Source: Clostridium sp. 12(A)
GTDB lineage: Bacteria; Bacillota; Clostridia; Lachnospirales; Lachnospiraceae
Assembly (NCBI GenBank): GCA_000526575.1
Contig: JAGI01000002.1
Span: forward strand, 2,279,501 to 2,343,500
Reading direction: 5' to 3'
Length of the DNA stretch: 64,000 bases
The notes beneath the pieces are model-generated. The model ran no database searches. It saw only the letters and a program-made list of their open reading frames with translations, and was not told the DNA's origin. The position numbers and the translations under genes were made by a program. Below are positions 1 to 64,000 of this stretch, in pieces (position 1 is the first letter of the stretch; each line of letters begins with the position of its first letter).

Positions 1-524
1 TTCGATTCATCCGGAAAATGATTCAGCACCATACCACTGATCCAGCCAGATATTTCCGGTGTTTCCCCGCTGTATTCTAAAATTTCATGTACGGGATGAA
101 TCCATTTGTAATGGTTTCTTGCGTGAATTTTTTCCATGGGAAACTGTTTCTTCGGACTTCCGTCAGGATTGCAGCTGAAGGAAAATAAATAGCGTGCTCT
201 TGTCTGTCCCGGTTTCCACTGAGCCTCCAGCTTCTGTCTCCACCCTGGTTCAAATACTTCATCAAGATCATTGGAAACGCAGATATCTGCATCTTCTGGA
301 ATATGGTTCATGGCCACATTTCTGGCGGTATCAAAGCGCCAGGGAGAAATGGTTTCCTCATAAACAATGGCTCCGCGTTGCCGAAGCTTTTCCACGGTTT
401 TATCTGTGGAACCGGTATCAGTTACAATCACTTCATCTGCTTCTGATACCGCGTCCATCCATCGGTCCACAAATTCTTCTTCATTCTTACTGATTGCGTA
501 TACACATACCTTATATCGATTCAC
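1..524 (-). CDS. family 2 glycosyltransferase, C-terminus outside window
   Basis: This gene is cut by the left edge of the window; about 174 N-terminal residues are present. It starts at a GTG placed 9 bases after AAAGGAG. The protein opens with a GT-A fold signature: a first beta strand (KVCVYAISKNEEEFVDRW), then ADEVIVTDTGSTDKT, which is the nucleotide-sugar binding segment of GT2 enzymes, and later a DLDEVF acidic motif in the place of the metal-binding DxD. This family moves a sugar from an NDP-sugar to glycans or cell-surface polymers. The acceptor cannot be told. The next gene upstream is on the same strand after a gap of about 140 bases, so co-transcription is possible but not shown. 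Confidence 0.8.
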   Translation of the reverse strand, partial: MNRYKVCVYAISKNEEEFVDRWMDAVSEADEVIVTDTGSTDKTVEKLRQRGAIVYEETISPWRFDTARNVAMNHIPEDADICVSNDLDEVFEPGWRQKLEAQWKPGQTRARYLFSFSCNPDGSPKKQFPMEKIHARNHYKWIHPVHEILEYSGETPEISGWISGMVLNHFPDES

Positions 525-664
525 TTTGACCAACTCCTTTTGGGGATCCATACTTATATTTCATTATACGTACCTTATTCCCTCCAGATAACCGGATTCC
601 TGCCCCCATTTTATTTGCTAAATTAAGTATATGCAGATAGGACTTGTTCTGTGAAACGATAGGG

Positions 665-1195
665 TTAATCCGTTACTTTTACTCCGTAGACCATTTCATA
701 TATTTCCTTTTTATAGGGCAGAAACTCCTCTTTCGTCATGGGGCCCCCATAGCTCATGATCATGAGCCTGAGGGGATTGTCTTCTGGCTTTAGAGGCATC
801 TGCTCATAGAAAAATGGATTTAAGTGAAACCCTAGTCTTTCATAGAAACCAGCTCTGCGACCAGTCATTGGGTCAGCTTCTGTCACAGGCTCTATCTCAA
901 GAAATACTGGTTTTTCTGTCTCTTTTAAAACCTCCTCCACAAGGCGTTTTCCATATCCCTTGCCTCTGGACTGCTTTAAGGTGGCAAGATGCTCTAAGAA
1001 AATACAGCCAGAAAGCTCCCAGTATCCTAAGAAGGCAAAAACCCTTCCCTCTTCTTCCACGATGCGGATACGGTAAAGAGGATGATCAAAGACTCTTTCC
1101 TGTCCCTCTCTGGTTCGCCGCTCAATAGCTGGAAAAGCTTCTTCATAAACCTGGTATATTTCCTCAAATCGGGACTTCGGGTGTTTTAACAGCAT
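665..1195 (-). CDS. GNAT family N-acetyltransferase
   Basis: 176 residues, the usual length of a single-domain GNAT protein. The acetyl-CoA pyrophosphate loop is visible as QSRGKGYGKRL (Q/RxxGxG/A) near residues 95-105, preceded by a beta strand (IFLEHLATL). The C-terminal half contains ERLGFHLNPFF, typical of GNAT motif B. It should transfer an acetyl group from acetyl-CoA to an amine; the substrate is unknown. The start ATG follows AGGAGATAATTGTT. It may be a single-gene unit, because the gene on its upstream side ends with its own terminator. Confidence 0.85.
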   Translation of the reverse strand: MLLKHPKSRFEEIYQVYEEAFPAIERRTREGQERVFDHPLYRIRIVEEEGRVFAFLGYWELSGCIFLEHLATLKQSRGKGYGKRLVEEVLKETEKPVFLEIEPVTEADPMTGRRAGFYERLGFHLNPFFYEQMPLKPEDNPLRLMIMSYGGPMTKEEFLPYKKEIYEMVYGVKVTD

Positions 1196-1262
1196 AACAA
1201 TTATCTCCTAATCATATATGAATTCTCCTTTTAGTGTACCATTTCCGGAGGGAAGAAACAAG

Positions 1263-1296
1263 CAAAAAGCCTGTCCCGGTCAAACCGGAGCAGGCT
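1263..1296 (-). terminator. Rho-independent terminator of the 5'-nucleotidase gene
   Basis: Read on the minus strand, AGCCTG and TCCGG pair with CCGGGA and CAGGCT around a TTTGA loop, followed by TTTTT. It lies just after the nucleotidase stop codon. Confidence 0.85.
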
Positions 1297-1308
1297 GCCT
1301 ATATACAT

Positions 1309-3138
1309 TTACTTTGTGGTGATTCTGCCTTGACCTGCTGGATTTGCATAATCGCTGCCTACATTTCCGCCTAACTGATTGCGGATATAGGAGGATAAAA
1401 GGTCAACATCAGTGATGACCTCATCACGGATTATTTTGCTTCCTTTAAACATGGTCATTCCGTCACCGCCTGATTTCAGCATGTAGTTATGAGAAGCAAC
1501 GGTGTAGGTCTTATTTACGTCAAGAGGTGTTCCCCCCACCATAATATCAGAAACCCGGTAAGCTCCATTTACCTTAAGGAAGTTCCCTTTCTCATCTACC
1601 TGGACACTGGAAGGAGTCTGAGAATTGATGGTATAGGTAAGACCGGATACCTGAAGGAAGCCGCCGCTTTCCTTGGGATAATTCTTGGAAGCCATTTCAA
1701 GTGCATCCTTTATCTGCTGTCCCTTTACTTCTGCTACACAGCCCATGTTTCCAAAGGGGAATACGGTAAGGGTATCGTTATATGTAATATTTCCCGGCTT
1801 TATGCTGGCTCTGACTCCACCACCGTTTGAAAGGCCGATATCAGCTCCAAGCACCACGCGGTAGGCATCTGCGCAAAGATCTCCAAGATTTGTTTCTCCG
1901 CTTCTAACTGCCCGGTTTCCGGTAGCCGGATCATTAATGGTAAGTTCTGTGTCCGTGCGCCCGATGACTGTTTTTAAGGTTTCGTTATACTGGGACTGGA
2001 TTGCTTTTATGAAACGGTCTGTATCGTAATCAATGGCTTTTCCATCGGCTGTTACTGCACTCTTTGCCGGAATTATAAGCTGAGAACCGACGGTTAACAC
2101 GTTGGGGTCCTTTAATACGGCTCGGTTGGAATTATATATTTCCCGGTAACGGTCATAGGAGCCTAATTCTCTTTTCGCAATTCGGCTTAAGGAATCTCCC
2201 TTTTTCACAGTATAGGTACTTGTAAAAACTCCTTCTGGTACCTTGGTGACCATCTCACTGGTCATGGTTCCATCTGTTTTAATGGTAAGCTTGCCGATAT
2301 TCTTAAGTTTTGTTCCTGTCTGGGTAAGAAGCACGTCCTTACCATCTTTGTTCTTTACGTATTTATTGTAGACTTCATGAGAATGACCGTCGATGACAGC
2401 ATCAATTCCTGCCGTATTTTTAATGACGTTGTCAGAGGTCCACTGGTCTGTGGTTCCGTTCTCTCCAAGATGGCCGACTAAAACAACGATTTCTGCACCT
2501 TCTGCTTTTGCCTGATCTACAGAAGCCTGAATCTGGGTATAGAGCTTTTTACCGCTTTCATCTTCACAGAACCCATAGATGTAGGTTCCGTTTCCATCCT
2601 GAAAATAGGTTGGAGTTGACTTTGTAAAGCTTTCTGGCGTGGTGGCTCCTACAAATGCAACCTTGGTATTTCCATAGGTAAACATCTTATAAGGGGCAAA
2701 TACAGCAGAGCCTGTCCGAAGATCCATAAAATTGCTGGAGTAATAGCCGCAGTTTAGCTTTCCTGCCAGCTCCAGAAAACGGGGCATTCCATAATCAAAT
2801 TCATGGTTGCCTGGAACCGCGAAATCATAACCGACTTTATTCATAATGTCGATTAAATATCCACCATCAGAAAGTGTTCCAATGGGGGCACCCTGTATGG
2901 CATCTCCACCATCTACCAGGGCAACATAAGGAGTCTGGGCCAGCATCTCTTTTTTATAGAGAGCAAGTCCTGCATATCCAATGTTGTCATCCACCCCGCA
3001 ATGGACATCGTTGGTGTATAAAACCACAATATCCTTGTCCGCGGCAAATGAAGGGATGGATATGCCCATAGTAAGAGAGAGTACCATTAAAAGAGCTATC
3101 CACAGTGACAGAAACCTTCTTTTCATACTTCCTTTCAT
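1309..3138 (-). CDS. secreted 5'-nucleotidase / metallophosphoesterase with internal LysM domain
   Basis: 609 residues with a clear signal peptide (KRR, then a hydrophobic run ending in FAADK). The N-terminal calcineurin-like phosphoesterase has the metal-ligand motifs YTNDVHCG (about residue 42) and GNHEFDYG (about 110). The C-terminal 5'-nucleotidase domain (about 370-605) has RSGETNLGDL and SNGGGVRASI, the substrate-binding segment of UshA-type enzymes. Between them (about 308-360) sits a LysM domain, YTVKKGDSLSRIAKRELG, ending in GSQLIIPA. UshA-type enzymes hydrolyse extracellular nucleotides and UDP-sugars. LysM binds N-acetylglucosamine glycans, so the enzyme probably stays on peptidoglycan. 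The start ATG follows AAAGGAGG. Substrate specificity is not evident. Confidence 0.92.
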   Translation of the reverse strand: MKGSMKRRFLSLWIALLMVLSLTMGISIPSFAADKDIVVLYTNDVHCGVDDNIGYAGLALYKKEMLAQTPYVALVDGGDAIQGAPIGTLSDGGYLIDIMNKVGYDFAVPGNHEFDYGMPRFLELAGKLNCGYYSSNFMDLRTGSAVFAPYKMFTYGNTKVAFVGATTPESFTKSTPTYFQDGNGTYIYGFCEDESGKKLYTQIQASVDQAKAEGAEIVVLVGHLGENGTTDQWTSDNVIKNTAGIDAVIDGHSHEVYNKYVKNKDGKDVLLTQTGTKLKNIGKLTIKTDGTMTSEMVTKVPEGVFTSTYTVKKGDSLSRIAKRELGSYDRYREIYNSNRAVLKDPNVLTVGSQLIIPAKSAVTADGKAIDYDTDRFIKAIQSQYNETLKTVIGRTDTELTINDPATGNRAVRSGETNLGDLCADAYRVVLGADIGLSNGGGVRASIKPGNITYNDTLTVFPFGNMGCVAEVKGQQIKDALEMASKNYPKESGGFLQVSGLTYTINSQTPSSVQVDEKGNFLKVNGAYRVSDIMVGGTPLDVNKTYTVASHNYMLKSGGDGMTMFKGSKIIRDEVITDVDLLSSYIRNQLGGNVGSDYANPAGQGRITTK

Positions 3139-3274
3139 TGCTTGAATCCTCCTTTGGAAATGCTTATTTTTACCTTATTATACCAGATTCATGTAAAAAG
3201 ACTATATAATTTTATTAAAACTTTAATTTATTCTGAATACCCTTGTATAACCCATCTAAATCCATTCATTTCAA

Positions 3275-3323
3275 CAAAAAAGATGTTCCCCCCTTTATTT
3301 ATTCCATACGGAGAGAACATCTT
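3275..3323 (-). terminator. terminator of the aspS operon
   Basis: On the minus strand AAGATGTTC pairs perfectly with GAACATCTT, with CTCC/GGGG continuing the stem, followed by a run of Ts. It lies 12 bases after the aspS stop codon. Confidence 0.88.
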
Positions 3324-3335
3324 ATCTTCTATTTC

Positions 3336-5126
3336 TTATTCATTTTCTTTACTAATTCCAATTCGAAGTTCTTCCAGCTGCTTTGGATCAACCGGAGCCG
3401 GAGCTTCTGACATGAGACAGGAAGCATCCTTAACTTTCGGGAATGCCATTACATCACGAATGCTGTCCGCTCCTACCATGAGCATGACCACACGGTCAAG
3501 TCCATAGGCAAGTCCTGCGTGAGGTGGAACACCGAATTTGAATGCATCAAGGAGGAATCCGAACTGCTCCTGAGCCTGCTCTTTGGTAAAGCCAAGAACT
3601 TCAAGCATTTTGGACTGAATGTCTGCCTGATGGATACGGACAGAACCACCGCCAAGCTCCGTTCCGTTAAGAACGATATCATATGCTTTGGCACGCACTG
3701 CGCCAGGATCGCTGTCGATCAGAGCCCAGTCCTCATCCATAGGCATGGTAAATGGATGGTGCATAGCGGTAAAACGGCCCTGCTCCTCAGAGTACTCTAA
3801 CAGTGGGAATTCAGTTACCCATAAGAACTTGAAATCATCTTTTTTCAAAAGCTCAAGCTGTCTTGCAAGCTCAAGTCTTAAATTTCCTAATACATCAAAT
3901 ACTACTTTATCTCTGTCTGCTGCGAACAGGAGTAAATCTCCTGGCTTTCCGCCCATGGCTGCTGCCAGAGTTTTTAGCTCTTCCTCTGTCATGAACTTTG
4001 CAAAGGAACATTTGTAAGTTCCGTCTTCACCAATGGCAAGGTAAGCAAGTCCCTTGGCTCCAAAGCCTTTGGCATATTCCACCAGAGCATCAATCTTCTT
4101 ACGTGGCATAGCTCCCTGGCCTTCAGCATTGATTCCACGAACAGAGCCACCCTGTTCTAAAGCGCCCTTAAATACAGCAAATTCTGTATCCTTTACCACA
4201 TCAGAAACATTGGTAAGCTCCATGCCAAATCGCATATCCGGCTTATCGGAACCAAAGCGGTCCATGGCCTCTCTCCAGGTCAGTCTTGTGATTGGAAGGG
4301 AAAGGTCATAGTTGCAGATTTCTTTAAATAATTTCTTTAACAGTCTTTCATTGACATTTAATACATCGTCAACGTCAACAAAGGAAAGCTCCATATCGAT
4401 CTGAGTAAATTCCGGCTGTCTGTCGGCTCTTAAGTCTTCATCCCTGTAGCATCTGGCAAGCTGGAAGTAACGGTCATAGCCAGAGCACATCAAAAGCTGT
4501 TTATAAAGCTGTGGAGACTGGGGAAGAGCATAAAAGGAACCTGGATGTACACGGCTAGGTACCAGATAATCTCTGGCGCCTTCTGGTGTACTCTTAATCA
4601 TGGTAGGTGTTTCAATCTCTAAAAATCCCTCTTCTGCAAGAAATGCTCTTGCGAGAGTAGCCACCTGGCTTCTTACCATGATATTCTTTTGAAGATCTGG
4701 TCTTCTTAAATCCAGGTAACGATATTTTAATCTCAGTTCTTCCTTAGTCTTACTATTCTCTTCAATCGGAAATGGCGGAGTCTCGGATTCAGAGAGGATT
4801 CTTAAGCTCTTTGCGCGCACTTCAATGGCACCGGTAGCCAGGTTTTCATTGACACCACCTGCCCGGCTCTCAACAACACCGGTAACTGCAATTACAAATT
4901 CGCTTCTTAACCGTTCTGCTTTTGCAAAGCTTTCCGCTCCGCATTCGCTTTCTTCAAAAATAATCTGCAGAATTCCGGAACGATCTCTTAAATCAACAAA
5001 GATAATTCCTCCTTTGTTTCTGCTTTTCTGAACCCAGCCCATAACAGTCACTTCTTTGCCTGCATCAGCTGTGGTAACCTCTGTACACCTATGGGATCTT
5101 TTTAATCCCAGCATTGACTCTGCCAT
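3336..5126 (-). CDS. aspS: aspartyl-tRNA synthetase
   Basis: 596 residues, the normal size of a bacterial AspRS. The order is an N-terminal OB-fold anticodon domain (about 15-110, VTVMGWVQKSRNKGG), class II motif 2 (CYRDEDLRADRQPEFTQID, near residue 225), the bacterial GAD insertion in the middle, and motif 3 near the C-terminus (GLAYGLDRVVMLM). It charges tRNA-Asp with aspartate. It follows hisS by 20 bases, the usual hisS-aspS pairing of Firmicutes, and is last in the unit. The sequence does not show whether it also aspartylates tRNA-Asn. Confidence 0.98.
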   Translation of the reverse strand: MAESMLGLKRSHRCTEVTTADAGKEVTVMGWVQKSRNKGGIIFVDLRDRSGILQIIFEESECGAESFAKAERLRSEFVIAVTGVVESRAGGVNENLATGAIEVRAKSLRILSESETPPFPIEENSKTKEELRLKYRYLDLRRPDLQKNIMVRSQVATLARAFLAEEGFLEIETPTMIKSTPEGARDYLVPSRVHPGSFYALPQSPQLYKQLLMCSGYDRYFQLARCYRDEDLRADRQPEFTQIDMELSFVDVDDVLNVNERLLKKLFKEICNYDLSLPITRLTWREAMDRFGSDKPDMRFGMELTNVSDVVKDTEFAVFKGALEQGGSVRGINAEGQGAMPRKKIDALVEYAKGFGAKGLAYLAIGEDGTYKCSFAKFMTEEELKTLAAAMGGKPGDLLLFAADRDKVVFDVLGNLRLELARQLELLKKDDFKFLWVTEFPLLEYSEEQGRFTAMHHPFTMPMDEDWALIDSDPGAVRAKAYDIVLNGTELGGGSVRIHQADIQSKMLEVLGFTKEQAQEQFGFLLDAFKFGVPPHAGLAYGLDRVVMLMVGADSIRDVMAFPKVKDASCLMSEAPAPVDPKQLEELRIGISKENE

Positions 5127-5145
5127 ATTTTCCTCCTGCTTATCC

Positions 5146-6405
5146 TTATTTCAAACTTTCTTTATAAAATTCTTTAAACTGGGTATAGCCTTCTTTTAAA
5201 AGACTATCCTTCTGGAATTTTTTATTTTTATTCATCTGGGAAACCAGTACGGTCACTCCCTTAGCCCGCTCTTCCATGGCCTCCTTCATGGCCTGATTGG
5301 TCACCTCATCGCTTACGCCTTTTTCAAGAAGAAATGCTATTTTTTCCTGACTGCCGGGTACGGTAAAGCCTTCATCCATTAAGATGGTGATGATGCGCTC
5401 AAAGCCAATGGAAAAACCGCATGCCGGAGTATCCATTCCCGTAAATTTACCGATCATCTTATCATAGCGTCCGCCGCCGCCTACTGAGCCTGGGAATCCA
5501 TCTACCTGAATCTCAAAAATAGTTCCGGTATAGTAGGACATGCCTCGTACTAAGGTAGGGTCAAACTCAATGGAGAACTGGCAAGTAGAAATACCAGTCA
5601 CACTATCAATAATAGCCGCAAGATTCTCTGCCTGCTCTGGGTCCATTGAGCCCTTTAAAGTTTCCCCAAGGCTTCTGACTCCAGATGCATCCCGTGTTAC
5701 AGACTCAAACAGGGATAAATATTTCTTGACCTTTTCTTCTTCATAGCCAGCTTCCTTAAGCTCTCTTTCAACGCCATCCATGCCGATCTTGTCCATCTTA
5801 TCCAGAATAATAAATACCTGGTCATAGGACTCTTCCGGAAATCCACAAAATGCTGCCATTCCCTTTAAGATGTTACGGTCATTGATTCTTACCGTATATC
5901 CTTTAAAACCAATCTTACCAAGAAGGGTTGTGGTAGCCAGAATCAGATCGATTTCCGCCAGTCTGCTGGCATCTCCAAGGATGTCGATATCGCACTGAAC
6001 GAACTGTCTGAAACGTCCTTTTTGAGGGCGGTCAGCTCTCCAGACACTTCCCATCTGAAGGGATTTAAAAGGAGCCGGAAGGGAAGCTGCATTGTTGGAA
6101 TAATATCTGGATAAGGGGACAGTTAAATCGTAGCGAAGCCCGCTGTCTGTCAAATCATTTTCTTCCCTAGCTTCCTCCACATTTAACTTTTCTCCCCGCT
6201 TCATAATCTTAAAGATCAGCTTTTCATTGTCTCCGCCCTGTTTGCTGGACAGATTTTCAATGTGTTCCACGCAGGGAGTTTCAATGGAATGAAAGCCAAA
6301 GCCACCGTAAGTTTCACGTATCTGGTTCATTACGTATTCACGCACCTGCATTTCCGCGGGCAGAATATCCTTCATTCCGGTAACCGGTTTCTTTTTCAAT
6401 GCCAT
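5146..6405 (-). CDS. hisS: histidyl-tRNA synthetase
   Basis: 419 residues from the chosen start. Class II synthetase core: motif 2 region near residues 110-130 (WRADRPQKGRFRQFVQCD), the HisA motif VRGMSYYTG, and motif 3 (PACGFSIGFERII). The C-terminal anticodon-binding domain covers about 330-419. It charges tRNA-His. A GTG nine bases upstream could also open the frame, but it is too close to the GGAG. The ATG at 6405 sits 8 bases after GGAG and begins MALKKKPVTGMKDILP, so it is preferred. It lies between hemZ and aspS in one operon. Confidence 0.97.
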   Translation of the reverse strand: MALKKKPVTGMKDILPAEMQVREYVMNQIRETYGGFGFHSIETPCVEHIENLSSKQGGDNEKLIFKIMKRGEKLNVEEAREENDLTDSGLRYDLTVPLSRYYSNNAASLPAPFKSLQMGSVWRADRPQKGRFRQFVQCDIDILGDASRLAEIDLILATTTLLGKIGFKGYTVRINDRNILKGMAAFCGFPEESYDQVFIILDKMDKIGMDGVERELKEAGYEEEKVKKYLSLFESVTRDASGVRSLGETLKGSMDPEQAENLAAIIDSVTGISTCQFSIEFDPTLVRGMSYYTGTIFEIQVDGFPGSVGGGGRYDKMIGKFTGMDTPACGFSIGFERIITILMDEGFTVPGSQEKIAFLLEKGVSDEVTNQAMKEAMEERAKGVTVLVSQMNKNKKFQKDSLLKEGYTQFKEFYKESLK

Positions 6406-6459
6406 CTCATTCACTCCGTTTTTCTAAATTTAATTGATGAATCCTGCCTCTATTTTAAA

Positions 6460-7914
6460 TTACATTTCTAATTTTGCAAGCATTTTTTCTTTTCTTTCCA
6501 GCATTTCGTCAATTCTTGTGATGTACTGCTCCACATCTTTGACATTTTCCACACGTTCCAGTCGATTCTCACTGGGGAATACCACCTTTGTGGTGGTTCC
6601 TGCGCCTAGGGCAATTATGGTCTGCTTTTCTTCCATAATGAGAATGTTGTAGATACATGCCTTGCCTGGCTGGGAATAGCCCACATTTTCAAAATTTCCT
6701 GCCATGTTTTTCTGCCGGTATAAGTAATACGGCTCTTGTCCCATCTTCCTGGCATACTCTGCGGTTAAGTCGATCATCTCCTGGGTGTTCACCATCTTAT
6801 AATCGCCATACTTTTCCTTAAACATATTAAGGCGTGCCGCACGCTTGATTGCCAGGGAATGAACGGTGATGCTGTCAGGGGATAAGGCCTTTATTTCTTC
6901 CATGGTATTTCTCACGTCTTCCGTATCTTCTTCCGGCAGACCGATGATTAAATCCATGTTTATATTATCAAATCCAAGCTTTCTTGCCAGATGGAACTGT
7001 TCCTTTACCATATCAACGGTATGCCTTCTTCCGATGATGGAAAGGGTCTCCTGCTTCATGGTCTGTGGATTGATAGAAATACGGGTCACTCCATGAGCTT
7101 TTAATACTCTCAGCTTGTCCTCTGTAATGCTGTCCGGCCTTCCGGCTTCCACTGTAAATTCCTTGACCGTACTAAAATCAAAGGTATCATATAGCCTCTT
7201 AATCAGTACATTAAGGTGTTGGGCGGAAAGAGACGTAGGAGTGCCGCCGCCGATATAAACGGTATCAAGGACTCTGCCCTTCATCTTTTCGGCAGTATAG
7301 TCCATCTCACGAAACAATGCCTCCAGATATAGCTCCATACGTTTTTCCCACTGTCCGATGGGGAAGGACGTAAAGGAGCAGTAGAGGCAGGTAGTGGGGC
7401 AAAATGGGATTCCTACATAAAGACTGTAGCCATTTTCATAATCAATCTCCGAAAGAAGGCTGATTTCCCGGCTTGCGATTTCAATGCTTAAATCGGTCTT
7501 GGCATCACTTGCAAGGTATGTCTCTTTCATATGAGATTTAACTTCCTCTTTGGAATGTCCTTCCAAAAGCTTTGTCATAGCAATCTTAGTCGGCCGGATT
7601 CCGGTCAGGGTACCCCAGGGTAGCTCCATTCCCGTCAGCTTCCTTGCCATCTGATAAAGCATTCGCTTGATCCGGTTCTTTGTTTCGAACCGGTCGGGAT
7701 AATGGACGTTTACAAAATCCGCAATTTCCTCATCGCCTTCCATATCCCTGATTTTAAGTAAAAAGCTGTCCTCCCGGGTCTGGCTTTGCACCTTGAGACG
7801 GTAATCTTCTCCCTCTGTTTCCTCATGGGCAAAGCTTTCCCCTGGATAAAAGGCCATTAATAACTCTCTGATATCCTGTTCAAAGGACTGGTCATCTAAA
7901 AATAATCCTATCAT
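6460..7914 (-). CDS. hemZ: HemZ-type radical SAM coproporphyrinogen dehydrogenase
   Basis: 484 residues. The radical SAM cluster motif CPTTCLYC (CxxxCxxC) is near residue 176, with YIGGGTPTSL shortly after, as in the HemN/HemW/HemZ group. The N-terminal region of about 160 residues lacks the cluster and is typical of HemZ of clostridia. The family is named for oxygen-independent coproporphyrinogen III oxidation. In anaerobes without a full heme pathway the true reaction is uncertain, and a heme-chaperone-like role is also possible. It is 9 bases downstream of the MBL hydrolase gene, in the relA-to-aspS run of genes. Confidence 0.9.
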   Translation of the reverse strand: MIGLFLDDQSFEQDIRELLMAFYPGESFAHEETEGEDYRLKVQSQTREDSFLLKIRDMEGDEEIADFVNVHYPDRFETKNRIKRMLYQMARKLTGMELPWGTLTGIRPTKIAMTKLLEGHSKEEVKSHMKETYLASDAKTDLSIEIASREISLLSEIDYENGYSLYVGIPFCPTTCLYCSFTSFPIGQWEKRMELYLEALFREMDYTAEKMKGRVLDTVYIGGGTPTSLSAQHLNVLIKRLYDTFDFSTVKEFTVEAGRPDSITEDKLRVLKAHGVTRISINPQTMKQETLSIIGRRHTVDMVKEQFHLARKLGFDNINMDLIIGLPEEDTEDVRNTMEEIKALSPDSITVHSLAIKRAARLNMFKEKYGDYKMVNTQEMIDLTAEYARKMGQEPYYLYRQKNMAGNFENVGYSQPGKACIYNILIMEEKQTIIALGAGTTTKVVFPSENRLERVENVKDVEQYITRIDEMLERKEKMLAKLEM

Positions 7915-7922
7915 GTGTTTTC

Positions 7923-8570
7923 CTATCCTCTGTATAATGCCACCGGATTATAAACTAATTCATGGCCAATGGTTGTCATATCTCCATGTCCCGGATAGAC
8001 AAGGGTGTTCTGAGGCAGCACAAATAGCTTTTCTCTGATGGATTGAATAATTTGGGACTGATTTCCCATCGGAAAGTCTGTTCTTCCTAACGATTCCTGG
8101 AATAAGGTATCTCCGCTTATGAGCACCTCTTCCTCTGGGATCAGGAAGCAGACAGAGCCTGTGGTATGGCCGGGTGTGTGAATGACTTTAAAGTCAATTC
8201 CAGCTACCGTTACCTGTTCTCCGTCCTTTAACCAAACATCAGCCAGTACGGTATACCCGCTGCCGCCAAATCCGCCGGATAAATTAACAGACGGGTCCAT
8301 GAGCGTGTTCTTTTCATGCTCTCCCGCGTAGATTTTGATATCCGGATACCAGCGTTTTACTTCATCTATTCCAAGTATGTGGTCAAAATGTCCGTGTGTT
8401 AAGAATATCGCTTTTGGCGTAACTCCATGCTCTTTGCATGTTTCAACCAGATAACCGCCCTGTGCCCCAGGATCGACTAAGACTGCTTCTTTACGTGATT
8501 CAAGGAACAGGATATAGCAGTTGGTGCCGATCTGTCCCACCGCATAGGTTTTTATTCTGAAATCGCTCAT
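7923..8570 (-). CDS. MBL-fold hydrolase, glyoxalase II-like
   Basis: 215 residues. The metallo-beta-lactamase metal motif HGHFDH lies at residues 59-64, followed by HTPGHTTGSVCF and a later GDTLFQESLGRTDFP and YPGHGDMT, which supply the remaining zinc ligands. This pattern marks the hydroxyacylglutathione hydrolase-like branch. Members hydrolyse thioesters, but the clostridial substrate is not known. It starts with ATG after AGGAGAGAGAAC. The gene is nearly always found between relA and hemZ in clostridia, and here one extra gene separates it from relA. Confidence 0.9.
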   Translation of the reverse strand: MSDFRIKTYAVGQIGTNCYILFLESRKEAVLVDPGAQGGYLVETCKEHGVTPKAIFLTHGHFDHILGIDEVKRWYPDIKIYAGEHEKNTLMDPSVNLSGGFGGSGYTVLADVWLKDGEQVTVAGIDFKVIHTPGHTTGSVCFLIPEEEVLISGDTLFQESLGRTDFPMGNQSQIIQSIREKLFVLPQNTLVYPGHGDMTTIGHELVYNPVALYRG

Positions 8571-8608
8571 GTTCTCTCTCCTGACTTAAATTGTCTGTAT
8601 GTAACTAT

Positions 8609-9631
8609 TTATAAGGATAATACCGGAATGTCTGTGCCGTATAAGAGCTTAACCCCATAATGATCTGCATATTCCGTCCATAGCAGGTTCTTCTCCTGTC
8701 TGGTGGTTATAAAATAATCTGCATTGGTAAACAGGCCTCTTACATCGCCTTGGGGTACGGAGTCTATTATCATGATATCCTCTTCCCAGCCATTATAATC
8801 CTTTAACGCATCTAAGAGTGCAGCTTTGTCTCCCTCACCCTCTGGCACTGTGGGAAGATAAAGAATCAGCCTTAAGCTGTGAGGCGTCTTTGGATAGGCA
8901 TAAAATTCCTTTAAGACCTTCTGCCAAACAGAGAAGGGCTCCTTATGATCCATAATAAAAAGTATGTTCTTTCTTTCCTCTTTCTCAAAAACAGGAATCA
9001 CCTGATTCCAGGAATCTCTGGCATTCTGATGCCATTTGCCGATAAAGGTCTCCACCGGCTGAAAGAAATCCTCTCTCCGGGACTGAATGGTTTCCTGATC
9101 CCAGTTCCACCACCCGATCTCACTAAAAGCTTCTCTCTGTTCTTCGGGAAACCGGTATCCAATGATCTTTGCCGGATTCCCTGCCACAATGGCGTAAGCC
9201 GGGACATCCTTTGTCACCACGCTTTCCGCGCCTATGATGGCACCGTTATGAATGGTGATGCCGCTTATAATGGTAACGCCATGCCCCACCCAGACGTCAT
9301 TTTGAATGAGCACACTGCCCTTTCGTTTCAGCCTGCTGGGTCTTGCCTCCTGAAGAAGAGAAGGGCTTCCCTGAAATACGGATTTATAATCATGGTTTAA
9401 ATTAACGAGGAATGTGATTTTCTCTGCGAGAGCGCAGTATTTACCGATTTGTATACAATGTACACCTTCTGCATAATTAAAATTAATTCCAGACTGGATC
9501 TCAGCACCTACAATGTAGCTGTCAATATCCAGCTGCAAAAGGGGAAACGTTTTGTCTGTTCCTGGTACCGGCAGCGGACACACCGTTGCCTGTCTGATCG
9601 TAAATGGATTGTAATAAACACCCTGAATCAT
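8609..9631 (-). CDS. left-handed beta-helix acyltransferase (CatB/Vat-like) with an extra C-terminal domain
   Basis: 340 residues from an ATG 6 bases after AAAGGAG; a longer frame starting upstream lacks a ribosome site. Residues 40-180 form a hexapeptide-repeat acetyltransferase, with NDVWVGHGVTIISG and AIVAGNPAKIIGYRF typical of xenobiotic O-acetyltransferases (CatB, Vat). These families are about 210 residues long. The remaining 130 or so residues (from about NILFIMDHKEPFS) are not part of that fold and resemble the nucleotide-binding half of a GT-B glycosyltransferase, ending in FTNADYFITTRQEKN. The substrate is unknown; a role in modifying surface sugars fits better than drug resistance. 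It separates relA from the MBL gene. Confidence 0.75.
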   Translation of the reverse strand: MIQGVYYNPFTIRQATVCPLPVPGTDKTFPLLQLDIDSYIVGAEIQSGINFNYAEGVHCIQIGKYCALAEKITFLVNLNHDYKSVFQGSPSLLQEARPSRLKRKGSVLIQNDVWVGHGVTIISGITIHNGAIIGAESVVTKDVPAYAIVAGNPAKIIGYRFPEEQREAFSEIGWWNWDQETIQSRREDFFQPVETFIGKWHQNARDSWNQVIPVFEKEERKNILFIMDHKEPFSVWQKVLKEFYAYPKTPHSLRLILYLPTVPEGEGDKAALLDALKDYNGWEEDIMIIDSVPQGDVRGLFTNADYFITTRQEKNLLWTEYADHYGVKLLYGTDIPVLSL

Positions 9632-9681
9632 AAGATTCTCCTTTCGATCAAGAAACATCGGCCAAAATAGAGAAAACTGCG

Positions 9682-12006
9682 CTATCCCGCAGTCCTCTCA
9701 ATGTCTATAACTCCTTCGATTTGTCTCAGTTTATCTACCAGTTTTCCAAGCTCCTCCACTCCATGAATGTCAAAGGTCATGGTAATCGTAGCCTTGCCCT
9801 GCTTGTTGGTTCTGGAATTCATAGAGGTGATATCAATCTGACGTTCCGTAAATACCTTTGAAATATCTACGAACATACCGATACGGTTGTTTGCAAAAAT
9901 CTTGATTTCTGAGGAATAACGCTCTTTCGTTGCCTCGCCTTCCTGCTCCTGCCATTCTGCATCAATGAGACGGTTTCTTTCATCTTCCGGAAGATTGAAC
10001 ACGTTCACGCAGTCAGTTCTGTGAATGGAAATTCCTCTTCCTCTGGTTACGAAGCCTACGATCTCATCTCCAGGTACCGGACTGCAGCACTTGGAAAAAC
10101 GAACCGCAAGGTCATGAATGCCCTTTACCACAATTCCGCTGCCAGAACGTCTCTTAATGGGCAGTTTACTGCTCATGTCCTCAATATCATTTAAAATGGT
10201 ATGATCCGTTACGTCCTTTTTCAGCTTTTTATCCCGTTCATCAATCATCTTATTGATGACCTGGCCTTCTTTTAAGCCGCCGTGTCCAATGGAAGCAAGC
10301 ACAGATTCCCAGTCACGGAAGGCATAACGCTTCATTACTTTTTCCTGATATTCCGGCTTGTTGATGTCAGGATAATTAATTCCCTTTGTCTTACAGTAAC
10401 GGTCCACCATTTCCTTGCCACGGAGAATGTTATCTTCCTTAAGCTCCGTCTTGAACCACTGGTTGATCTTATTCTTGGCCTGAGTACTTTTCACCATATT
10501 CAGCCAGTCCCTGCTGGGACCCTTGCTGTTTTGAGAAGTAATGATCTCAACCTGATCTCCGTTCTGGATCACATACTCAATGTTCACCAGCTTCCCATTC
10601 ACTCGTGCGCCTACCATCTTATTGCCTACCGCACTGTGGATGGAGTATGCAAAGTCAATGGGGGTGGAACCGCTTGGTAAGTTCTTTACGTCGCCGGAAG
10701 GGGTAAAGCAGTAAACGCTGTCAGAGAATAAGTCTAAGTCGCCCTTTACCATGTTTAAAAACTCCATGTTGTCGGACATGTCCTTCTGCCATTCCAGAAT
10801 CTGGCGCAGCCAGCTAAGCTTCTCTTCCTCTTTCGCCGCAGCCACCTGACCGCTTCCGCTCTCCTTATACTTCCAGTGGGCCGCAATACCGTATTCCGCA
10901 GTACGGTGCATCTCATACGTACGGATCTGAATTTCAAACGGCTGACCGTTATTGCCAATCAGAGTGGTGTGTAATGATTGGTACATATTGGGCTTTGGCA
11001 TTGCAATATAATCTTTAAAACGGCCTGGAATGGGTTTATAAAGCTCGTGAATCACACCGAGGGCTGCATAGCAGTCCTTTACGCTTTCCACTATGATCCT
11101 GACAGCAAATAAGTCATAGATCTGATCCAGGGTTTTATTCTGGTTTACCATCTTTTTATAGATACTGAAAAAATGCTTGACGCGGCCGTCCACCTTGCCT
11201 TCAATCCCGGAAGCACTAAGATGCTCCGAAACCTCATCTACAATGCTCTTTACAAAGTATTCCCTGGCATCCTTTTTTAGTGATATTTTCTCTGCCAGTT
11301 CATAGTAAGTTTCGGGGTGAAGATACTTTAAGGACAGATCGTCAAGCTCGATCTTTATCTTGGAAATACCGAGACGGTGGGCAATGGGAGCATAGATTTC
11401 CATGGTCTCCCTGGCCTTATCTTTTTGCTTTTCCGGCTTCATATACTGAAGGGTACGCATGTTATGGAGGCGGTCAGAAAGCTTTATTATGATTACACGG
11501 ATGTCCTTTGCCATGGCAAGGAACATCTTTCTTAAATTCTCTGCCTGAAGCTCCATCTTATCCATGGACCAGGATATCTGGGTCAGCTTTGTAACGCCAT
11601 CCACCAAAAGGGCCACTTCTTCGCCAAACTCTGCCTTCAGCTCATCTAAGGACATTACGGTGTCCTCTACCACATCATGTAGAATCCCAGCGGCAATGGT
11701 CTCTTTGTCCATCTCAAGATCCGCTAAAATAATTGCAACACAAAGAGGGTGAATGATGTAAGGTTCACCCGATTTTCGTTTCTGGTCTTTATGTGCATCG
11801 TAAGCGATCTGATATGCCTTTTTGATCATGGTTAGATCATCGGAAGGATGGTATCGTTTGATACTTTTTACCAACTCTTCATAAAGCACCTCAGGGCTCG
11901 TAAAATCTGCAGGAGCCTCCAATTCAGTATCAAGTCCCCGCTTCTCCCGCTTTGCACTCTCCAAAGCTGCCTTATTATTATTTTCCATCATTGGATAATC
12001 TGCCAT
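9682..12006 (-). CDS. relA: bifunctional (p)ppGpp synthetase/hydrolase
   Basis: 774 residues, the standard RelA/SpoT homologue (Rel) length. Domains in order: HD hydrolase (about 60-200; IIHP and HDVVEDT intact, so hydrolysis is expected), (p)ppGpp synthetase (about 260-380; GRFKDYIAMPKPNMYQSLHT), TGS (about 425-485; VYCFTPSGDVKNLPSG), a conserved cysteine zinc-finger region (VRFSKCCSPVPGD) and a C-terminal ACT domain. It makes and degrades the starvation alarmone and senses ribosomes through its C-terminal half. It lies downstream of the adenosine deaminase gene and begins the run leading to aspS. Confidence 0.97.
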   Translation of the reverse strand: MADYPMMENNNKAALESAKREKRGLDTELEAPADFTSPEVLYEELVKSIKRYHPSDDLTMIKKAYQIAYDAHKDQKRKSGEPYIIHPLCVAIILADLEMDKETIAAGILHDVVEDTVMSLDELKAEFGEEVALLVDGVTKLTQISWSMDKMELQAENLRKMFLAMAKDIRVIIIKLSDRLHNMRTLQYMKPEKQKDKARETMEIYAPIAHRLGISKIKIELDDLSLKYLHPETYYELAEKISLKKDAREYFVKSIVDEVSEHLSASGIEGKVDGRVKHFFSIYKKMVNQNKTLDQIYDLFAVRIIVESVKDCYAALGVIHELYKPIPGRFKDYIAMPKPNMYQSLHTTLIGNNGQPFEIQIRTYEMHRTAEYGIAAHWKYKESGSGQVAAAKEEEKLSWLRQILEWQKDMSDNMEFLNMVKGDLDLFSDSVYCFTPSGDVKNLPSGSTPIDFAYSIHSAVGNKMVGARVNGKLVNIEYVIQNGDQVEIITSQNSKGPSRDWLNMVKSTQAKNKINQWFKTELKEDNILRGKEMVDRYCKTKGINYPDINKPEYQEKVMKRYAFRDWESVLASIGHGGLKEGQVINKMIDERDKKLKKDVTDHTILNDIEDMSSKLPIKRRSGSGIVVKGIHDLAVRFSKCCSPVPGDEIVGFVTRGRGISIHRTDCVNVFNLPEDERNRLIDAEWQEQEGEATKERYSSEIKIFANNRIGMFVDISKVFTERQIDITSMNSRTNKQGKATITMTFDIHGVEELGKLVDKLRQIEGVIDIERTAG

Positions 12007-12062
12007 ATGCCATCACCTTTTTTCTAGCATTCCCAGTATTCATCGTTTTTTAAACGTAGTTA

Positions 12063-13058
12063 TCATTCATTATAATTATTATTGTCGAAAAATGCAATTA
12101 TTTTTTCTTTCTCTTCCTGGTTTAAAAAGGCACCTTCCAAAGCATACCGGTTCATCTGCCTTAAATCTGCCTCTGTAAAGCCCATGTGCTTTTTCATAAG
12201 CTCTGCTTCCTTTAAAAGGCTTGTGTCGGAAACCGTTATGTTATCGGTGTTATAAGTCACACGAATCCCTCTGTCATAAAATGCCTTTAAAGGGTGCTCC
12301 TCAATGGAAGCCACTGCCTTTGTCTGTAGGTTGCTGATCACACACATTTCTAATGTAATCTTTTCCTTTTTTAATAGGTCCATACATGCATCCGACTGTA
12401 TAGCCGCACAGCCGTGGCCGATTCTTTTGGCACCGTAACTCACTGCCTTGATTATATTTTCACAATCCCCGCATTCTCCAGCATGGATGGTAAAAGGAAT
12501 GTCCTTCTCATAAACCTTTTTAAAGAGAGGTTCAAAGTGAGCCATGGGCACCATACCTTCAGGTCCTGCAATATCTACGCCAACCACTCCACGGTTTAAA
12601 TACCCACCTGCAATATCAAAGGTCTCTTCATTTTCTTTATCAGAGCCATTGACCATAGAGCAAAGTAAAATACCTGCCTTTATAGACCCCGCTTCCTTTA
12701 CGCCCTTATCCACTCCACGGATTACGGCTTCCACAACCTTTTCTTTTGTCAGCCCTTTTCTCATGTGAAGCTGAGGCGCGAACCGGATCTCAGTGTAAAT
12801 AAGACCTTGCTTCGCCAGACGTACCACCAGATCCTTTGATGCCAGCTCCAGTGCAGCCTCTGTCTGCAAAAGCTGTGCTGGAAGATCAAAGCATTTTAAG
12901 TAATCCACCAGGCTTTTGCAATCCTCTCCTACGGAAATACTTTCCTTTACACTCCGTCCTTCAAAATCATATCCGATTTCTGCTGCAAGCAGCCTCACCA
13001 CATCTGTTGATAAGGAGCCGTCCAAATGCAGATGGAGATCAGTTTCCAGTCGTTTCAT
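12063..13058 (-). CDS. add: adenosine deaminase
   Basis: 331 residues from an ATG 7 bases after GGAGG; a frame reaching 57 bases further upstream has no ribosome site. It is a TIM-barrel metal-dependent deaminase. The zinc ligands and catalytic residues are visible as DLHLHLDGS (residues 6-14), HAGECGD (about 195), a histidine in RIGHGCA, and TYNTDN (about 275). It converts adenosine to inosine in purine salvage. NTDN in place of NTDD is common in Gram-positive members, so the substrate assignment is likely but not certain (adenine deaminase is related). apt in the same neighbourhood also serves purine salvage. Confidence 0.9.
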   Translation of the reverse strand: MKRLETDLHLHLDGSLSTDVVRLLAAEIGYDFEGRSVKESISVGEDCKSLVDYLKCFDLPAQLLQTEAALELASKDLVVRLAKQGLIYTEIRFAPQLHMRKGLTKEKVVEAVIRGVDKGVKEAGSIKAGILLCSMVNGSDKENEETFDIAGGYLNRGVVGVDIAGPEGMVPMAHFEPLFKKVYEKDIPFTIHAGECGDCENIIKAVSYGAKRIGHGCAAIQSDACMDLLKKEKITLEMCVISNLQTKAVASIEEHPLKAFYDRGIRVTYNTDNITVSDTSLLKEAELMKKHMGFTEADLRQMNRYALEGAFLNQEEKEKIIAFFDNNNYNE

Positions 13059-13132
13059 AACGATTCCTCCTTCCTTCAATGGAAACATTTTATCATATTC
13101 CCGTCCATGCAACAATTAGTTTTATTTATTAC

Positions 13133-13164
13133 TTAAAATGGCAGACGGTCTTAACCGCCTGCCA
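13133..13164 (-). terminator. terminator of the AEC permease gene
   Basis: On the minus strand TGGCAG-CGGT pairs with ACCG-CTGCCA around a four-base loop and is followed by TTTT. It begins 2 bases after the permease stop codon. Confidence 0.85.
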
Positions 13165-13165
13165 G

Positions 13166-14074
13166 CTATAGAAACATACACCACAAAGGAATGGTCACTA
13201 AAGATAAAAGAGTTGTTACGACAACACACTTTGTAGCAAAAATATAATCACCGCCGTATTTTGCTGCCAATATAGCAGTGGTACTTCCCGCAGGCATTCC
13301 AGCTAACAATACAGATACTCCAAGTAGCATTGGATCAACGGAAAAGAGACGGCAGGAAAGAAACACAAGGAGGGGAATGAAAAATAAACGGATTACCGTA
13401 TATTTAACAATTCCCCAGTCCAGGATACTCTTAAGCTTCACCTCTGCCAGTATGGTTCCAATTAATACCATGGAAACTGTAGTAGTACAGCCACCCACGC
13501 CTCTTATGGTATGCTCCAGAAACAGAGGCATCTGAATCTGGGTGATTAAAAAGAACATTCCGATATAGACTGCTATGATACAAGGGTGGGTCATAACCTT
13601 TTTCACTATGGTCTTTCTATCCGGACTCTCTGTAAAATAGGATACTCCGGCAGACCACATGACTATTCTCTGGGGGATTAGGAATATAGAGGCAAACATA
13701 AGTCCCTGTGCCCCGTAAACACCTTCGGCAATGGGGTTGCCCATAAATCCTGCATTGGAACAGACCGTACCGTATTGGAGTACTTTTTTCCGTCCCTCCT
13801 CCTCCTTGTTATATAGTACATTCGCAAGGAAGAGGCACACCACCTGAATCAAGGTCGCAATCACCAGTATGACAGCAAACTTTTTTAAAACCGTTATATT
13901 GAATTCAATCAAAAAGGAGCTGATAATATTACAGGGCAGGATAAGGTAAATCACCAGATCCGTAAGCACTGCCTTTGCTTCCTCATGAAGAATCCCTTGT
14001 TTCCGAAGAATAATGCCTGCTGCCACAAGCAGAAATAGCATTCCCTGGAGATTCATTAGACTGCTGTAATCCAT
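13166..14074 (-). CDS. AEC family transporter (auxin efflux carrier type)
   Basis: About 302 residues with some ten hydrophobic segments in two five-helix halves, as in the AEC/Mem_trans family. GTVCSNAGFMGNPIAEGVYG in the middle and the closing AGMPAGSTTAILAAKYGG match the conserved crossover regions. Bacterial members carry malate, other small organic acids or amino acids; the substrate is not readable here. The ATG at 14074 is 8 bases from AAGAAGAG. A GTG nine bases upstream overlaps the stop codon of the GltD-like gene and is an alternative start. Either way the two genes are coupled. Confidence 0.88.
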   Translation of the reverse strand: MDYSSLMNLQGMLFLLVAAGIILRKQGILHEEAKAVLTDLVIYLILPCNIISSFLIEFNITVLKKFAVILVIATLIQVVCLFLANVLYNKEEEGRKKVLQYGTVCSNAGFMGNPIAEGVYGAQGLMFASIFLIPQRIVMWSAGVSYFTESPDRKTIVKKVMTHPCIIAVYIGMFFLITQIQMPLFLEHTIRGVGGCTTTVSMVLIGTILAEVKLKSILDWGIVKYTVIRLFFIPLLVFLSCRLFSVDPMLLGVSVLLAGMPAGSTTAILAAKYGGDYIFATKCVVVTTLLSLVTIPLWCMFL

Positions 14075-14079
14075 TCCTG

Positions 14080-15303
14080 TCACTCTTCTTTAAATTTCAT
14101 ATATTCGTCCATGGCCTGCGCGACTCTCTTAGAATAAGCCACTGCCTCAACAACCGTTCTGGCTCCCAGAACCACATCACCGGAAGCAAAAACACCTGGT
14201 ATTGTAGTACGTCCATCCTCGTCGGTCATAAGTAGACCGTTCTGGCTGGCCTTTAAGCCCTCTGTGGTGCTCACCAGCTTGCTCTTTGGCCCCTGGCTGA
14301 TGGAGATGATGGTGGAATCCGCATAAACCTGATCCCGCTCCTCTTCCATTCCAATCTGTTTTCCTTCTTCATCATAAAGTATTGTCTCAAATACAGGACC
14401 GTCATCTGTGATTTCAACAATCTGCTTACCAAACTGAAAATTAGCTCCATCAAGCTTTGCATAGGCTGTCTCATGTTCGCTGGCATTGCTGTGGAGACCT
14501 CTGGCGTAAAGTGTCACCTTTCTTGCTCCGTGGCGGATTACGGTTCTGGCCACATCCATGGCAGAGTTGCCCACACCAATGATAGCTACCTTATCTCCTA
14601 AATCATAAGCATCCGGATTTGCCAGATAATCAATGGCATAGTGAACATTACCAAGGGATTCTCCCTTAACACCCAGGGTCTTTGGTCTCCATACTCCGGT
14701 TCCGATAAAAATACTCTGGTAACCATCCCGAACCAGGTCTTTGATTTCCAAGGCGGTTCCGATGGCTGTGTTGGGGCGAATCTTCACTCCGATATCCACC
14801 AGTTTCTTTTTATAACGTTCCAGGATTGTCTTTGGCAGTCTGAAATCCGGGATTCCATACTGGAGAACGCCTCCAACCTTATCCTTTGCATCAAATATGG
14901 TTACGCTGTAGCCTTCCTTGGTCAAGTAAATGGCAATGGTGATTCCTGCAGGACCTGCACCGATGACTGCTACTTTCTTCCCGTTCTTTGGCTTGCATTC
15001 GATCTTGATTTTATCAAAAATAGTATCCGATATATAATTTTCAATGCTGCTGATATGAACCGACTGTCCTTTTTTTCCAAGAATGCAGTGGCCCTCGCAT
15101 TGTTTTTCATGATTGCACACCAGAGAACATACGAGAGACAGAGGATTGTTGCTAAATAACATCTCTCCTGCATCATTAAGATCTCCGTTCTTAAAAGCCT
15201 GAATCATCTGAGGAATTGGAGTATTAATGGGGCAGCCCTGACGGCACAAAGGTTTCTTACAATTTAAACATCTATTTGCTTCATCAATTACATGTACGGC
15301 CAT
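14080..15303 (-). CDS. NAD(P)-dependent oxidoreductase, glutamate synthase small-subunit type
   Basis: 407 residues. The N-terminus has the GltD-type cysteine pattern CLNCKKPLCRQGCP (residues 13-26), then CSLVCNHEKQCEGHC, ligands for two 4Fe-4S clusters. A FAD Rossmann motif follows (VAVIGAGPAGITIAIYL, about 111-127) and an NADPH-binding motif (VAIIGVGNSAMDVA, about 243). The usual GltD is about 490 residues, so this is the short stand-alone form common in clostridia, which can act as an electron-transfer module for other enzymes. No glutamate synthase large subunit is adjacent. Coupled to the AEC permease downstream. Confidence 0.87.
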   Translation of the reverse strand: MAVHVIDEANRCLNCKKPLCRQGCPINTPIPQMIQAFKNGDLNDAGEMLFSNNPLSLVCSLVCNHEKQCEGHCILGKKGQSVHISSIENYISDTIFDKIKIECKPKNGKKVAVIGAGPAGITIAIYLTKEGYSVTIFDAKDKVGGVLQYGIPDFRLPKTILERYKKKLVDIGVKIRPNTAIGTALEIKDLVRDGYQSIFIGTGVWRPKTLGVKGESLGNVHYAIDYLANPDAYDLGDKVAIIGVGNSAMDVARTVIRHGARKVTLYARGLHSNASEHETAYAKLDGANFQFGKQIVEITDDGPVFETILYDEEGKQIGMEEERDQVYADSTIISISQGPKSKLVSTTEGLKASQNGLLMTDEDGRTTIPGVFASGDVVLGARTVVEAVAYSKRVAQAMDEYMKFKEE

Positions 15304-15494
15304 TGGAGTTTTCCTTTCTCTAACTGTGTTTATGAAATTGCTGCAATATGGTCAGCATGTGTTTTAATTCATACTATAACATAGTAAAAATCATAAAATC
15401 AATAGCCACACAAAATGTATCGAAAAAAATAAATTTTGATAAAAATATATCGATATAACCCTGAATTGTGTGATAAAATTGTCATTCTATTCAT

Positions 15495-15552
15495 AAACAG
15501 GGAATACCAAAAGCAGGTGTATGATACACGCAGCCTTTCGCATTCCCTGTTT
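15495..15552 (-). terminator. long imperfect hairpin after apt
   Basis: AAACAGGGAAT at 15495 pairs with ATTCCCTGTTT ending at 15552. The inner part contains a second near-perfect pair, GTGTAT-g-ATACAC. It lies 14 bases after the apt stop codon. There is no good T run on the minus strand, so it may act as an RNA 3'-end stabiliser instead of a strong terminator. Confidence 0.5.
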
Positions 15553-15565
15553 ACCTTCTATCTAT

Positions 15566-16090
15566 TTACTTTCCTTCGTAGACAATCAGTGATTCCACAT
15601 CATAGTCCTTAAGTTTTTCTCTTCCTTCTAATCCGGCAAGCTCCATGATAAAGCAGATTTTAACAATCTCTCCGCCCAGCTCTTCCACCAGCTTGATGAT
15701 TGCTTCAATGGTTCCGCCAGTGGCAATCAGGTCATCAATGATAACGATCTTCTGGCCCGGTTTAATGGAATCTTTGTGAATCTCAATGGTTGCAGTGCCA
15801 TACTCCAGCGCATAATCCATGGAAAGCACTTCTCTTGGAAGCTTTCCTTTTTTACGTACGGGTATAAAGCCCTTATGTTCTGCATATGCCACTGGAACGC
15901 CGAATATAAAGCCTCTGGATTCTGGTCCAATGACAGAATCATACTCTACTCCTTCAAGCATCTTGCGAACACCATCGACTGCCAGGGAGAGTCCGTCGGG
16001 ATCTTCCAGTATGGTAGTCACGTCACGGAATATGATTCCTTCTTCCGGAAAATCCGGAATACTAGCGACATAATCTTCTAATTTTTTCAT
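15566..16090 (-). CDS. apt: adenine phosphoribosyltransferase
   Basis: 174 residues, the usual Apt length. The PRPP-binding loop is visible as VIIDDLIATGGT near residues 115-126 and the flexible-loop region as RKKGKLPREV near 78-87. It joins adenine and PRPP to give AMP. The start ATG follows GAGGTATAAGAA. Gene order apt-relA is common in Firmicutes; here three other genes separate them. Confidence 0.96.
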   Translation of the reverse strand: MKKLEDYVASIPDFPEEGIIFRDVTTILEDPDGLSLAVDGVRKMLEGVEYDSVIGPESRGFIFGVPVAYAEHKGFIPVRKKGKLPREVLSMDYALEYGTATIEIHKDSIKPGQKIVIIDDLIATGGTIEAIIKLVEELGGEIVKICFIMELAGLEGREKLKDYDVESLIVYEGK

Positions 16091-16202
16091 TTCTTATACC
16101 TCATGTTTTATAGTTTTCATCAGTGTTAAAGCACAACCTTACCTATTATAGCGCAAACCTTGTTTCCAGGCAAATATTGTTTTTTCCCAATTTCATATTT
16201 TT

Positions 16203-16242
16203 ACAAAAGGAATGCCTTCCGCATTATATGGCGGAAGGCATA
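16203..16242 (-). terminator. terminator of xerD
   Basis: ATGCCTTCCGC pairs with GCGGAAGGCAT, 11 bp with no mismatch, and is followed on the minus strand by TCCTTTTG. Confidence 0.85.
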
Positions 16243-16259
16243 GGAATGTTCCAAAAAAC

Positions 16260-17147
16260 CTAGCCTCTGGGATGGACTCCCGTATAGGCCCGGCGAACTG
16301 CTTCTTTTTGAGCGTAATTCATATACATCTGGGTGGTAGCCATATCCGAATGTCCAAGCATGGCCTGTACCACATGGATGTCTGCTCCGTTTCGTAAAAG
16401 ATGGGCAGCAAAGGAATGTCGTAAGGAGTGAGGCGTGATATCTGCCTTAATCCCAGCCTTATCTCCGTAGAATTTGACAATCTTCCAAAATCCCTGACGG
16501 CTCATGGCCTTTCCGTTACAATTGGTAAACAGCCATTCGCAGTCCTGTTCTTTTAAAAGATACTCTCTTCCTCGTTCCATGTAGGCAGAAAGTGCCAGCT
16601 TAGCCACCTTGCCAAAGGGAATCATGCGCTCCTTATGCTCGTCCCGGCAGGTGATATAGCCTACCGTAAGGTTCACATCGGCTTTTCTCAAATTAATGAG
16701 TTCAGATACCCGGATTCCTGTGGCATAGAGAAGCTCCAGCATGGCCCTGTCCCTAAGCTCTTTCGGTGATTCCCCGTCCGGCTGGCTTAAAAGACAGTTG
16801 ACCTCATCCACCGTCAATATGGTAGGTTCCTTCTTTTCCACCTTGGGAGCCTTAATCAGTTCTGCCGGATCCTTGCCGATGTTGCCCTGCGCGCATTCAT
16901 AATGAAAGAATGCCTTCATGGATGCCAGTGTTCTTGAAATGGTAGTAGTCGCCCTTCCTTCTTTTTCCAGGTATAGGATATAGGAGTTTAAGCTGGTCTT
17001 TGTTACCTTCCCAACCTCCATAATTCCCTGCTGTCCTAAAAAGGATGCCATCTGCAACAAATCCCGCTGATAAGAAACCTCAGTGTTCTTTGAAGTTTTT
17101 TTTATCTCTCTTAAATAAATAATAAAGTGATTGATCTCAACTACCAT
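16260..17147 (-). CDS. xerD: site-specific tyrosine recombinase XerD
   Basis: 295 residues, the standard Xer size. The N-terminal SAM-like DNA-binding domain covers about 1-90. Catalytic residues are all visible: R146 (ATGIRVSEL), H240 and R243 (HSLRH), H266 (LGHSD) and the nucleophile Y275 (QMYMNY). With XerC it resolves chromosome dimers at dif. The position next to spoIIM is the normal one for XerD in clostridia, which argues against a phage integrase. It has its own promoter and terminator. Confidence 0.92.
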   Translation of the reverse strand: MVVEINHFIIYLREIKKTSKNTEVSYQRDLLQMASFLGQQGIMEVGKVTKTSLNSYILYLEKEGRATTTISRTLASMKAFFHYECAQGNIGKDPAELIKAPKVEKKEPTILTVDEVNCLLSQPDGESPKELRDRAMLELLYATGIRVSELINLRKADVNLTVGYITCRDEHKERMIPFGKVAKLALSAYMERGREYLLKEQDCEWLFTNCNGKAMSRQGFWKIVKFYGDKAGIKADITPHSLRHSFAAHLLRNGADIHVVQAMLGHSDMATTQMYMNYAQKEAVRRAYTGVHPRG

Positions 17148-17206
17148 TTCTATACTCCCTAACCGTTCGGTTTAAAAAATGCCCTAAAATAAGGCTTCTT
17201 CCTACC

Positions 17207-17235
17207 ATTATATAGACTATTTTCGATAAAATCAA
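17207..17235 (-). promoter_or_regulatory. sigma-A promoter of xerD
   Basis: On the minus strand TTGATT, a 17-base spacer and a perfect TATAAT, about 60 bases upstream of the xerD start. Confidence 0.8.
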
Positions 17236-17367
17236 ACACATTTTTCCCACTTTACCAGTGTTCTTCCTTCAATTTACATAATACATACAAGATATTGGTC
17301 GCCTTATGGTTCTATTCGCAAGATGTGGTAATTCTGTTGATGTTATTTTCCCATTAATTTTTCCAGT

Positions 17368-17964
17368 CTACAGGACAAATTTTAAGAAAAACGGGTTAAT
17401 CCATGCTTCAAACGCGCTCCCGGCCGCTGTCAGGAGCAGGAGCAGAATCAATGCCGGAATCCGAAAACGCCTCTCCTTTTGGATTCCCCAAAACAGTAAA
17501 ATCCCAAAAACAGGAAGGTAACACAGGCTTTGTGGCATGATTGTCATAAAGAAAATGGGAAGCCCCATAAGCCCTTTTTGAACGGTTATAACAGAAAGGA
17601 CAAATCCCATGGAAAACCCTGCCAGGCCCATGAAGGTACAAAATAACGGAAGTGCATAAGCTGTCATGCCTATAAGCCAGATAATCCATACCTCCATCAC
17701 TCTTTGGCTTACGACCTGTCCAAAAAGCTGCATGCGTTCTTCTTTTCCCAGGTTCACATTCCGGTTAAGCAGCCCTAAATAATATCCTGCCTCATCTGCA
17801 AAGGAAGAATACCACAAATTTGCCATGACCGTTCCTGTGGTGAGACCGATAAAAAAGCAGATCAGGTAGATATCCCAAGTCCTGGTGCTCCGGTAAACCT
17901 TCCAATAATTGTTCTCCGTTCTTCTGCCAAAACGAAATCTTATTTGATGTAATAAACTGGCCAT
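17368..17964 (-). CDS. spoIIM: stage II sporulation protein M
   Basis: 198 residues with about five membrane-spanning segments, starting near residue 33 (TWDIYLICFFIGLTTGT) as in the SpoIIM/DUF95 family (the Bacillus protein is about 214). SpoIIM works with SpoIID and SpoIIP in peptidoglycan remodelling during forespore engulfment. Its presence next to xerD is the usual clostridial arrangement and indicates an endospore former. The ribosome site AGGGGG lies inside the 3' arm of the terminator that precedes the gene. Confidence 0.88.
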   Translation of the reverse strand: MASLLHQIRFRFGRRTENNYWKVYRSTRTWDIYLICFFIGLTTGTVMANLWYSSFADEAGYYLGLLNRNVNLGKEERMQLFGQVVSQRVMEVWIIWLIGMTAYALPLFCTFMGLAGFSMGFVLSVITVQKGLMGLPIFFMTIMPQSLCYLPVFGILLFWGIQKERRFRIPALILLLLLTAAGSAFEAWINPFFLKFVL

Positions 17965-18013
17965 AAAAAAATCCCCCTACAGGTCTTGTCACAATTTATG
18001 CCTTTCGGGGGAT
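17964..18013 (-). terminator. terminator after the Nudix gene, overlapping the spoIIM ribosome site
   Basis: On the minus strand ATCCCCC (18013 to 18007) pairs with GGGGGAT (17977 to 17971), followed by seven Ts that run straight into the spoIIM ATG at 17964. The GGGGG of the 3' arm is also the only plausible Shine-Dalgarno of spoIIM. Confidence 0.75.
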
Positions 18014-18026
18014 ATTTATTCAATAC

Positions 18027-18575
18027 TTATTTCACATCATATTTACGGGCATAGGCTAAAATAGCGGCAATGGTCTTTCCATCTGTAATCTCACCTTGAA
18101 AAATCTTCTCCTCTAATTCCTTTACCGTCCACTCCTCCACCTCGATGCATTCTTCTTCATCAAGATTCTGCTTTGAGGGCACCAGATTTCTTGCCACAAA
18201 GATATCTATGGCTTCATCACAGAATGCCACCGTGGTGTTGACTCTGACCAGGAATTCAAGATTTTCTATCTCTGTCTTAAATCCTGTCTCCTCCTCCAGT
18301 TCCCTGTGGGCACAGTCAATCTTTGGCTCATCTGCTGTGTCCAGTGCTCCGGCTGGGACCTCCAGAGTATAACGGTCCAGGGCGTTTCGGTATTGGCGTA
18401 CCATTAAGATTTTGCCTTCCTTTGTCACAGGAACCACTGCTGCGGCACCAATGTGGTGAATAAAATCCCAATGGGCGATATGACCGTTTGCAAGGATGGT
18501 ATCCTCATAAAACTTTAAGATGCTCCCCTGGTATTTGAATGTTCTGTCCAATCGAACGACTGGTGGTTGTTTCAT
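18027..18575 (-). CDS. ADP-ribose pyrophosphatase (Nudix hydrolase)
   Basis: 182 residues, typical for the NudF/ADPRase subfamily. The Nudix box is at about residues 69-92, starting PAGALDTADEP and ending HRELEEETGF. Its first loop is one residue longer than the canonical box, but the catalytic REUxEExG core is intact. The downstream hydrophobic strands and acidic C-terminal helix fit ADP-ribose pyrophosphatases. It hydrolyses ADP-ribose to AMP and ribose-5-phosphate. The start follows GGAGGT. It is 21 bases downstream of proC, probably one transcript. Confidence 0.9.
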   Translation of the reverse strand: MKQPPVVRLDRTFKYQGSILKFYEDTILANGHIAHWDFIHHIGAAAVVPVTKEGKILMVRQYRNALDRYTLEVPAGALDTADEPKIDCAHRELEEETGFKTEIENLEFLVRVNTTVAFCDEAIDIFVARNLVPSKQNLDEEECIEVEEWTVKELEEKIFQGEITDGKTIAAILAYARKYDVK

Positions 18576-18596
18576 GGTAGTACCTCCGGCTCCTGC

Positions 18597-19391
18597 TTAA
18601 ATTTCCGTGCATTTTTTGTAGCAGGCATCGGCTGCTTTTATGACTGCACTGCGAAAGCCTGACTCTTCCAGCGCGGATACCGCTGCAATGGTAGTTCCTC
18701 CAGGCGAGCAGACCTTATCCTTTAATGCTCCGGGATGCTCCCCTGTTTCCAGAACCATTTTCGCGCTTCCAAGCACTGCCTGGGCAGCCATCTCATAGGC
18801 CGCATCTCTTGGCAGTCCGTATTTGACCGCACTGTCTGCAAGGGCTTCAATAAACATATATACATAGGCCGGTGAGCTGCCGCTGACACATACCACCGCA
18901 TTCATAAGCCGTTCTTCCACAATCCTCATTCTGCCAAGAGAACTGAAAATATCTTTGATAGAGTCCTTCTCTTCCTGGGTAAATGCCTTTTCCTCATAGC
19001 AGACGCCTGTCATTCCTTCTCCTAAGAGAGCCGGAGTATTTGGCATGGCACGGACCACTCTTTTTTCATCTCCCAGTTTTTCCTTAAGCTGAGTGGTGGT
19101 AATTCCCGGCGCAATGGAAATGATTACATTTTTCTCTGTAACACAGTGACGGATATCTGCAAGGACCGGATTAAAATACTGGGGCTTTACAGCCAGGACA
19201 ATATATTTTGCCTCTCCTGCCAATTGACCGTTACTTTCTGTGTGAGCCACTCCCAGCTCCTTTGTAATCTGTTGGCACCGATCAAGGTTCACATCTGTAA
19301 ATATAATATCTTCCTTACCATATACACCCAGTAAGCCTTTTAATATGGCATAGCCCATATTTCCAATTCCAATGATCCCTATTTTCGCCAT
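18597..19391 (-). CDS. proC: pyrroline-5-carboxylate reductase
   Basis: 264 residues from an ATG after GAGGAGGAA. The N-terminal Rossmann motif is IGIIGIGNMGYAILKGL (residues 4-20). The C-terminal dimerisation domain has the family signature PGGTTIAAVSALEESGFR (near 225-243), and VSGSSPAYVYMFIEAL lies in the middle. It reduces pyrroline-5-carboxylate to proline with NAD(P)H. It is divergent from the trp operon. Confidence 0.96.
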   Translation of the reverse strand: MAKIGIIGIGNMGYAILKGLLGVYGKEDIIFTDVNLDRCQQITKELGVAHTESNGQLAGEAKYIVLAVKPQYFNPVLADIRHCVTEKNVIISIAPGITTTQLKEKLGDEKRVVRAMPNTPALLGEGMTGVCYEEKAFTQEEKDSIKDIFSSLGRMRIVEERLMNAVVCVSGSSPAYVYMFIEALADSAVKYGLPRDAAYEMAAQAVLGSAKMVLETGEHPGALKDKVCSPGGTTIAAVSALEESGFRSAVIKAADACYKKCTEI

Positions 19392-19495
19392 AAAATATTC
19401 CTCCTCATTCTCACTAAAATACTGCAATCAATTAGGACCATTCTAACCATCCTTTTTTAAAATGTCAATGTTGTGAGAAATTTTAAAAATATGTA

Positions 19496-19524
19496 TTGAC
19501 ATTTCATTTTCTATCTCATATACT
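19496..19524 (+). promoter_or_regulatory. promoter of the trp operon
   Basis: TTGACA (19496), 17-base spacer, TATACT (19519). Transcription would begin near 19531, just before T-box stem I. Confidence 0.88.
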
Positions 19525-19534
19525 GTAGCAAAAC

Positions 19535-19837
19535 AAAGTGATAAACTGATGAGCAGGAGTAAGTAAGATCTCTATATCATGCACAGAGAGCTTCCGGTTG
19601 GTGAGAGGAAGCGTTGATGTCTGATCTGAATGGACCTGCGAGGGCGGCTTGAAACCAGATTCTGGGAGTAGATGACGACGGGGTTCCTATCCGTTACCAA
19701 GGGGAGGCACATGTTAGTGTGTTATAAGTGGGAAAAGTCTAACTTTTCCAATCAGGGTGGTACCACGGAACCGTAATTATAGCTTCCGTCCCTCTTTTCC
19801 ATATTTGTATGGAAGGAGGGACGGGAGCTTTTTTTAT
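19535..19837 (+). promoter_or_regulatory. tryptophan T-box leader with terminator
   Basis: Stem I region carries AGAGAG, GGTTGGTGAGAGGAAGC and a specifier-loop context CTGAATGGACC; the codon TGG at 19631-19633 specifies tRNA-Trp. The T-box itself, AGGGTGGTACCACGG, is at 19754-19768 and would pair with the tRNA acceptor end. It is followed by a long terminator (19781-19837; GTCCCTC against GAGGGAC, then seven Ts). Uncharged tRNA-Trp should favour antitermination and trp expression. Confidence 0.95.
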
Positions 19838-19873
19838 TTTATTTCAGTTTATTTGAAGAAAGGAGTCTATACC

Positions 19874-21358
19874 ATGAATCTTACACCGGACTGCCGGGAA
19901 ATCGGGGCGCTGGCTGCCTCTTATCCCGTAATCCCGGTCTGCAGGGAAATATTTGCAGACATTGTTACCCCCATTACCCTGCTGCGTAAAATCGCAGCCT
20001 TAAGCAGCCGATACTATCTGTTAGAAAGCATTGAGGGCGGTGAGACCTGGGGCCGCTACTCCTTTCTGGGATATGACCCGGTCATGAGCGTCTCCTGTAA
20101 AGATGGGAAGGTATCTATCCATCCTTACAGACTGGAAGAAGGTGGTCCCCAGGACAAAACCATAGTAACAGACCAGCCTTATGAGGTATTAAGGAATATC
20201 CTGAAAGACTACCGCTCTCCTAAGATTCCCGGCCTTCCACCATTTACCGGAGGATTTGTAGGATACTTTGCTTACAGCATGATCGGATACGCAGAACCGG
20301 TACTTTCCATCCAAAAGGGGGACTGCAATGATTTTGACCTGATGCTGTTTGACACGGTCATTGCCTATGATCATTTGACCCAGAAGATCAGAATTGTTGT
20401 CAACATGAAAACGGATCAGGTCATGGAAAATTACGGAAAGGCCTGTACAAAGCTTGAAAGCATCGCCCGAATGATCGGGGATATGGCTCCTCTTCAAAAA
20501 TCTGCGGTTTTAAATACTCCCTCCTTTCACTGCAATGTGACAAAAGAGGATTACTGCCAGATGGTAGAAAAAGCAAAGGAGTACATCGTAAACGGTGATA
20601 TCTTCCAGGCGGTCCTATCGAGGAAGTTTGAAAGTCCTTATCCAGACAGTCTTTTAAATGCCTACCGAGTCTTAAGAACCACCAATCCATCTCCTTACAT
20701 GGTATATCTAAGCACCGGGGATATGGAAATCATGAGCACCTCACCGGAAACCCTGGTGCGGTTAAAGAATCACAGGCTTACCACCTTCCCGGTGGCAGGC
20801 TCCAGGCCAAGAGGAAAAGACGAGGCAGAGGATATCAGACTGGAAAAGGAACTTCTGGCCGATGAGAAAGAGCTGGCGGAGCACAATATGCTGGTGGACC
20901 TAGGAAGAAATGACCTTGGAAAAATCTCAGAATTTTCCTCCGTAGAAGTGACTGGATATCAGATGATCCACCGCTATTCCCGCATCATGCACATCTGCTC
21001 CCAGGTGGAATCGGATATCCGTAAGGATTGTGACGCCTTTTCTGCCATCGAATCTGTTCTCCCTGCCGGAACCCTTTCCGGTGCCCCGAAGATTCGGGCC
21101 TGCCAGGTCATTGACGAACTGGAAGCGGAACCAAGAGGCATTTACGGCGGTGCCTTGGGATATGTTGATTTTACCGGAAATATGGATACCTGCATTGCCA
21201 TCCGAATGGCGGTGAGAAAAAACGGGGTTGTCTCCGTCCAGGCAGGAGGCGGTATTGTTGCCGACAGCATACCGGAACGGGAATACGAGGAATCGGAAAA
21301 TAAGGCAAAGGCAGTGATCACTGCTCTTTTAAGAGCCGGGGAGGTGAATGACTTATGA
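19874..21358 (+). CDS. trpE: anthranilate synthase component I
   Basis: 494 residues. The frame is open through the T-box, but the real start is the ATG at 19874 after AAAGGAG. The N-terminal feedback region includes [18 protein letters not shown] (about 53-70), carrying the LLES-type tryptophan-binding motif. The chorismate-binding domain spans about 225-485, with [26 protein letters not shown] and [11 protein letters not shown]. With TrpG it makes anthranilate from chorismate and glutamine. The 3' end overlaps trpG by 4 bases (ATGA). Confidence 0.97.
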
Positions 21359-21933
21359 TTCTCTTTATTGATAATTACGACAGCTTTACCTACAACCTGG
21401 TTCAGATGATAGGGGGATTAAATCCAGACATTAAGGTAATTCGAAACGACGAACTGACCGTAGCCGAAATTGAGGCATTATCTCCAAGTCACATCGTTCT
21501 CTCTCCCGGTCCTGGCTATCCAAAGGATGCCGGTGTTTGTGAAGAAGTGGTCAGTGCCTTAAAAGGAAAAGTGCCTATTCTTGGAGTATGTCTCGGTCAT
21601 CAGGGAATCTGTGAGGTATTTGGTGCACAAATCACCCATGCCAGAAAGCTGATGCATGGAAAGCAGAGCATCATCACCATTGATGCATCGGATCCCTTGT
21701 TTCTGGGCTTAGAAAAGCAGATACCTGCTGCCAGATACCACTCACTCATTGCAAAAAAGGAAACCCTTCCTGCCTGTCTTACTCCCATTGGTACCGACGA
21801 TATGGGAGAAATCATGGCAGTGAAACATAAGGATTGTGCAGTTTATGGACTGCAGTTTCACCCGGAATCCATACTTACCCCCGACGGAGAAACCATACTG
21901 AAAAATTTCTTATCCATATCCATTGGCCACTAA
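21355..21933 (+). CDS. trpG: anthranilate synthase component II (glutamine amidotransferase)
   Basis: 192 residues of class I glutamine amidotransferase. It opens [16 protein letters not shown]. The nucleophile is in GVCLGHQGICEVFG (about 79-92) and the rest of the triad in LQFHPESIL (about 168-176). It supplies ammonia to TrpE. The same protein may also serve p-aminobenzoate synthesis, as in Bacillus, because no separate pabA is seen in this window. Ribosome site GGAGGTGA. Confidence 0.96.
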   Translation: MILFIDNYDSFTYNLVQMIGGLNPDIKVIRNDELTVAEIEALSPSHIVLSPGPGYPKDAGVCEEVVSALKGKVPILGVCLGHQGICEVFGAQITHARKLMHGKQSIITIDASDPLFLGLEKQIPAARYHSLIAKKETLPACLTPIGTDDMGEIMAVKHKDCAVYGLQFHPESILTPDGETILKNFLSISIGH

Positions 21934-21948
21934 AAGGAGGTAATCAAA

Positions 21949-22968
21949 ATGATCCAGCAAGCAATTCATGAAGTAATTGAAGGACAGAACTTAAGCTTTG
22001 AAGCTGCAAGGGAAGTCATGAACGAAATTATGAGCGGGGAAACCACTCCGGCACAAATGGCAGCATTTTTAACAGGACTCCGGATGAAAGGGGAAACCAT
22101 TGATGAGATCACAGCCTGCGCCACGGTTATGAGGGAAAAAGCCCTGCGGCTGGAACCTGATTTTCCAGTGATTGATATTGTAGGCACAGGAGGCGACGAA
22201 GTGGGCACCTTTAATATTTCCACCACCAGTGCCTTTGTAGTAGCCGCTGGAGGCGTTCCTGTTGCAAAGCATGGAAACCGCAGTGTATCCAGTAAAAGCG
22301 GTGCTGCAGATGTTTTGGAATGTCTGGGCGTCAATTTAAACTTATCGGCAGAACAATCAGGAGAAATTCTTAAAAATACCGGCATGTGTTTCCTGTTTGC
22401 CCAGGCGTATCACTCTTCCATGAAATACGCCGGCCCGGTGAGAAAAGAGCTTGGTGTCCGTACCATTTTTAATATTCTCGGCCCTCTTTCCAACCCAGCA
22501 GGAGCCACCATGCAGCTGTTAGGGGTCTATGACCGGAAGCTGGTGGAGCCGCTGGCACAGGTCTTAAGTAACCTTGGTGTGAAGCGCGGACTTGTGGTAT
22601 GCGGCGATGATGGGCTTGATGAAGCCACGGTCACGGGAATTACCCATGTCTGTGAAATCCGGTTTGGAGAACTGATTCCTTACGATATCACTCCAGAGGA
22701 GTTCGGCTTAAGCCGTTCCTCACTGTCTGATCTTCTGGGAGGAACCCCTATAGAAAATGCCCAGATCACCAGAGATATATTAAGCGGAGCCATAAAAGGT
22801 CCAAAGCGTGATATCGTCATCTTAAATTCAGCTTTAAGCCTGTATCTTGGCATTGATGACTGTACCATTTCCCAGTGCATCAAAAAGGCGGAGGACTTAA
22901 TTGATTCTGGAAAGGCATTGGAGAAGCTAAATCAGTTTGTAAATGCCACTACGGAGGTTGAGTTATGA
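21949..22968 (+). CDS. trpD: anthranilate phosphoribosyltransferase
   Basis: 339 residues, normal for TrpD. The PRPP-binding glycine-rich motif GTGGDEVGTFNIST lies near residues 80-93. GNRSVSSKSGAADVLE and VRTIFNILGPLSNPA follow at the expected positions. It transfers phosphoribose from PRPP to anthranilate. Start after AAAAGGAGG, 15 bases from trpG; the end overlaps trpC by 4 bases. Confidence 0.97.
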   Translation: MIQQAIHEVIEGQNLSFEAAREVMNEIMSGETTPAQMAAFLTGLRMKGETIDEITACATVMREKALRLEPDFPVIDIVGTGGDEVGTFNISTTSAFVVAAGGVPVAKHGNRSVSSKSGAADVLECLGVNLNLSAEQSGEILKNTGMCFLFAQAYHSSMKYAGPVRKELGVRTIFNILGPLSNPAGATMQLLGVYDRKLVEPLAQVLSNLGVKRGLVVCGDDGLDEATVTGITHVCEIRFGELIPYDITPEEFGLSRSSLSDLLGGTPIENAQITRDILSGAIKGPKRDIVILNSALSLYLGIDDCTISQCIKKAEDLIDSGKALEKLNQFVNATTEVEL

Positions 22969-23765
22969 TATTAGATACATTGGCTGCTGCCTCTAAAAAA
23001 AGAGCAGAGGCAGCAAAAGAAATTATTTCCCTTGAGGAAATGAAAAGACAGGCGGAGGCAGCGTGTCTGGCCTCTCAGGAAGAAACCAAAATTTTCCCAC
23101 TGGAAAAAAAGCTGAAGGCTCCCGGTATCTCCTTTATCTGCGAGGTGAAACGCGCTTCCCCCTCTAAGGGTCTGATTGCACCTAATTTCCCCTACCTTGA
23201 GATTGCCAGGGAGTATGAAATGGCAGGGGCTGATGCCATCTCAGTTCTTACAGAACCGGAATATTTTATGGGGAGCAATGCGTACCTAAGCGACATACAA
23301 AAGACCGTATCTCTTCCCCTTTTAAGAAAAGATTTCACCGTTGACCCTTACCAAATTTATGAAGCAAAGGTAATTGGTGCCTCAGCCGTTCTTCTCATCT
23401 GCGCTCTCCTCTCCACGGATGAGTTAAAGGACTATATAAAAATCTGTGACAGCCTTGGCTTAAGTTCACTGGTGGAGGCCCATAATGAAGAAGAGGTTCA
23501 TTCCGCATTATCAGCCGGTGCAAGAATCATTGGTGTGAACAACCGGAATTTAAAGACATTTCAGGTGGACTTTGAAACCTCTTTAAGGCTGAGAGCCATG
23601 GTGCCTGAGGAAGTACTTTTTGTAGCGGAAAGCGGAATCAGTACCCAGGCGCAGATTCGGACTCTGGCCGAGGCAGGTGTTCATGGAATCCTCTTAGGAG
23701 AAAGCCTGATGCGCGCGTTCAACAAGCAGGCCCTGCTCCACCATTTTAAGGAGGCTTGCAGGTGA
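22965..23765 (+). CDS. trpC: indole-3-glycerol phosphate synthase
   Basis: 266 residues, a TIM barrel of standard TrpC length. Motifs: CEVKRASPSKG (catalytic lysine, about 60-70), VLTEPEYFMGS, PLLRKDFTVDPYQ, GVNNRNLKTFQVD and VAESGIST. It ring-closes carboxyphenylamino-deoxyribulose phosphate to indole glycerol phosphate. It is not fused to TrpF. Its last bases (TGA) overlap the GTG start of trpF. Confidence 0.97.
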   Translation: MILDTLAAASKKRAEAAKEIISLEEMKRQAEAACLASQEETKIFPLEKKLKAPGISFICEVKRASPSKGLIAPNFPYLEIAREYEMAGADAISVLTEPEYFMGSNAYLSDIQKTVSLPLLRKDFTVDPYQIYEAKVIGASAVLLICALLSTDELKDYIKICDSLGLSSLVEAHNEEEVHSALSAGARIIGVNNRNLKTFQVDFETSLRLRAMVPEEVLFVAESGISTQAQIRTLAEAGVHGILLGESLMRAFNKQALLHHFKEACR

Positions 23766-24388
23766 ATGACAGGAAAAGGCGGATTAAAATATGCGGGCTC
23801 ACCAGGGCAGAGGATATAGAAGCTGTTAATCTCTGGAAACCAGATTATGCAGGCTTTGTATTTGCCCCTGGAAAAAGACAGCTCACGAAAGGGCAAGCAA
23901 GGCAGCTAAGAGAAGCCCTGCTGCCGGAAATCCCGTCAGTCGGTGTTTTTGTAAATAGTCCCACAGAGGATATCTTAGCTCTCATAAAGGACGGGACCAT
24001 TAAAATGGTGCAGCTTCATGGAGATGAGGATTCGGACTACACCACTACTTTGAAAGAACAAATGGAGATTCCGGTGCCCATTATAAAAGCCATCAGAGTC
24101 CGGTCTGGTGACGATATGGCAAAAGCGGAAAGCTTTCCTTCGGACTATCTGCTCTTTGATACTTATTCAAAAGAGGTATACGGAGGAAGCGGAAAAAGCT
24201 TTGACTGGTCTTCCATTCCTGTCATAAAAAAGCCCTGGTTCCTGGCGGGTGGAATTGGGGCAGAGAACATTCTAAAAGCGGCAGCTACGGATGCTTTTTG
24301 TCTCGATTTAAGCAGCAGTCTTGAGACAGAGGGCAGAAAAGACCCGGAGAAAATAAAAGAAATCATACAAATATTAAGGAGTGAATGA
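23762..24388 (+). CDS. trpF: phosphoribosylanthranilate isomerase
   Basis: 208 residues from a GTG 7 bases after AAGGAGG; a TTG six bases upstream is almost on top of the ribosome site and is rejected. The small TIM barrel shows [14 protein letters not shown] at the N-terminus (catalytic Cys), [14 protein letters not shown], and near the end LAGGIGAEN. It performs the Amadori rearrangement of phosphoribosyl anthranilate. Translationally coupled to trpC (GTGA overlap) and followed at once by trpB. Confidence 0.95.
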
Positions 24389-24390
24389 AA

Positions 24391-25575
24391 ATGTCAAAAG
24401 GAAGATTTGGACAGCACGGCGGACAATTTGTCCCGGAAACGCTGATGAACGCAGTGGAAGAACTTTTAGAAGCTTATGAAAAATATAGTCATGACGAAGC
24501 ATTTCTTTCAGAGCTTCAAACGCTTCACGAGACCTACACAGGACGTCCCTCCCTGCTTTACTACGCAGAAAAAATGACAAAGGACTTAGGTGGAGCGAAA
24601 ATCTATCTAAAACGAGAGGATTTAAACCACACCGGATCCCATAAGATCAATAACGCCCTGGGGCAGGTTCTTCTTGCTAAAAAAATGGGCAAGACCCGAG
24701 TCATTGCAGAAACCGGTGCCGGACAGCACGGTGTGGCGACTGCTACCGCTGCGGCTCTCATGGGAATGGAATGTGAGATATACATGGGAGAAGAGGACAC
24801 AGAGCGCCAGGCCTTAAATGTATTCCGCATGGAGCTATTAGGTGCCAAAGTCCATCCTGTAACCAGCGGAACGAAGACCTTAAAAGATGCTGTCAACGAA
24901 ACTATGAGGGAATGGACCAACCGAGTGGAGGATACTCACTATGTCCTTGGTTCTGTTATGGGCCCTCACCCTTTCCCTACCATTGTCAGGGACTTTCAAA
25001 GCATCATTGGCAAGGAAGTCCGCTCTCAGATCTTAAAAGCAGAGGGGAAGCTGCCTGATCTTTTAATCGCCTGTGTGGGCGGCGGCAGCAATGCCATGGG
25101 ACTTTTTTATGAATTCCTTAAAGAACCTTCTGTAAAGATGATTGGCTGTGAGGCGGCTGGACACGGCATTGATACCGATCAACATGCGGCTACCATATCA
25201 AAAGGGACTCTTGGTATCTTTCATGGGATGAAATCCTACTTCTGCCAGGATGAATACGGACAGATTGCTCCTGTTTACTCCATTTCCGCAGGTCTTGATT
25301 ATCCTGGTATCGGGCCGGAGCACGCAAATCTCCATGATTCCGGACGTGCACAATATGTGCCTGTAACGGATTTAGAGGCGGTAGAGGCATTTGAATATTT
25401 ATCCCGGGTGGAAGGAATTATTCCTGCCATTGAAAGCTCCCATGCCATTGCTCATGCCAGGAAAATTGCGCCTTCCATGGGAAAAAATGAAGTCATTGTC
25501 ATTAATCTATCCGGGCGTGGCGATAAAGACGTCGCTGCCATAGCCCGTTATAAGGGGGTACAAATTTATGAGTAG
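24391..25575 (+). CDS. trpB: tryptophan synthase beta chain
   Basis: 394 residues from an ATG 9 bases after AAGGAG (an ATG six bases earlier is too close). Starts [18 protein letters not shown], typical of TrpB1. The PLP lysine is in [18 protein letters not shown] (about 80-97); the phosphate-binding GGGSNAMG and the [11 protein letters not shown] loop are intact. It condenses indole with serine to give tryptophan. The end overlaps trpA by 8 bases, suggesting balanced alpha-beta subunit synthesis. Confidence 0.98.
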
Positions 25576-26338
25576 AGTTACAGACGTATTTTCAAAAGGA
25601 AAAGCATTTATCCCATTTATCACAGCAGGGGATCCCCATCTCTCTGTCACAGAAGAACTGATCCCTGCCATGGCCAAGGCCGGAGCAGACTTGATTGAAA
25701 TCGGGATACCATTTTCCGATCCGGTGGCAGAAGGCATTGTAATTCAGGAAGCGGATGCCCGTGCTCTTTTGGCCGGCACCACAACGGATAAGATTTTTGA
25801 GTCCGTAAAAAGAATCCGCATGAAGACCAGCGTTCCACTGGCTTTCATGACTTACTTAAACCCAATCTTCGTTTACGGCAGTGAACGGTTCATAAAAAAT
25901 GCGGCTGAATGCGGCATTGATGCCCTTATTGTTCCTGATATGCCATTTGAGGAAAAAGAGGAATTAAAACCCTACTGCAATCAGTACGGCATCGATCTCA
26001 TTTCCCTGATCGCACCTACCTCTAAGGAGAGAATAAAGACCATCGCGGCTGAGGCAGAAGGCTTTGTCTACTGCGTCTCCTCCATGGGCGTTACCGGAGT
26101 AAGAAAAGAAATCACCACGAATCTTGGAGATATGATTTCTCTGGTAAAGGAGACTAAGAACATTCCCTGCGCCATTGGATTTGGGATATCCACCCCGGAG
26201 CAGGCGGCGGAAATGAGCCAGTATGCAGATGGGGTGATCGTTGGCAGTGCCATTGTTAAACTGGCTGCCAGATACGGTGCTGACTGCATCGAGCCAATCT
26301 GCTCCTATGTGAGAGAAATGAAAGCTGCCATATCATAA
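25568..26338 (+). CDS. trpA: tryptophan synthase alpha chain
   Basis: 256 residues, TIM barrel. [18 protein letters not shown] near the start, [14 protein letters not shown] (about 43-56; catalytic Glu and Asp region), PDMPFEE, and [10 protein letters not shown] near the end. It cleaves indole glycerol phosphate to indole and glyceraldehyde-3-phosphate. Last gene of the trp unit. No intrinsic terminator follows; the thi promoter begins 15 bases after the stop codon. Confidence 0.97.
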
Positions 26339-26352
26339 TCCCCTTTTTCATC

Positions 26353-26381
26353 TTGACAATGATTTGCCCCGGTGTTACACT
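26353..26381 (+). promoter_or_regulatory. promoter of the thi operon
   Basis: TTGACA (26353), 17-base spacer, TACACT (26376). The start of transcription would fall at about 26388, at the 5' end of the riboswitch. Confidence 0.85.
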
Positions 26382-26388
26382 AATGCCA

Positions 26389-26484
26389 CAAGAGGGAGCT
26401 CGTAAGCGGGCTGAGAGGAAGTAATCAAACTTCGACCTTTATAACCTGATTTGGGTAATGCCAACGTAGGGATTTATACGAGAC
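26389..26484 (+). promoter_or_regulatory. TPP riboswitch (THI element)
   Basis: The two conserved arms are present: GGGCTGAGAGGAAG around 26418, which contains the CUGAGA pyrimidine-sensing loop, and ACCTGATTTGGGTAATGCC followed by AACGTAGGGA, the pyrophosphate-sensing arm. Binding of thiamine pyrophosphate should favour the terminator at 26498-26530 and stop transcription of thiC-D. Confidence 0.95.
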
Positions 26485-26497
26485 GAATCTATTCTCT

Positions 26498-26530
26498 GAG
26501 CCTGTGCCTGTTGGTATGGGCTCTTTTTAT
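26498..26530 (+). terminator. riboswitch-controlled terminator
   Basis: GAGCC pairs with GGCTC around an inner CTGTGCCTGTTGGTAT loop and is followed by TTTTTATTT, 50 bases before the thiC start. Confidence 0.75.
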
Positions 26531-26580
26531 TTGCACATGTTCTCGTCAGTCCCTCCGGCAAAATAAAAGGAGGATCACAA

Positions 26581-27888
26581 ATGAATTACACCACACAGAT
26601 GGATGCTGCCAGAAAAGGCATTCGGACAAAGGAATTAATGGCGGTCGCAGAAAAAGAGCAATGGGAGCCAGAAAAGCTTCTTCCCCTGGTGGCAGAAGGT
26701 AAGGTTGCCATACCGGCTAATAAGCATCACACCTGCTTAAACCCCAATGGAATCGGGTCCATGTTAAAGACAAAGATCAACGTAAACCTTGGCACCTCCA
26801 GGGATTTAAATGATTTGAACCTGGAGCTTAAAAAGGTTCAGGACGCCGTTTCCATGGGAGCAGAATCCATTATGGATTTAAGTTCTTTCGGGGACACCAG
26901 AAAATTCCGCAGAAAACTGACCGAGGAATGTCCCGCCATCATTGGCACCGTTCCCATCTACGACGCGGTTGTTTATTACCACAAGGCCCTTGGTGAGATT
27001 ACTGCCAAGGAGTGGATTGATATTGTAGAAATGCATGCAAAGGACGGAGTGGATTTTATGACCATTCATGTCGGCATCAACAAGCAGACCGCCCGCAGGT
27101 TTAAGGATGCCCAGCGGCTGACCAACATCGTATCCAGAGGCGGCTCCATAATCTTTGCCTGGATGGAAATGACCGGGGAAGAAAATCCATTTTACGAGCA
27201 TTATGACCGTATTTTAGAAATTTGTCAGGAGCATGATGTCACCTTAAGCCTTGGAGATGCCTGTCGTCCGGGCTGTATTGAAGACGCGTCTGATATTTCT
27301 CAGATTGAAGAGCTTGTTACACTTGGAGAGCTGACCCGGAGAGCCTGGGAGAAAGATGTACAGGTTATCATTGAAGGGCCGGGACATATGCCTCTGGATC
27401 AGATTGCTGCCAATATGAAGATTCAGGAGACGATCTGCAAGGGAGCCCCTTTTTATGTTCTTGGTCCTCTGGTCACTGATATTGCCCCTGGATATGACCA
27501 CATTACTTCTGCCATCGGAGGAGCCATAGCCGCTGCCGCAGGAGCTGCCTTTTTATGCTATGTCACCCCAGCGGAGCATTTAAGGCTGCCTGACGGGGAT
27601 GATGTGAAGGAAGGAATCATCTCTGCTAGGATCGCGGCCCATGCGGCTGATATTGCAAAGGGAATAAAGGGAGCAAAGGAATGGGACCGTCAGATGAGCG
27701 ATGCCAGAAAGCGTCTTGACTGGGAAACCATGTTTAAGCTAGCCATTGACCCGGAAAAAGCAAGACGTTACCGGGAAACATCAAAACCCGAAAAAGAGGA
27801 TACCTGCTCCATGTGCGGAAATTTCTGCGCCATGAAAAACATGAACCGAATTCTGGATGGGGAAAAAATTACGATCTTTGATGAATGA
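26581..27888 (+). CDS. thiC: phosphomethylpyrimidine synthase
   Basis: 435 residues, the short ThiC form of anaerobes. The C-terminal radical SAM cluster [11 protein letters not shown] (CxxCx4C) is at about 412-422. [12 protein letters not shown] and [14 protein letters not shown] are ThiC core segments. It rearranges aminoimidazole ribotide to the HMP-P pyrimidine half of thiamine. Start ATG after AAAAGGAGG, directly under the TPP riboswitch. Confidence 0.97.
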
Positions 27889-27925
27889 TGGTTTTTTCTA
27901 AACAATTGGAAATGGAGGAATTATC

Positions 27926-28480
27926 ATGAATCAAAATACAAAAGCAGTGAAACGAAAAGGCTCTTACATAAACCAAAGGTCCAGAATAAAAAAATTGGCA
28001 CTAAGTGGTATGCTGGCTGCTGTTACCGTGGCGCTCTCCGGCTTTTCTATCCCCATCGGTGCCTCCAGATGCTTTCCCATTCAACATCTGGTCAATGTTA
28101 TGGCCGGAATATTCCTTGGCCCATTTTATGGGGTTTTGACCGCGTTTTGCACTTCCCTGATTCGCAATTTAATTGGTACCGGAAGCCTGCTGGCATTCCC
28201 AGGCAGTATGATAGGCGCTTTTCTTTCCGCTCTCCTGTTTCAAAAAACAGGCAAGCTTCTCTTTTCCTGTCTTGGAGAAATCGGAGGAACGGGCATCATT
28301 GGCGCACTGGTCTCCTATCCCCTGGCTGTCTTTTTTATGGGTAAGAATGTAGCAGTTTTCTTTTTTGTCGTTCCATTTTTATTGAGCACGGTGTGCGGGA
28401 CGCTGATGGCAGCTGCCTTATTCGAAATTTTCCGCCGTCTTGGCCTGGTTTCTCATCTTAACCGGCTGATCAAGGAATAG
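27926..28480 (+). CDS. thiW: ThiW, predicted thiazole uptake S-component
   Basis: 184 residues with about five hydrophobic helices after a basic N-terminus of about 25 residues. GASRCFPIQHLVNVMAGIFL (about 49-68) is the conserved ThiW signature. The family is an energy-coupling-factor substrate-binding component predicted, from its TPP-riboswitch association, to import the thiazole precursor hydroxyethylthiazole. The ATPase and T-component are not in the window and would be shared. Start after GGAGGAATTATC. Confidence 0.92.
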   Translation: MNQNTKAVKRKGSYINQRSRIKKLALSGMLAAVTVALSGFSIPIGASRCFPIQHLVNVMAGIFLGPFYGVLTAFCTSLIRNLIGTGSLLAFPGSMIGAFLSALLFQKTGKLLFSCLGEIGGTGIIGALVSYPLAVFFMGKNVAVFFFVVPFLLSTVCGTLMAAALFEIFRRLGLVSHLNRLIKE

Positions 28481-28499
28481 AAAGGAAGAGGATATTAAA

Positions 28500-29378
28500 A
28501 TGGAAATGAATCTGGAAGACTATACTGCTCTGCCACAGACAGTACGGGAAAAACACCCTTTGATCCATTGCATTACAAACTATGTCACAGCCAAGGACGT
28601 AGCCAATGTTGTTCTAGCCTGTGGCGGCTCTCCCATTATGGCAGACCATCCGGCAGAGGTTAAGGAAATGACCAGGCTCTCCGACTGCCTTCTTTTAAAT
28701 ATCGGAACTCCTAGAGAATCTACCCTGGACGTCATGATAGCGGCTGGTATGGAAGCAAATCGTTTGGGTATTCCCGTGATTCTTGACCCGGTTGGCATTG
28801 GAAGCACTCCCTTTCGAACAGAACTGATTCAGGAGCTGGTAAAGAAGGTGGTACCAACCGTAGTCCGTGGGAATGCTTCTGAAATCAAGACCCTTTTATC
28901 CAGTGTAACAAGGCAGCTTATAAATGAATCTTCAAATAATACTTCTCACCTCCCCAGGGGGGTGGACGCCTCAGGGGAAGATCAGATCACAGAAGATAAT
29001 GTATCTTCCTTTATAGAAGCAGCCAATCTCTTAAGCCATATTACATCAGCTGTAGTCGTCATGACAGGAGCCACGGATATTATCGCATATCACGATCAGA
29101 TCCGGCTGGTGAAAAATGGCTGCCCGGAGATGTCCCAAATCACAGGGAGTGGCTGTATGCTGGATGGTTTTCTTGCTGCTTATGCCGCTTCTTCCGCTAA
29201 AGTTTTTGAGGCAATGACTATCGCCACAGCAATCTACGGCTTATGCGGAGAAAACGCTGACAAAAAAACAAAGGAGTGTGGAGGAGGTAGCGGAAGCTTT
29301 CACCGTTATTTTATGGATGAAATCAATCTATCCTCCCATTCTCTAAAAAAAGGAGGACTTAGAATTGAACTTCCATAA
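28500..29378 (+). CDS. thiM: hydroxyethylthiazole kinase
   Basis: 292 residues, slightly longer than the usual 265-275. Ribokinase-like fold: HCITNYVTAKDVANVVLACG at the N-terminus, LDPVGIG (about 96-102), VVRGNASEIKTL, and the ATP-site SGSGCMLDGFLAAY motif (sequence TGSGCMLDGF). About 12 extra residues (TRQLINESSNNTSHLP) lie between NASEIKTL and the RGVDA segment. It phosphorylates salvaged thiazole alcohol and so matches ThiW. The 3' end overlaps thiE by 14 bases. Confidence 0.95.
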   Translation: MEMNLEDYTALPQTVREKHPLIHCITNYVTAKDVANVVLACGGSPIMADHPAEVKEMTRLSDCLLLNIGTPRESTLDVMIAAGMEANRLGIPVILDPVGIGSTPFRTELIQELVKKVVPTVVRGNASEIKTLLSSVTRQLINESSNNTSHLPRGVDASGEDQITEDNVSSFIEAANLLSHITSAVVVMTGATDIIAYHDQIRLVKNGCPEMSQITGSGCMLDGFLAAYAASSAKVFEAMTIATAIYGLCGENADKKTKECGGGSGSFHRYFMDEINLSSHSLKKGGLRIELP

Positions 29379-30006
29379 AGATATGCTACTTCTATATGCC
29401 GTCACAGATCAGGCCTATCGGGGGGAGAAAACTTTACTGGAGCAAGTTGAGGAGGCTTTAAGTTCTGGTATCACTCTGCTCCAGCTTCGGGAAAAGAATA
29501 TGGACAAAGAGGAGTTTTTAAAGGAAGCAAAAGCAGTTCGAGCCCTGACCCGTCACTATGGCATTCCCTTACTTATAAACGACGATGTGGATGTTGCTCT
29601 TGCTTGCGAAGCCGACGGAGTACATGTAGGGCAGGACGATATGTCTGCCAGTGAAGTCCGAAAAAGGATCGGTCCCGATAAAATTCTGGGAGTGACTGCA
29701 AAAACACCAGAGCAAGCCAGAAAGGCCTATGAAGACGGGGCGGACTATATCGGGGCAGGGGCCGTATTTCCAAGTCCCACAAAAGCAGATGCCCTTCCTA
29801 TGACTAGGGAACAGCTTTCTGCCATCTGCTCCGCCACCCCACTTCCGGTTACTGCCATAGGTGGTATCACCCTTAAAAATGTAACCAAATTACAGGGAAC
29901 TGGGATTGCCGGAATCTCTGTGGTCTCTGGCATCTTTGGGCAAGCAGATATTTCTGATGCAGTCCGTTCTTTAAAGGAAGAAGCCCGGAAGGTGGTGGCA
30001 TTATGA
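29365..30006 (+). CDS. thiE: thiamine-phosphate synthase
   Basis: 213 residues. The start is a TTG 8 bases after AGGAGG, inside the thiM 3' end; the first ATG is 18 bases further in and has no ribosome site. TIM-barrel motifs: LLQLREKNMDKEEF (about 34-47), LLINDDVDVALA, GVHVGQDDMSASEVR, YIGAGAVFPSPTKAD and AIGGI. It couples HMP-PP and thiazole phosphate to thiamine phosphate. Overlaps thiD by 4 bases. Confidence 0.96.
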   Translation: MNFHKDMLLLYAVTDQAYRGEKTLLEQVEEALSSGITLLQLREKNMDKEEFLKEAKAVRALTRHYGIPLLINDDVDVALACEADGVHVGQDDMSASEVRKRIGPDKILGVTAKTPEQARKAYEDGADYIGAGAVFPSPTKADALPMTREQLSAICSATPLPVTAIGGITLKNVTKLQGTGIAGISVVSGIFGQADISDAVRSLKEEARKVVAL

Positions 30007-30803
30007 GTTTTACCTTACCCTCAGTTTTAACCATCGCCGGTTCTGATCCCAGCGGAGGCGCTGGAATCCAGGCTGACTTAAAAACCATTGCTGCCCTGGG
30101 TCTTTACGGCTCCAGTGTTATCACTGCACTGACCGCACAGAATACAACCAGAGTCTATCAGGTAGAAGACGTGAGTATTCCCATGCTCAACGATCAATTG
30201 GAAGCAGTTCTGTCTGACATAACTCCTCAGGCAATTAAAATCGGTATGGCTGGCTCCTCTGCTTCTATTAAAGTGATAACGGATAATCTATCGAAGTTTC
30301 CTATGATTCCTGTTGTCTTAGATCCAGTTATGGTATCGACCAGCGGAGGAACTTTGTTTGAACAGAATGGCCTTAAGGATTTAACAGATAAACTCTTTCC
30401 CCTTGCTGCTTTGGTTACCCCCAATATTCCGGAAGCGCAGGTACTCTTATCCACAAAAAAGCCTCTCCTATCCAAAAACGACATGGAAGAGGCTGCAATG
30501 GAATTATGTAAAAAATACAAAACTGCCTTTCTATTAAAAGGGGGTCACAGCAGTATGGAGGCCAATGATGTGCTGTGCCAGAATGGAATCATTACCTGGT
30601 TTCATGGAAAACGGATAGAGACTTCAAACACCCATGGAACCGGGTGCACCTTATCTTCTGCCATTGCCTGCGGTCTTGCTATGAAAAAAGGTCTGGAAGA
30701 AAGTATATTACTTGCCAAGGAATATTTAACCGGGGCTTTAATGGCTGGGCTGGAGCTTGGAAATGGCAACGGCCCTATCTGGCATGGGTTTAAGGATACT
30801 TAA
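30003..30803 (+). CDS. thiD: hydroxymethylpyrimidine/phosphomethylpyrimidine kinase
   Basis: 266 residues. Begins VLTIAGSDPSGGAGIQADLK, the ThiD signature. VLDPVMVSTSGG (about 100-111) and the ATP-site THGTGCTLSSAIA (about 210-222) are intact. It makes HMP-PP from HMP or HMP-P for ThiE. It ends the thi operon, followed by a strong terminator. Start ATG overlaps the thiE stop. Confidence 0.97.
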   Translation: MSFTLPSVLTIAGSDPSGGAGIQADLKTIAALGLYGSSVITALTAQNTTRVYQVEDVSIPMLNDQLEAVLSDITPQAIKIGMAGSSASIKVITDNLSKFPMIPVVLDPVMVSTSGGTLFEQNGLKDLTDKLFPLAALVTPNIPEAQVLLSTKKPLLSKNDMEEAAMELCKKYKTAFLLKGGHSSMEANDVLCQNGIITWFHGKRIETSNTHGTGCTLSSAIACGLAMKKGLEESILLAKEYLTGALMAGLELGNGNGPIWHGFKDT

Positions 30804-30848
30804 GGCAGCCTTAACGGATATCCCTTACACCATCATGAAACAAAATGA

Positions 30849-30894
30849 AAAACAGCAAGAAATCTGGTTTATTTAGATTCCTTGCTGTTTTTAT
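30849..30894. terminator. bidirectional terminator between thiD and the stress oxidase gene
   Basis: AACAGCAAG-AATCT pairs with AGATT-CTTGCTGTT; Ts follow on the plus strand and a matching T run follows on the minus strand. It serves two converging units. Confidence 0.9.
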
Positions 30895-30903
30895 CTACCG
30901 CCA

Positions 30904-31320
30904 TTACACTTCAAAAGACTCTGAATGAAAGTTGCTATAATATCTGCCGTCTTTTGCCGTAAATTTAAGGACACAATAATCCGGGTCTGTCACGCCCTGA
31001 GGATAATACATGGTATCCCCATCTTTCCAGATCATCTTCTTGCTTTCCTCATCCTCTAATACCTCTACAGTACCTCTTAACATCACTCCACGGTAAAATC
31101 TGGTATCACAGAAGTAGATGCAGGCATTTGGACATTCTCTGTATTGGGATACCCGCATAGACGAGGTATTGGTGGTAAAATAAAATGTTTTGATTCCTTC
31201 CATCTTTCTGGGTGGAAGCATTGCCTTTGTGTTAGGAAATCCTTGTTCATCTATAGAACTGATAAATGAAACATTGCGCTTTTCAATGAAGCTTCCAATG
31301 GTTTTTTCAACATCTCTCAT
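30904..31320 (-). CDS. pyridoxamine 5'-phosphate oxidase-fold protein (general stress protein 26 type)
   Basis: 138 residues, single split-barrel FMN-binding domain. The segment NTKAMLPPRKMEGIKTFYFTT and CIYFCDTRFYRGVMLRGTVEV are the core strands; the C-terminus ends in YCVLKFTAKDGRYYSNF. Family members bind flavin or heme; the reaction is unknown. Start after AAGGAGG. The HxlR gene lies upstream on the same strand and may regulate it. Confidence 0.82.
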   Translation of the reverse strand: MRDVEKTIGSFIEKRNVSFISSIDEQGFPNTKAMLPPRKMEGIKTFYFTTNTSSMRVSQYRECPNACIYFCDTRFYRGVMLRGTVEVLEDEESKKMIWKDGDTMYYPQGVTDPDYCVLKFTAKDGRYYSNFHSESFEV

Positions 31321-31375
31321 ATTCCTGTCCTCCTTATATCATCAAGGATAAAACTGGAATAGAAATTTGTAAATT

Positions 31376-31393
31376 ACCCACTTTTTCGTGGGT
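31376..31393 (-). terminator. short hairpin between hxlR and the oxidase-fold gene
   Basis: ACCCAC pairs with GTGGGT around a GAAAAA loop on the minus strand. The following AATTTAC is a weak T tract. It could be a weak terminator or a regulator site. Confidence 0.35.
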
Positions 31394-31417
31394 ATCGAAA
31401 GCTCTGTAAACCTCTTC

Positions 31418-31756
31418 CTATGGAATATTTCCCATGTCTTCTTCCGTTAAAAGATCGGACCCAATTGCCTGCATAATTGTAATCGCCTCAAGCAGCTTCC
31501 TTCCCCGGTCGGTGAGAGAATACTGAACTTTTAATGGATAACCTTCAAAAGTCTCTTTTGTGATTAATCCAAAAGGAAGCAGTTCACTGATCTGTTCTAA
31601 AAGCATTTTCTGAGTAATTCCATTTATCTCTCGCTGAAGACGGGCTAAGGATAACGGTTCTTTCCCAAGCGTCCATAAAATAATCGGCTTCCATTTTCCC
31701 CTTATAATATCATGGGTCAATTCCAATGGACATGTATATTCCTTACGTATTTTCAT
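31418..31756 (-). CDS. HxlR family winged-helix regulator
   Basis: 112 residues, single HxlR domain. CPLELTHDIIRGKWKPIILW near the N-terminus (with the Cys used for redox sensing in some members), LQREINGITQKMLLEQISEL as the recognition helix region, and VQYSLTDRGRKLLEAI as the wing. HxlR proteins respond to thiol or aldehyde stress. It probably controls the downstream oxidase-fold gene and itself. Start after AAAAGGTGATGCG. Confidence 0.88.
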   Translation of the reverse strand: MKIRKEYTCPLELTHDIIRGKWKPIILWTLGKEPLSLARLQREINGITQKMLLEQISELLPFGLITKETFEGYPLKVQYSLTDRGRKLLEAITIMQAIGSDLLTEEDMGNIP

Positions 31757-31812
31757 CGCATCACCTTTTCATGATTTTAGAAGTTTACGAACATCATATC
31801 ATACTCAAATAT

Positions 31813-31860
31813 AAAAATATAGCAATGGTTCTGACTTATCAGCACTCATTGCTATATTTT
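31813..31860 (-). terminator. terminator of lacZ
   Basis: AAATATAGCAATG pairs with CATTGCTATATTT, with an inner CTGA-TAAG-TCAG stem; Ts follow on the minus strand. It starts 11 bases after the lacZ stop codon. Confidence 0.88.
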
Positions 31861-31870
31861 ATATTTCAAC

Positions 31871-34800
31871 TTATTTTATGGTTTCATTCTTTTCTGGAAC
31901 CAGCCTTATATCAAATGTAAATTCTTCTTCCTCAAATATATACTCTTTTCTTAAATCTGGTCCACAGCTTTCAGAGCCAATGCCGTTTTGACGATAATCC
32001 AGACAAAGGACTGTACTGCCTGACGGAACCAGCTCAAAGTTATGAGCTTTATTCGTCAGCTCCTCCTGAGTATATATGGAGGTATTAAAGGAAAATGGCT
32101 GTAAGGATACAGCTGACAAATGGTTCCTGCCACCTGATACCGTCACATAATCACAGTCTCCTCTGCTTCCATTCTCCTGTGGACGCAGATAATCTTCATG
32201 CATTTCCGACACATGATTATGGAACAGCCCGTGATAGCTGGCTCTCTTTTTATCCGCATAATTTTCAAATGGACCCATTCCGTAATAGGTTACCTGATCC
32301 ATTTCTTTTGGAAGGAAAAGGCGAAGGCCAAATCTTGGAAGCTCAGGGAACTCCCCGTCTTTTTTAACGTCCAGCTTCACATCAACGGCTCCTGTTTGCC
32401 AGATCGTCCACAGAGCATCGATATTCATCATTCTCTGCACTGGTGCCGCAGTGATTGACATTACGGTTTTAATTTCTACCCTGTCATTCTTGACCTCAAC
32501 AGCAGTTTCATAAGCTCTTGATATGGCCTTATGATAATGTGCTTCCATCCAGGCTTTTTTAATGTCACTGTCATTATCCGTCGGTGCTCTCCAGATATTT
32601 ATTTCCATGGGGCGGTCTAAAAGACTTCCATTTTCAAAAAACATATCTTTAAAGCAACCGGTAAATTTATGATAGGTATAGGAAAAATTCATACCCGATA
32701 CCGTCAGATAACGGTCATCTTCTTCTAATTTAAAATCATTTTTTAAATCTGCAGTTTCTGACGGATTTTCTAAGAGTCCTGCTGCCGTCCTATTTCTTCC
32801 GTCTTTATTTTCCAGAAGAATCTCATCAAAGCCTAACATACTTCCTGATTTTAAGAATGCAGATTCATTTCTTAGGAGGTAATTTATCTTTAAATAACAT
32901 TTGCCAGCTTCTGGTACAGCAACAGGCATCACTAGCTTACCTTCTTCATGAGGACGGATATCTTCCACTGCTTCATCAGAAAGTACTCCTGTATCAATGA
33001 CAATTCCATCGCAGGTGACCTCATAAGAAAGGCGGACATAATCCTTAAGACTTAAGAAATCCATATAGTTATGGAGCACTAATTCCTTTGTCTTCTGGTC
33101 AAAAGATACCATTCTTAATGGACGGTACACGTTCTTAAATTCCTTAAGCCCTGTATGGGGCCTGCGGCCTGGGTACACCAGTCCGTCCATACAAAAATTA
33201 CCGTCATGAGGGTATTCTCCATGATCACCGCCATAGAGATACATGGGCTTTCCATCGGTATTTCTTCCCTGGTAAATGGCATGGTCACACCATTCCCACA
33301 CAAATCCCCCGCACACCTCATCGTGCTGTTCAAATACCTGAAAATAATCTTCCAGATCCCCAGGTCCATTGCCCATGGCATGGCTGTATTCACAGAGAAT
33401 AAACGGCTTTCCAGATTTTCGTTCTACAAATTCATGTATCTCCTCCAGGCTCGGATACATACGGCTGTATAAATCAAGGTTGGAGAAATCATATTCTTTA
33501 CTCAGAACCCGGTAACGAGCGCCTTCATAGTGGGTCAGCCTTGTGGGGTCAAATTCCTTCGTCCATTTAAGAGCAGCCTCAAAGGTGCAGCCATAAGCGC
33601 ATTCATTTCCCATGGACCAGATGACAACAGAGGTACGGTTCTTATCCCGCTCTACCAAAAGCTGGGCACGGTCCACCGTTGCTTTAGTAAACTCTGGATT
33701 ATCAGAAATGGCTCTGTTCCAGCGGTCTCTCCAAACTTCTGTGGCGCGGTTTTTCATGTATACATAGGCCGTTCCATGGCTTTCATTATCCGCCTCATCA
33801 ATGACGTAAAAGCCGTATTCATCACAAAGCTGATAAAACTGTGGGGCATTGGGATAATGGCTGGTACGGATGGCATTGACATTATGCTCTTTCATTACCT
33901 TCATATCTTTTTTCATCTGGGAAAGGCTGATGGCAAAGCCTGTCACCGGATCGCTGTCGTGGCGGTTAACCCCGTGGAATTTAATATTCTGGCCATTAAA
34001 ATAGATTACTCCATTTTTGATAGAAATTTCTCTGATTCCCAACCGGTCTACAATGACCTCATTTTGGGTCTCCAAAATAATGGTATATAAATAAGGGTTC
34101 TCCGCATTCCAAAGAACTGGTTCTTCTATGGTAAGATCCAGTTTTCCACCATCTAAATACCCTTCCATACCAGATATTACATTTCCGCTTTTATCAAGTA
34201 CTGTAATTTTTACAGGAACCTCATTTCCAGTAAAGGTCACCTCTCCTGTGATGTGAGCCTTTCCATCTTTACAGGCGGTTTTTAAGAAATAATCAAAGAT
34301 TCCTTCCTCTGGTCGCTTTAATAAATATACATCACGGAAAATTCCGGTCATACGGAATTTATCCTGATCCTCCAGATAGCTTCCGTCACACCATTTTAAA
34401 ACAAGAACGGAAAGTGTATTTTCACCCTCTCTGATCAGCCCTGTTACATCAAACTCACTGGTTCCATGGGAAACCTGGCTGTATCCTGCATAGCTGCCAT
34501 TTAACCAGACATAGAAGCAGGAATCCACGCCTTCAAAATTTAAAAATGCTTTTGGAGCATTGGCATCTCTTTCATATACAAAGTGATGAACGTAAGCGCC
34601 GCAAGGATTTTCTGCCGGTACATAGGGTGGGTCCATGGGGAATGGGTACCTGGTGTTGGTGTACTGGTGCTTATCATAGCCGTAATTTTGGAAGCATCCC
34701 GGAACCGGAATCTCTCCAAAGCTTTCGGTATTATAGTCTTCAAGGAAAAATTCTTCTTTTACATCATAAATGCTGTCAAAATATTTAAATTTCCAGGTAT

Positions 34801-34945
34801 CGTTTAAAAGCTGAAAGCGGTCGGAATTTTCTCTCTGCGAAACTAGATCAAAGCGTGCCATGGAAGCCGGGATATAGTAAGCTCTGTTTGGCATGGTGTT
34901 TTCATGGAGCAGATGCAGATTTTCATAGTGCTTGGGGACGATCAT
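31871..34945 (-). CDS. lacZ: beta-galactosidase, GH2 family
   Basis: 1024 residues, the long LacZ architecture: sugar-binding jelly roll (about 40-215), two immunoglobulin-like domains around the TIM barrel (about 300-610), and a C-terminal beta-sandwich (about 740-1020). The acid/base is in WSMGNECAYG (about 445) and the nucleophile in LCEYSHAMGNGPGD (about 517). No signal peptide, so it acts in the cytoplasm on lactose or other beta-galactosides. No permease is adjacent, so uptake must be encoded elsewhere. Start follows GGAGGTAGAAACC. Confidence 0.96.
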   Translation of the reverse strand: MIVPKHYENLHLLHENTMPNRAYYIPASMARFDLVSQRENSDRFQLLNDTWKFKYFDSIYDVKEEFFLEDYNTESFGEIPVPGCFQNYGYDKHQYTNTRYPFPMDPPYVPAENPCGAYVHHFVYERDANAPKAFLNFEGVDSCFYVWLNGSYAGYSQVSHGTSEFDVTGLIREGENTLSVLVLKWCDGSYLEDQDKFRMTGIFRDVYLLKRPEEGIFDYFLKTACKDGKAHITGEVTFTGNEVPVKITVLDKSGNVISGMEGYLDGGKLDLTIEEPVLWNAENPYLYTIILETQNEVIVDRLGIREISIKNGVIYFNGQNIKFHGVNRHDSDPVTGFAISLSQMKKDMKVMKEHNVNAIRTSHYPNAPQFYQLCDEYGFYVIDEADNESHGTAYVYMKNRATEVWRDRWNRAISDNPEFTKATVDRAQLLVERDKNRTSVVIWSMGNECAYGCTFEAALKWTKEFDPTRLTHYEGARYRVLSKEYDFSNLDLYSRMYPSLEEIHEFVERKSGKPFILCEYSHAMGNGPGDLEDYFQVFEQHDEVCGGFVWEWCDHAIYQGRNTDGKPMYLYGGDHGEYPHDGNFCMDGLVYPGRRPHTGLKEFKNVYRPLRMVSFDQKTKELVLHNYMDFLSLKDYVRLSYEVTCDGIVIDTGVLSDEAVEDIRPHEEGKLVMPVAVPEAGKCYLKINYLLRNESAFLKSGSMLGFDEILLENKDGRNRTAAGLLENPSETADLKNDFKLEEDDRYLTVSGMNFSYTYHKFTGCFKDMFFENGSLLDRPMEINIWRAPTDNDSDIKKAWMEAHYHKAISRAYETAVEVKNDRVEIKTVMSITAAPVQRMMNIDALWTIWQTGAVDVKLDVKKDGEFPELPRFGLRLFLPKEMDQVTYYGMGPFENYADKKRASYHGLFHNHVSEMHEDYLRPQENGSRGDCDYVTVSGGRNHLSAVSLQPFSFNTSIYTQEELTNKAHNFELVPSGSTVLCLDYRQNGIGSESCGPDLRKEYIFEEEEFTFDIRLVPEKNETIK

Positions 34946-34977
34946 GGTTTCTACCTCCTAATATTTCTATATAGTCT

Positions 34978-35005
34978 ATTATAGAATGAACCAGATGAAA
35001 ATCCA
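34978..35005 (-). promoter_or_regulatory. likely lacZ promoter
   Basis: On the minus strand TGGATT, 16-base spacer, perfect TATAAT, about 30 bases before the start codon. The -35 box is weak, so an activator may be needed. The 260 bases between this promoter and the opposing one at 35265 are AT-rich, with no open frame; an inverted repeat AATGAT...ATCATT at about 35034-35058 is a possible operator. Confidence 0.55.
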
Positions 35006-35264
35006 TATCATTGATTAGCCAATATATGCACAAAATGATACGGTTACTATTAATCATTCCCATTATCGTGTAGCTTTTCACCTGGAATTTTAATTAAAAA
35101 AGCTGGTTTTAAAATGAGTCAACTGGCTTATTCATATTTTTTTTGATCGTAATTCATAGAATCAATTTCATTGACAAAGGGAATAATACAAACGAACTGA
35201 TTTCAATTTATAATAAGTTTCGCTTCTCATAACACAGAATTTATAAATTTTTATTTTGAGTTTA

Positions 35265-35294
35265 TTGACACTTTTTACCAAATCATGCTATAAA
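35265..35294 (+). promoter_or_regulatory. promoter of the small stress-protein genes
   Basis: TTGACA (35265), 18-base spacer, TATAAA (35289); 36 bases upstream of the first start codon. Confidence 0.7.
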
Positions 35295-35330
35295 TTAGTT
35301 AATTAATCAATTAAGAAACGAGGTGATTCA

Positions 35331-35579
35331 ATGGGAATTATCGGCTGGATTATTATAGGTGCTTTAGCAGGCTGGCTTGCAAGCATGGTGACAGGAAATG
35401 ATAAAAAGATGGGCGCATTCGCAAATATATGCGTCGGTATCATCGGTGGCTTTCTGGGTGGATTTATTATGAATCTGCTAGGAGGAGCTGGCGTTACCGG
35501 ATTTAATCTTTGGAGTCTTTTAGTAGCCTTTATAGGTTCTTGTGTTTTATTGTTTATTGTTAATAAAATCCGAAAATAA
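35331..35579 (+). CDS. GlsB/YeaQ/YmgE family membrane protein
   Basis: 82 residues with three hydrophobic segments rich in glycine. IIGWIIIGALAGWLASMVTG at the N-terminus and GIIGGFLGGFI in the middle are the family signature (transglycosylase-associated, formerly). Members are induced by stress and are often next to CsbD or Gls24 genes, as here. No enzyme activity is established. Start after ACGAGGTGATTCA. Confidence 0.9.
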   Translation: MGIIGWIIIGALAGWLASMVTGNDKKMGAFANICVGIIGGFLGGFIMNLLGGAGVTGFNLWSLLVAFIGSCVLLFIVNKIRK

Positions 35580-35704
35580 AAACAATAGCTGGTAAAAGTC
35601 TTTAAAGGAAAAATGACTGGGTGTCTTTATTGGTAAGACATCTAAGTTTAAAAATATATGTTTGTAAACTTGAGAATAAATTTATAAATAAGGAGGCGTT
35701 ATTT

Positions 35705-35947
35705 ATGAACAATTCAGTAAAAGGTAAAATAGATAAAGCAGTGGGCAGCGTGAAGGAAAATATCGGTAAATCCATAGAATCTGAACAGCTGGAATTGGAT
35801 GGAAAACTGCAGAAACTTGCTGGCGAGGCCAGGGAGAAGGCGGAAGAAACTAAGAAAAAAGCTGCCAGAATCGGTGAAGATATTAAGGAAAGTATTGCTG
35901 AGAAGGCGAATGACTTGATTGATTCGGTCAAGAAAGATAAACAGTAA
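35705..35947 (+). CDS. CsbD-like stress protein
   Basis: 80 residues from an ATG after TAAGGAGGCG; a longer in-frame opening upstream has no ribosome site. The protein is highly charged and helical, with KGKIDKAVGSVKENIGK matching the CsbD/YjbJ repeat, then an Ala/Glu/Lys-rich helix. CsbD is part of the general stress response in Bacillus; its molecular role is unknown. Probably co-transcribed with the GlsB gene 125 bases upstream. Confidence 0.85.
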   Translation: MNNSVKGKIDKAVGSVKENIGKSIESEQLELDGKLQKLAGEAREKAEETKKKAARIGEDIKESIAEKANDLIDSVKKDKQ

Positions 35948-35986
35948 TGTTTGATACCATTTATGAAAAATAACTATTAATATATT

Positions 35987-36024
35987 AAAAGACCCACTAT
36001 TTGAAACAGACAATAGTCGGTCTT
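35987..36024. terminator. terminator between csbD-like gene and tail fibre gene
   Basis: AAAGACC-ACTATT pairs with AATAGT-GGTCTTT; followed by TTATTTATT on plus and TTAATATATT on minus. It likely ends both converging units. Confidence 0.82.
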
Positions 36025-36059
36025 TTATTTATTATATTTTAATTTTACTAAAATTTATC

Positions 36060-37667
36060 TCATGAATTTGTTGTGTATGTTCCACTAAATAGTAAATTTG
36101 AGCCTGCAGGTAAATCAACTAACGACGTGAAGTAAATCTCACTATATGTGCTAGTATTTCTAAGAAAACATAAAAGTGTTCTGGACGGTATGGCAGTGTG
36201 GACTACCGTATCAAATTGATCTCGCCTCAGTGGGTAACCGGCAATTAAATATGGTTTATTTGCATTCAAAGTTACTGTAGTTGTAATATTTGTCTGAATA
36301 TTAATTTGGGAGGGTCCATTAATATTTCCATTTCTATAATACCCACTATTAATATTTCCCCATGGACAATATAAACCAGAAATAGTTAGATTAGATATTT
36401 GAGTGCCATTTTGCTGTAAAAACACCCCACCATATTCTGAATAAAATTGCCATGCCCCGGTAGGCTGATTTCCCATTAGGGTAACAGTAGAACCACTGAG
36501 TGATGCAATTCCATTATCTGTAGCAGCTGACCCAATATACCAACTTGCAGAGTGTATTCTACAAAAGTAACTTGCAATTACACCCCACTTTTTATTATTT
36601 ACCCTGCAGGCATCTATTCTAGCATTACAAGATTCAAAATGAAAGCCAGCATACTGACTGTCACCTAATGCTTGGCAATACCATAATACTAGATTGGAAC
36701 AATCAATTCCTATGAAAGAATGATTACTTGTTTGTGTAAAATTGATTCCTGCTATTATTATTCTAGCAGTTGAACTTATACAGGTAATAGTATCTATATT
36801 ACACGAGATATTTAAAGATTCCCAATTATTAGCGCGTGTAATATGAAGCATTCCACTATGAAAATTAGATATATTAACAGCCTCATTATAGGTACCATCG
36901 GCTATCCTGACAGTTGCACTATGACCGCCTAAATCCTTTGGAATATTATTTAACGCGCTTTTTATCGTCTTATAAGGATTAGAGCTTGTACCATCACCAG
37001 TGATATCAGAACCATTATTATCTACGTACACAAACATATCATTATTAAGTGGCTTCGTATCCTTAATATACTTTTTAACTTTCCCCATAAAAACCTTTGT
37101 TGAATCCCCAACCTCCGGAACCGGATACTTTGCATCAATCATCTCCAGTGTTTCAATCACAGTCTCTGAAATATCTCCACCCGTGGCATCCACCCTTTCC
37201 ATCACATCCTGAATCGTAGCCGTCCCAGAAGGGACAACTTCAATATTAATTTCAGCCGCATCCTGTACTACATTCTGAATATTATAGATATACGAAGTAG
37301 AAGCCACACCATTATACTTAGGCATTTCATCCGGTATCACTGCAGTTACAATACAAAATAGAATCTCTTCTTCACCATCTTTAGCATATAGACCAATATT
37401 TTGTATGTAATAAGCAACCTGAATTTCTTCATTGCTAAAAAGCACTCTCGTCTGAATCATATTATTATCTAATACTTTCGTTTCAGGATAATCTAAAATC
37501 TGCTTAACCCCATCCATATCAGTTAGCGCTTTATAATCAGTCCCAACTGGATACTCATAATCCGAAATCTTTGCTTTGGTTATGTTTAATTTCAGTTCTC
37601 CTGCAACCGCTCTGGATATCAGGCTTTCTCCTGCTGCCGTTATAATCGCTTTGTTATACTGTCCCAT
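36060..37667 (-). CDS. phage-type tail fibre with beta-helix receptor-binding domain
   Basis: 535 residues. The first 150 or so match the phage tail-collar fibre N-domain (MGQYNKAIITAAGESLISRA), which attaches fibres to a baseplate. A linker leads to YVDNNGSDITGDGTSSNPYK (about 205-225), the opening of right-handed parallel beta-helix proteins, followed by repeated short Asn/Ile-rich strands to about residue 450, as in tailspikes that bind or cut surface glycans. The 3' part is more AT-rich than the 5' part, which suggests exchange of the binding domain. No chaperone gene follows. It is the last gene of the tail operon. Confidence 0.85.
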   Translation of the reverse strand: MGQYNKAIITAAGESLISRAVAGELKLNITKAKISDYEYPVGTDYKALTDMDGVKQILDYPETKVLDNNMIQTRVLFSNEEIQVAYYIQNIGLYAKDGEEEILFCIVTAVIPDEMPKYNGVASTSYIYNIQNVVQDAAEINIEVVPSGTATIQDVMERVDATGGDISETVIETLEMIDAKYPVPEVGDSTKVFMGKVKKYIKDTKPLNNDMFVYVDNNGSDITGDGTSSNPYKTIKSALNNIPKDLGGHSATVRIADGTYNEAVNISNFHSGMLHITRANNWESLNISCNIDTITCISSTARIIIAGINFTQTSNHSFIGIDCSNLVLWYCQALGDSQYAGFHFESCNARIDACRVNNKKWGVIASYFCRIHSASWYIGSAATDNGIASLSGSTVTLMGNQPTGAWQFYSEYGGVFLQQNGTQISNLTISGLYCPWGNINSGYYRNGNINGPSQINIQTNITTTVTLNANKPYLIAGYPLRRDQFDTVVHTAIPSRTLLCFLRNTSTYSEIYFTSLVDLPAGSNLLFSGTYTTNS

Positions 37668-37676
37668 TTTACCTCC

Positions 37677-38198
37677 TTAAATTGTTGTTATCTTCGTGCT
37701 GCTCACCGTAGTCCCTATGTAATAACCGCCTCTCATATCCTTTTTCACTTCCTGGCTTGCCAGGATCTTAATATGGGCCGGAATTATATCCCACAGCAGA
37801 TCATAAAGGAGATTCAATGTACCGTACCGATCAGATGTAACCTTAATTGTCAGCAAATAAGTTTTGCTATTCACTGACAAAACATACCCATCTGCTCCAA
37901 AAAGTTCTGCCAAACGATTTTTAAGAAATCCGATTGTAAATGGAACTACCGTATTATATCTTTGCAAGATTCTGCTTCTTCTGTATTCTAACGTTTCTCC
38001 CTGATAAGAAATTCCAAAGCGCTTCTCGTAAAGAAGAATCGTATTCTCATCAGCCGTCTGTATAAAGCAATTATCTCGAACAGACCGAATACTGTCTTCC
38101 ACTGCTTCCAGCTCCACCTCTTCTGTATCCAAGAGCTGGTTGAATTCCAGAATATTTTTAAACCACTCCGGTAGCAGCATTTTTAGATCAACCGCCAT
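37677..38198 (-). CDS. baseplate protein, XkdU/YmfQ (DUF2313) type
   Basis: 173 residues. The family signature is LLPEWFKNILEFNQLLDTEE near the start, then LLYEKRFGISYQGETLEYRR. In PBSX and Mu-like phages this protein (XkdU, gp48) links the baseplate wedge to the fibre. It overlaps the upstream baseplate J gene by 11 bases and lies 9 bases before the fibre gene, the canonical place. Confidence 0.82.
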   Translation of the reverse strand: MAVDLKMLLPEWFKNILEFNQLLDTEEVELEAVEDSIRSVRDNCFIQTADENTILLYEKRFGISYQGETLEYRRSRILQRYNTVVPFTIGFLKNRLAELFGADGYVLSVNSKTYLLTIKVTSDRYGTLNLLYDLLWDIIPAHIKILASQEVKKDMRGGYYIGTTVSSTKITTI

Positions 38199-39336
38199 TG
38201 ATTGTCACCGCCCCCAAAACTGGCACCTGCTGCTCAGTAGAAGTCTCTACGCACACTACATCAGATGCGATTCCATTAATAGTTACATCCGTCACATTGA
38301 CAACTTCAGGAATAGTTAGAATTGCGTATATCACCCTGGACACATAGACTATCACTGCATACTCTAGCTTTTGACTTTTCAGCACGGTACCCCAGGATTG
38401 CCGAACAGATTCTAAGTATTCTTCTATCTTGTCCATAATCTGGTTTTTATAGGCTGTCTCTCCGTTTTGAATACTGGATAAAAATTGAACGGTGAGAGAA
38501 AAATCAAGCTTCAGTTCTTTACCAGTTCCAATGGTAACGGCTGCTCCAATAGGGGCCATTCCATAACCATTGGGGGATGGTTCTAAATCATCTCCTTCCA
38601 GAGGGCAAATCGCATTTTGCACCTTTGTAATAAGAGTATCTCCCGCCGGCTTATAATTTCCGTCAAGAATACTGCACAACACAGTCCCCCCTCCCTGCCA
38701 GGCCGGGTAGATTTGAACGGCTCCAACACCATCAATGGCAAGAATTGCATTTCGGTAGGATGCAATGTTTCCTCCAAACGTGGCAACGTCAAAGGTAGCT
38801 AAGTACCTTTCTCTCAAGGAAGAATCTCCTTCTTCCTCTGTTCCAGCTGAAAGAAGCTCTGTAAGAAGCGCAGATGTAAGACCAGTCACATAATCAATAG
38901 CAACCAACTGACCAGAATAACTATTACCAATCTCACCTGGAGATTCGCATTCCATTCGATAACTATATCCATTATCAGAATGATCAATGGCGTCCATCAC
39001 CTTATAGGTTAAATATCCACTGCCTGTAAGAGCTGAAAATCGGGAGCCAATTGGCACATCTATATTAAAATAACCTTTTTTAACTGCCTTAGTAGCTGCT
39101 TTTCTTTCTATTCCACGCTCTGCTACCAGCATATTGAGCCAATTGCCTCCAGCCGTTTCCGCATAGGCATTTTTCTGCACAGAATCCAGATCAAGATACA
39201 GTCCTTCCAGATGCCAGCTCTCCGGTCCAAGAGCCGTCTGAATCATGGAGCCTTCCCTTTTGTCAATGGTATCTGGTACTCTTTTTAACTGTGATGCCAG
39301 TATATTCGCATACGTTTTATTACTAAAATCAATCAA
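38188..39336 (-). CDS. baseplate J-like wedge protein (XkdT type)
   Basis: 382 residues. The N-terminal half has TIDKREGSMIQTALGPESWH and the AKKGYF/GSRF barrel; VATFGGNIASYRNAILAIDGVGAVQIYP is the conserved baseplate J centre (about 180-207). It is equivalent to P2 gpJ, T4 gp6 and PBSX XkdT, forming the wedge that opens on contraction. Length is normal (about 350-390). The ATG overlaps the stop of the upstream gene by 4 bases. Confidence 0.9.
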   Translation of the reverse strand: MIDFSNKTYANILASQLKRVPDTIDKREGSMIQTALGPESWHLEGLYLDLDSVQKNAYAETAGGNWLNMLVAERGIERKAATKAVKKGYFNIDVPIGSRFSALTGSGYLTYKVMDAIDHSDNGYSYRMECESPGEIGNSYSGQLVAIDYVTGLTSALLTELLSAGTEEEGDSSLRERYLATFDVATFGGNIASYRNAILAIDGVGAVQIYPAWQGGGTVLCSILDGNYKPAGDTLITKVQNAICPLEGDDLEPSPNGYGMAPIGAAVTIGTGKELKLDFSLTVQFLSSIQNGETAYKNQIMDKIEEYLESVRQSWGTVLKSQKLEYAVIVYVSRVIYAILTIPEVVNVTDVTINGIASDVVCVETSTEQQVPVLGAVTINGG

Positions 39337-39737
39337 ATTTCCACCTCCCCGGGGATATTTCCATATACGGTTTTAACCTCAAATGTGCATTTCAGTGTCC
39401 CCTGGTCTGAGGTATCAAATATAAAATCATTCACCGAAAGAATTCGTTTATCAGAAGAAAAAGCCTCTTGAATACGTCTTTTTATCATACTTGCTACATA
39501 TTCCGGAGGCTTACCAATTAGCTTTTTTAATTCCCTGCCAAAATTATACGTATAGATCTGGTTTTGATATCTTTCTGTAGCTAGAATGATTTCTATAGCC
39601 TGTTTCATGGCTTCCAATCCACCGCCTACTTTTTTAATTGTACCGGTACTTTTATCCACAAGATAAGTTTCAGTAGGGTACTCCCTGTTCTCATTTTCAT
39701 AAATAACTGCACTAGCTGAATTTGGTAATGTTGCCAT
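39333..39737 (-). CDS. baseplate protein, XkdS (DUF2634, gp25-like)
   Basis: 134 residues. ETYLVDKSTGTIKKVGGGLEAM near the start and IYTYNFGRELKKLIGKPPEYV in the middle match DUF2634. This is the gp25/GPW-like wedge subunit that seeds sheath assembly in contractile tails. Positioned between the DUF2577 and baseplate J genes as in PBSX. Confidence 0.88.
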   Translation of the reverse strand: MATLPNSASAVIYENENREYPTETYLVDKSTGTIKKVGGGLEAMKQAIEIILATERYQNQIYTYNFGRELKKLIGKPPEYVASMIKRRIQEAFSSDKRILSVNDFIFDTSDQGTLKCTFEVKTVYGNIPGEVEI

Positions 39738-39745
39738 CGTATCAC

Positions 39746-40039
39746 CTACACTTTCGACATTACGATATAATTCTGTCCGGCATTGGCTTTCAATACCAGA
39801 ACCTTGTCTCCTGGTTTAATGCCTGGGTTCAACACAATCTTCTCTCCCTGTACATTAATATCTCTGTATTTTAAATTATCGGTTAGAACAGCCACTGGCT
39901 CCGTCACTATCAATTGAGTCGCCTGAATTTTTAATGTCAATGGAGCTGCTGATACGACAGTAGCGTAACCAGTATCCAAAAGATCCATGGCTTTTACAGT
40001 ATCACTAATAATATACTTAAGTCGCTCTATGAGTTCCAT
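39746..40039 (-). CDS. DUF2577 family baseplate protein (XkdR type)
   Basis: 97 residues, a beta-rich OB-like protein: TGYATVVSAAPLTLKIQATQ and then KIVLNPGIKPGDKVLVLKAN, the usual DUF2577 pattern. In PBSX-like tails it belongs to the central spike or hub assembly. It overlaps the hub gene upstream by 13 bases. Confidence 0.85.
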   Translation of the reverse strand: MELIERLKYIISDTVKAMDLLDTGYATVVSAAPLTLKIQATQLIVTEPVAVLTDNLKYRDINVQGEKIVLNPGIKPGDKVLVLKANAGQNYIVMSKV

Positions 40040-41022
40040 TGGCCCTCCTTATTGATGATTTTTGCATCGACGCTCATGGTATGCTCTCCGTCTGAAAAAG
40101 TATGATTCACTTTATCCAGGAGCAAATAATATCCATTGGAGAGCTCTGGTATTTCCTTTATTTTAAACTTTGCCATTGCTCCTGCTCTGAGCCCTGGTAC
40201 TCCCCCTAAACCACTCACGGATAACGTTTTTAGCACTCGGTCATAATACGCCATCATGATATTTCCCTGCTCATTGATTTGTGCTTCGTTAAGATTATCA
40301 TCTACTTTGTCATACTTCTGCAGGAGTCCCCATTTTTTAATTGTTGTATGGTCATTGAATATATAGGTATCTCCCTGGCCCGTCTCTTTATTGGACCGGA
40401 CCAGCTTTACCTGATTATAAGTGTCTGAATCTATATCAGACTTATAAGAATAGTCTGTAATGATGCTGCCATTGCCAATTAATATATCAGACATCATATT
40501 CTTAGCCTCTTTTAGAGACAGCTTACCAAAATCATCATAAAAAACAAATGTTTTGCCAGTACTGTTCTGAGTTACCATGAGAGCGTATTCAATTATATCC
40601 AGGCACTCTGTATTTTCCTTTGTCAGATAGGGAATCCCTTGTCCGGTATCTTCTATTTCTCCTACTTGAAGCTGCATATCGCCTGCAATCTGACTTATTA
40701 TTTCTCCCAGCTTTTTATTGTTGAAACTATAACTGGATTTCGCTTTTAAATAACGGAGCTGGTCATAGGCGGTGACTGAAACCTCGCCAGAGCGACTCTG
40801 TTCTATAATAAAAACGAATCCCAGAAAAATTTCTTTTCCATCAACATAAAATAGTACTTTAGCACCCTCTGTCAGATTAATTGGCTTATCCTGAAGAAAC
40901 GTAAATGTAAGCTTGCCTGCACTTCCACCTCTGTTTGTGGTATAAGTTACCTTCTGTGTAATGGGGGCATAATCGTACAAGGAATATGACTCATCATCAT
41001 AAATTAAAAGTTTGTAGCTCAT
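40027..41022 (-). CDS. tail hub protein (XkdQ type, gp27/gpD-like)
   Basis: 331 residues. The first 100 residues form the beta-barrel of hub proteins (VTYTTNRGGSAGKLTFTF; KVLFYVDGKEIFLGFVFI). The rest matches XkdQ, ending in a fold for the needle base (HTFSDGEHTMSVDAKII). It forms the ring between tube and spike. Translationally coupled to the XkdP-like gene upstream (4-base overlap). No lysozyme domain is visible. Confidence 0.85.
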   Translation of the reverse strand: MSYKLLIYDDESYSLYDYAPITQKVTYTTNRGGSAGKLTFTFLQDKPINLTEGAKVLFYVDGKEIFLGFVFIIEQSRSGEVSVTAYDQLRYLKAKSSYSFNNKKLGEIISQIAGDMQLQVGEIEDTGQGIPYLTKENTECLDIIEYALMVTQNSTGKTFVFYDDFGKLSLKEAKNMMSDILIGNGSIITDYSYKSDIDSDTYNQVKLVRSNKETGQGDTYIFNDHTTIKKWGLLQKYDKVDDNLNEAQINEQGNIMMAYYDRVLKTLSVSGLGGVPGLRAGAMAKFKIKEIPELSNGYYLLLDKVNHTFSDGEHTMSVDAKIINKEGQWNS

Positions 41023-41744
41023 CCTGTCACCTGCAATTGATCTGCTTTCACCCAGCCACGACTGCCGCCTATTAATATGGGATAGGCCCTGGAAGCATCC
41101 GGAACGATTCTCGAAACGGTAGTCGCCAAATTGTTGGCGGTTCCAGTTGGTTTATCTCCATAACTGCTGCTAAAATATGTACCATTTGCAATAACGGAAG
41201 CACCTACTCTAAGTTCTGGAACAGCAGATGCAGAACGTTCCTGATCTTCTGGTTGAGTAGTTCCATTTGCCGGTTGTTCTGCCGGAGGAAGTGTTATCCT
41301 GATTGGCGCGTAGTTCCGATATTCTTTAAACTTGATTTTATAATAGATATCTCCAGCTTCCCCTCCTTTTTCTGTTGTCTCAAAGCTGTCAATTACCGCA
41401 CTGATGTTTGTATCATACATGCGGCTTCCCCTTGCATCGTACCGGCTGATTACAATATCACATACTTCCTTGTTATCCCGGGCATCCAGTATTGCCTCCA
41501 CGAGATCACCTGGTTCGGTCCAGTCGTGCCCGCACATAAGTGGATCATCGCTATCACCAGGGAAATAGGATTCCCAGGACACCTCCATTAAGGAGGGCAG
41601 CCTGGGAACAACAATTTCCCCAATATCTAAAATATCGTACGTCTTATGATCCGCTGGATAAGAAATTGTATATTCTTTCGGGTTAACCGGAAATTCAATT
41701 GTATTGCCACCGATATCTGCAAAAAATTTATACTTATTTCGCAT
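41019..41744 (-). CDS. XkdP-like tail protein with C-terminal SH3-like domain
   Basis: 241 residues. The N-terminal 150 residues match XkdP/gp53-type proteins (FPVNPKEYTISYPADHKTYD; LPSLMEVSWESYFPGDSD). XkdP of PBSX carries a LysM domain at its C-terminus. Here, after a Pro/Gln/Glu linker (about 152-172), the C-terminus is instead a short bacterial SH3-like module, LRVGASVIANGTYF ... GGSRGWVKADQLQ. Such a domain also binds cell wall. It should sit at the baseplate and may help puncture or hold peptidoglycan. Confidence 0.8.
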   Translation of the reverse strand: MRNKYKFFADIGGNTIEFPVNPKEYTISYPADHKTYDILDIGEIVVPRLPSLMEVSWESYFPGDSDDPLMCGHDWTEPGDLVEAILDARDNKEVCDIVISRYDARGSRMYDTNISAVIDSFETTEKGGEAGDIYYKIKFKEYRNYAPIRITLPPAEQPANGTTQPEDQERSASAVPELRVGASVIANGTYFSSSYGDKPTGTANNLATTVSRIVPDASRAYPILIGGSRGWVKADQLQVTG

Positions 41745-41752
41745 GATACCTC

Positions 41753-43993
41753 CTATCCTGTAACAACATTACTGCTTGATGCGTGCTGGACTCCCAACAC
41801 ATTATTTAACACATTAACCATAGCATCAATATCAGAGCCGCCTCCACCGTAATTGTTTTGATTTACAGTCGCATTGGTCTGTGGAACCGTCAGGTTTACC
41901 AAAGCTACGTATTGGCGCTCTGATAAATCTCTAAGGAGTTTAATATTTTCATCAGAAATATTGACATCCTGTTCAATCTTATCTACCTTGCCTACTTTAC
42001 CGACATTTCCAATATCACCCGTTACAGCACCAGCTCCTCCAAGCAGACCGGCAGCGCCAGCAGAAGGCATTTTATCCATTAGGCTATCAAGACTAAAGTT
42101 TGTGTTATCTATTTTGTTTCCAAGAGTAGCACCATATTTGCTCCATTCATCTGCGGTATCCCCAGTATCCAATTTAGTCATGCGTTCTATGGTAAAAGCT
42201 TGTTCCCCAAACTTGTCATCGACCCATTCACTTAACTTCTCCCTAAAGCCTTTTACACCATCAGCCATGTTTGTTTTAAACACAGCATCAATGGCATCTG
42301 CTACGGTTTCTATCTGACTTAATATAGAATCAAATAATCCAAATAAAAGATGAGCAATGGCGGAAGCCGGATCATTCATTACATTGGCAAAAAATTCTGC
42401 AAAGATTGCGATTAAATTCCACAAGTCTGCAACCATGTTATATCCAACGGCATAGATGAAGCCGAACACATAGCCAATTTTTTCTCCTATCTGCTCAAAT
42501 GTGACACCAGCTTGCAATATTCCCATAATTGCTGCTCCTATCAGCAGTCCTACGAGGATAAATGGCATTGCTGCCGCAAGCCAACCTGATGCAGTTAATA
42601 AGCCAGACACTAATCCGATCGTCCCTGCTGCAGCCAAAGCCAAGCCGACCCCTAATAAGATCGGATATATATAGTCCCAATTTTCAACAATCGCATTGGC
42701 TCCAGCAACCAATACATCAACAGCGCCGGAAGCAACATCACCAAGAATTTCAACAGCACCTATAATTCCCTCTATCACCGTCTTACCGGTATCACTGTTT
42801 AAGAACTCACTCATTTTATCCAGGACACCGTCTAAAGAGTGAATGCCAGCATTCTTAATCAGATTCCAGGAATCCGACCAAGTCATAGGCATGTTTTTAA
42901 ACTGGTCATTAATCTGATCCGTAGCACTTAACAAGGCATTTTTTACAACGTCAGCTGTGATAACACCTTTATCCGCCAATCCACTGATTTCTTCTACCGG
43001 CTTACCAAGATAATCTGCAATTGCCTGTATCGCATTAGGAGCACCTTTAAAAACAGTGTTTAATTCTTCTCCACTTATGACGCCTTTTGCCATAGCCTGG
43101 CCAAGCTGTTCGGTAGCGGAACCAATTTCCTCCTGACTGGCTCCTGCCATCTTAAACTGTTTACTTATGTTTTCTGCAACGGCAACCACCTCGTCACTTC
43201 CTGAAAAAGCGTTTCCCGCAGTTTGGCCCAGCTTGGCTACAACATCAGCCGTATCAAGATAGCTGGTTCTGGATCTTTGTGCAGACCGGTAGATTTTTTC
43301 CTGTAGCTGCTCTGTTTCCTGTAAACTGCTATTTGTATTATCATTTCCTTGACCACCTGCATCAATCGAGGGGGGATTAAACCCTTGATTCATAACACTT
43401 AATCGGGCGGTGGAACGTGTCATTTGATCGGATAAGCTAAATAATTCTTTTCCCATCTTAAAGTTAGAAGCTACAGACACCACTTTTTTCAAGGTTGAAA
43501 AGAGGCCTACTGCTGATTTACTGGTTTCTTTCACCTTATTATTATGTTTGTCCTGGGCAGTTGCTGCTTTTGAGGTATTGTCTGCAATTTTAATCAGCTG
43601 CGCTTCCATACGATCAAACCCAGAAGATGAGATTTTGTTAGAGGCTTGTCCAATTTCTCTCATATTTCCAATGACTGCACCAGTCGCTCCTCCAATCGAT
43701 TTGCGCATGGTCATATCCGTTTTGGTCATGGTTTGATCAATCCGTTTCATCTGCTTTACCGCAGAGTTACCAAGATCAAGGAACTTGTTGGACGTTTCTC
43801 CAATTTGTCTTATATTTGCAATAACAGCACCAGTCGCTCCTCCAATGGACCGACGCATGGTCATCTCTGTTTTCACAACTGCATGATCAACACGCTTCAT
43901 CTGATTAACAGCGGCATTCCCAAGCTCAAGGAACTTGGAAAAAGACTCGCTGAATTGATCACTTACTGCTAAGCTTTCTTTTATCTCTCCCAT
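41753..43993 (-). CDS. tail tape measure protein
   Basis: 746 residues. The N-terminus has two near-identical 50-residue repeats (21-70 and 71-120), then a coiled region. Residues about 225-400 contain the tape-measure core, LGQAMAKGVISGEELNTVFK and VITADVVKNAL. Several hydrophobic segments near 440-540 are typical. It sets tail length and is ejected first. By the 1.5 angstrom per residue rule this length would give a tail near 110 nm (estimate). ATG follows GGAGGAACC, whose bases overlap the stop of the small upstream frame. Confidence 0.92.
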   Translation of the reverse strand: MGEIKESLAVSDQFSESFSKFLELGNAAVNQMKRVDHAVVKTEMTMRRSIGGATGAVIANIRQIGETSNKFLDLGNSAVKQMKRIDQTMTKTDMTMRKSIGGATGAVIGNMREIGQASNKISSSGFDRMEAQLIKIADNTSKAATAQDKHNNKVKETSKSAVGLFSTLKKVVSVASNFKMGKELFSLSDQMTRSTARLSVMNQGFNPPSIDAGGQGNDNTNSSLQETEQLQEKIYRSAQRSRTSYLDTADVVAKLGQTAGNAFSGSDEVVAVAENISKQFKMAGASQEEIGSATEQLGQAMAKGVISGEELNTVFKGAPNAIQAIADYLGKPVEEISGLADKGVITADVVKNALLSATDQINDQFKNMPMTWSDSWNLIKNAGIHSLDGVLDKMSEFLNSDTGKTVIEGIIGAVEILGDVASGAVDVLVAGANAIVENWDYIYPILLGVGLALAAAGTIGLVSGLLTASGWLAAAMPFILVGLLIGAAIMGILQAGVTFEQIGEKIGYVFGFIYAVGYNMVADLWNLIAIFAEFFANVMNDPASAIAHLLFGLFDSILSQIETVADAIDAVFKTNMADGVKGFREKLSEWVDDKFGEQAFTIERMTKLDTGDTADEWSKYGATLGNKIDNTNFSLDSLMDKMPSAGAAGLLGGAGAVTGDIGNVGKVGKVDKIEQDVNISDENIKLLRDLSERQYVALVNLTVPQTNATVNQNNYGGGGSDIDAMVNVLNNVLGVQHASSSNVVTG
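43634..43933 (-). repeat. 150-bp tandem repeat within the tape measure gene
   Basis: Two 50-codon units, amino acids 21-70 and 71-120. Both run FLxLGN-AV-QMKR-D, then TMR-SIGGATGAVI-N, and end in a SNK triplet. Differences are mostly conservative (V/I, R/K). The register is exact, so the duplication kept the frame. Confidence 0.9.
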
Positions 43994-44002
43994 GGTTCCT
44001 CC

Positions 44003-44140
44003 TTACTTTTGGGGCCGACTTTTAATTTCTTTGACTGCCATCTGATACATAAGTATCTTTTCTTTTTCTGGAAGATCCGCAATCTCCCCGGGGAAGCGGC
44101 CGTGGTTAACTAACATATAGTAAGCAAGCTGCACGTCCAT
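44003..44140 (-). CDS. tail assembly chaperone frameshift extension (T part)
   Basis: 45 residues if read from its own ATG (MDVQLAYYMLVNHGRFPGEI), but it lies in the -1 frame relative to the upstream chaperone, with no stop between the slippery site at 44158 and this ATG. A ribosome slipping back one base at A-AAA-AAC would read LLNGGD and then this frame. The fusion would be about 188 residues long. This is the layout of lambda gpG/gpGT. It lies directly before the tape measure gene, as in almost all long-tailed phages. Confidence 0.75.
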   Translation of the reverse strand: MDVQLAYYMLVNHGRFPGEIADLPEKEKILMYQMAVKEIKSRPQK

Positions 44141-44151
44141 GTCTCCCCCGT

Positions 44152-44568
44152 TTAAGAGTTTTTTGCTTCTTCCAGCTTATCTTCCGCATCCTTCATTCCG
44201 TTTAATTCCAGAATCGCTTCTGACAGACGATTATACTCTCCGATACTCAGCATCTGAGATGGCACATCCAAAGGATCTTCTGTTCCATAATAGTTGCACA
44301 TTTCCTGTGCGCTGAAATCTGGTTCCTGAACACATGCAAGAACGAGTCTCTTTGTATACAGCAGGTTATCCAGCTTCTCAACAGGTGAACCATTGACATT
44401 AACTGTTTTTCTGCTCATACGTGCCAGTTTCTCATTTTCTTTCTGAGTAATTGCTTTAATCACAAATGGAACTGCGTTTCCTTCCTCATCTTTAAAACGA
44501 TTGGATACAACGACTTCCTTGGTTACACCTGCCATGACTGGCTGTAAAAATGCTTTTAATGCACTCAT
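44152..44568 (-). CDS. tail assembly chaperone (XkdN type, G part)
   Basis: 138 residues. MSALKAFLQPVMAGVTKEVV at the start, LYTKRLVLACVQEPDFSAQE in the middle and a Glu/Lys-rich end match XkdN. It keeps the tape measure protein soluble and recruits tube subunits. It ends GCA AAA AAC TCT TAA; the heptamer A-AAA-AAC two codons before the stop is a canonical -1 frameshift site. Start after AGGAGA; 9 bases after the tube gene. Confidence 0.85.
   Translation of the reverse strand: MSALKAFLQPVMAGVTKEVVVSNRFKDEEGNAVPFVIKAITQKENEKLARMSRKTVNVNGSPVEKLDNLLYTKRLVLACVQEPDFSAQEMCNYYGTEDPLDVPSQMLSIGEYNRLSEAILELNGMKDAEDKLEEAKNS
44158..44164 (-). promoter_or_regulatory. programmed -1 ribosomal frameshift heptamer
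   Basis: A AAA AAC in the zero frame of the chaperone, codons 136-137. It obeys X-XXY-YYZ. A -1 slip leads with no stop into the 45-codon frame that ends at 44003. A GGGGGAG stretch lies 9-15 bases downstream; no strong pseudoknot is obvious by eye. Confidence 0.75.
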
Positions 44569-44576
44569 AATCTCTC

Positions 44577-45047
44577 CTATTCTCCCAACTGAGTCGGGGC
44601 TGTAAATGCGTTAAGGATTTCAACATTTGTGAAACTAAATGTAATATCCATGGTTAAAAATTCTGTATCCGCGTCCAGAATAGCAATTGGAAGCTTCTGC
44701 AGCTTCACGTTATATAAAGCTACTGTCTGAGACCCAATGGTGCTTCCTTCGTCTTCATTTGTGATCTGGAATGTGAAGTACGGAAGCTTTCCTGTCTTTA
44801 AATAAGTCTTTAACATATTTAAGAATTCCGGTGTTCCGTAATAAACAGTTGCTGATCCGGTAAGGGACACACCAGAAGTTTTTTTCTGTACAAGATTGGT
44901 ACCTACCACCTTAAAATCTGATTCCTGAAATTCTGCATCCGCCTGGAATTTCTTTAAGCCAAACATTTCTACGTTACGGCCATCAATCACGGCAAAAGCA
45001 CGACCAGCCTTTCCGTTTAACGCATCACGCTCTAATAAAAATGACAT
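44577..45047 (-). CDS. tail tube protein (XkdM type)
   Basis: 156 residues, DUF2001/XkdM family. LNGKAGRAFAVIDGRNVEMF near the start, LTGSATVYYGTPEFLNMLKTY in the centre and a beta-rich C-terminus. It polymerises into the inner tube of a contractile tail. Lies between the sheath and chaperone genes as in PBSX. Start ATG after AAAAGGAGG. Confidence 0.92.
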   Translation of the reverse strand: MSFLLERDALNGKAGRAFAVIDGRNVEMFGLKKFQADAEFQESDFKVVGTNLVQKKTSGVSLTGSATVYYGTPEFLNMLKTYLKTGKLPYFTFQITNEDEGSTIGSQTVALYNVKLQKLPIAILDADTEFLTMDITFSFTNVEILNAFTAPTQLGE

Positions 45048-45060
45048 ACTCTACCTCCTT

Positions 45061-46398
45061 TTAATCTGTAAGGGTTGCTGTGATATAAATTTTTTCAACA
45101 GCTGCCACCGGTTGAATTGCAAGTGTAATTACAACGGCATTGATTGCCTCGCCTGCCCCTACAACCACATCATCTGCAACAAAGTTCTGAATTCCTCCAT
45201 TTGCCTGAATCTCATTTAAATATCCTACGATCCATGCCTTAAGAAGGTCTCTGCCTGAAGCATTATTCTGAATTTTACCAATGTAATTCTGTGAGAAATT
45301 CTTGTAAATATCGTTTGATACGGTATCCAGTGTTCGGATAACCTGATTCAGACAAAATGCCTCTCCCTTGTCTGAAGTGAATGTGGTCAAAGTATTTATG
45401 TCTGACATCACCTTTACACTGCCAAACTCTTCAAAAAATACAATCTGCCCTTTGTTAAGAGCTTCATCAATTTCTTGTGTACTCAAGCGAGGTGAAACAT
45501 TTACTGCATCCGGATACTGTGCATATACCAGGGATTCACTATAATTCGCACCAGCCTGGGATCCACCAACCCACCAGGTTACCTGCTGTGGAGAAAGAAT
45601 AGTTCCATCAGACAAAATCACGCCATTCTTTACTGAAATAACGGCATCTGTATTGCTTTCTGCACCTGCCATAACAGCCTGACATTTTTTACCAAGATTG
45701 TCTCTCATACGTTTTATGAAAGCTACATACGCGGCCTGTACCGTGCTATCGGAGCCATCATAAATTACAATGTTAAAACTAAGTGGTTCCAAAGCGGTAA
45801 GAAAAGCAGAATGAGAAGCATTGCTCACAGTTCCATCGGTACCTCCTGCAAGATATTTCCCCGCACTGGCTGCTAATTTACCAGTTCCGGCAAATACAAC
45901 CCAGTCATTTCCCTTTAAATCTGCAACCACCTTTCCTGTCTGGGAATGTTTCACCATTCCATCAACAACCGTCTGAACGGTAAAATTACCTTCATCATCT
46001 GGATCAGCAATAACAGAAACAGAAATATCATTTCCTCTAATACCGCTATATTTTGCTGTAATTGTAAGCGGCTCTAAAGCTGCAGATGCCTTTGTGGCAC
46101 CGGTCGTATTGGGACGATAAAGTAAGACTTTTACTGGTCCCTTGGTATGATCTGATCCTTTAAAAATCTCTCTTAAAAACAGAGCCTTGCTATGAATGGA
46201 ATCGTATCCAATATACGGCGTTAAATCATCCCCCGCATGAATGGTCATAATCTCACCCTCTGGTCCCCAGGACAACGGTTCACAGATTGCTACAATCCCT
46301 CTATTTCCCACACTGACAGCCTGCTCCATATTTGATTTAACATTTATGTATACACCAGGCTGTTTTTTATTCTGACTGCTCCAATTTCCTCCGGCCAT
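45061..46398 (-). CDS. contractile tail sheath protein (XkdK type)
   Basis: 445 residues, the XkdK length. It begins MAGGNWSSQNKKQPGVYINV. The middle has VNVSPRLSTQEIDEALNKGQ and CLNQVIRTLDTVSNDIYKNF, and the C-terminal domain (about 370-445) has FVADDVVVGAGEAINAVVIT and AVEKIYITATLTD, the region that forms the inner sheath mesh. Its presence shows a contractile (R-type) tail, not a flexible one. ATG follows the stop of a small gene by 1 base. Confidence 0.95.
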   Translation of the reverse strand: MAGGNWSSQNKKQPGVYINVKSNMEQAVSVGNRGIVAICEPLSWGPEGEIMTIHAGDDLTPYIGYDSIHSKALFLREIFKGSDHTKGPVKVLLYRPNTTGATKASAALEPLTITAKYSGIRGNDISVSVIADPDDEGNFTVQTVVDGMVKHSQTGKVVADLKGNDWVVFAGTGKLAASAGKYLAGGTDGTVSNASHSAFLTALEPLSFNIVIYDGSDSTVQAAYVAFIKRMRDNLGKKCQAVMAGAESNTDAVISVKNGVILSDGTILSPQQVTWWVGGSQAGANYSESLVYAQYPDAVNVSPRLSTQEIDEALNKGQIVFFEEFGSVKVMSDINTLTTFTSDKGEAFCLNQVIRTLDTVSNDIYKNFSQNYIGKIQNNASGRDLLKAWIVGYLNEIQANGGIQNFVADDVVVGAGEAINAVVITLAIQPVAAVEKIYITATLTD

Positions 46399-46578
46399 TT
46401 ATTTTTCCTCCATCTTATCGTTGAAAAATCTATTTAAAATTTCTTTTGCTTCTTCCACGGTATACTCCTCTTCAGGCAGTAATGCCCTGGCAAAATCCTG
46501 TTGATATGAATCAAATTCCTTACTGCTGATGAGAGCTTCTGTTTTATACTTTACTGTTCCTTTTTTATTTGAAGCCAT
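46399..46578 (-). CDS. small tail-cluster protein, 59 residues
   Basis: The frame reads MASNKKGTVKYKTEALISSK and ends in EEAKEILNRFFNDKMEEK. It is acidic and helical at its end, with YTVEEAKEIL in the middle. Its ribosome site is weak (GGTGTAAATCAGA). It overlaps the upstream tail terminator gene by 14 bases, and its own 3' end supplies the GGAGGAAA ribosome site of the sheath gene. Small proteins at this spot are common in PBSX-like clusters (just before xkdK). No function is assigned. Confidence 0.7.
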   Translation of the reverse strand: MASNKKGTVKYKTEALISSKEFDSYQQDFARALLPEEEYTVEEAKEILNRFFNDKMEEK

Positions 46579-47014
46579 TCTGATTTACACCTCCTCTATA
46601 AGATTCCAGGGATTCTATCATTGGTGTGTCGTTTTGATAAGACATAGTGACTTTAACAGTAAACTCATAGTGCAGCTCTCCATTTACAATCTTAAAGCTC
46701 CGGTTGTAGGTTCGTAATTTAGCAGCTTCATAAGGAATAAATTCAAGTATGAAATCCAGCTTATCCGCAACAGACGGACGCAGATCAAATGTATCTCCAC
46801 TGTTTTTTTCAGCCTTATAAACCACATCAAAGCCAATCTTTTTCATAAGACGACTACCAATACGGCTTTCTATTTCAACATCTGTATAAAAAATACAGAA
46901 TTCAGAAGCTTCTGACTCCTGTTGATCCTGATTAACAGATACCTGAGTATTGGGAAAATGTTCTTTCAAAACCTCAGCTATGGATTCTATTAATTTATCA
47001 AGCGTAAATGTCAT
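46565..47014 (-). CDS. tail terminator-like protein
   Basis: 149 residues. MTFTLDKLIESIAEVLKEHF at the start, then a beta-rich middle (EFCIFYTDVEIESRIG) and YEFTVKVTMSYQNDTPMIES. This resembles the tail-terminator family placed ahead of sheath genes in Firmicutes phages and tailocins. It would cap the tube end. In a headless particle this cap closes the free end of the tail. Start after AAAGGAGGAGG. First structural gene of the cluster. Confidence 0.65.
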   Translation of the reverse strand: MTFTLDKLIESIAEVLKEHFPNTQVSVNQDQQESEASEFCIFYTDVEIESRIGSRLMKKIGFDVVYKAEKNSGDTFDLRPSVADKLDFILEFIPYEAAKLRTYNRSFKIVNGELHYEFTVKVTMSYQNDTPMIESLESYRGGVNQNGFK

Positions 47015-47170
47015 TTAACCTCCTCCTTTCCTACTATGGAGCTCCAATCACCATCACTTATTCTCTGTAAACAATATCTGTTATCCACACACCACGTCCT
47101 CCTCTGTAAACTTATCCAGATTCTTCTTTCTGGAATAATACAATTATAAATCTGCTATATCGTCTTAGAC

Positions 47171-47202
47171 AGGACACGATTTGGATAAGCATTAAATGTC
47201 CT
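47171..47202. promoter_or_regulatory. inverted repeat ahead of the structural genes
   Basis: AGGACA at 47171 and TGTCCT at 47197-47202 form a perfect 6-bp inverted repeat with 20 bases between. It sits in the 186-base gap (47015-47200) between the sigma-like regulator and the structural genes, where a late promoter would be expected. No clear sigma-A promoter is visible there, so a promoter read by the regulator is possible. The gap holds no convincing gene. Confidence 0.25.
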
Positions 47203-47698
47203 ACTCAAGAACAATGGCATCCGCTCCGAATAAGTAAACGCTCAGTATTTCTGTTGCTTCGGATACCCATCTTCGTATGGTTCTGTCTGTACTATGTAGA
47301 ATTTCAGCAATTTCCTCCTGAGTCACATTGTCCAGATAGTACAATTTAAAGGCCTCAAACTTTTCCGGCGCATTTTTTCTTATCTGCTCTTCTTTTAAAA
47401 GCTTCATACATTTATCCAGGTGTGCAATCATTACGATGCTTCGGAGCTTACTTTTCAGGATACTGTTAATATAAATGTCCTCTTCTGAGGATTTCTGAGA
47501 ACTGCTGCGGTCATCCAAATATGATAGTTCAGAGATGCCCTCTATCATCCCCTGATGTATCCGGTTATAATTCTCCATCAGTTTCTTGGCATTGTGAAAA
47601 ACCTTTGTCCTGCTGCATTTTTTCTGAGACTTCTCAAACAACTGAACCGCTTCCAGTGCTGCTGACTTTACTAATTGTTCTGCCACTGCCTGATCCAT
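47201..47698 (-). CDS. sigma-70 region 4-like phage regulator
   Basis: 165 residues from an ATG after GGGAGGTG. The last third is a helix-turn-helix like sigma region 4: YYLDNVTQEEIAEIL-HSTDRTIRRWVSEAT. The N-terminal part is helical and not conserved. Small sigma-like proteins such as Xpf of PBSX and ArpU/RinA types switch on late phage genes; this one is placed just upstream of the structural genes. It is likely a positive late regulator (inference). It starts inside the previous gene. Confidence 0.75.
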   Translation of the reverse strand: MDQAVAEQLVKSAALEAVQLFEKSQKKCSRTKVFHNAKKLMENYNRIHQGMIEGISELSYLDDRSSSQKSSEEDIYINSILKSKLRSIVMIAHLDKCMKLLKEEQIRKNAPEKFEAFKLYYLDNVTQEEIAEILHSTDRTIRRWVSEATEILSVYLFGADAIVLE

Positions 47699-47948
47699 GC
47701 TTACACCTCCCTGCTGCCAAAATTTCATTTCTAACCTTATCCCATTCCACTGCTAGTGGGTCCTGCACCTCCACAGATTCCATAGGTTCAAACGTATACC
47801 TGCCAAATGCCCTTGCCCCTGAGCTTGCATAAGATGAGATTGACGCGCAGGGGATTTTTAAAAGTGCTGATGCTTCTAATGCACTGTATTGCCCCATCTT
47901 GCAGCCATTGTCATATAAGGTATATATTTTTCTAACTTCCTTACTCAT
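47634..47948 (-). CDS. small phage regulatory-type protein
   Basis: 104 residues. KIYTLYDNGCKMGQYSALEA with SALLKIPCASISSYASSG resembles small phage proteins with a YxLYD strand and an HTH-like helix pair (start after GGAGGAATCAGCA). The last 20 residues overlap the start of the sigma-like gene by 65 bases, an unusually long overlap. The tail sequence is Ser/Gly-rich and may be a read-through end. No firm function. Confidence 0.55.
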   Translation of the reverse strand: MSKEVRKIYTLYDNGCKMGQYSALEASALLKIPCASISSYASSGARAFGRYTFEPMESVEVQDPLAVEWDKVRNEILAAGRCKHGSGSGRTISKVSSTGSGSVV

Positions 47949-48108
47949 TGCTGATTCCTCCTTTTACTTTTCTTTCAAAATAGTTTCCTACTGCAAATAA
48001 TCTCCCATGATCCTTACACGAGCAATTCTTTTTAAGTGAATTGGAAGGATACGATTTCCCACAATACATGCATTTCTTTTTAACATCACAAAAGTTAACC
48101 TTTTCCAT
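47941..48108 (-). CDS. small cysteine-rich protein
   Basis: 55 residues from an ATG after GGAGGGAAGGG. CMYCGKSYP and NCSCKDHGR give a CxxC...CxCxxH pattern, probably a zinc ribbon. It overlaps the next gene by 8 bases. It is the first open frame of the leftward transcript from the switch promoter. Function unknown; DNA or RNA binding is plausible from the zinc ribbon. Confidence 0.6.
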   Translation of the reverse strand: MEKVNFCDVKKKCMYCGKSYPSNSLKKNCSCKDHGRLFAVGNYFERKVKGGISNE

Positions 48109-48775
48109 CCCTTCCCTCCACAACTGACATCTCTTTCAAAAGCTCTTATTAACCTCAATTTATTTACCAACAATTGTATCGCCACTCTGCTTTGGACAAT
48201 AAAATACCAAGTACCAATACTTAATTTTCAACGTTGCTTAATACTTTCACAGACTCTTCACAGTTTCATCAAAATACCGTCACAATTTCCCAGTATATTA
48301 GTAAATGTAAAGAGACAGCATTTAAATAAACTTTTTTTCATACTCAGCCGACAGGATCCCCCAATCTTGTCGGCTCCTCCCTTTTATCGGGAAATATAAA
48401 CCCTTCCCAGTCAAATGAATAATGCATTTCATACTTACTATCTATGAATATAAACCTCATGCTATTTTAGAGTCTTTTTAAGACACATTTATTGTAAAAA
48501 AAATTGCTTATAATCTATATCTTATTTCACTCGACTCTAAAGCCAATCATTTCACCACTAATAAAATCAGATTTTGTATATGTTCATCTAACGATTTGAT
48601 ACTTAAAATTTTTAATTATTCAATTCTTAGATTTTAAAATCCTAATACTTTTCAAAGTAAACAGGTATCTAACAAAATACCCTCCCCCATAAACACACCA
48701 TCAGCTTATCAATACAATATCCCCATATACCCTCCTCACGCATCGTACAATATAATAATTTAAACCAAAACTATT
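48109..48775 (-). other. long untranslated leader of the tail operon
   Basis: About 670 bases with no credible gene on either strand; the frames are short and lack ribosome sites. It holds one strong hairpin (48346-48375, AGCCGACA against TGTCGGCT, 8 bp with a 14-base loop) and one copy of the operator (48470-48486). It lies between the leftward promoter at 48797-48825 and the first small gene. Confidence 0.55.
48470..48486. promoter_or_regulatory. operator copy 1
   Basis: GAGTCTT-TTT-AAGACAC, 17 bp, 6 of 7 base pairs symmetric. It shares AAGACAC with the other three sites and lies inside the leader. Confidence 0.6.
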
Positions 48776-48792
48776 GTATCTTTTTAAGACAC
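48776..48792. promoter_or_regulatory. operator copy 2, over the leftward promoter start site
   Basis: GTATCTT-TTT-AAGACAC, 17 bp, 6 of 7 pairs symmetric. It begins 4 bases downstream of the -10 box of the leftward promoter, where bound repressor would block initiation. Confidence 0.7.
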
Positions 48793-48796
48793 TTAA

Positions 48797-48825
48797 AATA
48801 TATCACGTATCTCTTCCTCTGTCAA
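48797..48825 (-). promoter_or_regulatory. strong leftward promoter of the tail operon
   Basis: On the minus strand TTGACA, 17-base spacer, TATATT. The -10 box is 4 bases from operator copy 2. Confidence 0.8.
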
Positions 48826-48838
48826 TCACGAATATGAA

Positions 48839-48849
48839 TTTTAAGACAC
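48839..48849. promoter_or_regulatory. operator copy 3 (half site)
   Basis: TTTTAAGACAC. Only the right half matches; it lies between the two opposing -35 boxes. Confidence 0.55.
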
Positions 48850-48864
48850 TTTTATCATAATCCC

Positions 48865-48893
48865 TTGCATATCCTCTAATAATATAGTAAAAT
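48865..48893 (+). promoter_or_regulatory. promoter of the XRE repressor
   Basis: TTGCAT, 17-base spacer, TAAAAT. The -10 box runs into operator copy 4. Confidence 0.7.
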
Positions 48894-48901
48894 TAAGACA
48901 C
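48892..48901. promoter_or_regulatory. operator copy 4 (half site) at the repressor start site
   Basis: ATTAAGACAC overlaps the end of the -10 box and the expected +1 of the repressor promoter, allowing autoregulation. Confidence 0.6.
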
Positions 48902-48929
48902 AACAAGTGAAAAGAGAGGTATAAAAGTC

Positions 48930-49397
48930 ATGGGAATGGCAGAACGAATAAAAGAACGTAGACTTATCATGAAATATACTCAAGAAGAATTAGCCGAAAA
49001 ACTTGGACTTCAAAAATCTGCTATTGCAAAATACGAAAACGGGCGGGTGGAAAACATTAAGCGCTCTGTCATCGCTCACATGGCAAGCATTCTAGAATGC
49101 AGCCCGGCATATCTCATGGGCTGGAGTGAAGATACCAATATGAATCAGCCAATTCTTATGACAAAATCAGAAGAAGAACATCTGTTGAAATACCGCTCCA
49201 TCGATGACAAAGGAAGACATACCGTAGATACTATCCTTCAAATGGAATACAACCGCTGTGAACAAGAACAATCAAAGATTTCTCCAATCCCGCAAAGGGA
49301 CCGCGCCCACTTACAGGTCAATGCCGCTCACCAGCGTACCGATATAGAAGTAACGGATGAGATGAAACAATTCGACGATGCATTCTTTGATGAATAA
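48930..49397 (+). CDS. XRE/CI-like repressor of the tail cluster
   Basis: 155 residues. N-terminal HTH_3 (about 5-62): RIKERRLIMKYTQEELAEKL, then LQKSAIAKYENGR as recognition helix. The rest (about 65-155) is a charged helical tail with SIDDKGRHTVDTILQMEYNR, common in clostridial XRE regulators. No S24 peptidase motif and no neighbouring ImmA-type protease are visible, so the usual RecA-driven cleavage is not supported. It diverges from the tail operon, and operator copies 2-4 flank its promoter. It is most likely the switch repressor. Start after AGAGAGGT. Confidence 0.85.
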   Translation: MGMAERIKERRLIMKYTQEELAEKLGLQKSAIAKYENGRVENIKRSVIAHMASILECSPAYLMGWSEDTNMNQPILMTKSEEEHLLKYRSIDDKGRHTVDTILQMEYNRCEQEQSKISPIPQRDRAHLQVNAAHQRTDIEVTDEMKQFDDAFFDE

Positions 49398-49429
49398 AAA
49401 AAGAAATAATACCCCAAGGAGCCATGTCT

Positions 49430-50275
49430 ATGTACGCAAATACAGGCTATATGGATTTAACCGATGAAGAACTGGAAGATTACAATATCCCATTAAGGAC
49501 CAACTGCTGCGGAGTATATCGCCTTCTTACCCTCCCAGTCATGTCCACCATACGCCCTCTGGGCCGGCCGGACTATCAGATCCTGTACATTTCATCCGGA
49601 AAAGCTACCTTTTACATAAACGGAGAACCCAGGGAGGTTCCGGCCGGACACATGGTCATCTATCACCCCCGCAGTCTTCAGCAGTACGCGTATTACCTGG
49701 AGGATAAACCAGAAGTATACTGGCTTCATTTTACAGGAGAAGATGCACAAACACTCATAAAAGAAGCGGGATTTTCAGGAGATCATATCCTGTATACCGG
49801 AATCTCGGCAAAGTATCAGGACCTTTTTCTATCCATGATCAAAGAACTCCAGCTTCCACGGCCTTGCTCCGAAGAATTGTCCTCTCTTTATTTAAGACAA
49901 CTTTTCCTTACCCTCAAACGGTTAAAAGAAGAAGGAGGCTATAAAAAAACTGAGATCAAAGAAGAGATGGAACAGGCCATCCACTATTTCCACGAAAACT
50001 TTACCAGAGACATACAAGTTGAGCAATATGCAAAAAAACTTCATATGAGTACCTGCTGGTTTATCCGAAGCTTTAAACAGTACGCTGGAATGCCGCCAGG
50101 AAAATATATTACCTCCATACGAGTCAACAAGGCAAAGGAGCTGTTAGAAAGCACGGATTACACCGTGGGTGAGATTGGCACTATCATCGGATACGAGAAT
50201 CCCCTGTATTTCAGCCGGATTTTTAAAAAACAGACCGGACTTTCCCCGGCAGAATACAGAAAAGCGGCAAGATGA
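49430..50275 (+). CDS. AraC family regulator
   Basis: 281 residues from an ATG 8 bases after AAGGAG (an ATG two codons earlier is too close). Cupin sensor domain at about 25-130 (RPLGRPDYQILYISSGKATF; MVIYHPRS) and two C-terminal HTHs from about 180 (AKKLHMSTCWFIRSFKQYAG; VGEIGTIIGYENPLYFSRIF). It probably senses a sugar. It begins 33 bases after the repressor stop codon without a terminator, so the two may be co-transcribed. Target unknown; no catabolic gene lies beside it in that orientation. Confidence 0.88.
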   Translation: MYANTGYMDLTDEELEDYNIPLRTNCCGVYRLLTLPVMSTIRPLGRPDYQILYISSGKATFYINGEPREVPAGHMVIYHPRSLQQYAYYLEDKPEVYWLHFTGEDAQTLIKEAGFSGDHILYTGISAKYQDLFLSMIKELQLPRPCSEELSSLYLRQLFLTLKRLKEEGGYKKTEIKEEMEQAIHYFHENFTRDIQVEQYAKKLHMSTCWFIRSFKQYAGMPPGKYITSIRVNKAKELLESTDYTVGEIGTIIGYENPLYFSRIFKKQTGLSPAEYRKAAR

Positions 50276-50294
50276 GTTTCCTCTCCTGCCGCTT
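50262..50294. terminator. bidirectional terminator between convergent araC-type genes
   Basis: AAGCGGCA pairs with TGCCGCTT; T-rich tails follow on both strands. The stop codons of both genes lie within or beside it. Confidence 0.8.
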
Positions 50295-50297
50295 CCT

Positions 50298-51116
50298 TTA
50301 TTTTCTTCCTACCAGGCTGTAGGTCTGGCGGTATTCCTTTGGCGTAATTCCCATATACTTTTTAAAGATTCTGCGAAAATAGTCCACATCCTGATAACCG
50401 CACTGATAAGCAATCTCATTCCCGGTCAGACTTGTCTCTACCAGCATACGGCAGGCCTTATTTAACCTCACCTCATGAATCCCCTCTGTCAGGGTCTTCC
50501 CATACACAGCGTTATAAACACGGCCCAGATAATCCGCGCTGCAGTCCAGCTTTTCTGCCAGGATAGAGGAAGATAACGGCTCCTCTAGATGATTTCTGAT
50601 ATACTGCGCTGCCTGGTTGGCCAGGAGCACCTTCTGTCCATTGACTTCCATAGGCGAAAGAGAATCACTCAGTTCACAAAGAAGCTCCAAAAGCACCAGA
50701 TTTAAGATGGTCCTATCATCTCTGCAAACGTTCTGCCGCTTGATAAAACGGCGAAATAGATCCTCAAACTGCTCCGGCTTTCTCACCCGTATCAGCTGAG
50801 GCAGGGACATCACATCCCGCCCTGTCCTTACCGCTTCCTCTTCCAGATGAAAATGAAGCCAGTAAAAGGTCAGGTCCTCATCAAATTCCCTGGTTCCCCA
50901 ATGGTGCCTGCCTGGAAACAGGATCAGTGCCTCCCCTTCTTCCACATTGTAAGATATTTCTTCTTCGGCAATCCCCAAAACTCCCGAATTTACATAGATA
51001 ATTTCAAAAGAATCCATGACCCGGTCTGCATGACGGCCATTTCCCCCTGTTACTAAGTATCCTGCATTGAGCGCTTTTACCGGAAGTACCGCTTTTAGCT
51101 GTAAATAATGTTCCAT
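50298..51116 (-). CDS. AraC family regulator, convergent with the previous one
   Basis: 272 residues. Cupin region about 15-120 (DRVMDSFEIIYVNSGVLGIA; ALILFPGRHHWG) and C-terminal HTHs (LAEKLDCSADYLGRVYNAVY; GNEIAYQCGYQDVDYFRRIF). It is divergent from the MFS permease gene across 161 bases and probably regulates it. No signalling ligand is readable. The intergenic region also contains an AGCAGC...GCTGCT repeat at about 51219-51244 that could be its site. Confidence 0.88.
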   Translation of the reverse strand: MEHYLQLKAVLPVKALNAGYLVTGGNGRHADRVMDSFEIIYVNSGVLGIAEEEISYNVEEGEALILFPGRHHWGTREFDEDLTFYWLHFHLEEEAVRTGRDVMSLPQLIRVRKPEQFEDLFRRFIKRQNVCRDDRTILNLVLLELLCELSDSLSPMEVNGQKVLLANQAAQYIRNHLEEPLSSSILAEKLDCSADYLGRVYNAVYGKTLTEGIHEVRLNKACRMLVETSLTGNEIAYQCGYQDVDYFRRIFKKYMGITPKEYRQTYSLVGRK

Positions 51117-51277
51117 AACATCCCCCTGTCACCCCGAGTCGGAATTCTCCAGTTTTTCGCTTCTTTTTCCTCTTGTATCCTTTTCATTCTACTGGCAATA
51201 TAGAGAAAGGTAAAAAGCAGCAGCATTCTTAATCTACGCTGCTTCATGTAATAAAAGCATAGCAGAAAATCAGCAAA

Positions 51278-52621
51278 ATGAAAAGGGGATCGCGGCAGAT
51301 TTGCCGACTTAACATGATGGACATCGTATTACAGATAAAAGAAAAAATGTTTCCTAACCGCTCTCAGGGAGCGCTTATGACGGATTTAGATTATAAAAGT
51401 GGCAGAAGATACTTTATTGCAGAAGGATGCTGCGCAAACGGCATTGTCACCTTGACTACGGGCGCATTTCTGTCCGGATATGCAAGCTCACTGGGAGCCA
51501 CCGACTCCATCAATGGAATCATCGGTTCTCTGCCCTTGCTGCTTTGTCTGCTTCAGATGTTTTCCGCAGTCCTCTTAGAAAGCATGAGCCGGAGAAAAAA
51601 CATTCTTACAGCCTTTTCCCTGATTCACCGGTTATTGCTGTCTTCCGTATTCTTTGTACCGTTATTTATCGAGAATCCGGGCCTCCGCCTGCTTGCGCTG
51701 GTTGGAATTTATGGAACAGCTCATTTTTTCGGTGCATTTATCGGAACCGGCATCGGTAACTGGATTCTCCAGCTGGTCCCCTCCACCATTCGGGGAAAAT
51801 ATCTTGGGAAGAAAGACTCCTTTGCCTTTGGTATGTCCACAGCCATCAGCCTGATCATGGGCCGTGTCATGGACTGGTTTCGGAGCGGGGATATGGAACA
51901 GCAGGGATTTTACGTGGTAGGCTTCGTGGTATTCACCCTGGCATGCCTGGACTTTTGGTGCCTCTCCTCCATTAAGGAGCCAGAAAGTACGCCCCACGTC
52001 CAAAAGCTCAGGGATTCCATACTTTCCCCCCTGGCAGATAAAGAATATAGAAAAGTCATGTTTTCCTACATGTTCTGGAACGTGGCTCTCCAGGTAGCAG
52101 GCCCCTTTTTCAGCGTTTACATGGTGACAGGACTAAAGCTTGATTATACCTATATCACCTTCCTGGGACTGATTTCCTCTACCCTTCGGATTATCGCCTC
52201 TTCCCTTTGGGGAAAGCTGGCGGATAAAACCTCCTGGTTATTTGTTACAAGAGCCTCTATGGGCCTTCTAGGACTGATTCACGCAAGCTGGCTGTTTATG
52301 ACGCCGGAAACCTGTTACGTCCTCCAGCCCCCGCTGCAGGCACTATCAGGCATCGCCTGGGGAGGAATTGCAATTTCCGTGTTCCACCTGCAATACCACT
52401 ATGCTCCCACAGAGAAAAGGGTTCCTTATGTCAGTGCCAATTCATCCTATGCCGGACTCAGCGGATTCCTTGCAACCCTGATTGGCGCATTTCTTCTAAA
52501 AGTCCTTCCCTCCATGAAGATACTTGGCTTTCCCATGGGAGGGATGCAGATGCTGTTTCTATTATCCGGGACTTTAATTATAGGATGTGTCCTTTACATG
52601 GGAAAGCTTCGCACGCATTGA
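51278..52621 (+). CDS. MFS family permease
   Basis: 447 residues with about twelve hydrophobic helices in two halves. An extra N-terminal stretch of about 60 residues precedes the first helix (GCCANGIVTLTTGAFLSGYA); the start is uncertain because neither the first ATG nor ATG 51315 has a clear ribosome site. ILQLVPSTIRGKYLGKKDSF resembles the loop 2-3 motif. The substrate is not readable; the AraC gene next door suggests a sugar or glycoside. Converges on araR, with stop codons one base apart. Confidence 0.82.
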   Translation: MKRGSRQICRLNMMDIVLQIKEKMFPNRSQGALMTDLDYKSGRRYFIAEGCCANGIVTLTTGAFLSGYASSLGATDSINGIIGSLPLLLCLLQMFSAVLLESMSRRKNILTAFSLIHRLLLSSVFFVPLFIENPGLRLLALVGIYGTAHFFGAFIGTGIGNWILQLVPSTIRGKYLGKKDSFAFGMSTAISLIMGRVMDWFRSGDMEQQGFYVVGFVVFTLACLDFWCLSSIKEPESTPHVQKLRDSILSPLADKEYRKVMFSYMFWNVALQVAGPFFSVYMVTGLKLDYTYITFLGLISSTLRIIASSLWGKLADKTSWLFVTRASMGLLGLIHASWLFMTPETCYVLQPPLQALSGIAWGGIAISVFHLQYHYAPTEKRVPYVSANSSYAGLSGFLATLIGAFLLKVLPSMKILGFPMGGMQMLFLLSGTLIIGCVLYMGKLRTH

Positions 52622-52622
52622 G

Positions 52623-53723
52623 TCAACCCTTTCGTTCCCTGCAGGATTCACGGATCACAAGGTCCGGCTTTAATATCCTCTCTACCCGGCTTTCCTCATC
52701 TGGTATGCCGTCAATCTTCTCCAAAAGAAGTTCTGCTGCCATAGCCCCCAGCCGCTCCTGGGGGTGGGCGATGGTAGTCAGCTTTACCATTCCATTCTCT
52801 GCAATAAAGGAATTATCATAGCCAGTTACTGATATGTCCTTTGGCACAGACAATCCGCATTTTTCAAGTGTCTTAATAATCTCCAGAGCGATCTGGTCAT
52901 TGTAGCAGACGATTCCGTCTATCACTCTTCCTTCTTCCAGCAAATATTTTAATACCTCTGAAGGCTTCACCGTCCGGTCTTCCGTATGAAACCAGATTAC
53001 CATATCAGGATCATAGAAGATCCCTGTTTCCTGGAGGGCCTTTACATATCCCTTATGCCTGTCCCTGCCCTGAATATCATCTGCCTTAAAGATACCCAGG
53101 ATATGCTCATGCCCCAGATCTCTTAAGTATTTCGTCACCAGATATCCCCCCATGCAGTCGTCCATAAGAATATGGGGCTTATGCTTCATCTGGGAGTAAT
53201 ACCCCTGAATGAACACGTATGGAATCTGATAGAAATCCAGCTTGTCGTAAAGCCCCTTATGACCGCACATGATCTCACTTTTGCTGGGTTCAATGATTAG
53301 GCCGTCAATATCCTTTTCCAGTATTTCCTCCAGACATTTGCTTTCTTTTAACCTGCTGTTTCCGGTATTCTTAAGGATAATGCTGTATCCCCCTGCCGTA
53401 AGCACGCTGTCAATTCCCTGAATCAGCCTGGGAAATATATAGTCCGACAAATAGGTGGTAATGACCGCTACATTGCCGGAGCCCTTTTTTCCTCCTGCCT
53501 TTCTGGAGACAAAGGTGCCCCGGCCATGCTCCGCCTCAATAAAGCCTTCCTGCTCCAGAATGGAAAGTGCTTTTCTCACCGTGTGGCGGCTTACGTGACA
53601 GGAGGCAGATAATTCATTTTCAGATGGCAGACGATCTCCTGGCTTTCGTTTCCCGGATATGATATCCTGCTTTAATTCTTCCATCAATACATAGTATTTT
53701 GTCTTACCACTGTCCTCTGCCAT
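52623..53723 (-). CDS. araR: arabinose operon repressor AraR type
   Basis: 366 residues from an ATG 7 bases after AAGGAG; a 16-residue longer frame has no ribosome site. GntR winged helix at the N-terminus (about 5-72: KPGDRLPSENELSASCHVSR and TVRKALSILEQEGF), then a LacI/PBP-type sugar-binding domain (about 90-360). AraR of Bacillus has exactly this fused layout and releases DNA on arabinose. It is the last gene of the arabinose unit, so the operon is likely autoregulated. Confidence 0.92.
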   Translation of the reverse strand: MAEDSGKTKYYVLMEELKQDIISGKRKPGDRLPSENELSASCHVSRHTVRKALSILEQEGFIEAEHGRGTFVSRKAGGKKGSGNVAVITTYLSDYIFPRLIQGIDSVLTAGGYSIILKNTGNSRLKESKCLEEILEKDIDGLIIEPSKSEIMCGHKGLYDKLDFYQIPYVFIQGYYSQMKHKPHILMDDCMGGYLVTKYLRDLGHEHILGIFKADDIQGRDRHKGYVKALQETGIFYDPDMVIWFHTEDRTVKPSEVLKYLLEEGRVIDGIVCYNDQIALEIIKTLEKCGLSVPKDISVTGYDNSFIAENGMVKLTTIAHPQERLGAMAAELLLEKIDGIPDEESRVERILKPDLVIRESCRERKG

Positions 53724-53733
53724 AGAAAGCTCC

Positions 53734-54429
53734 TTACGATTTTTTCTGCCCGTAATAGGCATTAGGGCCATGCTTGCGCATGAAATGCTTATCCTGCATG
53801 CACTGAGGTGCAGGAATGATATTGGGATTTAAAAGTTCTGTCATCAGGTTCATTTTTGCAATTTCTTCTAAGACCACTGCATTATGAACCGCATTGTCTG
53901 CATCCGTTCCCCAGGTAAATGGACCATGATTTTTACAGAGGACCCCAGGTACGTGCATGGGATTTTTCCCCTGGAAGGTCTCAATGATTACCATTCCCGT
54001 GTTTTTCTCATACCCTTCTTCAATCTCTTCCTCGGTCAGATTCCTGGCACATGGAATCTCGCCGTAGAAATAATCGGCATGAGTAGTTCCATAACAGGGC
54101 AGAGCCCGGCCAGCCTGAGCCCAGGAGGTTGCCATAGGAGAATGAGTATGAACAATCCCTCCTACCGCCTCAAAAGCCTTATAAAGCTCCAAATGAGTGG
54201 CGGTATCAGAGGAGGGATTTAAATCTCCCTCCACCTTATTTCCCAACAGGTCCATAACTACCATATCTTCCGGTTTCAGTTTTTCATAATCCACTCCGCT
54301 GGGCTTGATTACAAAAAGCCCCCTCCCCCGGTCAATCCCGCTGACATTTCCCCAGGTATATGTAATAAGCCCTTTTCGTGGCAGCTCCATATTTGCTTCG
54401 TACACAACACGTTTTAATTCTTCCAGCAT
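53734..54429 (-). CDS. araD: L-ribulose-5-phosphate 4-epimerase
   Basis: 231 residues, the usual AraD length. [20 protein letters not shown] at the start, [21 protein letters not shown], then [14 protein letters not shown] and GIVHTHSP with zinc histidines, and [10 protein letters not shown]. It turns L-ribulose-5-phosphate to D-xylulose-5-phosphate. Lies between araB and araR on the same strand. Confidence 0.96.
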
Positions 54430-54456
54430 ATTCTCTCCGCCTTTCTGTCTGTGGTA

Positions 54457-56055
54457 TTATTTCATATAATCCAGGGCTGCCCGCTCGATGGAAAGCCCGG
54501 CTTTATACCTCTCCATGAATACATTAAATCCGGCTTCGTCCTGTGCATCCGGCTTTATCACCGTACCAGTTTCCCCATGGAATACCTTTTGGGCCAGGTA
54601 ATGATCTAAAGTCTCTCCTTCATCCTTTCGGATCATGTAGGAAGCCAAAAGAGCTGCTCCCCAGGCACCGCCTTCTCCTGCTGTTTCCATAACCGAGACC
54701 GGAACGTTCATGGCTGCTGCCATAATGCTCTGCCCTACGCCTTTTGTCTTAAATAAACCTCCATGGCCCAGAAGCACATCAAGCTTAACACCTTCCTCAT
54801 AGAGAATTTCCATGCCTACCTTTAATGCTCCAAGAGCAGTATAAAGATGTACTCTCATAAAGTTAGCCAGATTGAAACGGCTGTTAGGTGTACGGACAAA
54901 CAATGGCCTTCCCTCTTCAAAATGGGTGATATGCTCCCCGGATAAATAGCCGTAAGATAAGAGACCGCCTCCATCCTTATCTCCCTCCAAAGCTTTTTGA
55001 TAAAGAGTGGAAAATAAAGTATTCTTATCGGTCTTCATTCCCATAGCCTCAGCAAACTCCTCAAACAGAGAAACCCAGGCATTTAAATCTGAAGTACAGT
55101 TATTGCAGTGTACCATTGCCACAGAATCTCCTGCCGGTGTAGTAACAAGGTCTATTTCCTCATAAACCTTGGAAAGCTCCTTTTCCAGTACGACCATGGC
55201 AAATACACTGGTTCCTGCGGACACATTTCCCGTTCTTCTGGCGACACTGTTGGTAGCCGTCATTCCGGTTCCTGCATCTCCTTCCGGCGGACAAAGAGGG
55301 ATTCCTGCTTTCAGATTGCCGCTGACATCAAGAAGGGTAGCTCCCTCCTCGGTCAATGTACCGGCTTCTTCCCCTGCGGTTAAGACCTTTGGCATAATAT
55401 CTCTAAGCTTCCAGGGAAGTCCTTCCGGTTCAATGAGGGAATCAAACTGTTCCACCATCCGCTCATAATAATCCTTTGTGGTGCTGTCAACAGGAAACAT
55501 ACCCGCACAGTCTCCGATACCAAGCACCCGCTTTCCTGTAAGCTTCCAGTGAACGTAGCCTTCCAGGGTAATGAGATAATCTATGGCTGAAACGTGGTCT
55601 TCCTTATTTAGAATCGCCTGATAGAGATGGGCAATGCTCCATCTTTGAGGAATATGATAGGAAAAAATATCAGTCAGCTTTTGGGAGGCCTCTCCAGTCA
55701 TGGTATTTCTCCACGTACGGAAAGGAACCAGTATTTCCCCTTCCTTGTCAAAAGCCATATATCCATGCATCATGGCAGAAAAACAGATCGCGCCAATGGT
55801 GGTGAGGGTTTCCCCGTAGGTTTCCTTTACTTCCTTTGCCATCTTCTGGTAGCTGTCCTGTACTCCACGCCAGATATCAGGTATGGAATACGTCCATACT
55901 CCATTTTCATACTTATTTTCCCAATCATGACTGCCAGAAGCAATGGGGTTATGGTCTTCATCCACTAATACTGCTTTGATTCTGGTAGAACCAAGCTCAA
56001 TTCCAAGTGCTGTTTTGCCTTCCCTGATTGCTGTTTGGATATCGTTTCCTTTCAT
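54457..56055 (-). CDS. araB: ribulokinase-type FGGY sugar kinase
   Basis: 532 residues. ATP and sugar domains: [20 protein letters not shown] (about 16-35), [16 protein letters not shown] in the centre and [20 protein letters not shown] (about 430-449) for the ATP site. It phosphorylates L-ribulose. Genes in this position in clostridia are longer than some kinases and sit between araA and araD, so araB is the best name; a xylulokinase reading is less likely. Ribosome site GGAGGGG. A hairpin lies upstream in the araA-araB gap. Confidence 0.9.
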
Positions 56056-56079
56056 TTTGGACCCCTCCTTTAAAATAGG

Positions 56080-56101
56080 CCCGCCCCCTTAAGGAGGCGG
56101 A
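56080..56101 (-). terminator. intercistronic hairpin between araA and araB
   Basis: On the minus strand CCGCC-CC pairs with GG-GGCGG across TTAA, followed by CCTATTTTA. It could be a weak terminator or RNA-end stabiliser giving more AraA than AraB. Confidence 0.5.
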
Positions 56102-56114
56102 CCCCATCAAGTTC

Positions 56115-57608
56115 TTAGCGGTACACTACCGAATTCCATTTCAATTCGTTCTTTAAACCACGTATGGTTGTATTCTCATCAATGAAAACAGCTTCAATTC
56201 CCATGGCTTCTGCCCAGTCTCCCATCTGCTCTGGCTTCAGGTCATAGGAAAATGCCGTATGGTGAGCACCTCCAGCCAGAATCCAGCTCTCTGCTCCGGT
56301 GATTAAATTTGGCTCCGGAGTCCAGAAGGCAGTTGCCACTGGAAGCTTTGGCATCGGCTTTTCTGTCTTTTTGCAGTTTACGGTATTGATAATAAGACGG
56401 AATCTGTTTCCAAGATCAATGAGGGAGGTAGCAATTCCTTTCCCCTCTTTTGCTGTAAATACAAGGCGCGCCGGATCTTCCTTATTGCCCATTGAAAGGG
56501 GATTTACTCGAATTCCAACCTTGCCGTCTGCAATGCTTGGACATACCTCCAGCATATGGGCCTGTAGAATTCCTTCCTTACCAGGAACTAAGTTGTAGGT
56601 ATAATCCTCCATAAAGGAGGTACCCTTGGCATCCTTTATTCCAGAGGTCATAAGCTTCATTAAGCGTACCATGGCAGCAGTCTTCCAGTCACCTTCCGCT
56701 CCAAAGCCATAGCCCTTTTCCATCAGACGCTGGATGGCAAGGCCCGGAAGCTGCTGCAATGCTCCAAGATCCCCAAAATGGGTGACAATGGCCTGATAAT
56801 TCTTTTCCCTCAGGAACTGTTCAAATCCCAGCTCAATCCTTGCCTGAGCTGCCACATGAGCTTTAAACTCCTCCGGGCTTCTTCCTTCAGTCAGGATTTC
56901 ATAACGGCTGTAATATTCTTCTACCAGAGAAGATACCTCGCCCTCTTTTACATCCTTTACAAAGTCTGTGATCTCACTGACCGGATAGGCATCAATCTCC
57001 CAGCCAAACTTTAACTGTGCCTCTACCTTATCTCCTTCGGTAACAGCAACATTTCTCATGTTATCTGCCACCCGGACCACCCGGACATGACTGCTTTCCA
57101 TCACTCCGATTGCGGTACGCATCCAGTCACCGATTCGTCTCTGGACACCTTCCTCATCCCAGAAGCCAGCAATCACCTTTCTTGCCATTCCCATTCGTGT
57201 TACCATATGTCCGAATTCCCGGTCTCCATGGGCAGACTGGTTCTCATTCATGAAATCCATGTCAATGGAGTCATAAGGAATCTCCTGGTTGAACTGGGTA
57301 TGTAAATGAAGCAGCGGCTTTCTGTATTCCTGAAGTCCTAAGATCCATGATTTCGCTGGAGAAAAGGTATGCATCCAGGTAATAACTCCGGCACAAGTCT
57401 CATCGTCATTGGCCTGATGAAACAGGGTGCGGATGGAAGTGTTGTCAATGAGTACGGGCTTTAATACCACCGGAAATGGCAGAAAACCGCAGGCGTTTAA
57501 ACGCTCTGTAATAATAGCAGAATGCTCTGCCACATTTCTCAGGCACTCTTCCCCATAGAGATCCTGGGAACCAGTTGCAAACCAGAATTTATATTCTTTA
57601 CTTACCAT
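56115..57608 (-). CDS. araA: L-arabinose isomerase
   Basis: 497 residues, the normal AraA length. FATGSQDLYGEECL near residue 10, CAGVITWMHTFSPAKSWI, GDREFGHMVTRMGM, and GFGAEGDWKTAAMVRLMK (about 300-317) hold the metal and active-site residues. It converts L-arabinose to L-ribulose. First intracellular step; it sits directly after the arabinofuranosidase gene. Start after AAGGGGGTAATCTT. Confidence 0.97.
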   Translation of the reverse strand: MVSKEYKFWFATGSQDLYGEECLRNVAEHSAIITERLNACGFLPFPVVLKPVLIDNTSIRTLFHQANDDETCAGVITWMHTFSPAKSWILGLQEYRKPLLHLHTQFNQEIPYDSIDMDFMNENQSAHGDREFGHMVTRMGMARKVIAGFWDEEGVQRRIGDWMRTAIGVMESSHVRVVRVADNMRNVAVTEGDKVEAQLKFGWEIDAYPVSEITDFVKDVKEGEVSSLVEEYYSRYEILTEGRSPEEFKAHVAAQARIELGFEQFLREKNYQAIVTHFGDLGALQQLPGLAIQRLMEKGYGFGAEGDWKTAAMVRLMKLMTSGIKDAKGTSFMEDYTYNLVPGKEGILQAHMLEVCPSIADGKVGIRVNPLSMGNKEDPARLVFTAKEGKGIATSLIDLGNRFRLIINTVNCKKTEKPMPKLPVATAFWTPEPNLITGAESWILAGGAHHTAFSYDLKPEQMGDWAEAMGIEAVFIDENTTIRGLKNELKWNSVVYR

Positions 57609-57630
57609 AAGATTACCCCCTTACTTTTAT

Positions 57631-59839
<2,209 letters not shown>

Positions 59840-59894
59840 AAGTTTTACCTCCTGCTCTTTCCGTAAGATGGATCAAACATCCTCTTACTATCAA

Positions 59895-59922
59895 TGTATA
59901 ACTTGTACGCACCATTTCACAA
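59895..59922 (-). promoter_or_regulatory. arabinose operon promoter with AraR-like operator
   Basis: On the minus strand TTGTGA, 16-base spacer, TATACA. The spacer (59901-59916, plus strand ACTTGTACGCACCATT) matches the Bacillus AraR consensus ATTTGTACGTACAAAT at 12 of 16 positions. A repressor bound there would occlude the promoter. Confidence 0.65.
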
Positions 59923-59957
59923 GTTGTTTTTCATTATTTTATCACATTTGGTAGTTA

Positions 59958-60146
59958 TTACAAGAAGCTCAGACTTCCTTTATCATCTATATTATGGGAA
60001 TACTTAAGACATGCAGGACATGCTGTTAAAATGGGAAAATCCATTGGATCAATTTGTGGCTTACAGCAGATTGCTGTTAGAATAGAGAGATAGTTGGTTA
60101 ATTTTTTATCAATTTGATAGATACCATATTGTTTATCATGAATCAT
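59958..60146 (-). pseudogene. short cysteine-containing frame, possible gene remnant
   Basis: 62 codons, with CPACLKY near the end and CCKP in the middle, which recalls the cysteine clusters of Fe-S oxidoreductase fragments. There is no ribosome site. It is perhaps a decayed piece. The rest of the 59840-60400 gap is AT-rich and holds the ara promoter and the candidate small RNA. Confidence 0.15.
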
Positions 60147-60260
60147 GCAAAATAATCACAAAAACAAGTGATGTTTCCTTTTTTATTATATATTATTATG
60201 CAATTTAACAGACCACTAGACAAACTACACAATTATGCTTTTTATATTTGTGAATTTTTG

Positions 60261-60290
60261 TTGACACTTTTTTTCTCAATTCGGTTATAT
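60261..60290 (+). promoter_or_regulatory. promoter of a candidate small RNA
   Basis: TTGACA (60261), 18-base spacer, TTATAT (60285). No protein gene lies downstream on the plus strand before the terminator at 60363. Confidence 0.55.
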
Positions 60291-60296
60291 TATATT

Positions 60297-60396
60297 TGTA
60301 ACCCCCCCCAATACATTATATAGTTTTTGCTACACCCCATAAGAAACGAAATACCTTCTCCGAAAAAAGACCAGCTACCCCAGCTGGTCTTTTTCA
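60297..60396 (+). ncRNA. candidate C-rich small RNA
   Basis: About 100 bases from the predicted start to an intrinsic terminator. It has a run of eight Cs at 60302, a CACCCC stretch at about 60333, and a terminator loop ACCCC. C-rich single-stranded motifs in Firmicutes sRNAs pair with Shine-Dalgarno sequences. No open frame of note. Alternatively the region is only the shared terminator of the neighbouring gene plus a chance promoter. Confidence 0.35.
60363..60396. terminator. bidirectional terminator after the carboxypeptidase gene
   Basis: AAAAGACCAGCT pairs with AGCTGGTCTTTT, loop ACCCC; Ts or As flank on both sides. Confidence 0.9.
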
Positions 60397-60400
60397 TTGT

Positions 60401-61840
60401 TTATTTTTTTCCTTTTGTATTGCGGCGCTCTTTTAACATGCGTTCAAAGGCTTCTGTATCGCCATCAGCTCTCAGGCGACGTCTCCGCTCTTCTCTCCGA
60501 AGCTCGCTTTCCCTGAATTCCTTTTTTCTTTTATAAATAACGAATCCAGCTCCAGCTCCAACAACGGCCAGAATTCCTAAAAGGCCAGCAGCCAAAAGGC
60601 CTATGCCCTTTCCGCCTGACATCTTGACTCCAGAGGCTGGCAGCTCCTTGCTTCCTTCAGTGGAAGCCGGCTCCTTGGTTCCCTCATCCGTTGTCTGACT
60701 TGGGTCTGTGGTACCAGTTTTAGATATTAAGTAAGCCTGACCTACTTTTCTGTCATTATAAGTATATTGGATCAGTGCAACAGCTCCCTTTGGACTATCC
60801 TTTGGAAAGTCAGTAACCAGTGCTTTATCTGCATCGGAAAACTTGGCATCCTTTGGAAGAGTAATAAACTGATTTGTCTGAAGCTCCAAGTCAGAGGGCT
60901 GAAAGCTCTTCTCCCCTACTTTAACCGCTTCCTCTCCCTTGGTATAGGAAGTTTCATTCTCTTCTATCTTAAAATTCTGAAAACGATCGTATCCAAACTG
61001 CAATAGATTCTTACCGTCGATAAAATACTGTCTTGGACTTCCCTTTAACACTACGGAAATCAGTCTTCTTCCATCCTGCTCCGCATATGTCACCAGCGTA
61101 TTGCCTGCTTTGATTAAATACCCCGTCTTTCCGGCTACGGCAGAAGGGAAATAAAACTCGCTGGCAGTATCTTTTGTTTTCACCAGACGGTGCTCATTGT
61201 AAATCGTAAGTCCCTCCGGATTGTTGGCGGTAGGAGGAATCTTATGGCTTAAAGCAGAGCTGATCTCCACCAGCTTTTTGTTGCTGTATGCTGCTTTGGC
61301 AATGAGTGCCATATCGTAAGCAGATACATACTGAGTGTCTCCGTTAAGCCCGGAAGGATTGTCAAAATGGCTTTCTACGCAGCCAATCTCCTCCAGCTTC
61401 TCATTCATCATCTTCACAAAATCTTCTCTGCTTCCTGCCACGTGCTCTGCAAGGGCATTGGCTGCCTGATTGCAGGAATGAAGGATGAGAGAATAAAGAC
61501 AATCTTCTACAGAAAGCTTATCGCCGTCTGTTACATTTAATTTGTTACCGCTCCCTGCTTCCACATTAAATACCGAATCCTTGGAAAAGGTAACCATATC
61601 ATCGGGCTTGGCATGCTCAAGCACCACCAGCGCGGTCAAAATTTTCGTGATACTGGCAGGGGGATATTGTCCATGCATATTTTTTCCGAATATGACTGCT
61701 CCCGAATCTGCATCAATCACAATACCGGCTTCTGCCTGGATGTCAGTGTCTGACGGCCAGTCCGGCTTTGCGTATACCGTTATAAGAAATAGCTGGCTGA
61801 TCAATAAACAGCACAGCAATGTTTTCAATCTTTGTTTCAC
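60401..61840 (-). CDS. D-alanyl-D-alanine carboxypeptidase (penicillin-binding protein, DacA/DacF type)
   Basis: 479 residues from a GTG 8 bases after GGAGG; longer frames upstream lack a site. A signal peptide runs to about residue 24. Peptidase S11 motifs are complete: SITK (S63-K66), SCN (122-124) and KTG (about 227). After the catalytic domain a C-terminal beta domain and a Thr/Glu-rich linker lead to one membrane helix (about 430-450) and a basic cytoplasmic tail of about 35 residues. It trims the terminal D-Ala of peptidoglycan stem peptides. The membrane helix replaces the amphipathic anchor of DacA. Confidence 0.93.
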   Translation of the reverse strand: MKQRLKTLLCCLLISQLFLITVYAKPDWPSDTDIQAEAGIVIDADSGAVIFGKNMHGQYPPASITKILTALVVLEHAKPDDMVTFSKDSVFNVEAGSGNKLNVTDGDKLSVEDCLYSLILHSCNQAANALAEHVAGSREDFVKMMNEKLEEIGCVESHFDNPSGLNGDTQYVSAYDMALIAKAAYSNKKLVEISSALSHKIPPTANNPEGLTIYNEHRLVKTKDTASEFYFPSAVAGKTGYLIKAGNTLVTYAEQDGRRLISVVLKGSPRQYFIDGKNLLQFGYDRFQNFKIEENETSYTKGEEAVKVGEKSFQPSDLELQTNQFITLPKDAKFSDADKALVTDFPKDSPKGAVALIQYTYNDRKVGQAYLISKTGTTDPSQTTDEGTKEPASTEGSKELPASGVKMSGGKGIGLLAAGLLGILAVVGAGAGFVIYKRKKEFRESELRREERRRRLRADGDTEAFERMLKERRNTKGKK

Positions 61841-61865
61841 GTATTCGTCCTCCGACATGAAACAT

Positions 61866-61905
61866 GCCCTAAAACCGCACATCTAAAATTATACGGTTTT
61901 AGGGC
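61866..61905 (-). terminator. strong hairpin between rny and the carboxypeptidase gene
   Basis: GCCCTAAAACCG pairs perfectly with CGGTTTTAGGGC (12 bp). It starts 8 bases after the rny stop. The minus-strand tail after it (ATGTTTCATG) is not a good T run, so it may attenuate or protect an RNA end. Confidence 0.6.
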
Positions 61906-61912
61906 ACTATTT

Positions 61913-63466
61913 TTACTTTGCGTAATCTGTTACTCTGGACTCCCGGATCACATTGACTTTAATCTGTCCCGGATACTCTAAGGCTTCTTCAATCTTCTTA
62001 GAAATATCACGAGCTAAAAGTACCATATCATCATCGTTGATTTGATCGGGAACTACCATAATCCGAACCTCACGTCCTGCCTGAATGGCGAAGGACTTGT
62101 CCACTCCCTTAAAGGAGTTGGTAATATCTTCTAACTGTTTTAATCTGTTTGTATATGTCTCCAGAGTCTCTCTTCTGGCTCCAGGTCTTGCCGCAGAAAT
62201 TGTATCCGCTGCCTGGCAAATACAGGCAATAAGGCTCTGTGGCTCAACGTCGCCATGGTGAGATTCTACCGTGTTCAGCACGATTGCAGATTCCTTATAC
62301 TTTCTGCAGAGCTCTACACCAAGCTGAATATGGGATCCTTCCATCTCATGGTCAACGGCTTTACCGATGTCATGTAATAAACCGGCACGCTTGGCCATAC
62401 GAATATCAAGTCCGATTTCTCCGGCTAATAAACCGGATAACTGGGCAACCTCCATGGAATGCTTTAACGCATTCTGTCCGTAGCTTGTCCTGTATTTCAG
62501 CTTGCCAAGCAGTCTGATGAGTTCTGGATGAAGGCCATGAATCCCCACTTCAAGAGCGGCGGCCTCTCCTTCCTCACGCATATTGGTTTCTACTTCTTTC
62601 TGTGCCTTCTCTACCATTTCCTCAATTCTGGCTGGGTGAATACGTCCATCCACAATGAGTCGTTCCAATGCAATTCTGGCCACTTCTCTACGAACCGGAT
62701 CGAATCCGGACAATACAACTGCCTCAGGGGTATCATCAATAATGAGTTCAACACCTGTAAGGGTCTCTAACGTACGAATATTACGGCCTTCTCTACCGAT
62801 GATCCTGCCTTTCATCTCATCGTTAGGAAGCTGTACAACAGAAACTGTAGTTTCTGCCACATGATCCGCAGCACATCTTTGGATGGCTGTGACCACGTAT
62901 TCCTTTGCCTTTTTATCGGCTTCTTCTTTAGCTTTGTTGTCAAGTTCCTTAATTAATTTCGCAGTGTCATGTTTTACATCATCTTCAACAGATTTTAAAA
63001 GATATTCTTTTGCCTGTTCGGAGGTAAGTCCGGAAATTTTTTCCAGTTCCTGAATGCCTTTTTCATATAATGATTCAACTTCGGCATTTTTCTTATTCAG
63101 CGCGTCCTCTCGAGCAGCAAGACCTGCTTCTCGTTTTTCCATAGCCTCAGACTTCTTGTCCAAGTTTTCTTCCTTGCTTAGTACTCGTCTTTCATAACGT
63201 TGAAGCTCAGCTCTTCTTTCCCTGGTTTCTTTTTCCAGTTCATTCTTAGTCTTTATTGACTCTTCTTTTGCCTCAAGGAGAGCTTCACGCTTCTTTGTCT
63301 CAGCGGTCTTTAATGCTTCATCTATTATTTCCCGGGATTTTTCTTCTGCTGAACCTATTTTACTTTCATAGGTATTCTTACGATATGAAATCGCAGCAAA
63401 CCAGGTAATAAAAGCGACGACTAATGATGCCAAAATTACAACCAATACAGTCGTGAATACTGACAC
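61913..63466 (-). CDS. rny: ribonuclease Y
   Basis: 517 residues. N-terminal membrane helix (about 3-26), a long coiled coil (about 35-190), KH domain (about 205-265; [19 protein letters not shown]) and HD domain with [17 protein letters not shown] (about 360-376). It is the endonuclease that starts mRNA decay in Firmicutes. The start is a GTG after AAGGAGGTG. recX lies upstream on the same strand. Confidence 0.97.
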
Positions 63467-63591
63467 AGGAGCACCTCCTTATTAGATTTTCATTGTACAA
63501 CAATACAACACTTCAATTTTAAACTGTTTTATACATTATGTCAAGTATTTAACCCTTGTTTCCGGTATACTTATACACAATTTCCTTCTCG

Positions 63592-64000
63592 TCAAATATC
63601 GTCAAAATTCGCACCTAAGACACGGTTTACCGCTTCGTAAGAGAAACCTTTTCTTCCCAGGGAGGCCATCACTTTGGAACGTTCCTTTCGGTCCAGCTCC
63701 TGTGGATCTATCCGCTTTTTCCGGATATAGGCCTGAATCTGGGCTTCCTCATCCACCGGCTGTTCCTTTAAGATATCCCGGATCATCTCTTTGTCCAGGC
63801 CTTTTCGTTGAAGCTCGAACTGAATCTGCTTCTCACTCTTTCGCCTGGAATTAAATTCCACGTACCGTTTTCCATAATCCTCATCATTGATAAACCGGTG
63901 CTCCTTAACAAAACCAACGGCATATTCAATGGCTTCTTTGGGGTAACCCCCATCCTTTAGCTTCCTTACCAGTTCCTGCTCTGTCTTATCCGAAGCCTTT
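63592..64000 (-). CDS. recX: RecX family regulator, N-terminus outside window
   Basis: At least 135 residues reach the right edge in one frame; the start is not in the window, and a GTG at 63861 is internal. YPKEAIEYAVGFVKEHRFINDEDYGKRYV, then SEKQIQFELQRKGLD and RKGFSYEAVNRVL form the repeated three-helix modules of RecX. It inhibits RecA filaments. The 125-base gap to rny has no clear terminator. Confidence 0.9.
   Translation of the reverse strand, partial: KASDKTEQELVRKLKDGGYPKEAIEYAVGFVKEHRFINDEDYGKRYVEFNSRRKSEKQIQFELQRKGLDKEMIRDILKEQPVDEEAQIQAYIRKKRIDPQELDRKERSKVMASLGRKGFSYEAVNRVLGANFDDI

Follow-up and report, generated by a model that had tools for sequence, protein, structure and literature searches.

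The window, the whole 64,000-nucleotide stretch of DNA analysed here from Clostridium sp. 12(A), a member of the genus Lacrimispora, carries a cluster of contractile tail genes, referred to as locus A (Table 1). Named genes have Pfam matches above the family cut-offs, in a search that covered the window between its parts 1–30000 and 56000–64000. Sheath, tube, baseplate, tape measure and fibre make up a complete contractile tail set in the PBSX gene order that the sequence-only reading had proposed, and the Pfam and PHROG matches bear this out. Two features absent from the list of that reading are also intact, a 59-aa open reading frame between the terminator and sheath genes, and the –1 frameshift site (A AAA AAC) with the open frame behind it. 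The DUF2577 protein may form the spike tip, and the name XkdP-like is taken from the gene order.

Table 1. Genes and control sites of locus A, in positions of the window
Feature	Position	Strand	Evidence
Tail fibre, 535 aa	36060..37667	-	PHROG tail-fibre matches
Gp48/XkdU-like baseplate protein	37677..38198	-	PF10076, E 2.4e-21
Baseplate J (XkdT-like)	38188..39336	-	PF04865, E 2.7e-48
Sheath initiator (XkdS-like)	39333..39737	-	PF10934, E 9.9e-24
DUF2577 (XkdR-like)	39746..40039	-	PF10844, E 1.2e-9
Hub (XkdQ/YqbQ-like)	40027..41022	-	PF24032, E 9.6e-104
XkdP-like tail protein	41019..41744	-	place in gene order, alignment with relatives
Tape measure, 746 aa	41753..43993	-	PF20155, E 7.9e-42; TIGR02675
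Second chaperone frame, entered by –1 frameshift	43994..44151	-	slippery A AAA AAC just inside chaperone gene end
Tail assembly chaperone (XkdN)	44152..44568	-	PF08890, E 2.6e-30
Tail tube (XkdM)	44577..45047	-	PF09393; PDB 2guj XkdM, E 1.4e-22
Tail sheath (XkdK)	45061..46398	-	PF04984 and three more sheath families above cut-off; PDB 3hxl, E 1.5e-108
Tail terminator	46565..47014	-	PF20765, E 2.9e-13
Candidate activator-dependent promoter, conserved	47143..47178	-	alignment of 6 loci
Sigma-70 region 4/Xpf-like activator	47201..47728	-	PF08281, E 2e-7
Regulatory ORF, 104 aa (orf104)	47634..47948	-	phrog_25231; present in L036, L049, L050, L051, L074
Uncertain 60-aa ORF	47941..48123	-	open frame; no Pfam/PHROG family match
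Four GTGTCTTAA repressor-operator candidates (TGTCTTAA at 48478, 48784, 48841, 48893)	48478..48900	-	
Tail-side promoter TTGACA-17-TATATT, 11/12	48797..48825	-	
CI/Xre-like repressor, C-terminal tag AAHQRTDIEVTDEMKQFDDAFFDE, no linked ImmA	48930..49397	+	PF01381 (HTH_3)

Head, packaging and integration genes are missing at locus A, as in R-type tailocins. The lysis cassette is missing as well, a component that we treat as usual in tailocins, not as defining. In Pfam, the genes of the cluster 36060–49397 match no family of head, integrase or lysis proteins, in agreement with the earlier reading, which also described the flanking genes correctly as ordinary ones: CsbD and Transgly_assoc family matches are on one side and an AraC regulator is on the other, with beta-galactosidase-like and MFS-like open reading frames farther out (read by eye). 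Gene order, Xpf-like activator and divergent repressor are as in PBSX and PBSX-like tailocins, and the closest solved structure to the tube is XkdM; the PBSX gene order and the role of Xpf are in part general knowledge. The PBSX capsid packages host DNA, and capsid and terminase are unmatched in the cluster. In the window's genome as a whole (G000), TerL (PF03354) has 0 matches and the portal of the headed relative was found nowhere, and a terminase-like gene is present in a separate phage-like element (G000:C2:335001-350000).

A hidden endolysin was considered at 41019–41744, which carries the PHROG label ‘endolysin’, and was rejected. The product has no Pfam or NCBIfam match and aligns with the same-place proteins of relatives, and is therefore taken to be a tail protein. 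Its AlphaFold model is of low confidence (mean pLDDT 47), with an all-beta C-terminal part.

Locus A derives from a prophage that was decapitated and domesticated; in its headed relatives, terminase, portal and capsid genes precede the same tail. In the myovirus-type prophages L037 (Clostridium sp. HBUAS56010) and L039 (a Lacrimispora MAG), ten tail proteins are 70–92% identical to those of locus A; the exceptions are the tape measure (63% in L037 and 46%, in part, in L039), the terminator (53% and 47%) and the fibre (about 50%). L037 also has the activator (64%). Unlike locus A, both prophages have terminase, portal, capsid, early and lysis genes, and their repressor and protease are of another kind. 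The headed phage of G012 has the order orf104-activator-terminase...neck-terminator-sheath...fibre-holin-peptidase, from which it follows that the modules missing from locus A are head and lysis; the locus A activator is 64% identical to the gene upstream of the terminase in this phage (L158). A neck-gene scar remains in headless L050, and shorter scars are found in L036, L048 and L049.

There are 107 sheath-bearing loci, duplicates included, of which 60 are headed, 22 headless and 25 too short or unclear. A single head-loss event for all headless loci together was rejected (AU test, p=0.002), and one event for the A1 and A2 loci was marginally rejected (p=0.0345), in tests that used 20 of the first tree's 35 loci and on the premise that heads are never regained. 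The headless loci thus do not go back to one origin. Lacrimispora algidixylanolytica holds a syntenic copy of locus A, and L036 is a tail locus at the same site. With such a copy and with headed prophage relatives, locus A is not the new tailocin, in a strong sense, that had been proposed, and is a further member of an established tailocin type.

A second headless tail locus, locus B, lies between rpsT and holA about 0.2 Mb away on the same chromosome. It has a full tail set, a holin (PF05105), an amidase (PF01510), a repressor and an M78 (ImmA-type) protease, a family that we take to be the same as DUF955; no head gene was seen among its open reading frames, read by eye. Locus B is the only place found in the window's genome with an intact holin and amidase together, and its ImmA has one match in that genome, at locus B itself. 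The sequence-only reading had called for a genome search for a distant holin/endolysin pair, and this is the pair that the search recovered. Of the modes of release guessed at there, a distant lysis gene thus stands as the best idea, and nothing was found to support activity within the producer. The amidase has a homologue in all 25 genomes of the genus compared, and its co-occurrence with headless A loci is therefore statistically weightless. In G003 and G006 the amidase is, by coordinates, only about 2 kb from the ImmA-paired repressor, which leaves no room for a tail; not every genome therefore has a tailocin at the B site.

What appears to link the two loci is the end of the repressor. The window repressor has no adjoining ImmA, yet its C-terminus bears a conserved tag that is also found on the repressor next to ImmA at locus B, from which it differs in its DNA-binding half and its operators. 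When the window repressor is compared with ten further tagged ones, identity is 62–83% over the last 24 residues and 20–45% over the DNA-binding part. The tag has 39 matches (E below 1e-9) in the 25 genomes: 24 adjoin an ImmA, 14 stand elsewhere without one and one is degenerate, as judged for most repressors from 1.5 kb on each side and for some from a longer stretch. holA is within reach of 19 of the 24 ImmA-paired repressors. Outside the genus, ImmA adjoins the tag in six of six matches. A second ImmA class is paired with repressors of a different tail in all five cases retrieved. ImmA class and repressor tail match, in a table of 62 rows in which the same places are repeated and for which the script rules passed over L207 and L245. 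The tag is divergent in L245 and variant in L211, and there are three weaker ImmA matches besides (G022:C6, G010:C15 and G019:C8). Two genomes count against the proposed link: G015 (280 contigs) has a headless A2 locus and no ImmA match; in G005 the degenerate tagged repressor adjoins the amidase and the only ImmA is elsewhere. The tag could serve dimerisation instead of proteolysis.

On balance, locus A is best explained as an R-type tailocin that relies on the resident tailocin B for induction and lysis. A protease-less repressor with a protease elsewhere in the genome, whose compatibility the tag suggests, is the arrangement of MpaR/ImmA polylysogeny. Under stress, the ImmA-type metalloprotease of locus B would cleave both its own repressor and the window repressor by way of the common tag; the window activator would then transcribe the tail operon, and lysis by the holin and amidase of locus B would release the particles of both loci. 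The particle from locus A would be headless and contractile, and its variable fibre would direct it to related cells. We infer, as probable, that locus A yields particles and that these kill, that ImmA cuts the window repressor and that locus B provides release.

Other modes of control were considered and rejected. GTGTCTTAA is missing from L003, and no operator common to A and B was seen. In sister A1 loci, TGATTTAAAATCA-like sites take the place of GTGTCTTAA (read by eye), and repressor and operators change together among them. Direct SOS control is not indicated, as GAACN4GTTC is missing from the A and B stretches and promoters of the window's genome; a single match in L154 is within a tail gene. 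Nor does the activator of locus A appear to drive a distant lysis gene: a scan of G000 for its candidate promoter that tolerated up to three mismatches gave one match, which places the lysis genes of B outside its control.

The lack of common operators also suits a functional tailocin that is induced independently and freed by general autolysins or other prophages, B playing no special part, and the genome does hold other cell-wall genes: at C2:2022533 a holin stands alone, at C2:2997607 a holin is accompanied by a broken amidase, and a further amidase belongs to a separate phage-like element. This alternative is unlikely, given that holin and amidase are intact together at B and nowhere else found, and that it leaves the conserved tag on an ImmA-less repressor unexplained.

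Loss of head and lysis genes might instead mark a prophage in decay, a remnant from which no functional particle comes. Sister genomes G001 and G010 have the regulators at the same site and no tail operon, which shows that the tail is dispensable there, and in the A2 copy L042 the bpJ and gp48 genes are interrupted. At locus A itself the decayed operon that the sequence-only reading had named as fatal to its proposal is not what is found, as the tail open reading frames and the frameshift site are intact. Relative to L036, dN/dS is 0.01–0.12 for the structural genes other than the terminator and the fibre C-terminus; the terminator (58% identity, dN/dS 0.34) is the fastest-evolving structural gene save that C-terminus. 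The first 201 aa of the fibre are 79% identical to those of L036 and the whole aligned region 54%, i.e. the N-terminus is conserved and the C-terminus variable. Two genomes of the species differ by 78 synonymous and 37 non-synonymous changes, with a within-species dN/dS of about 0.135 over 14 genes. The structural genes are under purifying selection, and the conserved site in L036 and the low dN/dS speak for retention by the host, as in R-type tailocins. With repressor and operators also varying jointly in sister loci, a remnant is quite improbable. A contractile device for signalling, delivery or action on the producer is very improbable indeed: nothing besides the missing lysis genes was found for it, no gene of the operon matches a cargo or toxin family, and the tail genes are common to headed phages.

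The proposed dependence of locus A on locus B has a precedent in Listeria (PMC6872733). The monocin is a widespread tailocin locus in which a DUF955-family protease adjoins a CI-like repressor; this protease induces a co-resident prophage that has none of its own, and two holin-lysin pairs lyse redundantly in the monocin/prophage system. Monocins are F-type with their own holin and endolysin; locus A has neither and is R-type-like. The clients in Listeria are prophages, whereas the predicted client here is another tailocin, one that lacks lysis genes. Listeria cross-talk was shown by genetics; here, a candidate matching element, the common repressor tag visible in Lacrimispora sequences, comes from comparative data on 25 genomes. 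The main text of that report never uses the term ‘C-terminal’. Tailocins of solvent-producing clostridia are reported to retain capsid genes, and virtually all of them to have holin and endolysin (PMC10538166); PBSX encodes lysis genes and a capsid protein (PMC9406221). Locus A differs from both as they are described there in that capsid and lysis modules are both gone. The R-type diffocin of Clostridioides difficile has a contractile tail related to that of locus A, with XkdK/XkdM-type proteins in both, but is distant in sequence (sheath CD1363, E 3.3e-22; tube CD1364, E 5.1e-7) and locus A lacks lysis genes.

It may be, though we stop short of calling it probable, that the rpsT-holA locus, which in most genomes is a tailocin, acts as an induction and lysis hub throughout Lacrimispora. 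Its ImmA would read the short C-terminal tag, and unrelated elements, among them separately decapitated, lysis-less tailocins and several prophage-like elements, would plug in through the tag on otherwise different repressors. If so, the tag is a portable induction code, readable from sequence, that predicts which elements fire together, and the match of tag and protease is a sequence rule that could tell the co-induced prophages and tailocins of one genome. A tail weapon without lysis or induction genes, kept under selection near a complete tailocin, would then represent a division of labour among co-resident phage relics. L040, a headless relative with an integrase-like gene and its own holin, counts against our reading: its ImmA is of class Ib and its repressor carries no tag.

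The window comes from a 4.6 Mb genome that, judging by its named relatives (the syntenic locus L036 is from L. algidixylanolytica), belongs to Lacrimispora. ORF reading and Pfam matches reveal a complete tail operon, with the gene order terminator, 59-aa ORF, sheath, tube, chaperone, tape measure, XkdP-like protein, hub, DUF2577, initiator, baseplate J, Gp48 and fibre. At the end of the chaperone gene, the −1 slippery site A AAA AAC leads to a second open frame. Head, integrase and lysis families have no Pfam match in the cluster. The sequence-only reading had proposed a probable new R-type tailocin; by its anatomy the locus is of this type, with killing as its predicted function. Tailocins of solvent-producing clostridia, as outlined in PMC10538166, keep capsid genes, and virtually all have a lysis module. 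The window locus has neither, and is therefore set apart from these known tailocins. Its newness rests on the absent lysis genes and on a presumed dependence linked to the repressor tag described below. No open-licence paper on tailocins in Lacrimispora was found.

An Xpf-like activator gene and a 104-aa ORF lie upstream of the tail operon, with a CI-like repressor gene divergent from them. Between the repressor and the activator side lie a near-perfect promoter (TTGACA-17-TATATT) and four GTGTCTTAA sites, which are candidate repressor operators. The 8-base core TGTCTTAA was found 10 times across the 64 kb, compared with 2.65 expected, and four of the 10 are inside the regulatory stretch. No SOS box was found in the promoters of this locus or of locus B, a second headless tail locus on the same chromosome. 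A leader of ~670 bases separates the tail-side promoter from the first ORF; it contains one further operator site and a strong hairpin, and exceeds the cI-orf104 gap of L036 in length.

The window repressor has a near-identical C-terminus (the tag, L..A.H.R.D..VT..M...D.AFFDE) to the repressors of locus B and of the A2 loci, which are headless and at sites other than the window's, yet over their full lengths those repressors are only 31–42% identical to it. Compared with ten others, the window repressor is 62–83% identical over the last 24 residues and 20–45% over the DNA-binding part. The tag DNA is 69–81% identical in these comparisons, and recent transfer of this stretch is therefore unlikely. 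The tag is absent from the repressors of the headed phages L037 and L039, which are beside another kind of protease, and from that of L040, a headless relative.

A search of 25 genus genomes gave 39 tag matches at E < 1e-9, and the surroundings of all 39 were checked, mostly over 1.5 kb per side. Twenty-four adjoin ImmA, an M78-type metalloprotease and likely inducer, 14 are found elsewhere without it and one is degenerate; a genome-wide ImmA search found none beside any of the 14. These comprise five at the window's site (the window, G023 and G002, plus G001 and G010, which have repressor and activator there without the tail operon), four in A2 loci and five in other elements (L198, L200, L201, L203 and L204), several of which have, by eye, integrase- or recombinase-like ORFs. 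At E < 1e-8 the tag is present in only 7 of 299 family genomes, the window's own included, and all six others have an adjacent ImmA, 48–54% identical to that of locus B. A second ImmA class adjoins repressors ending in EEMEEIM.YV.FVKSRR(K/N)K, in five of five places fetched.

The simplest reading is that the protease recognises the tag, although the tag may instead serve dimerisation. If the protease does recognise the tag, that of locus B would inactivate the window repressor, which has no linked protease, and locus B would also provide lysis and free the window particles. The model is Listeria, where PMC6872733 describes a monocin protease, MpaR, that cleaves its own repressor and that of a prophage, and prophages without their own protease that depend on it; here cleavage would follow the same pattern.

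Locus B (L003), flanked by rpsT and holA/comEC, is a headless PBSX-type tail locus that also encodes a holin (PF05105), an amidase (PF01510), a repressor and an M78 protease. Amidase homologues are present in 25/25 genus genomes (E < 1e-15), and the amidase adjoins rpsT in all seven rpsT-bearing stretches examined. At the rpsT–holA site of G022, G007, G015 and G016 (L149–L152, L161) there is a different contractile tail with holin and amidase. In G022 the scanned proteins are P2-like (FII tube, GpU, gpV), and the regulators match those of locus B; apparently the tail module was exchanged while the frame around it stayed conserved. In G003 and G006 only ~2 kb separate the amidase from an ImmA-paired tagged repressor, a spacing in which no tail fits, and the site seems to hold lysis and regulator genes alone. 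Other PF05105-family holins of the window's genome stand alone or adjoin a broken amidase.

Positions of features in the window and in related loci
Feature	Location	Remark
Window	G000:C2:2279501-2343500	
Tail operon	window 47014 down to 36060	minus strand
Leader	window 48124-48790	
Hairpin	window 48346-48375	in leader
T-box leader	window 19540-19796	
TPP riboswitch	window 26382-26490	
Amidase and tagged repressor, G003	G003:C92:58343-60725	
Amidase and tagged repressor, G006	G006:C13:98636-100863	
Kelch-repeat protein gene, G001	L199:6665-7717	occupies position of window tail operon
Fibre, L036	L036:18733-20976	747 aa
Fibre, L041	L041:18663-20906	747 aa
Lone holin-family gene	L248:17497-17991	amid host-like genes; adjoins 179-aa ORF without Pfam match
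Phage-like element (L148)	G000:C2:335001-350000	terminase-like protein, amidase, 915-aa protein matching PF05183 (RNA-dependent RNA polymerase type)

Tail relatives fall into three settings. In the first, that of headed prophages (L037, L039 and many IMG/VR contigs), the terminator is preceded by terminase, portal, MuF, protease, capsid and neck genes. A1, the headless type of the window, includes L036 at the window's site and contigs L048–L051 and L074, assigned to it by gene order. A2 comprises L041–L044 and contigs. The 107 sheath-bearing loci, duplicates included, divide into 60 headed, 22 headless (four of them distant relatives, with 27–28% sheath identity) and 25 too short or unclear. 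The end of a neck gene persists between activator and terminator in L050, with shorter scars in L036, L048 and L049; the window locus has lost it. In the headed phage of G012 an activator (64% identical to the window's) is ahead of the terminase, and holin and peptidase are past the fibre, so that A1 corresponds to this layout minus the head and lysis modules.

In a tree built on six tail proteins of 35 loci, some of whose nodes are weak (37, 55, 86 and 87), A1 and A2 are separate clades (100% each) with headed phages between them. A single origin of A1 and A2 together was rejected marginally (p=0.0345). A single origin of all headless loci was also rejected (p=0.002). In a headed phage the terminator would face the head; in A1 it is the fastest-evolving structural gene outside the fibre end (58% identity and dN/dS 0.34 vs L036), and it has no match in A2 or L040.

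Other tail genes, the fibre C-terminus excepted, have dN/dS of 0.01–0.12 vs L036, and the whole fibre 0.24. A second genome of the same species differs from the window by 78 synonymous and 37 non-synonymous changes across 14 genes (dN/dS ~0.135). Synonymous divergence from L036 is 0.29–0.59 in five tail genes, below the 0.87–1.76 of flanking genes, which suggests exchange between lineages; other tail genes, however, are within the flanking range. The fibres of L036 and L041 are longer than the window's (535 aa) and have an extra second fibre-like C-terminal part, possibly a variation in target range.
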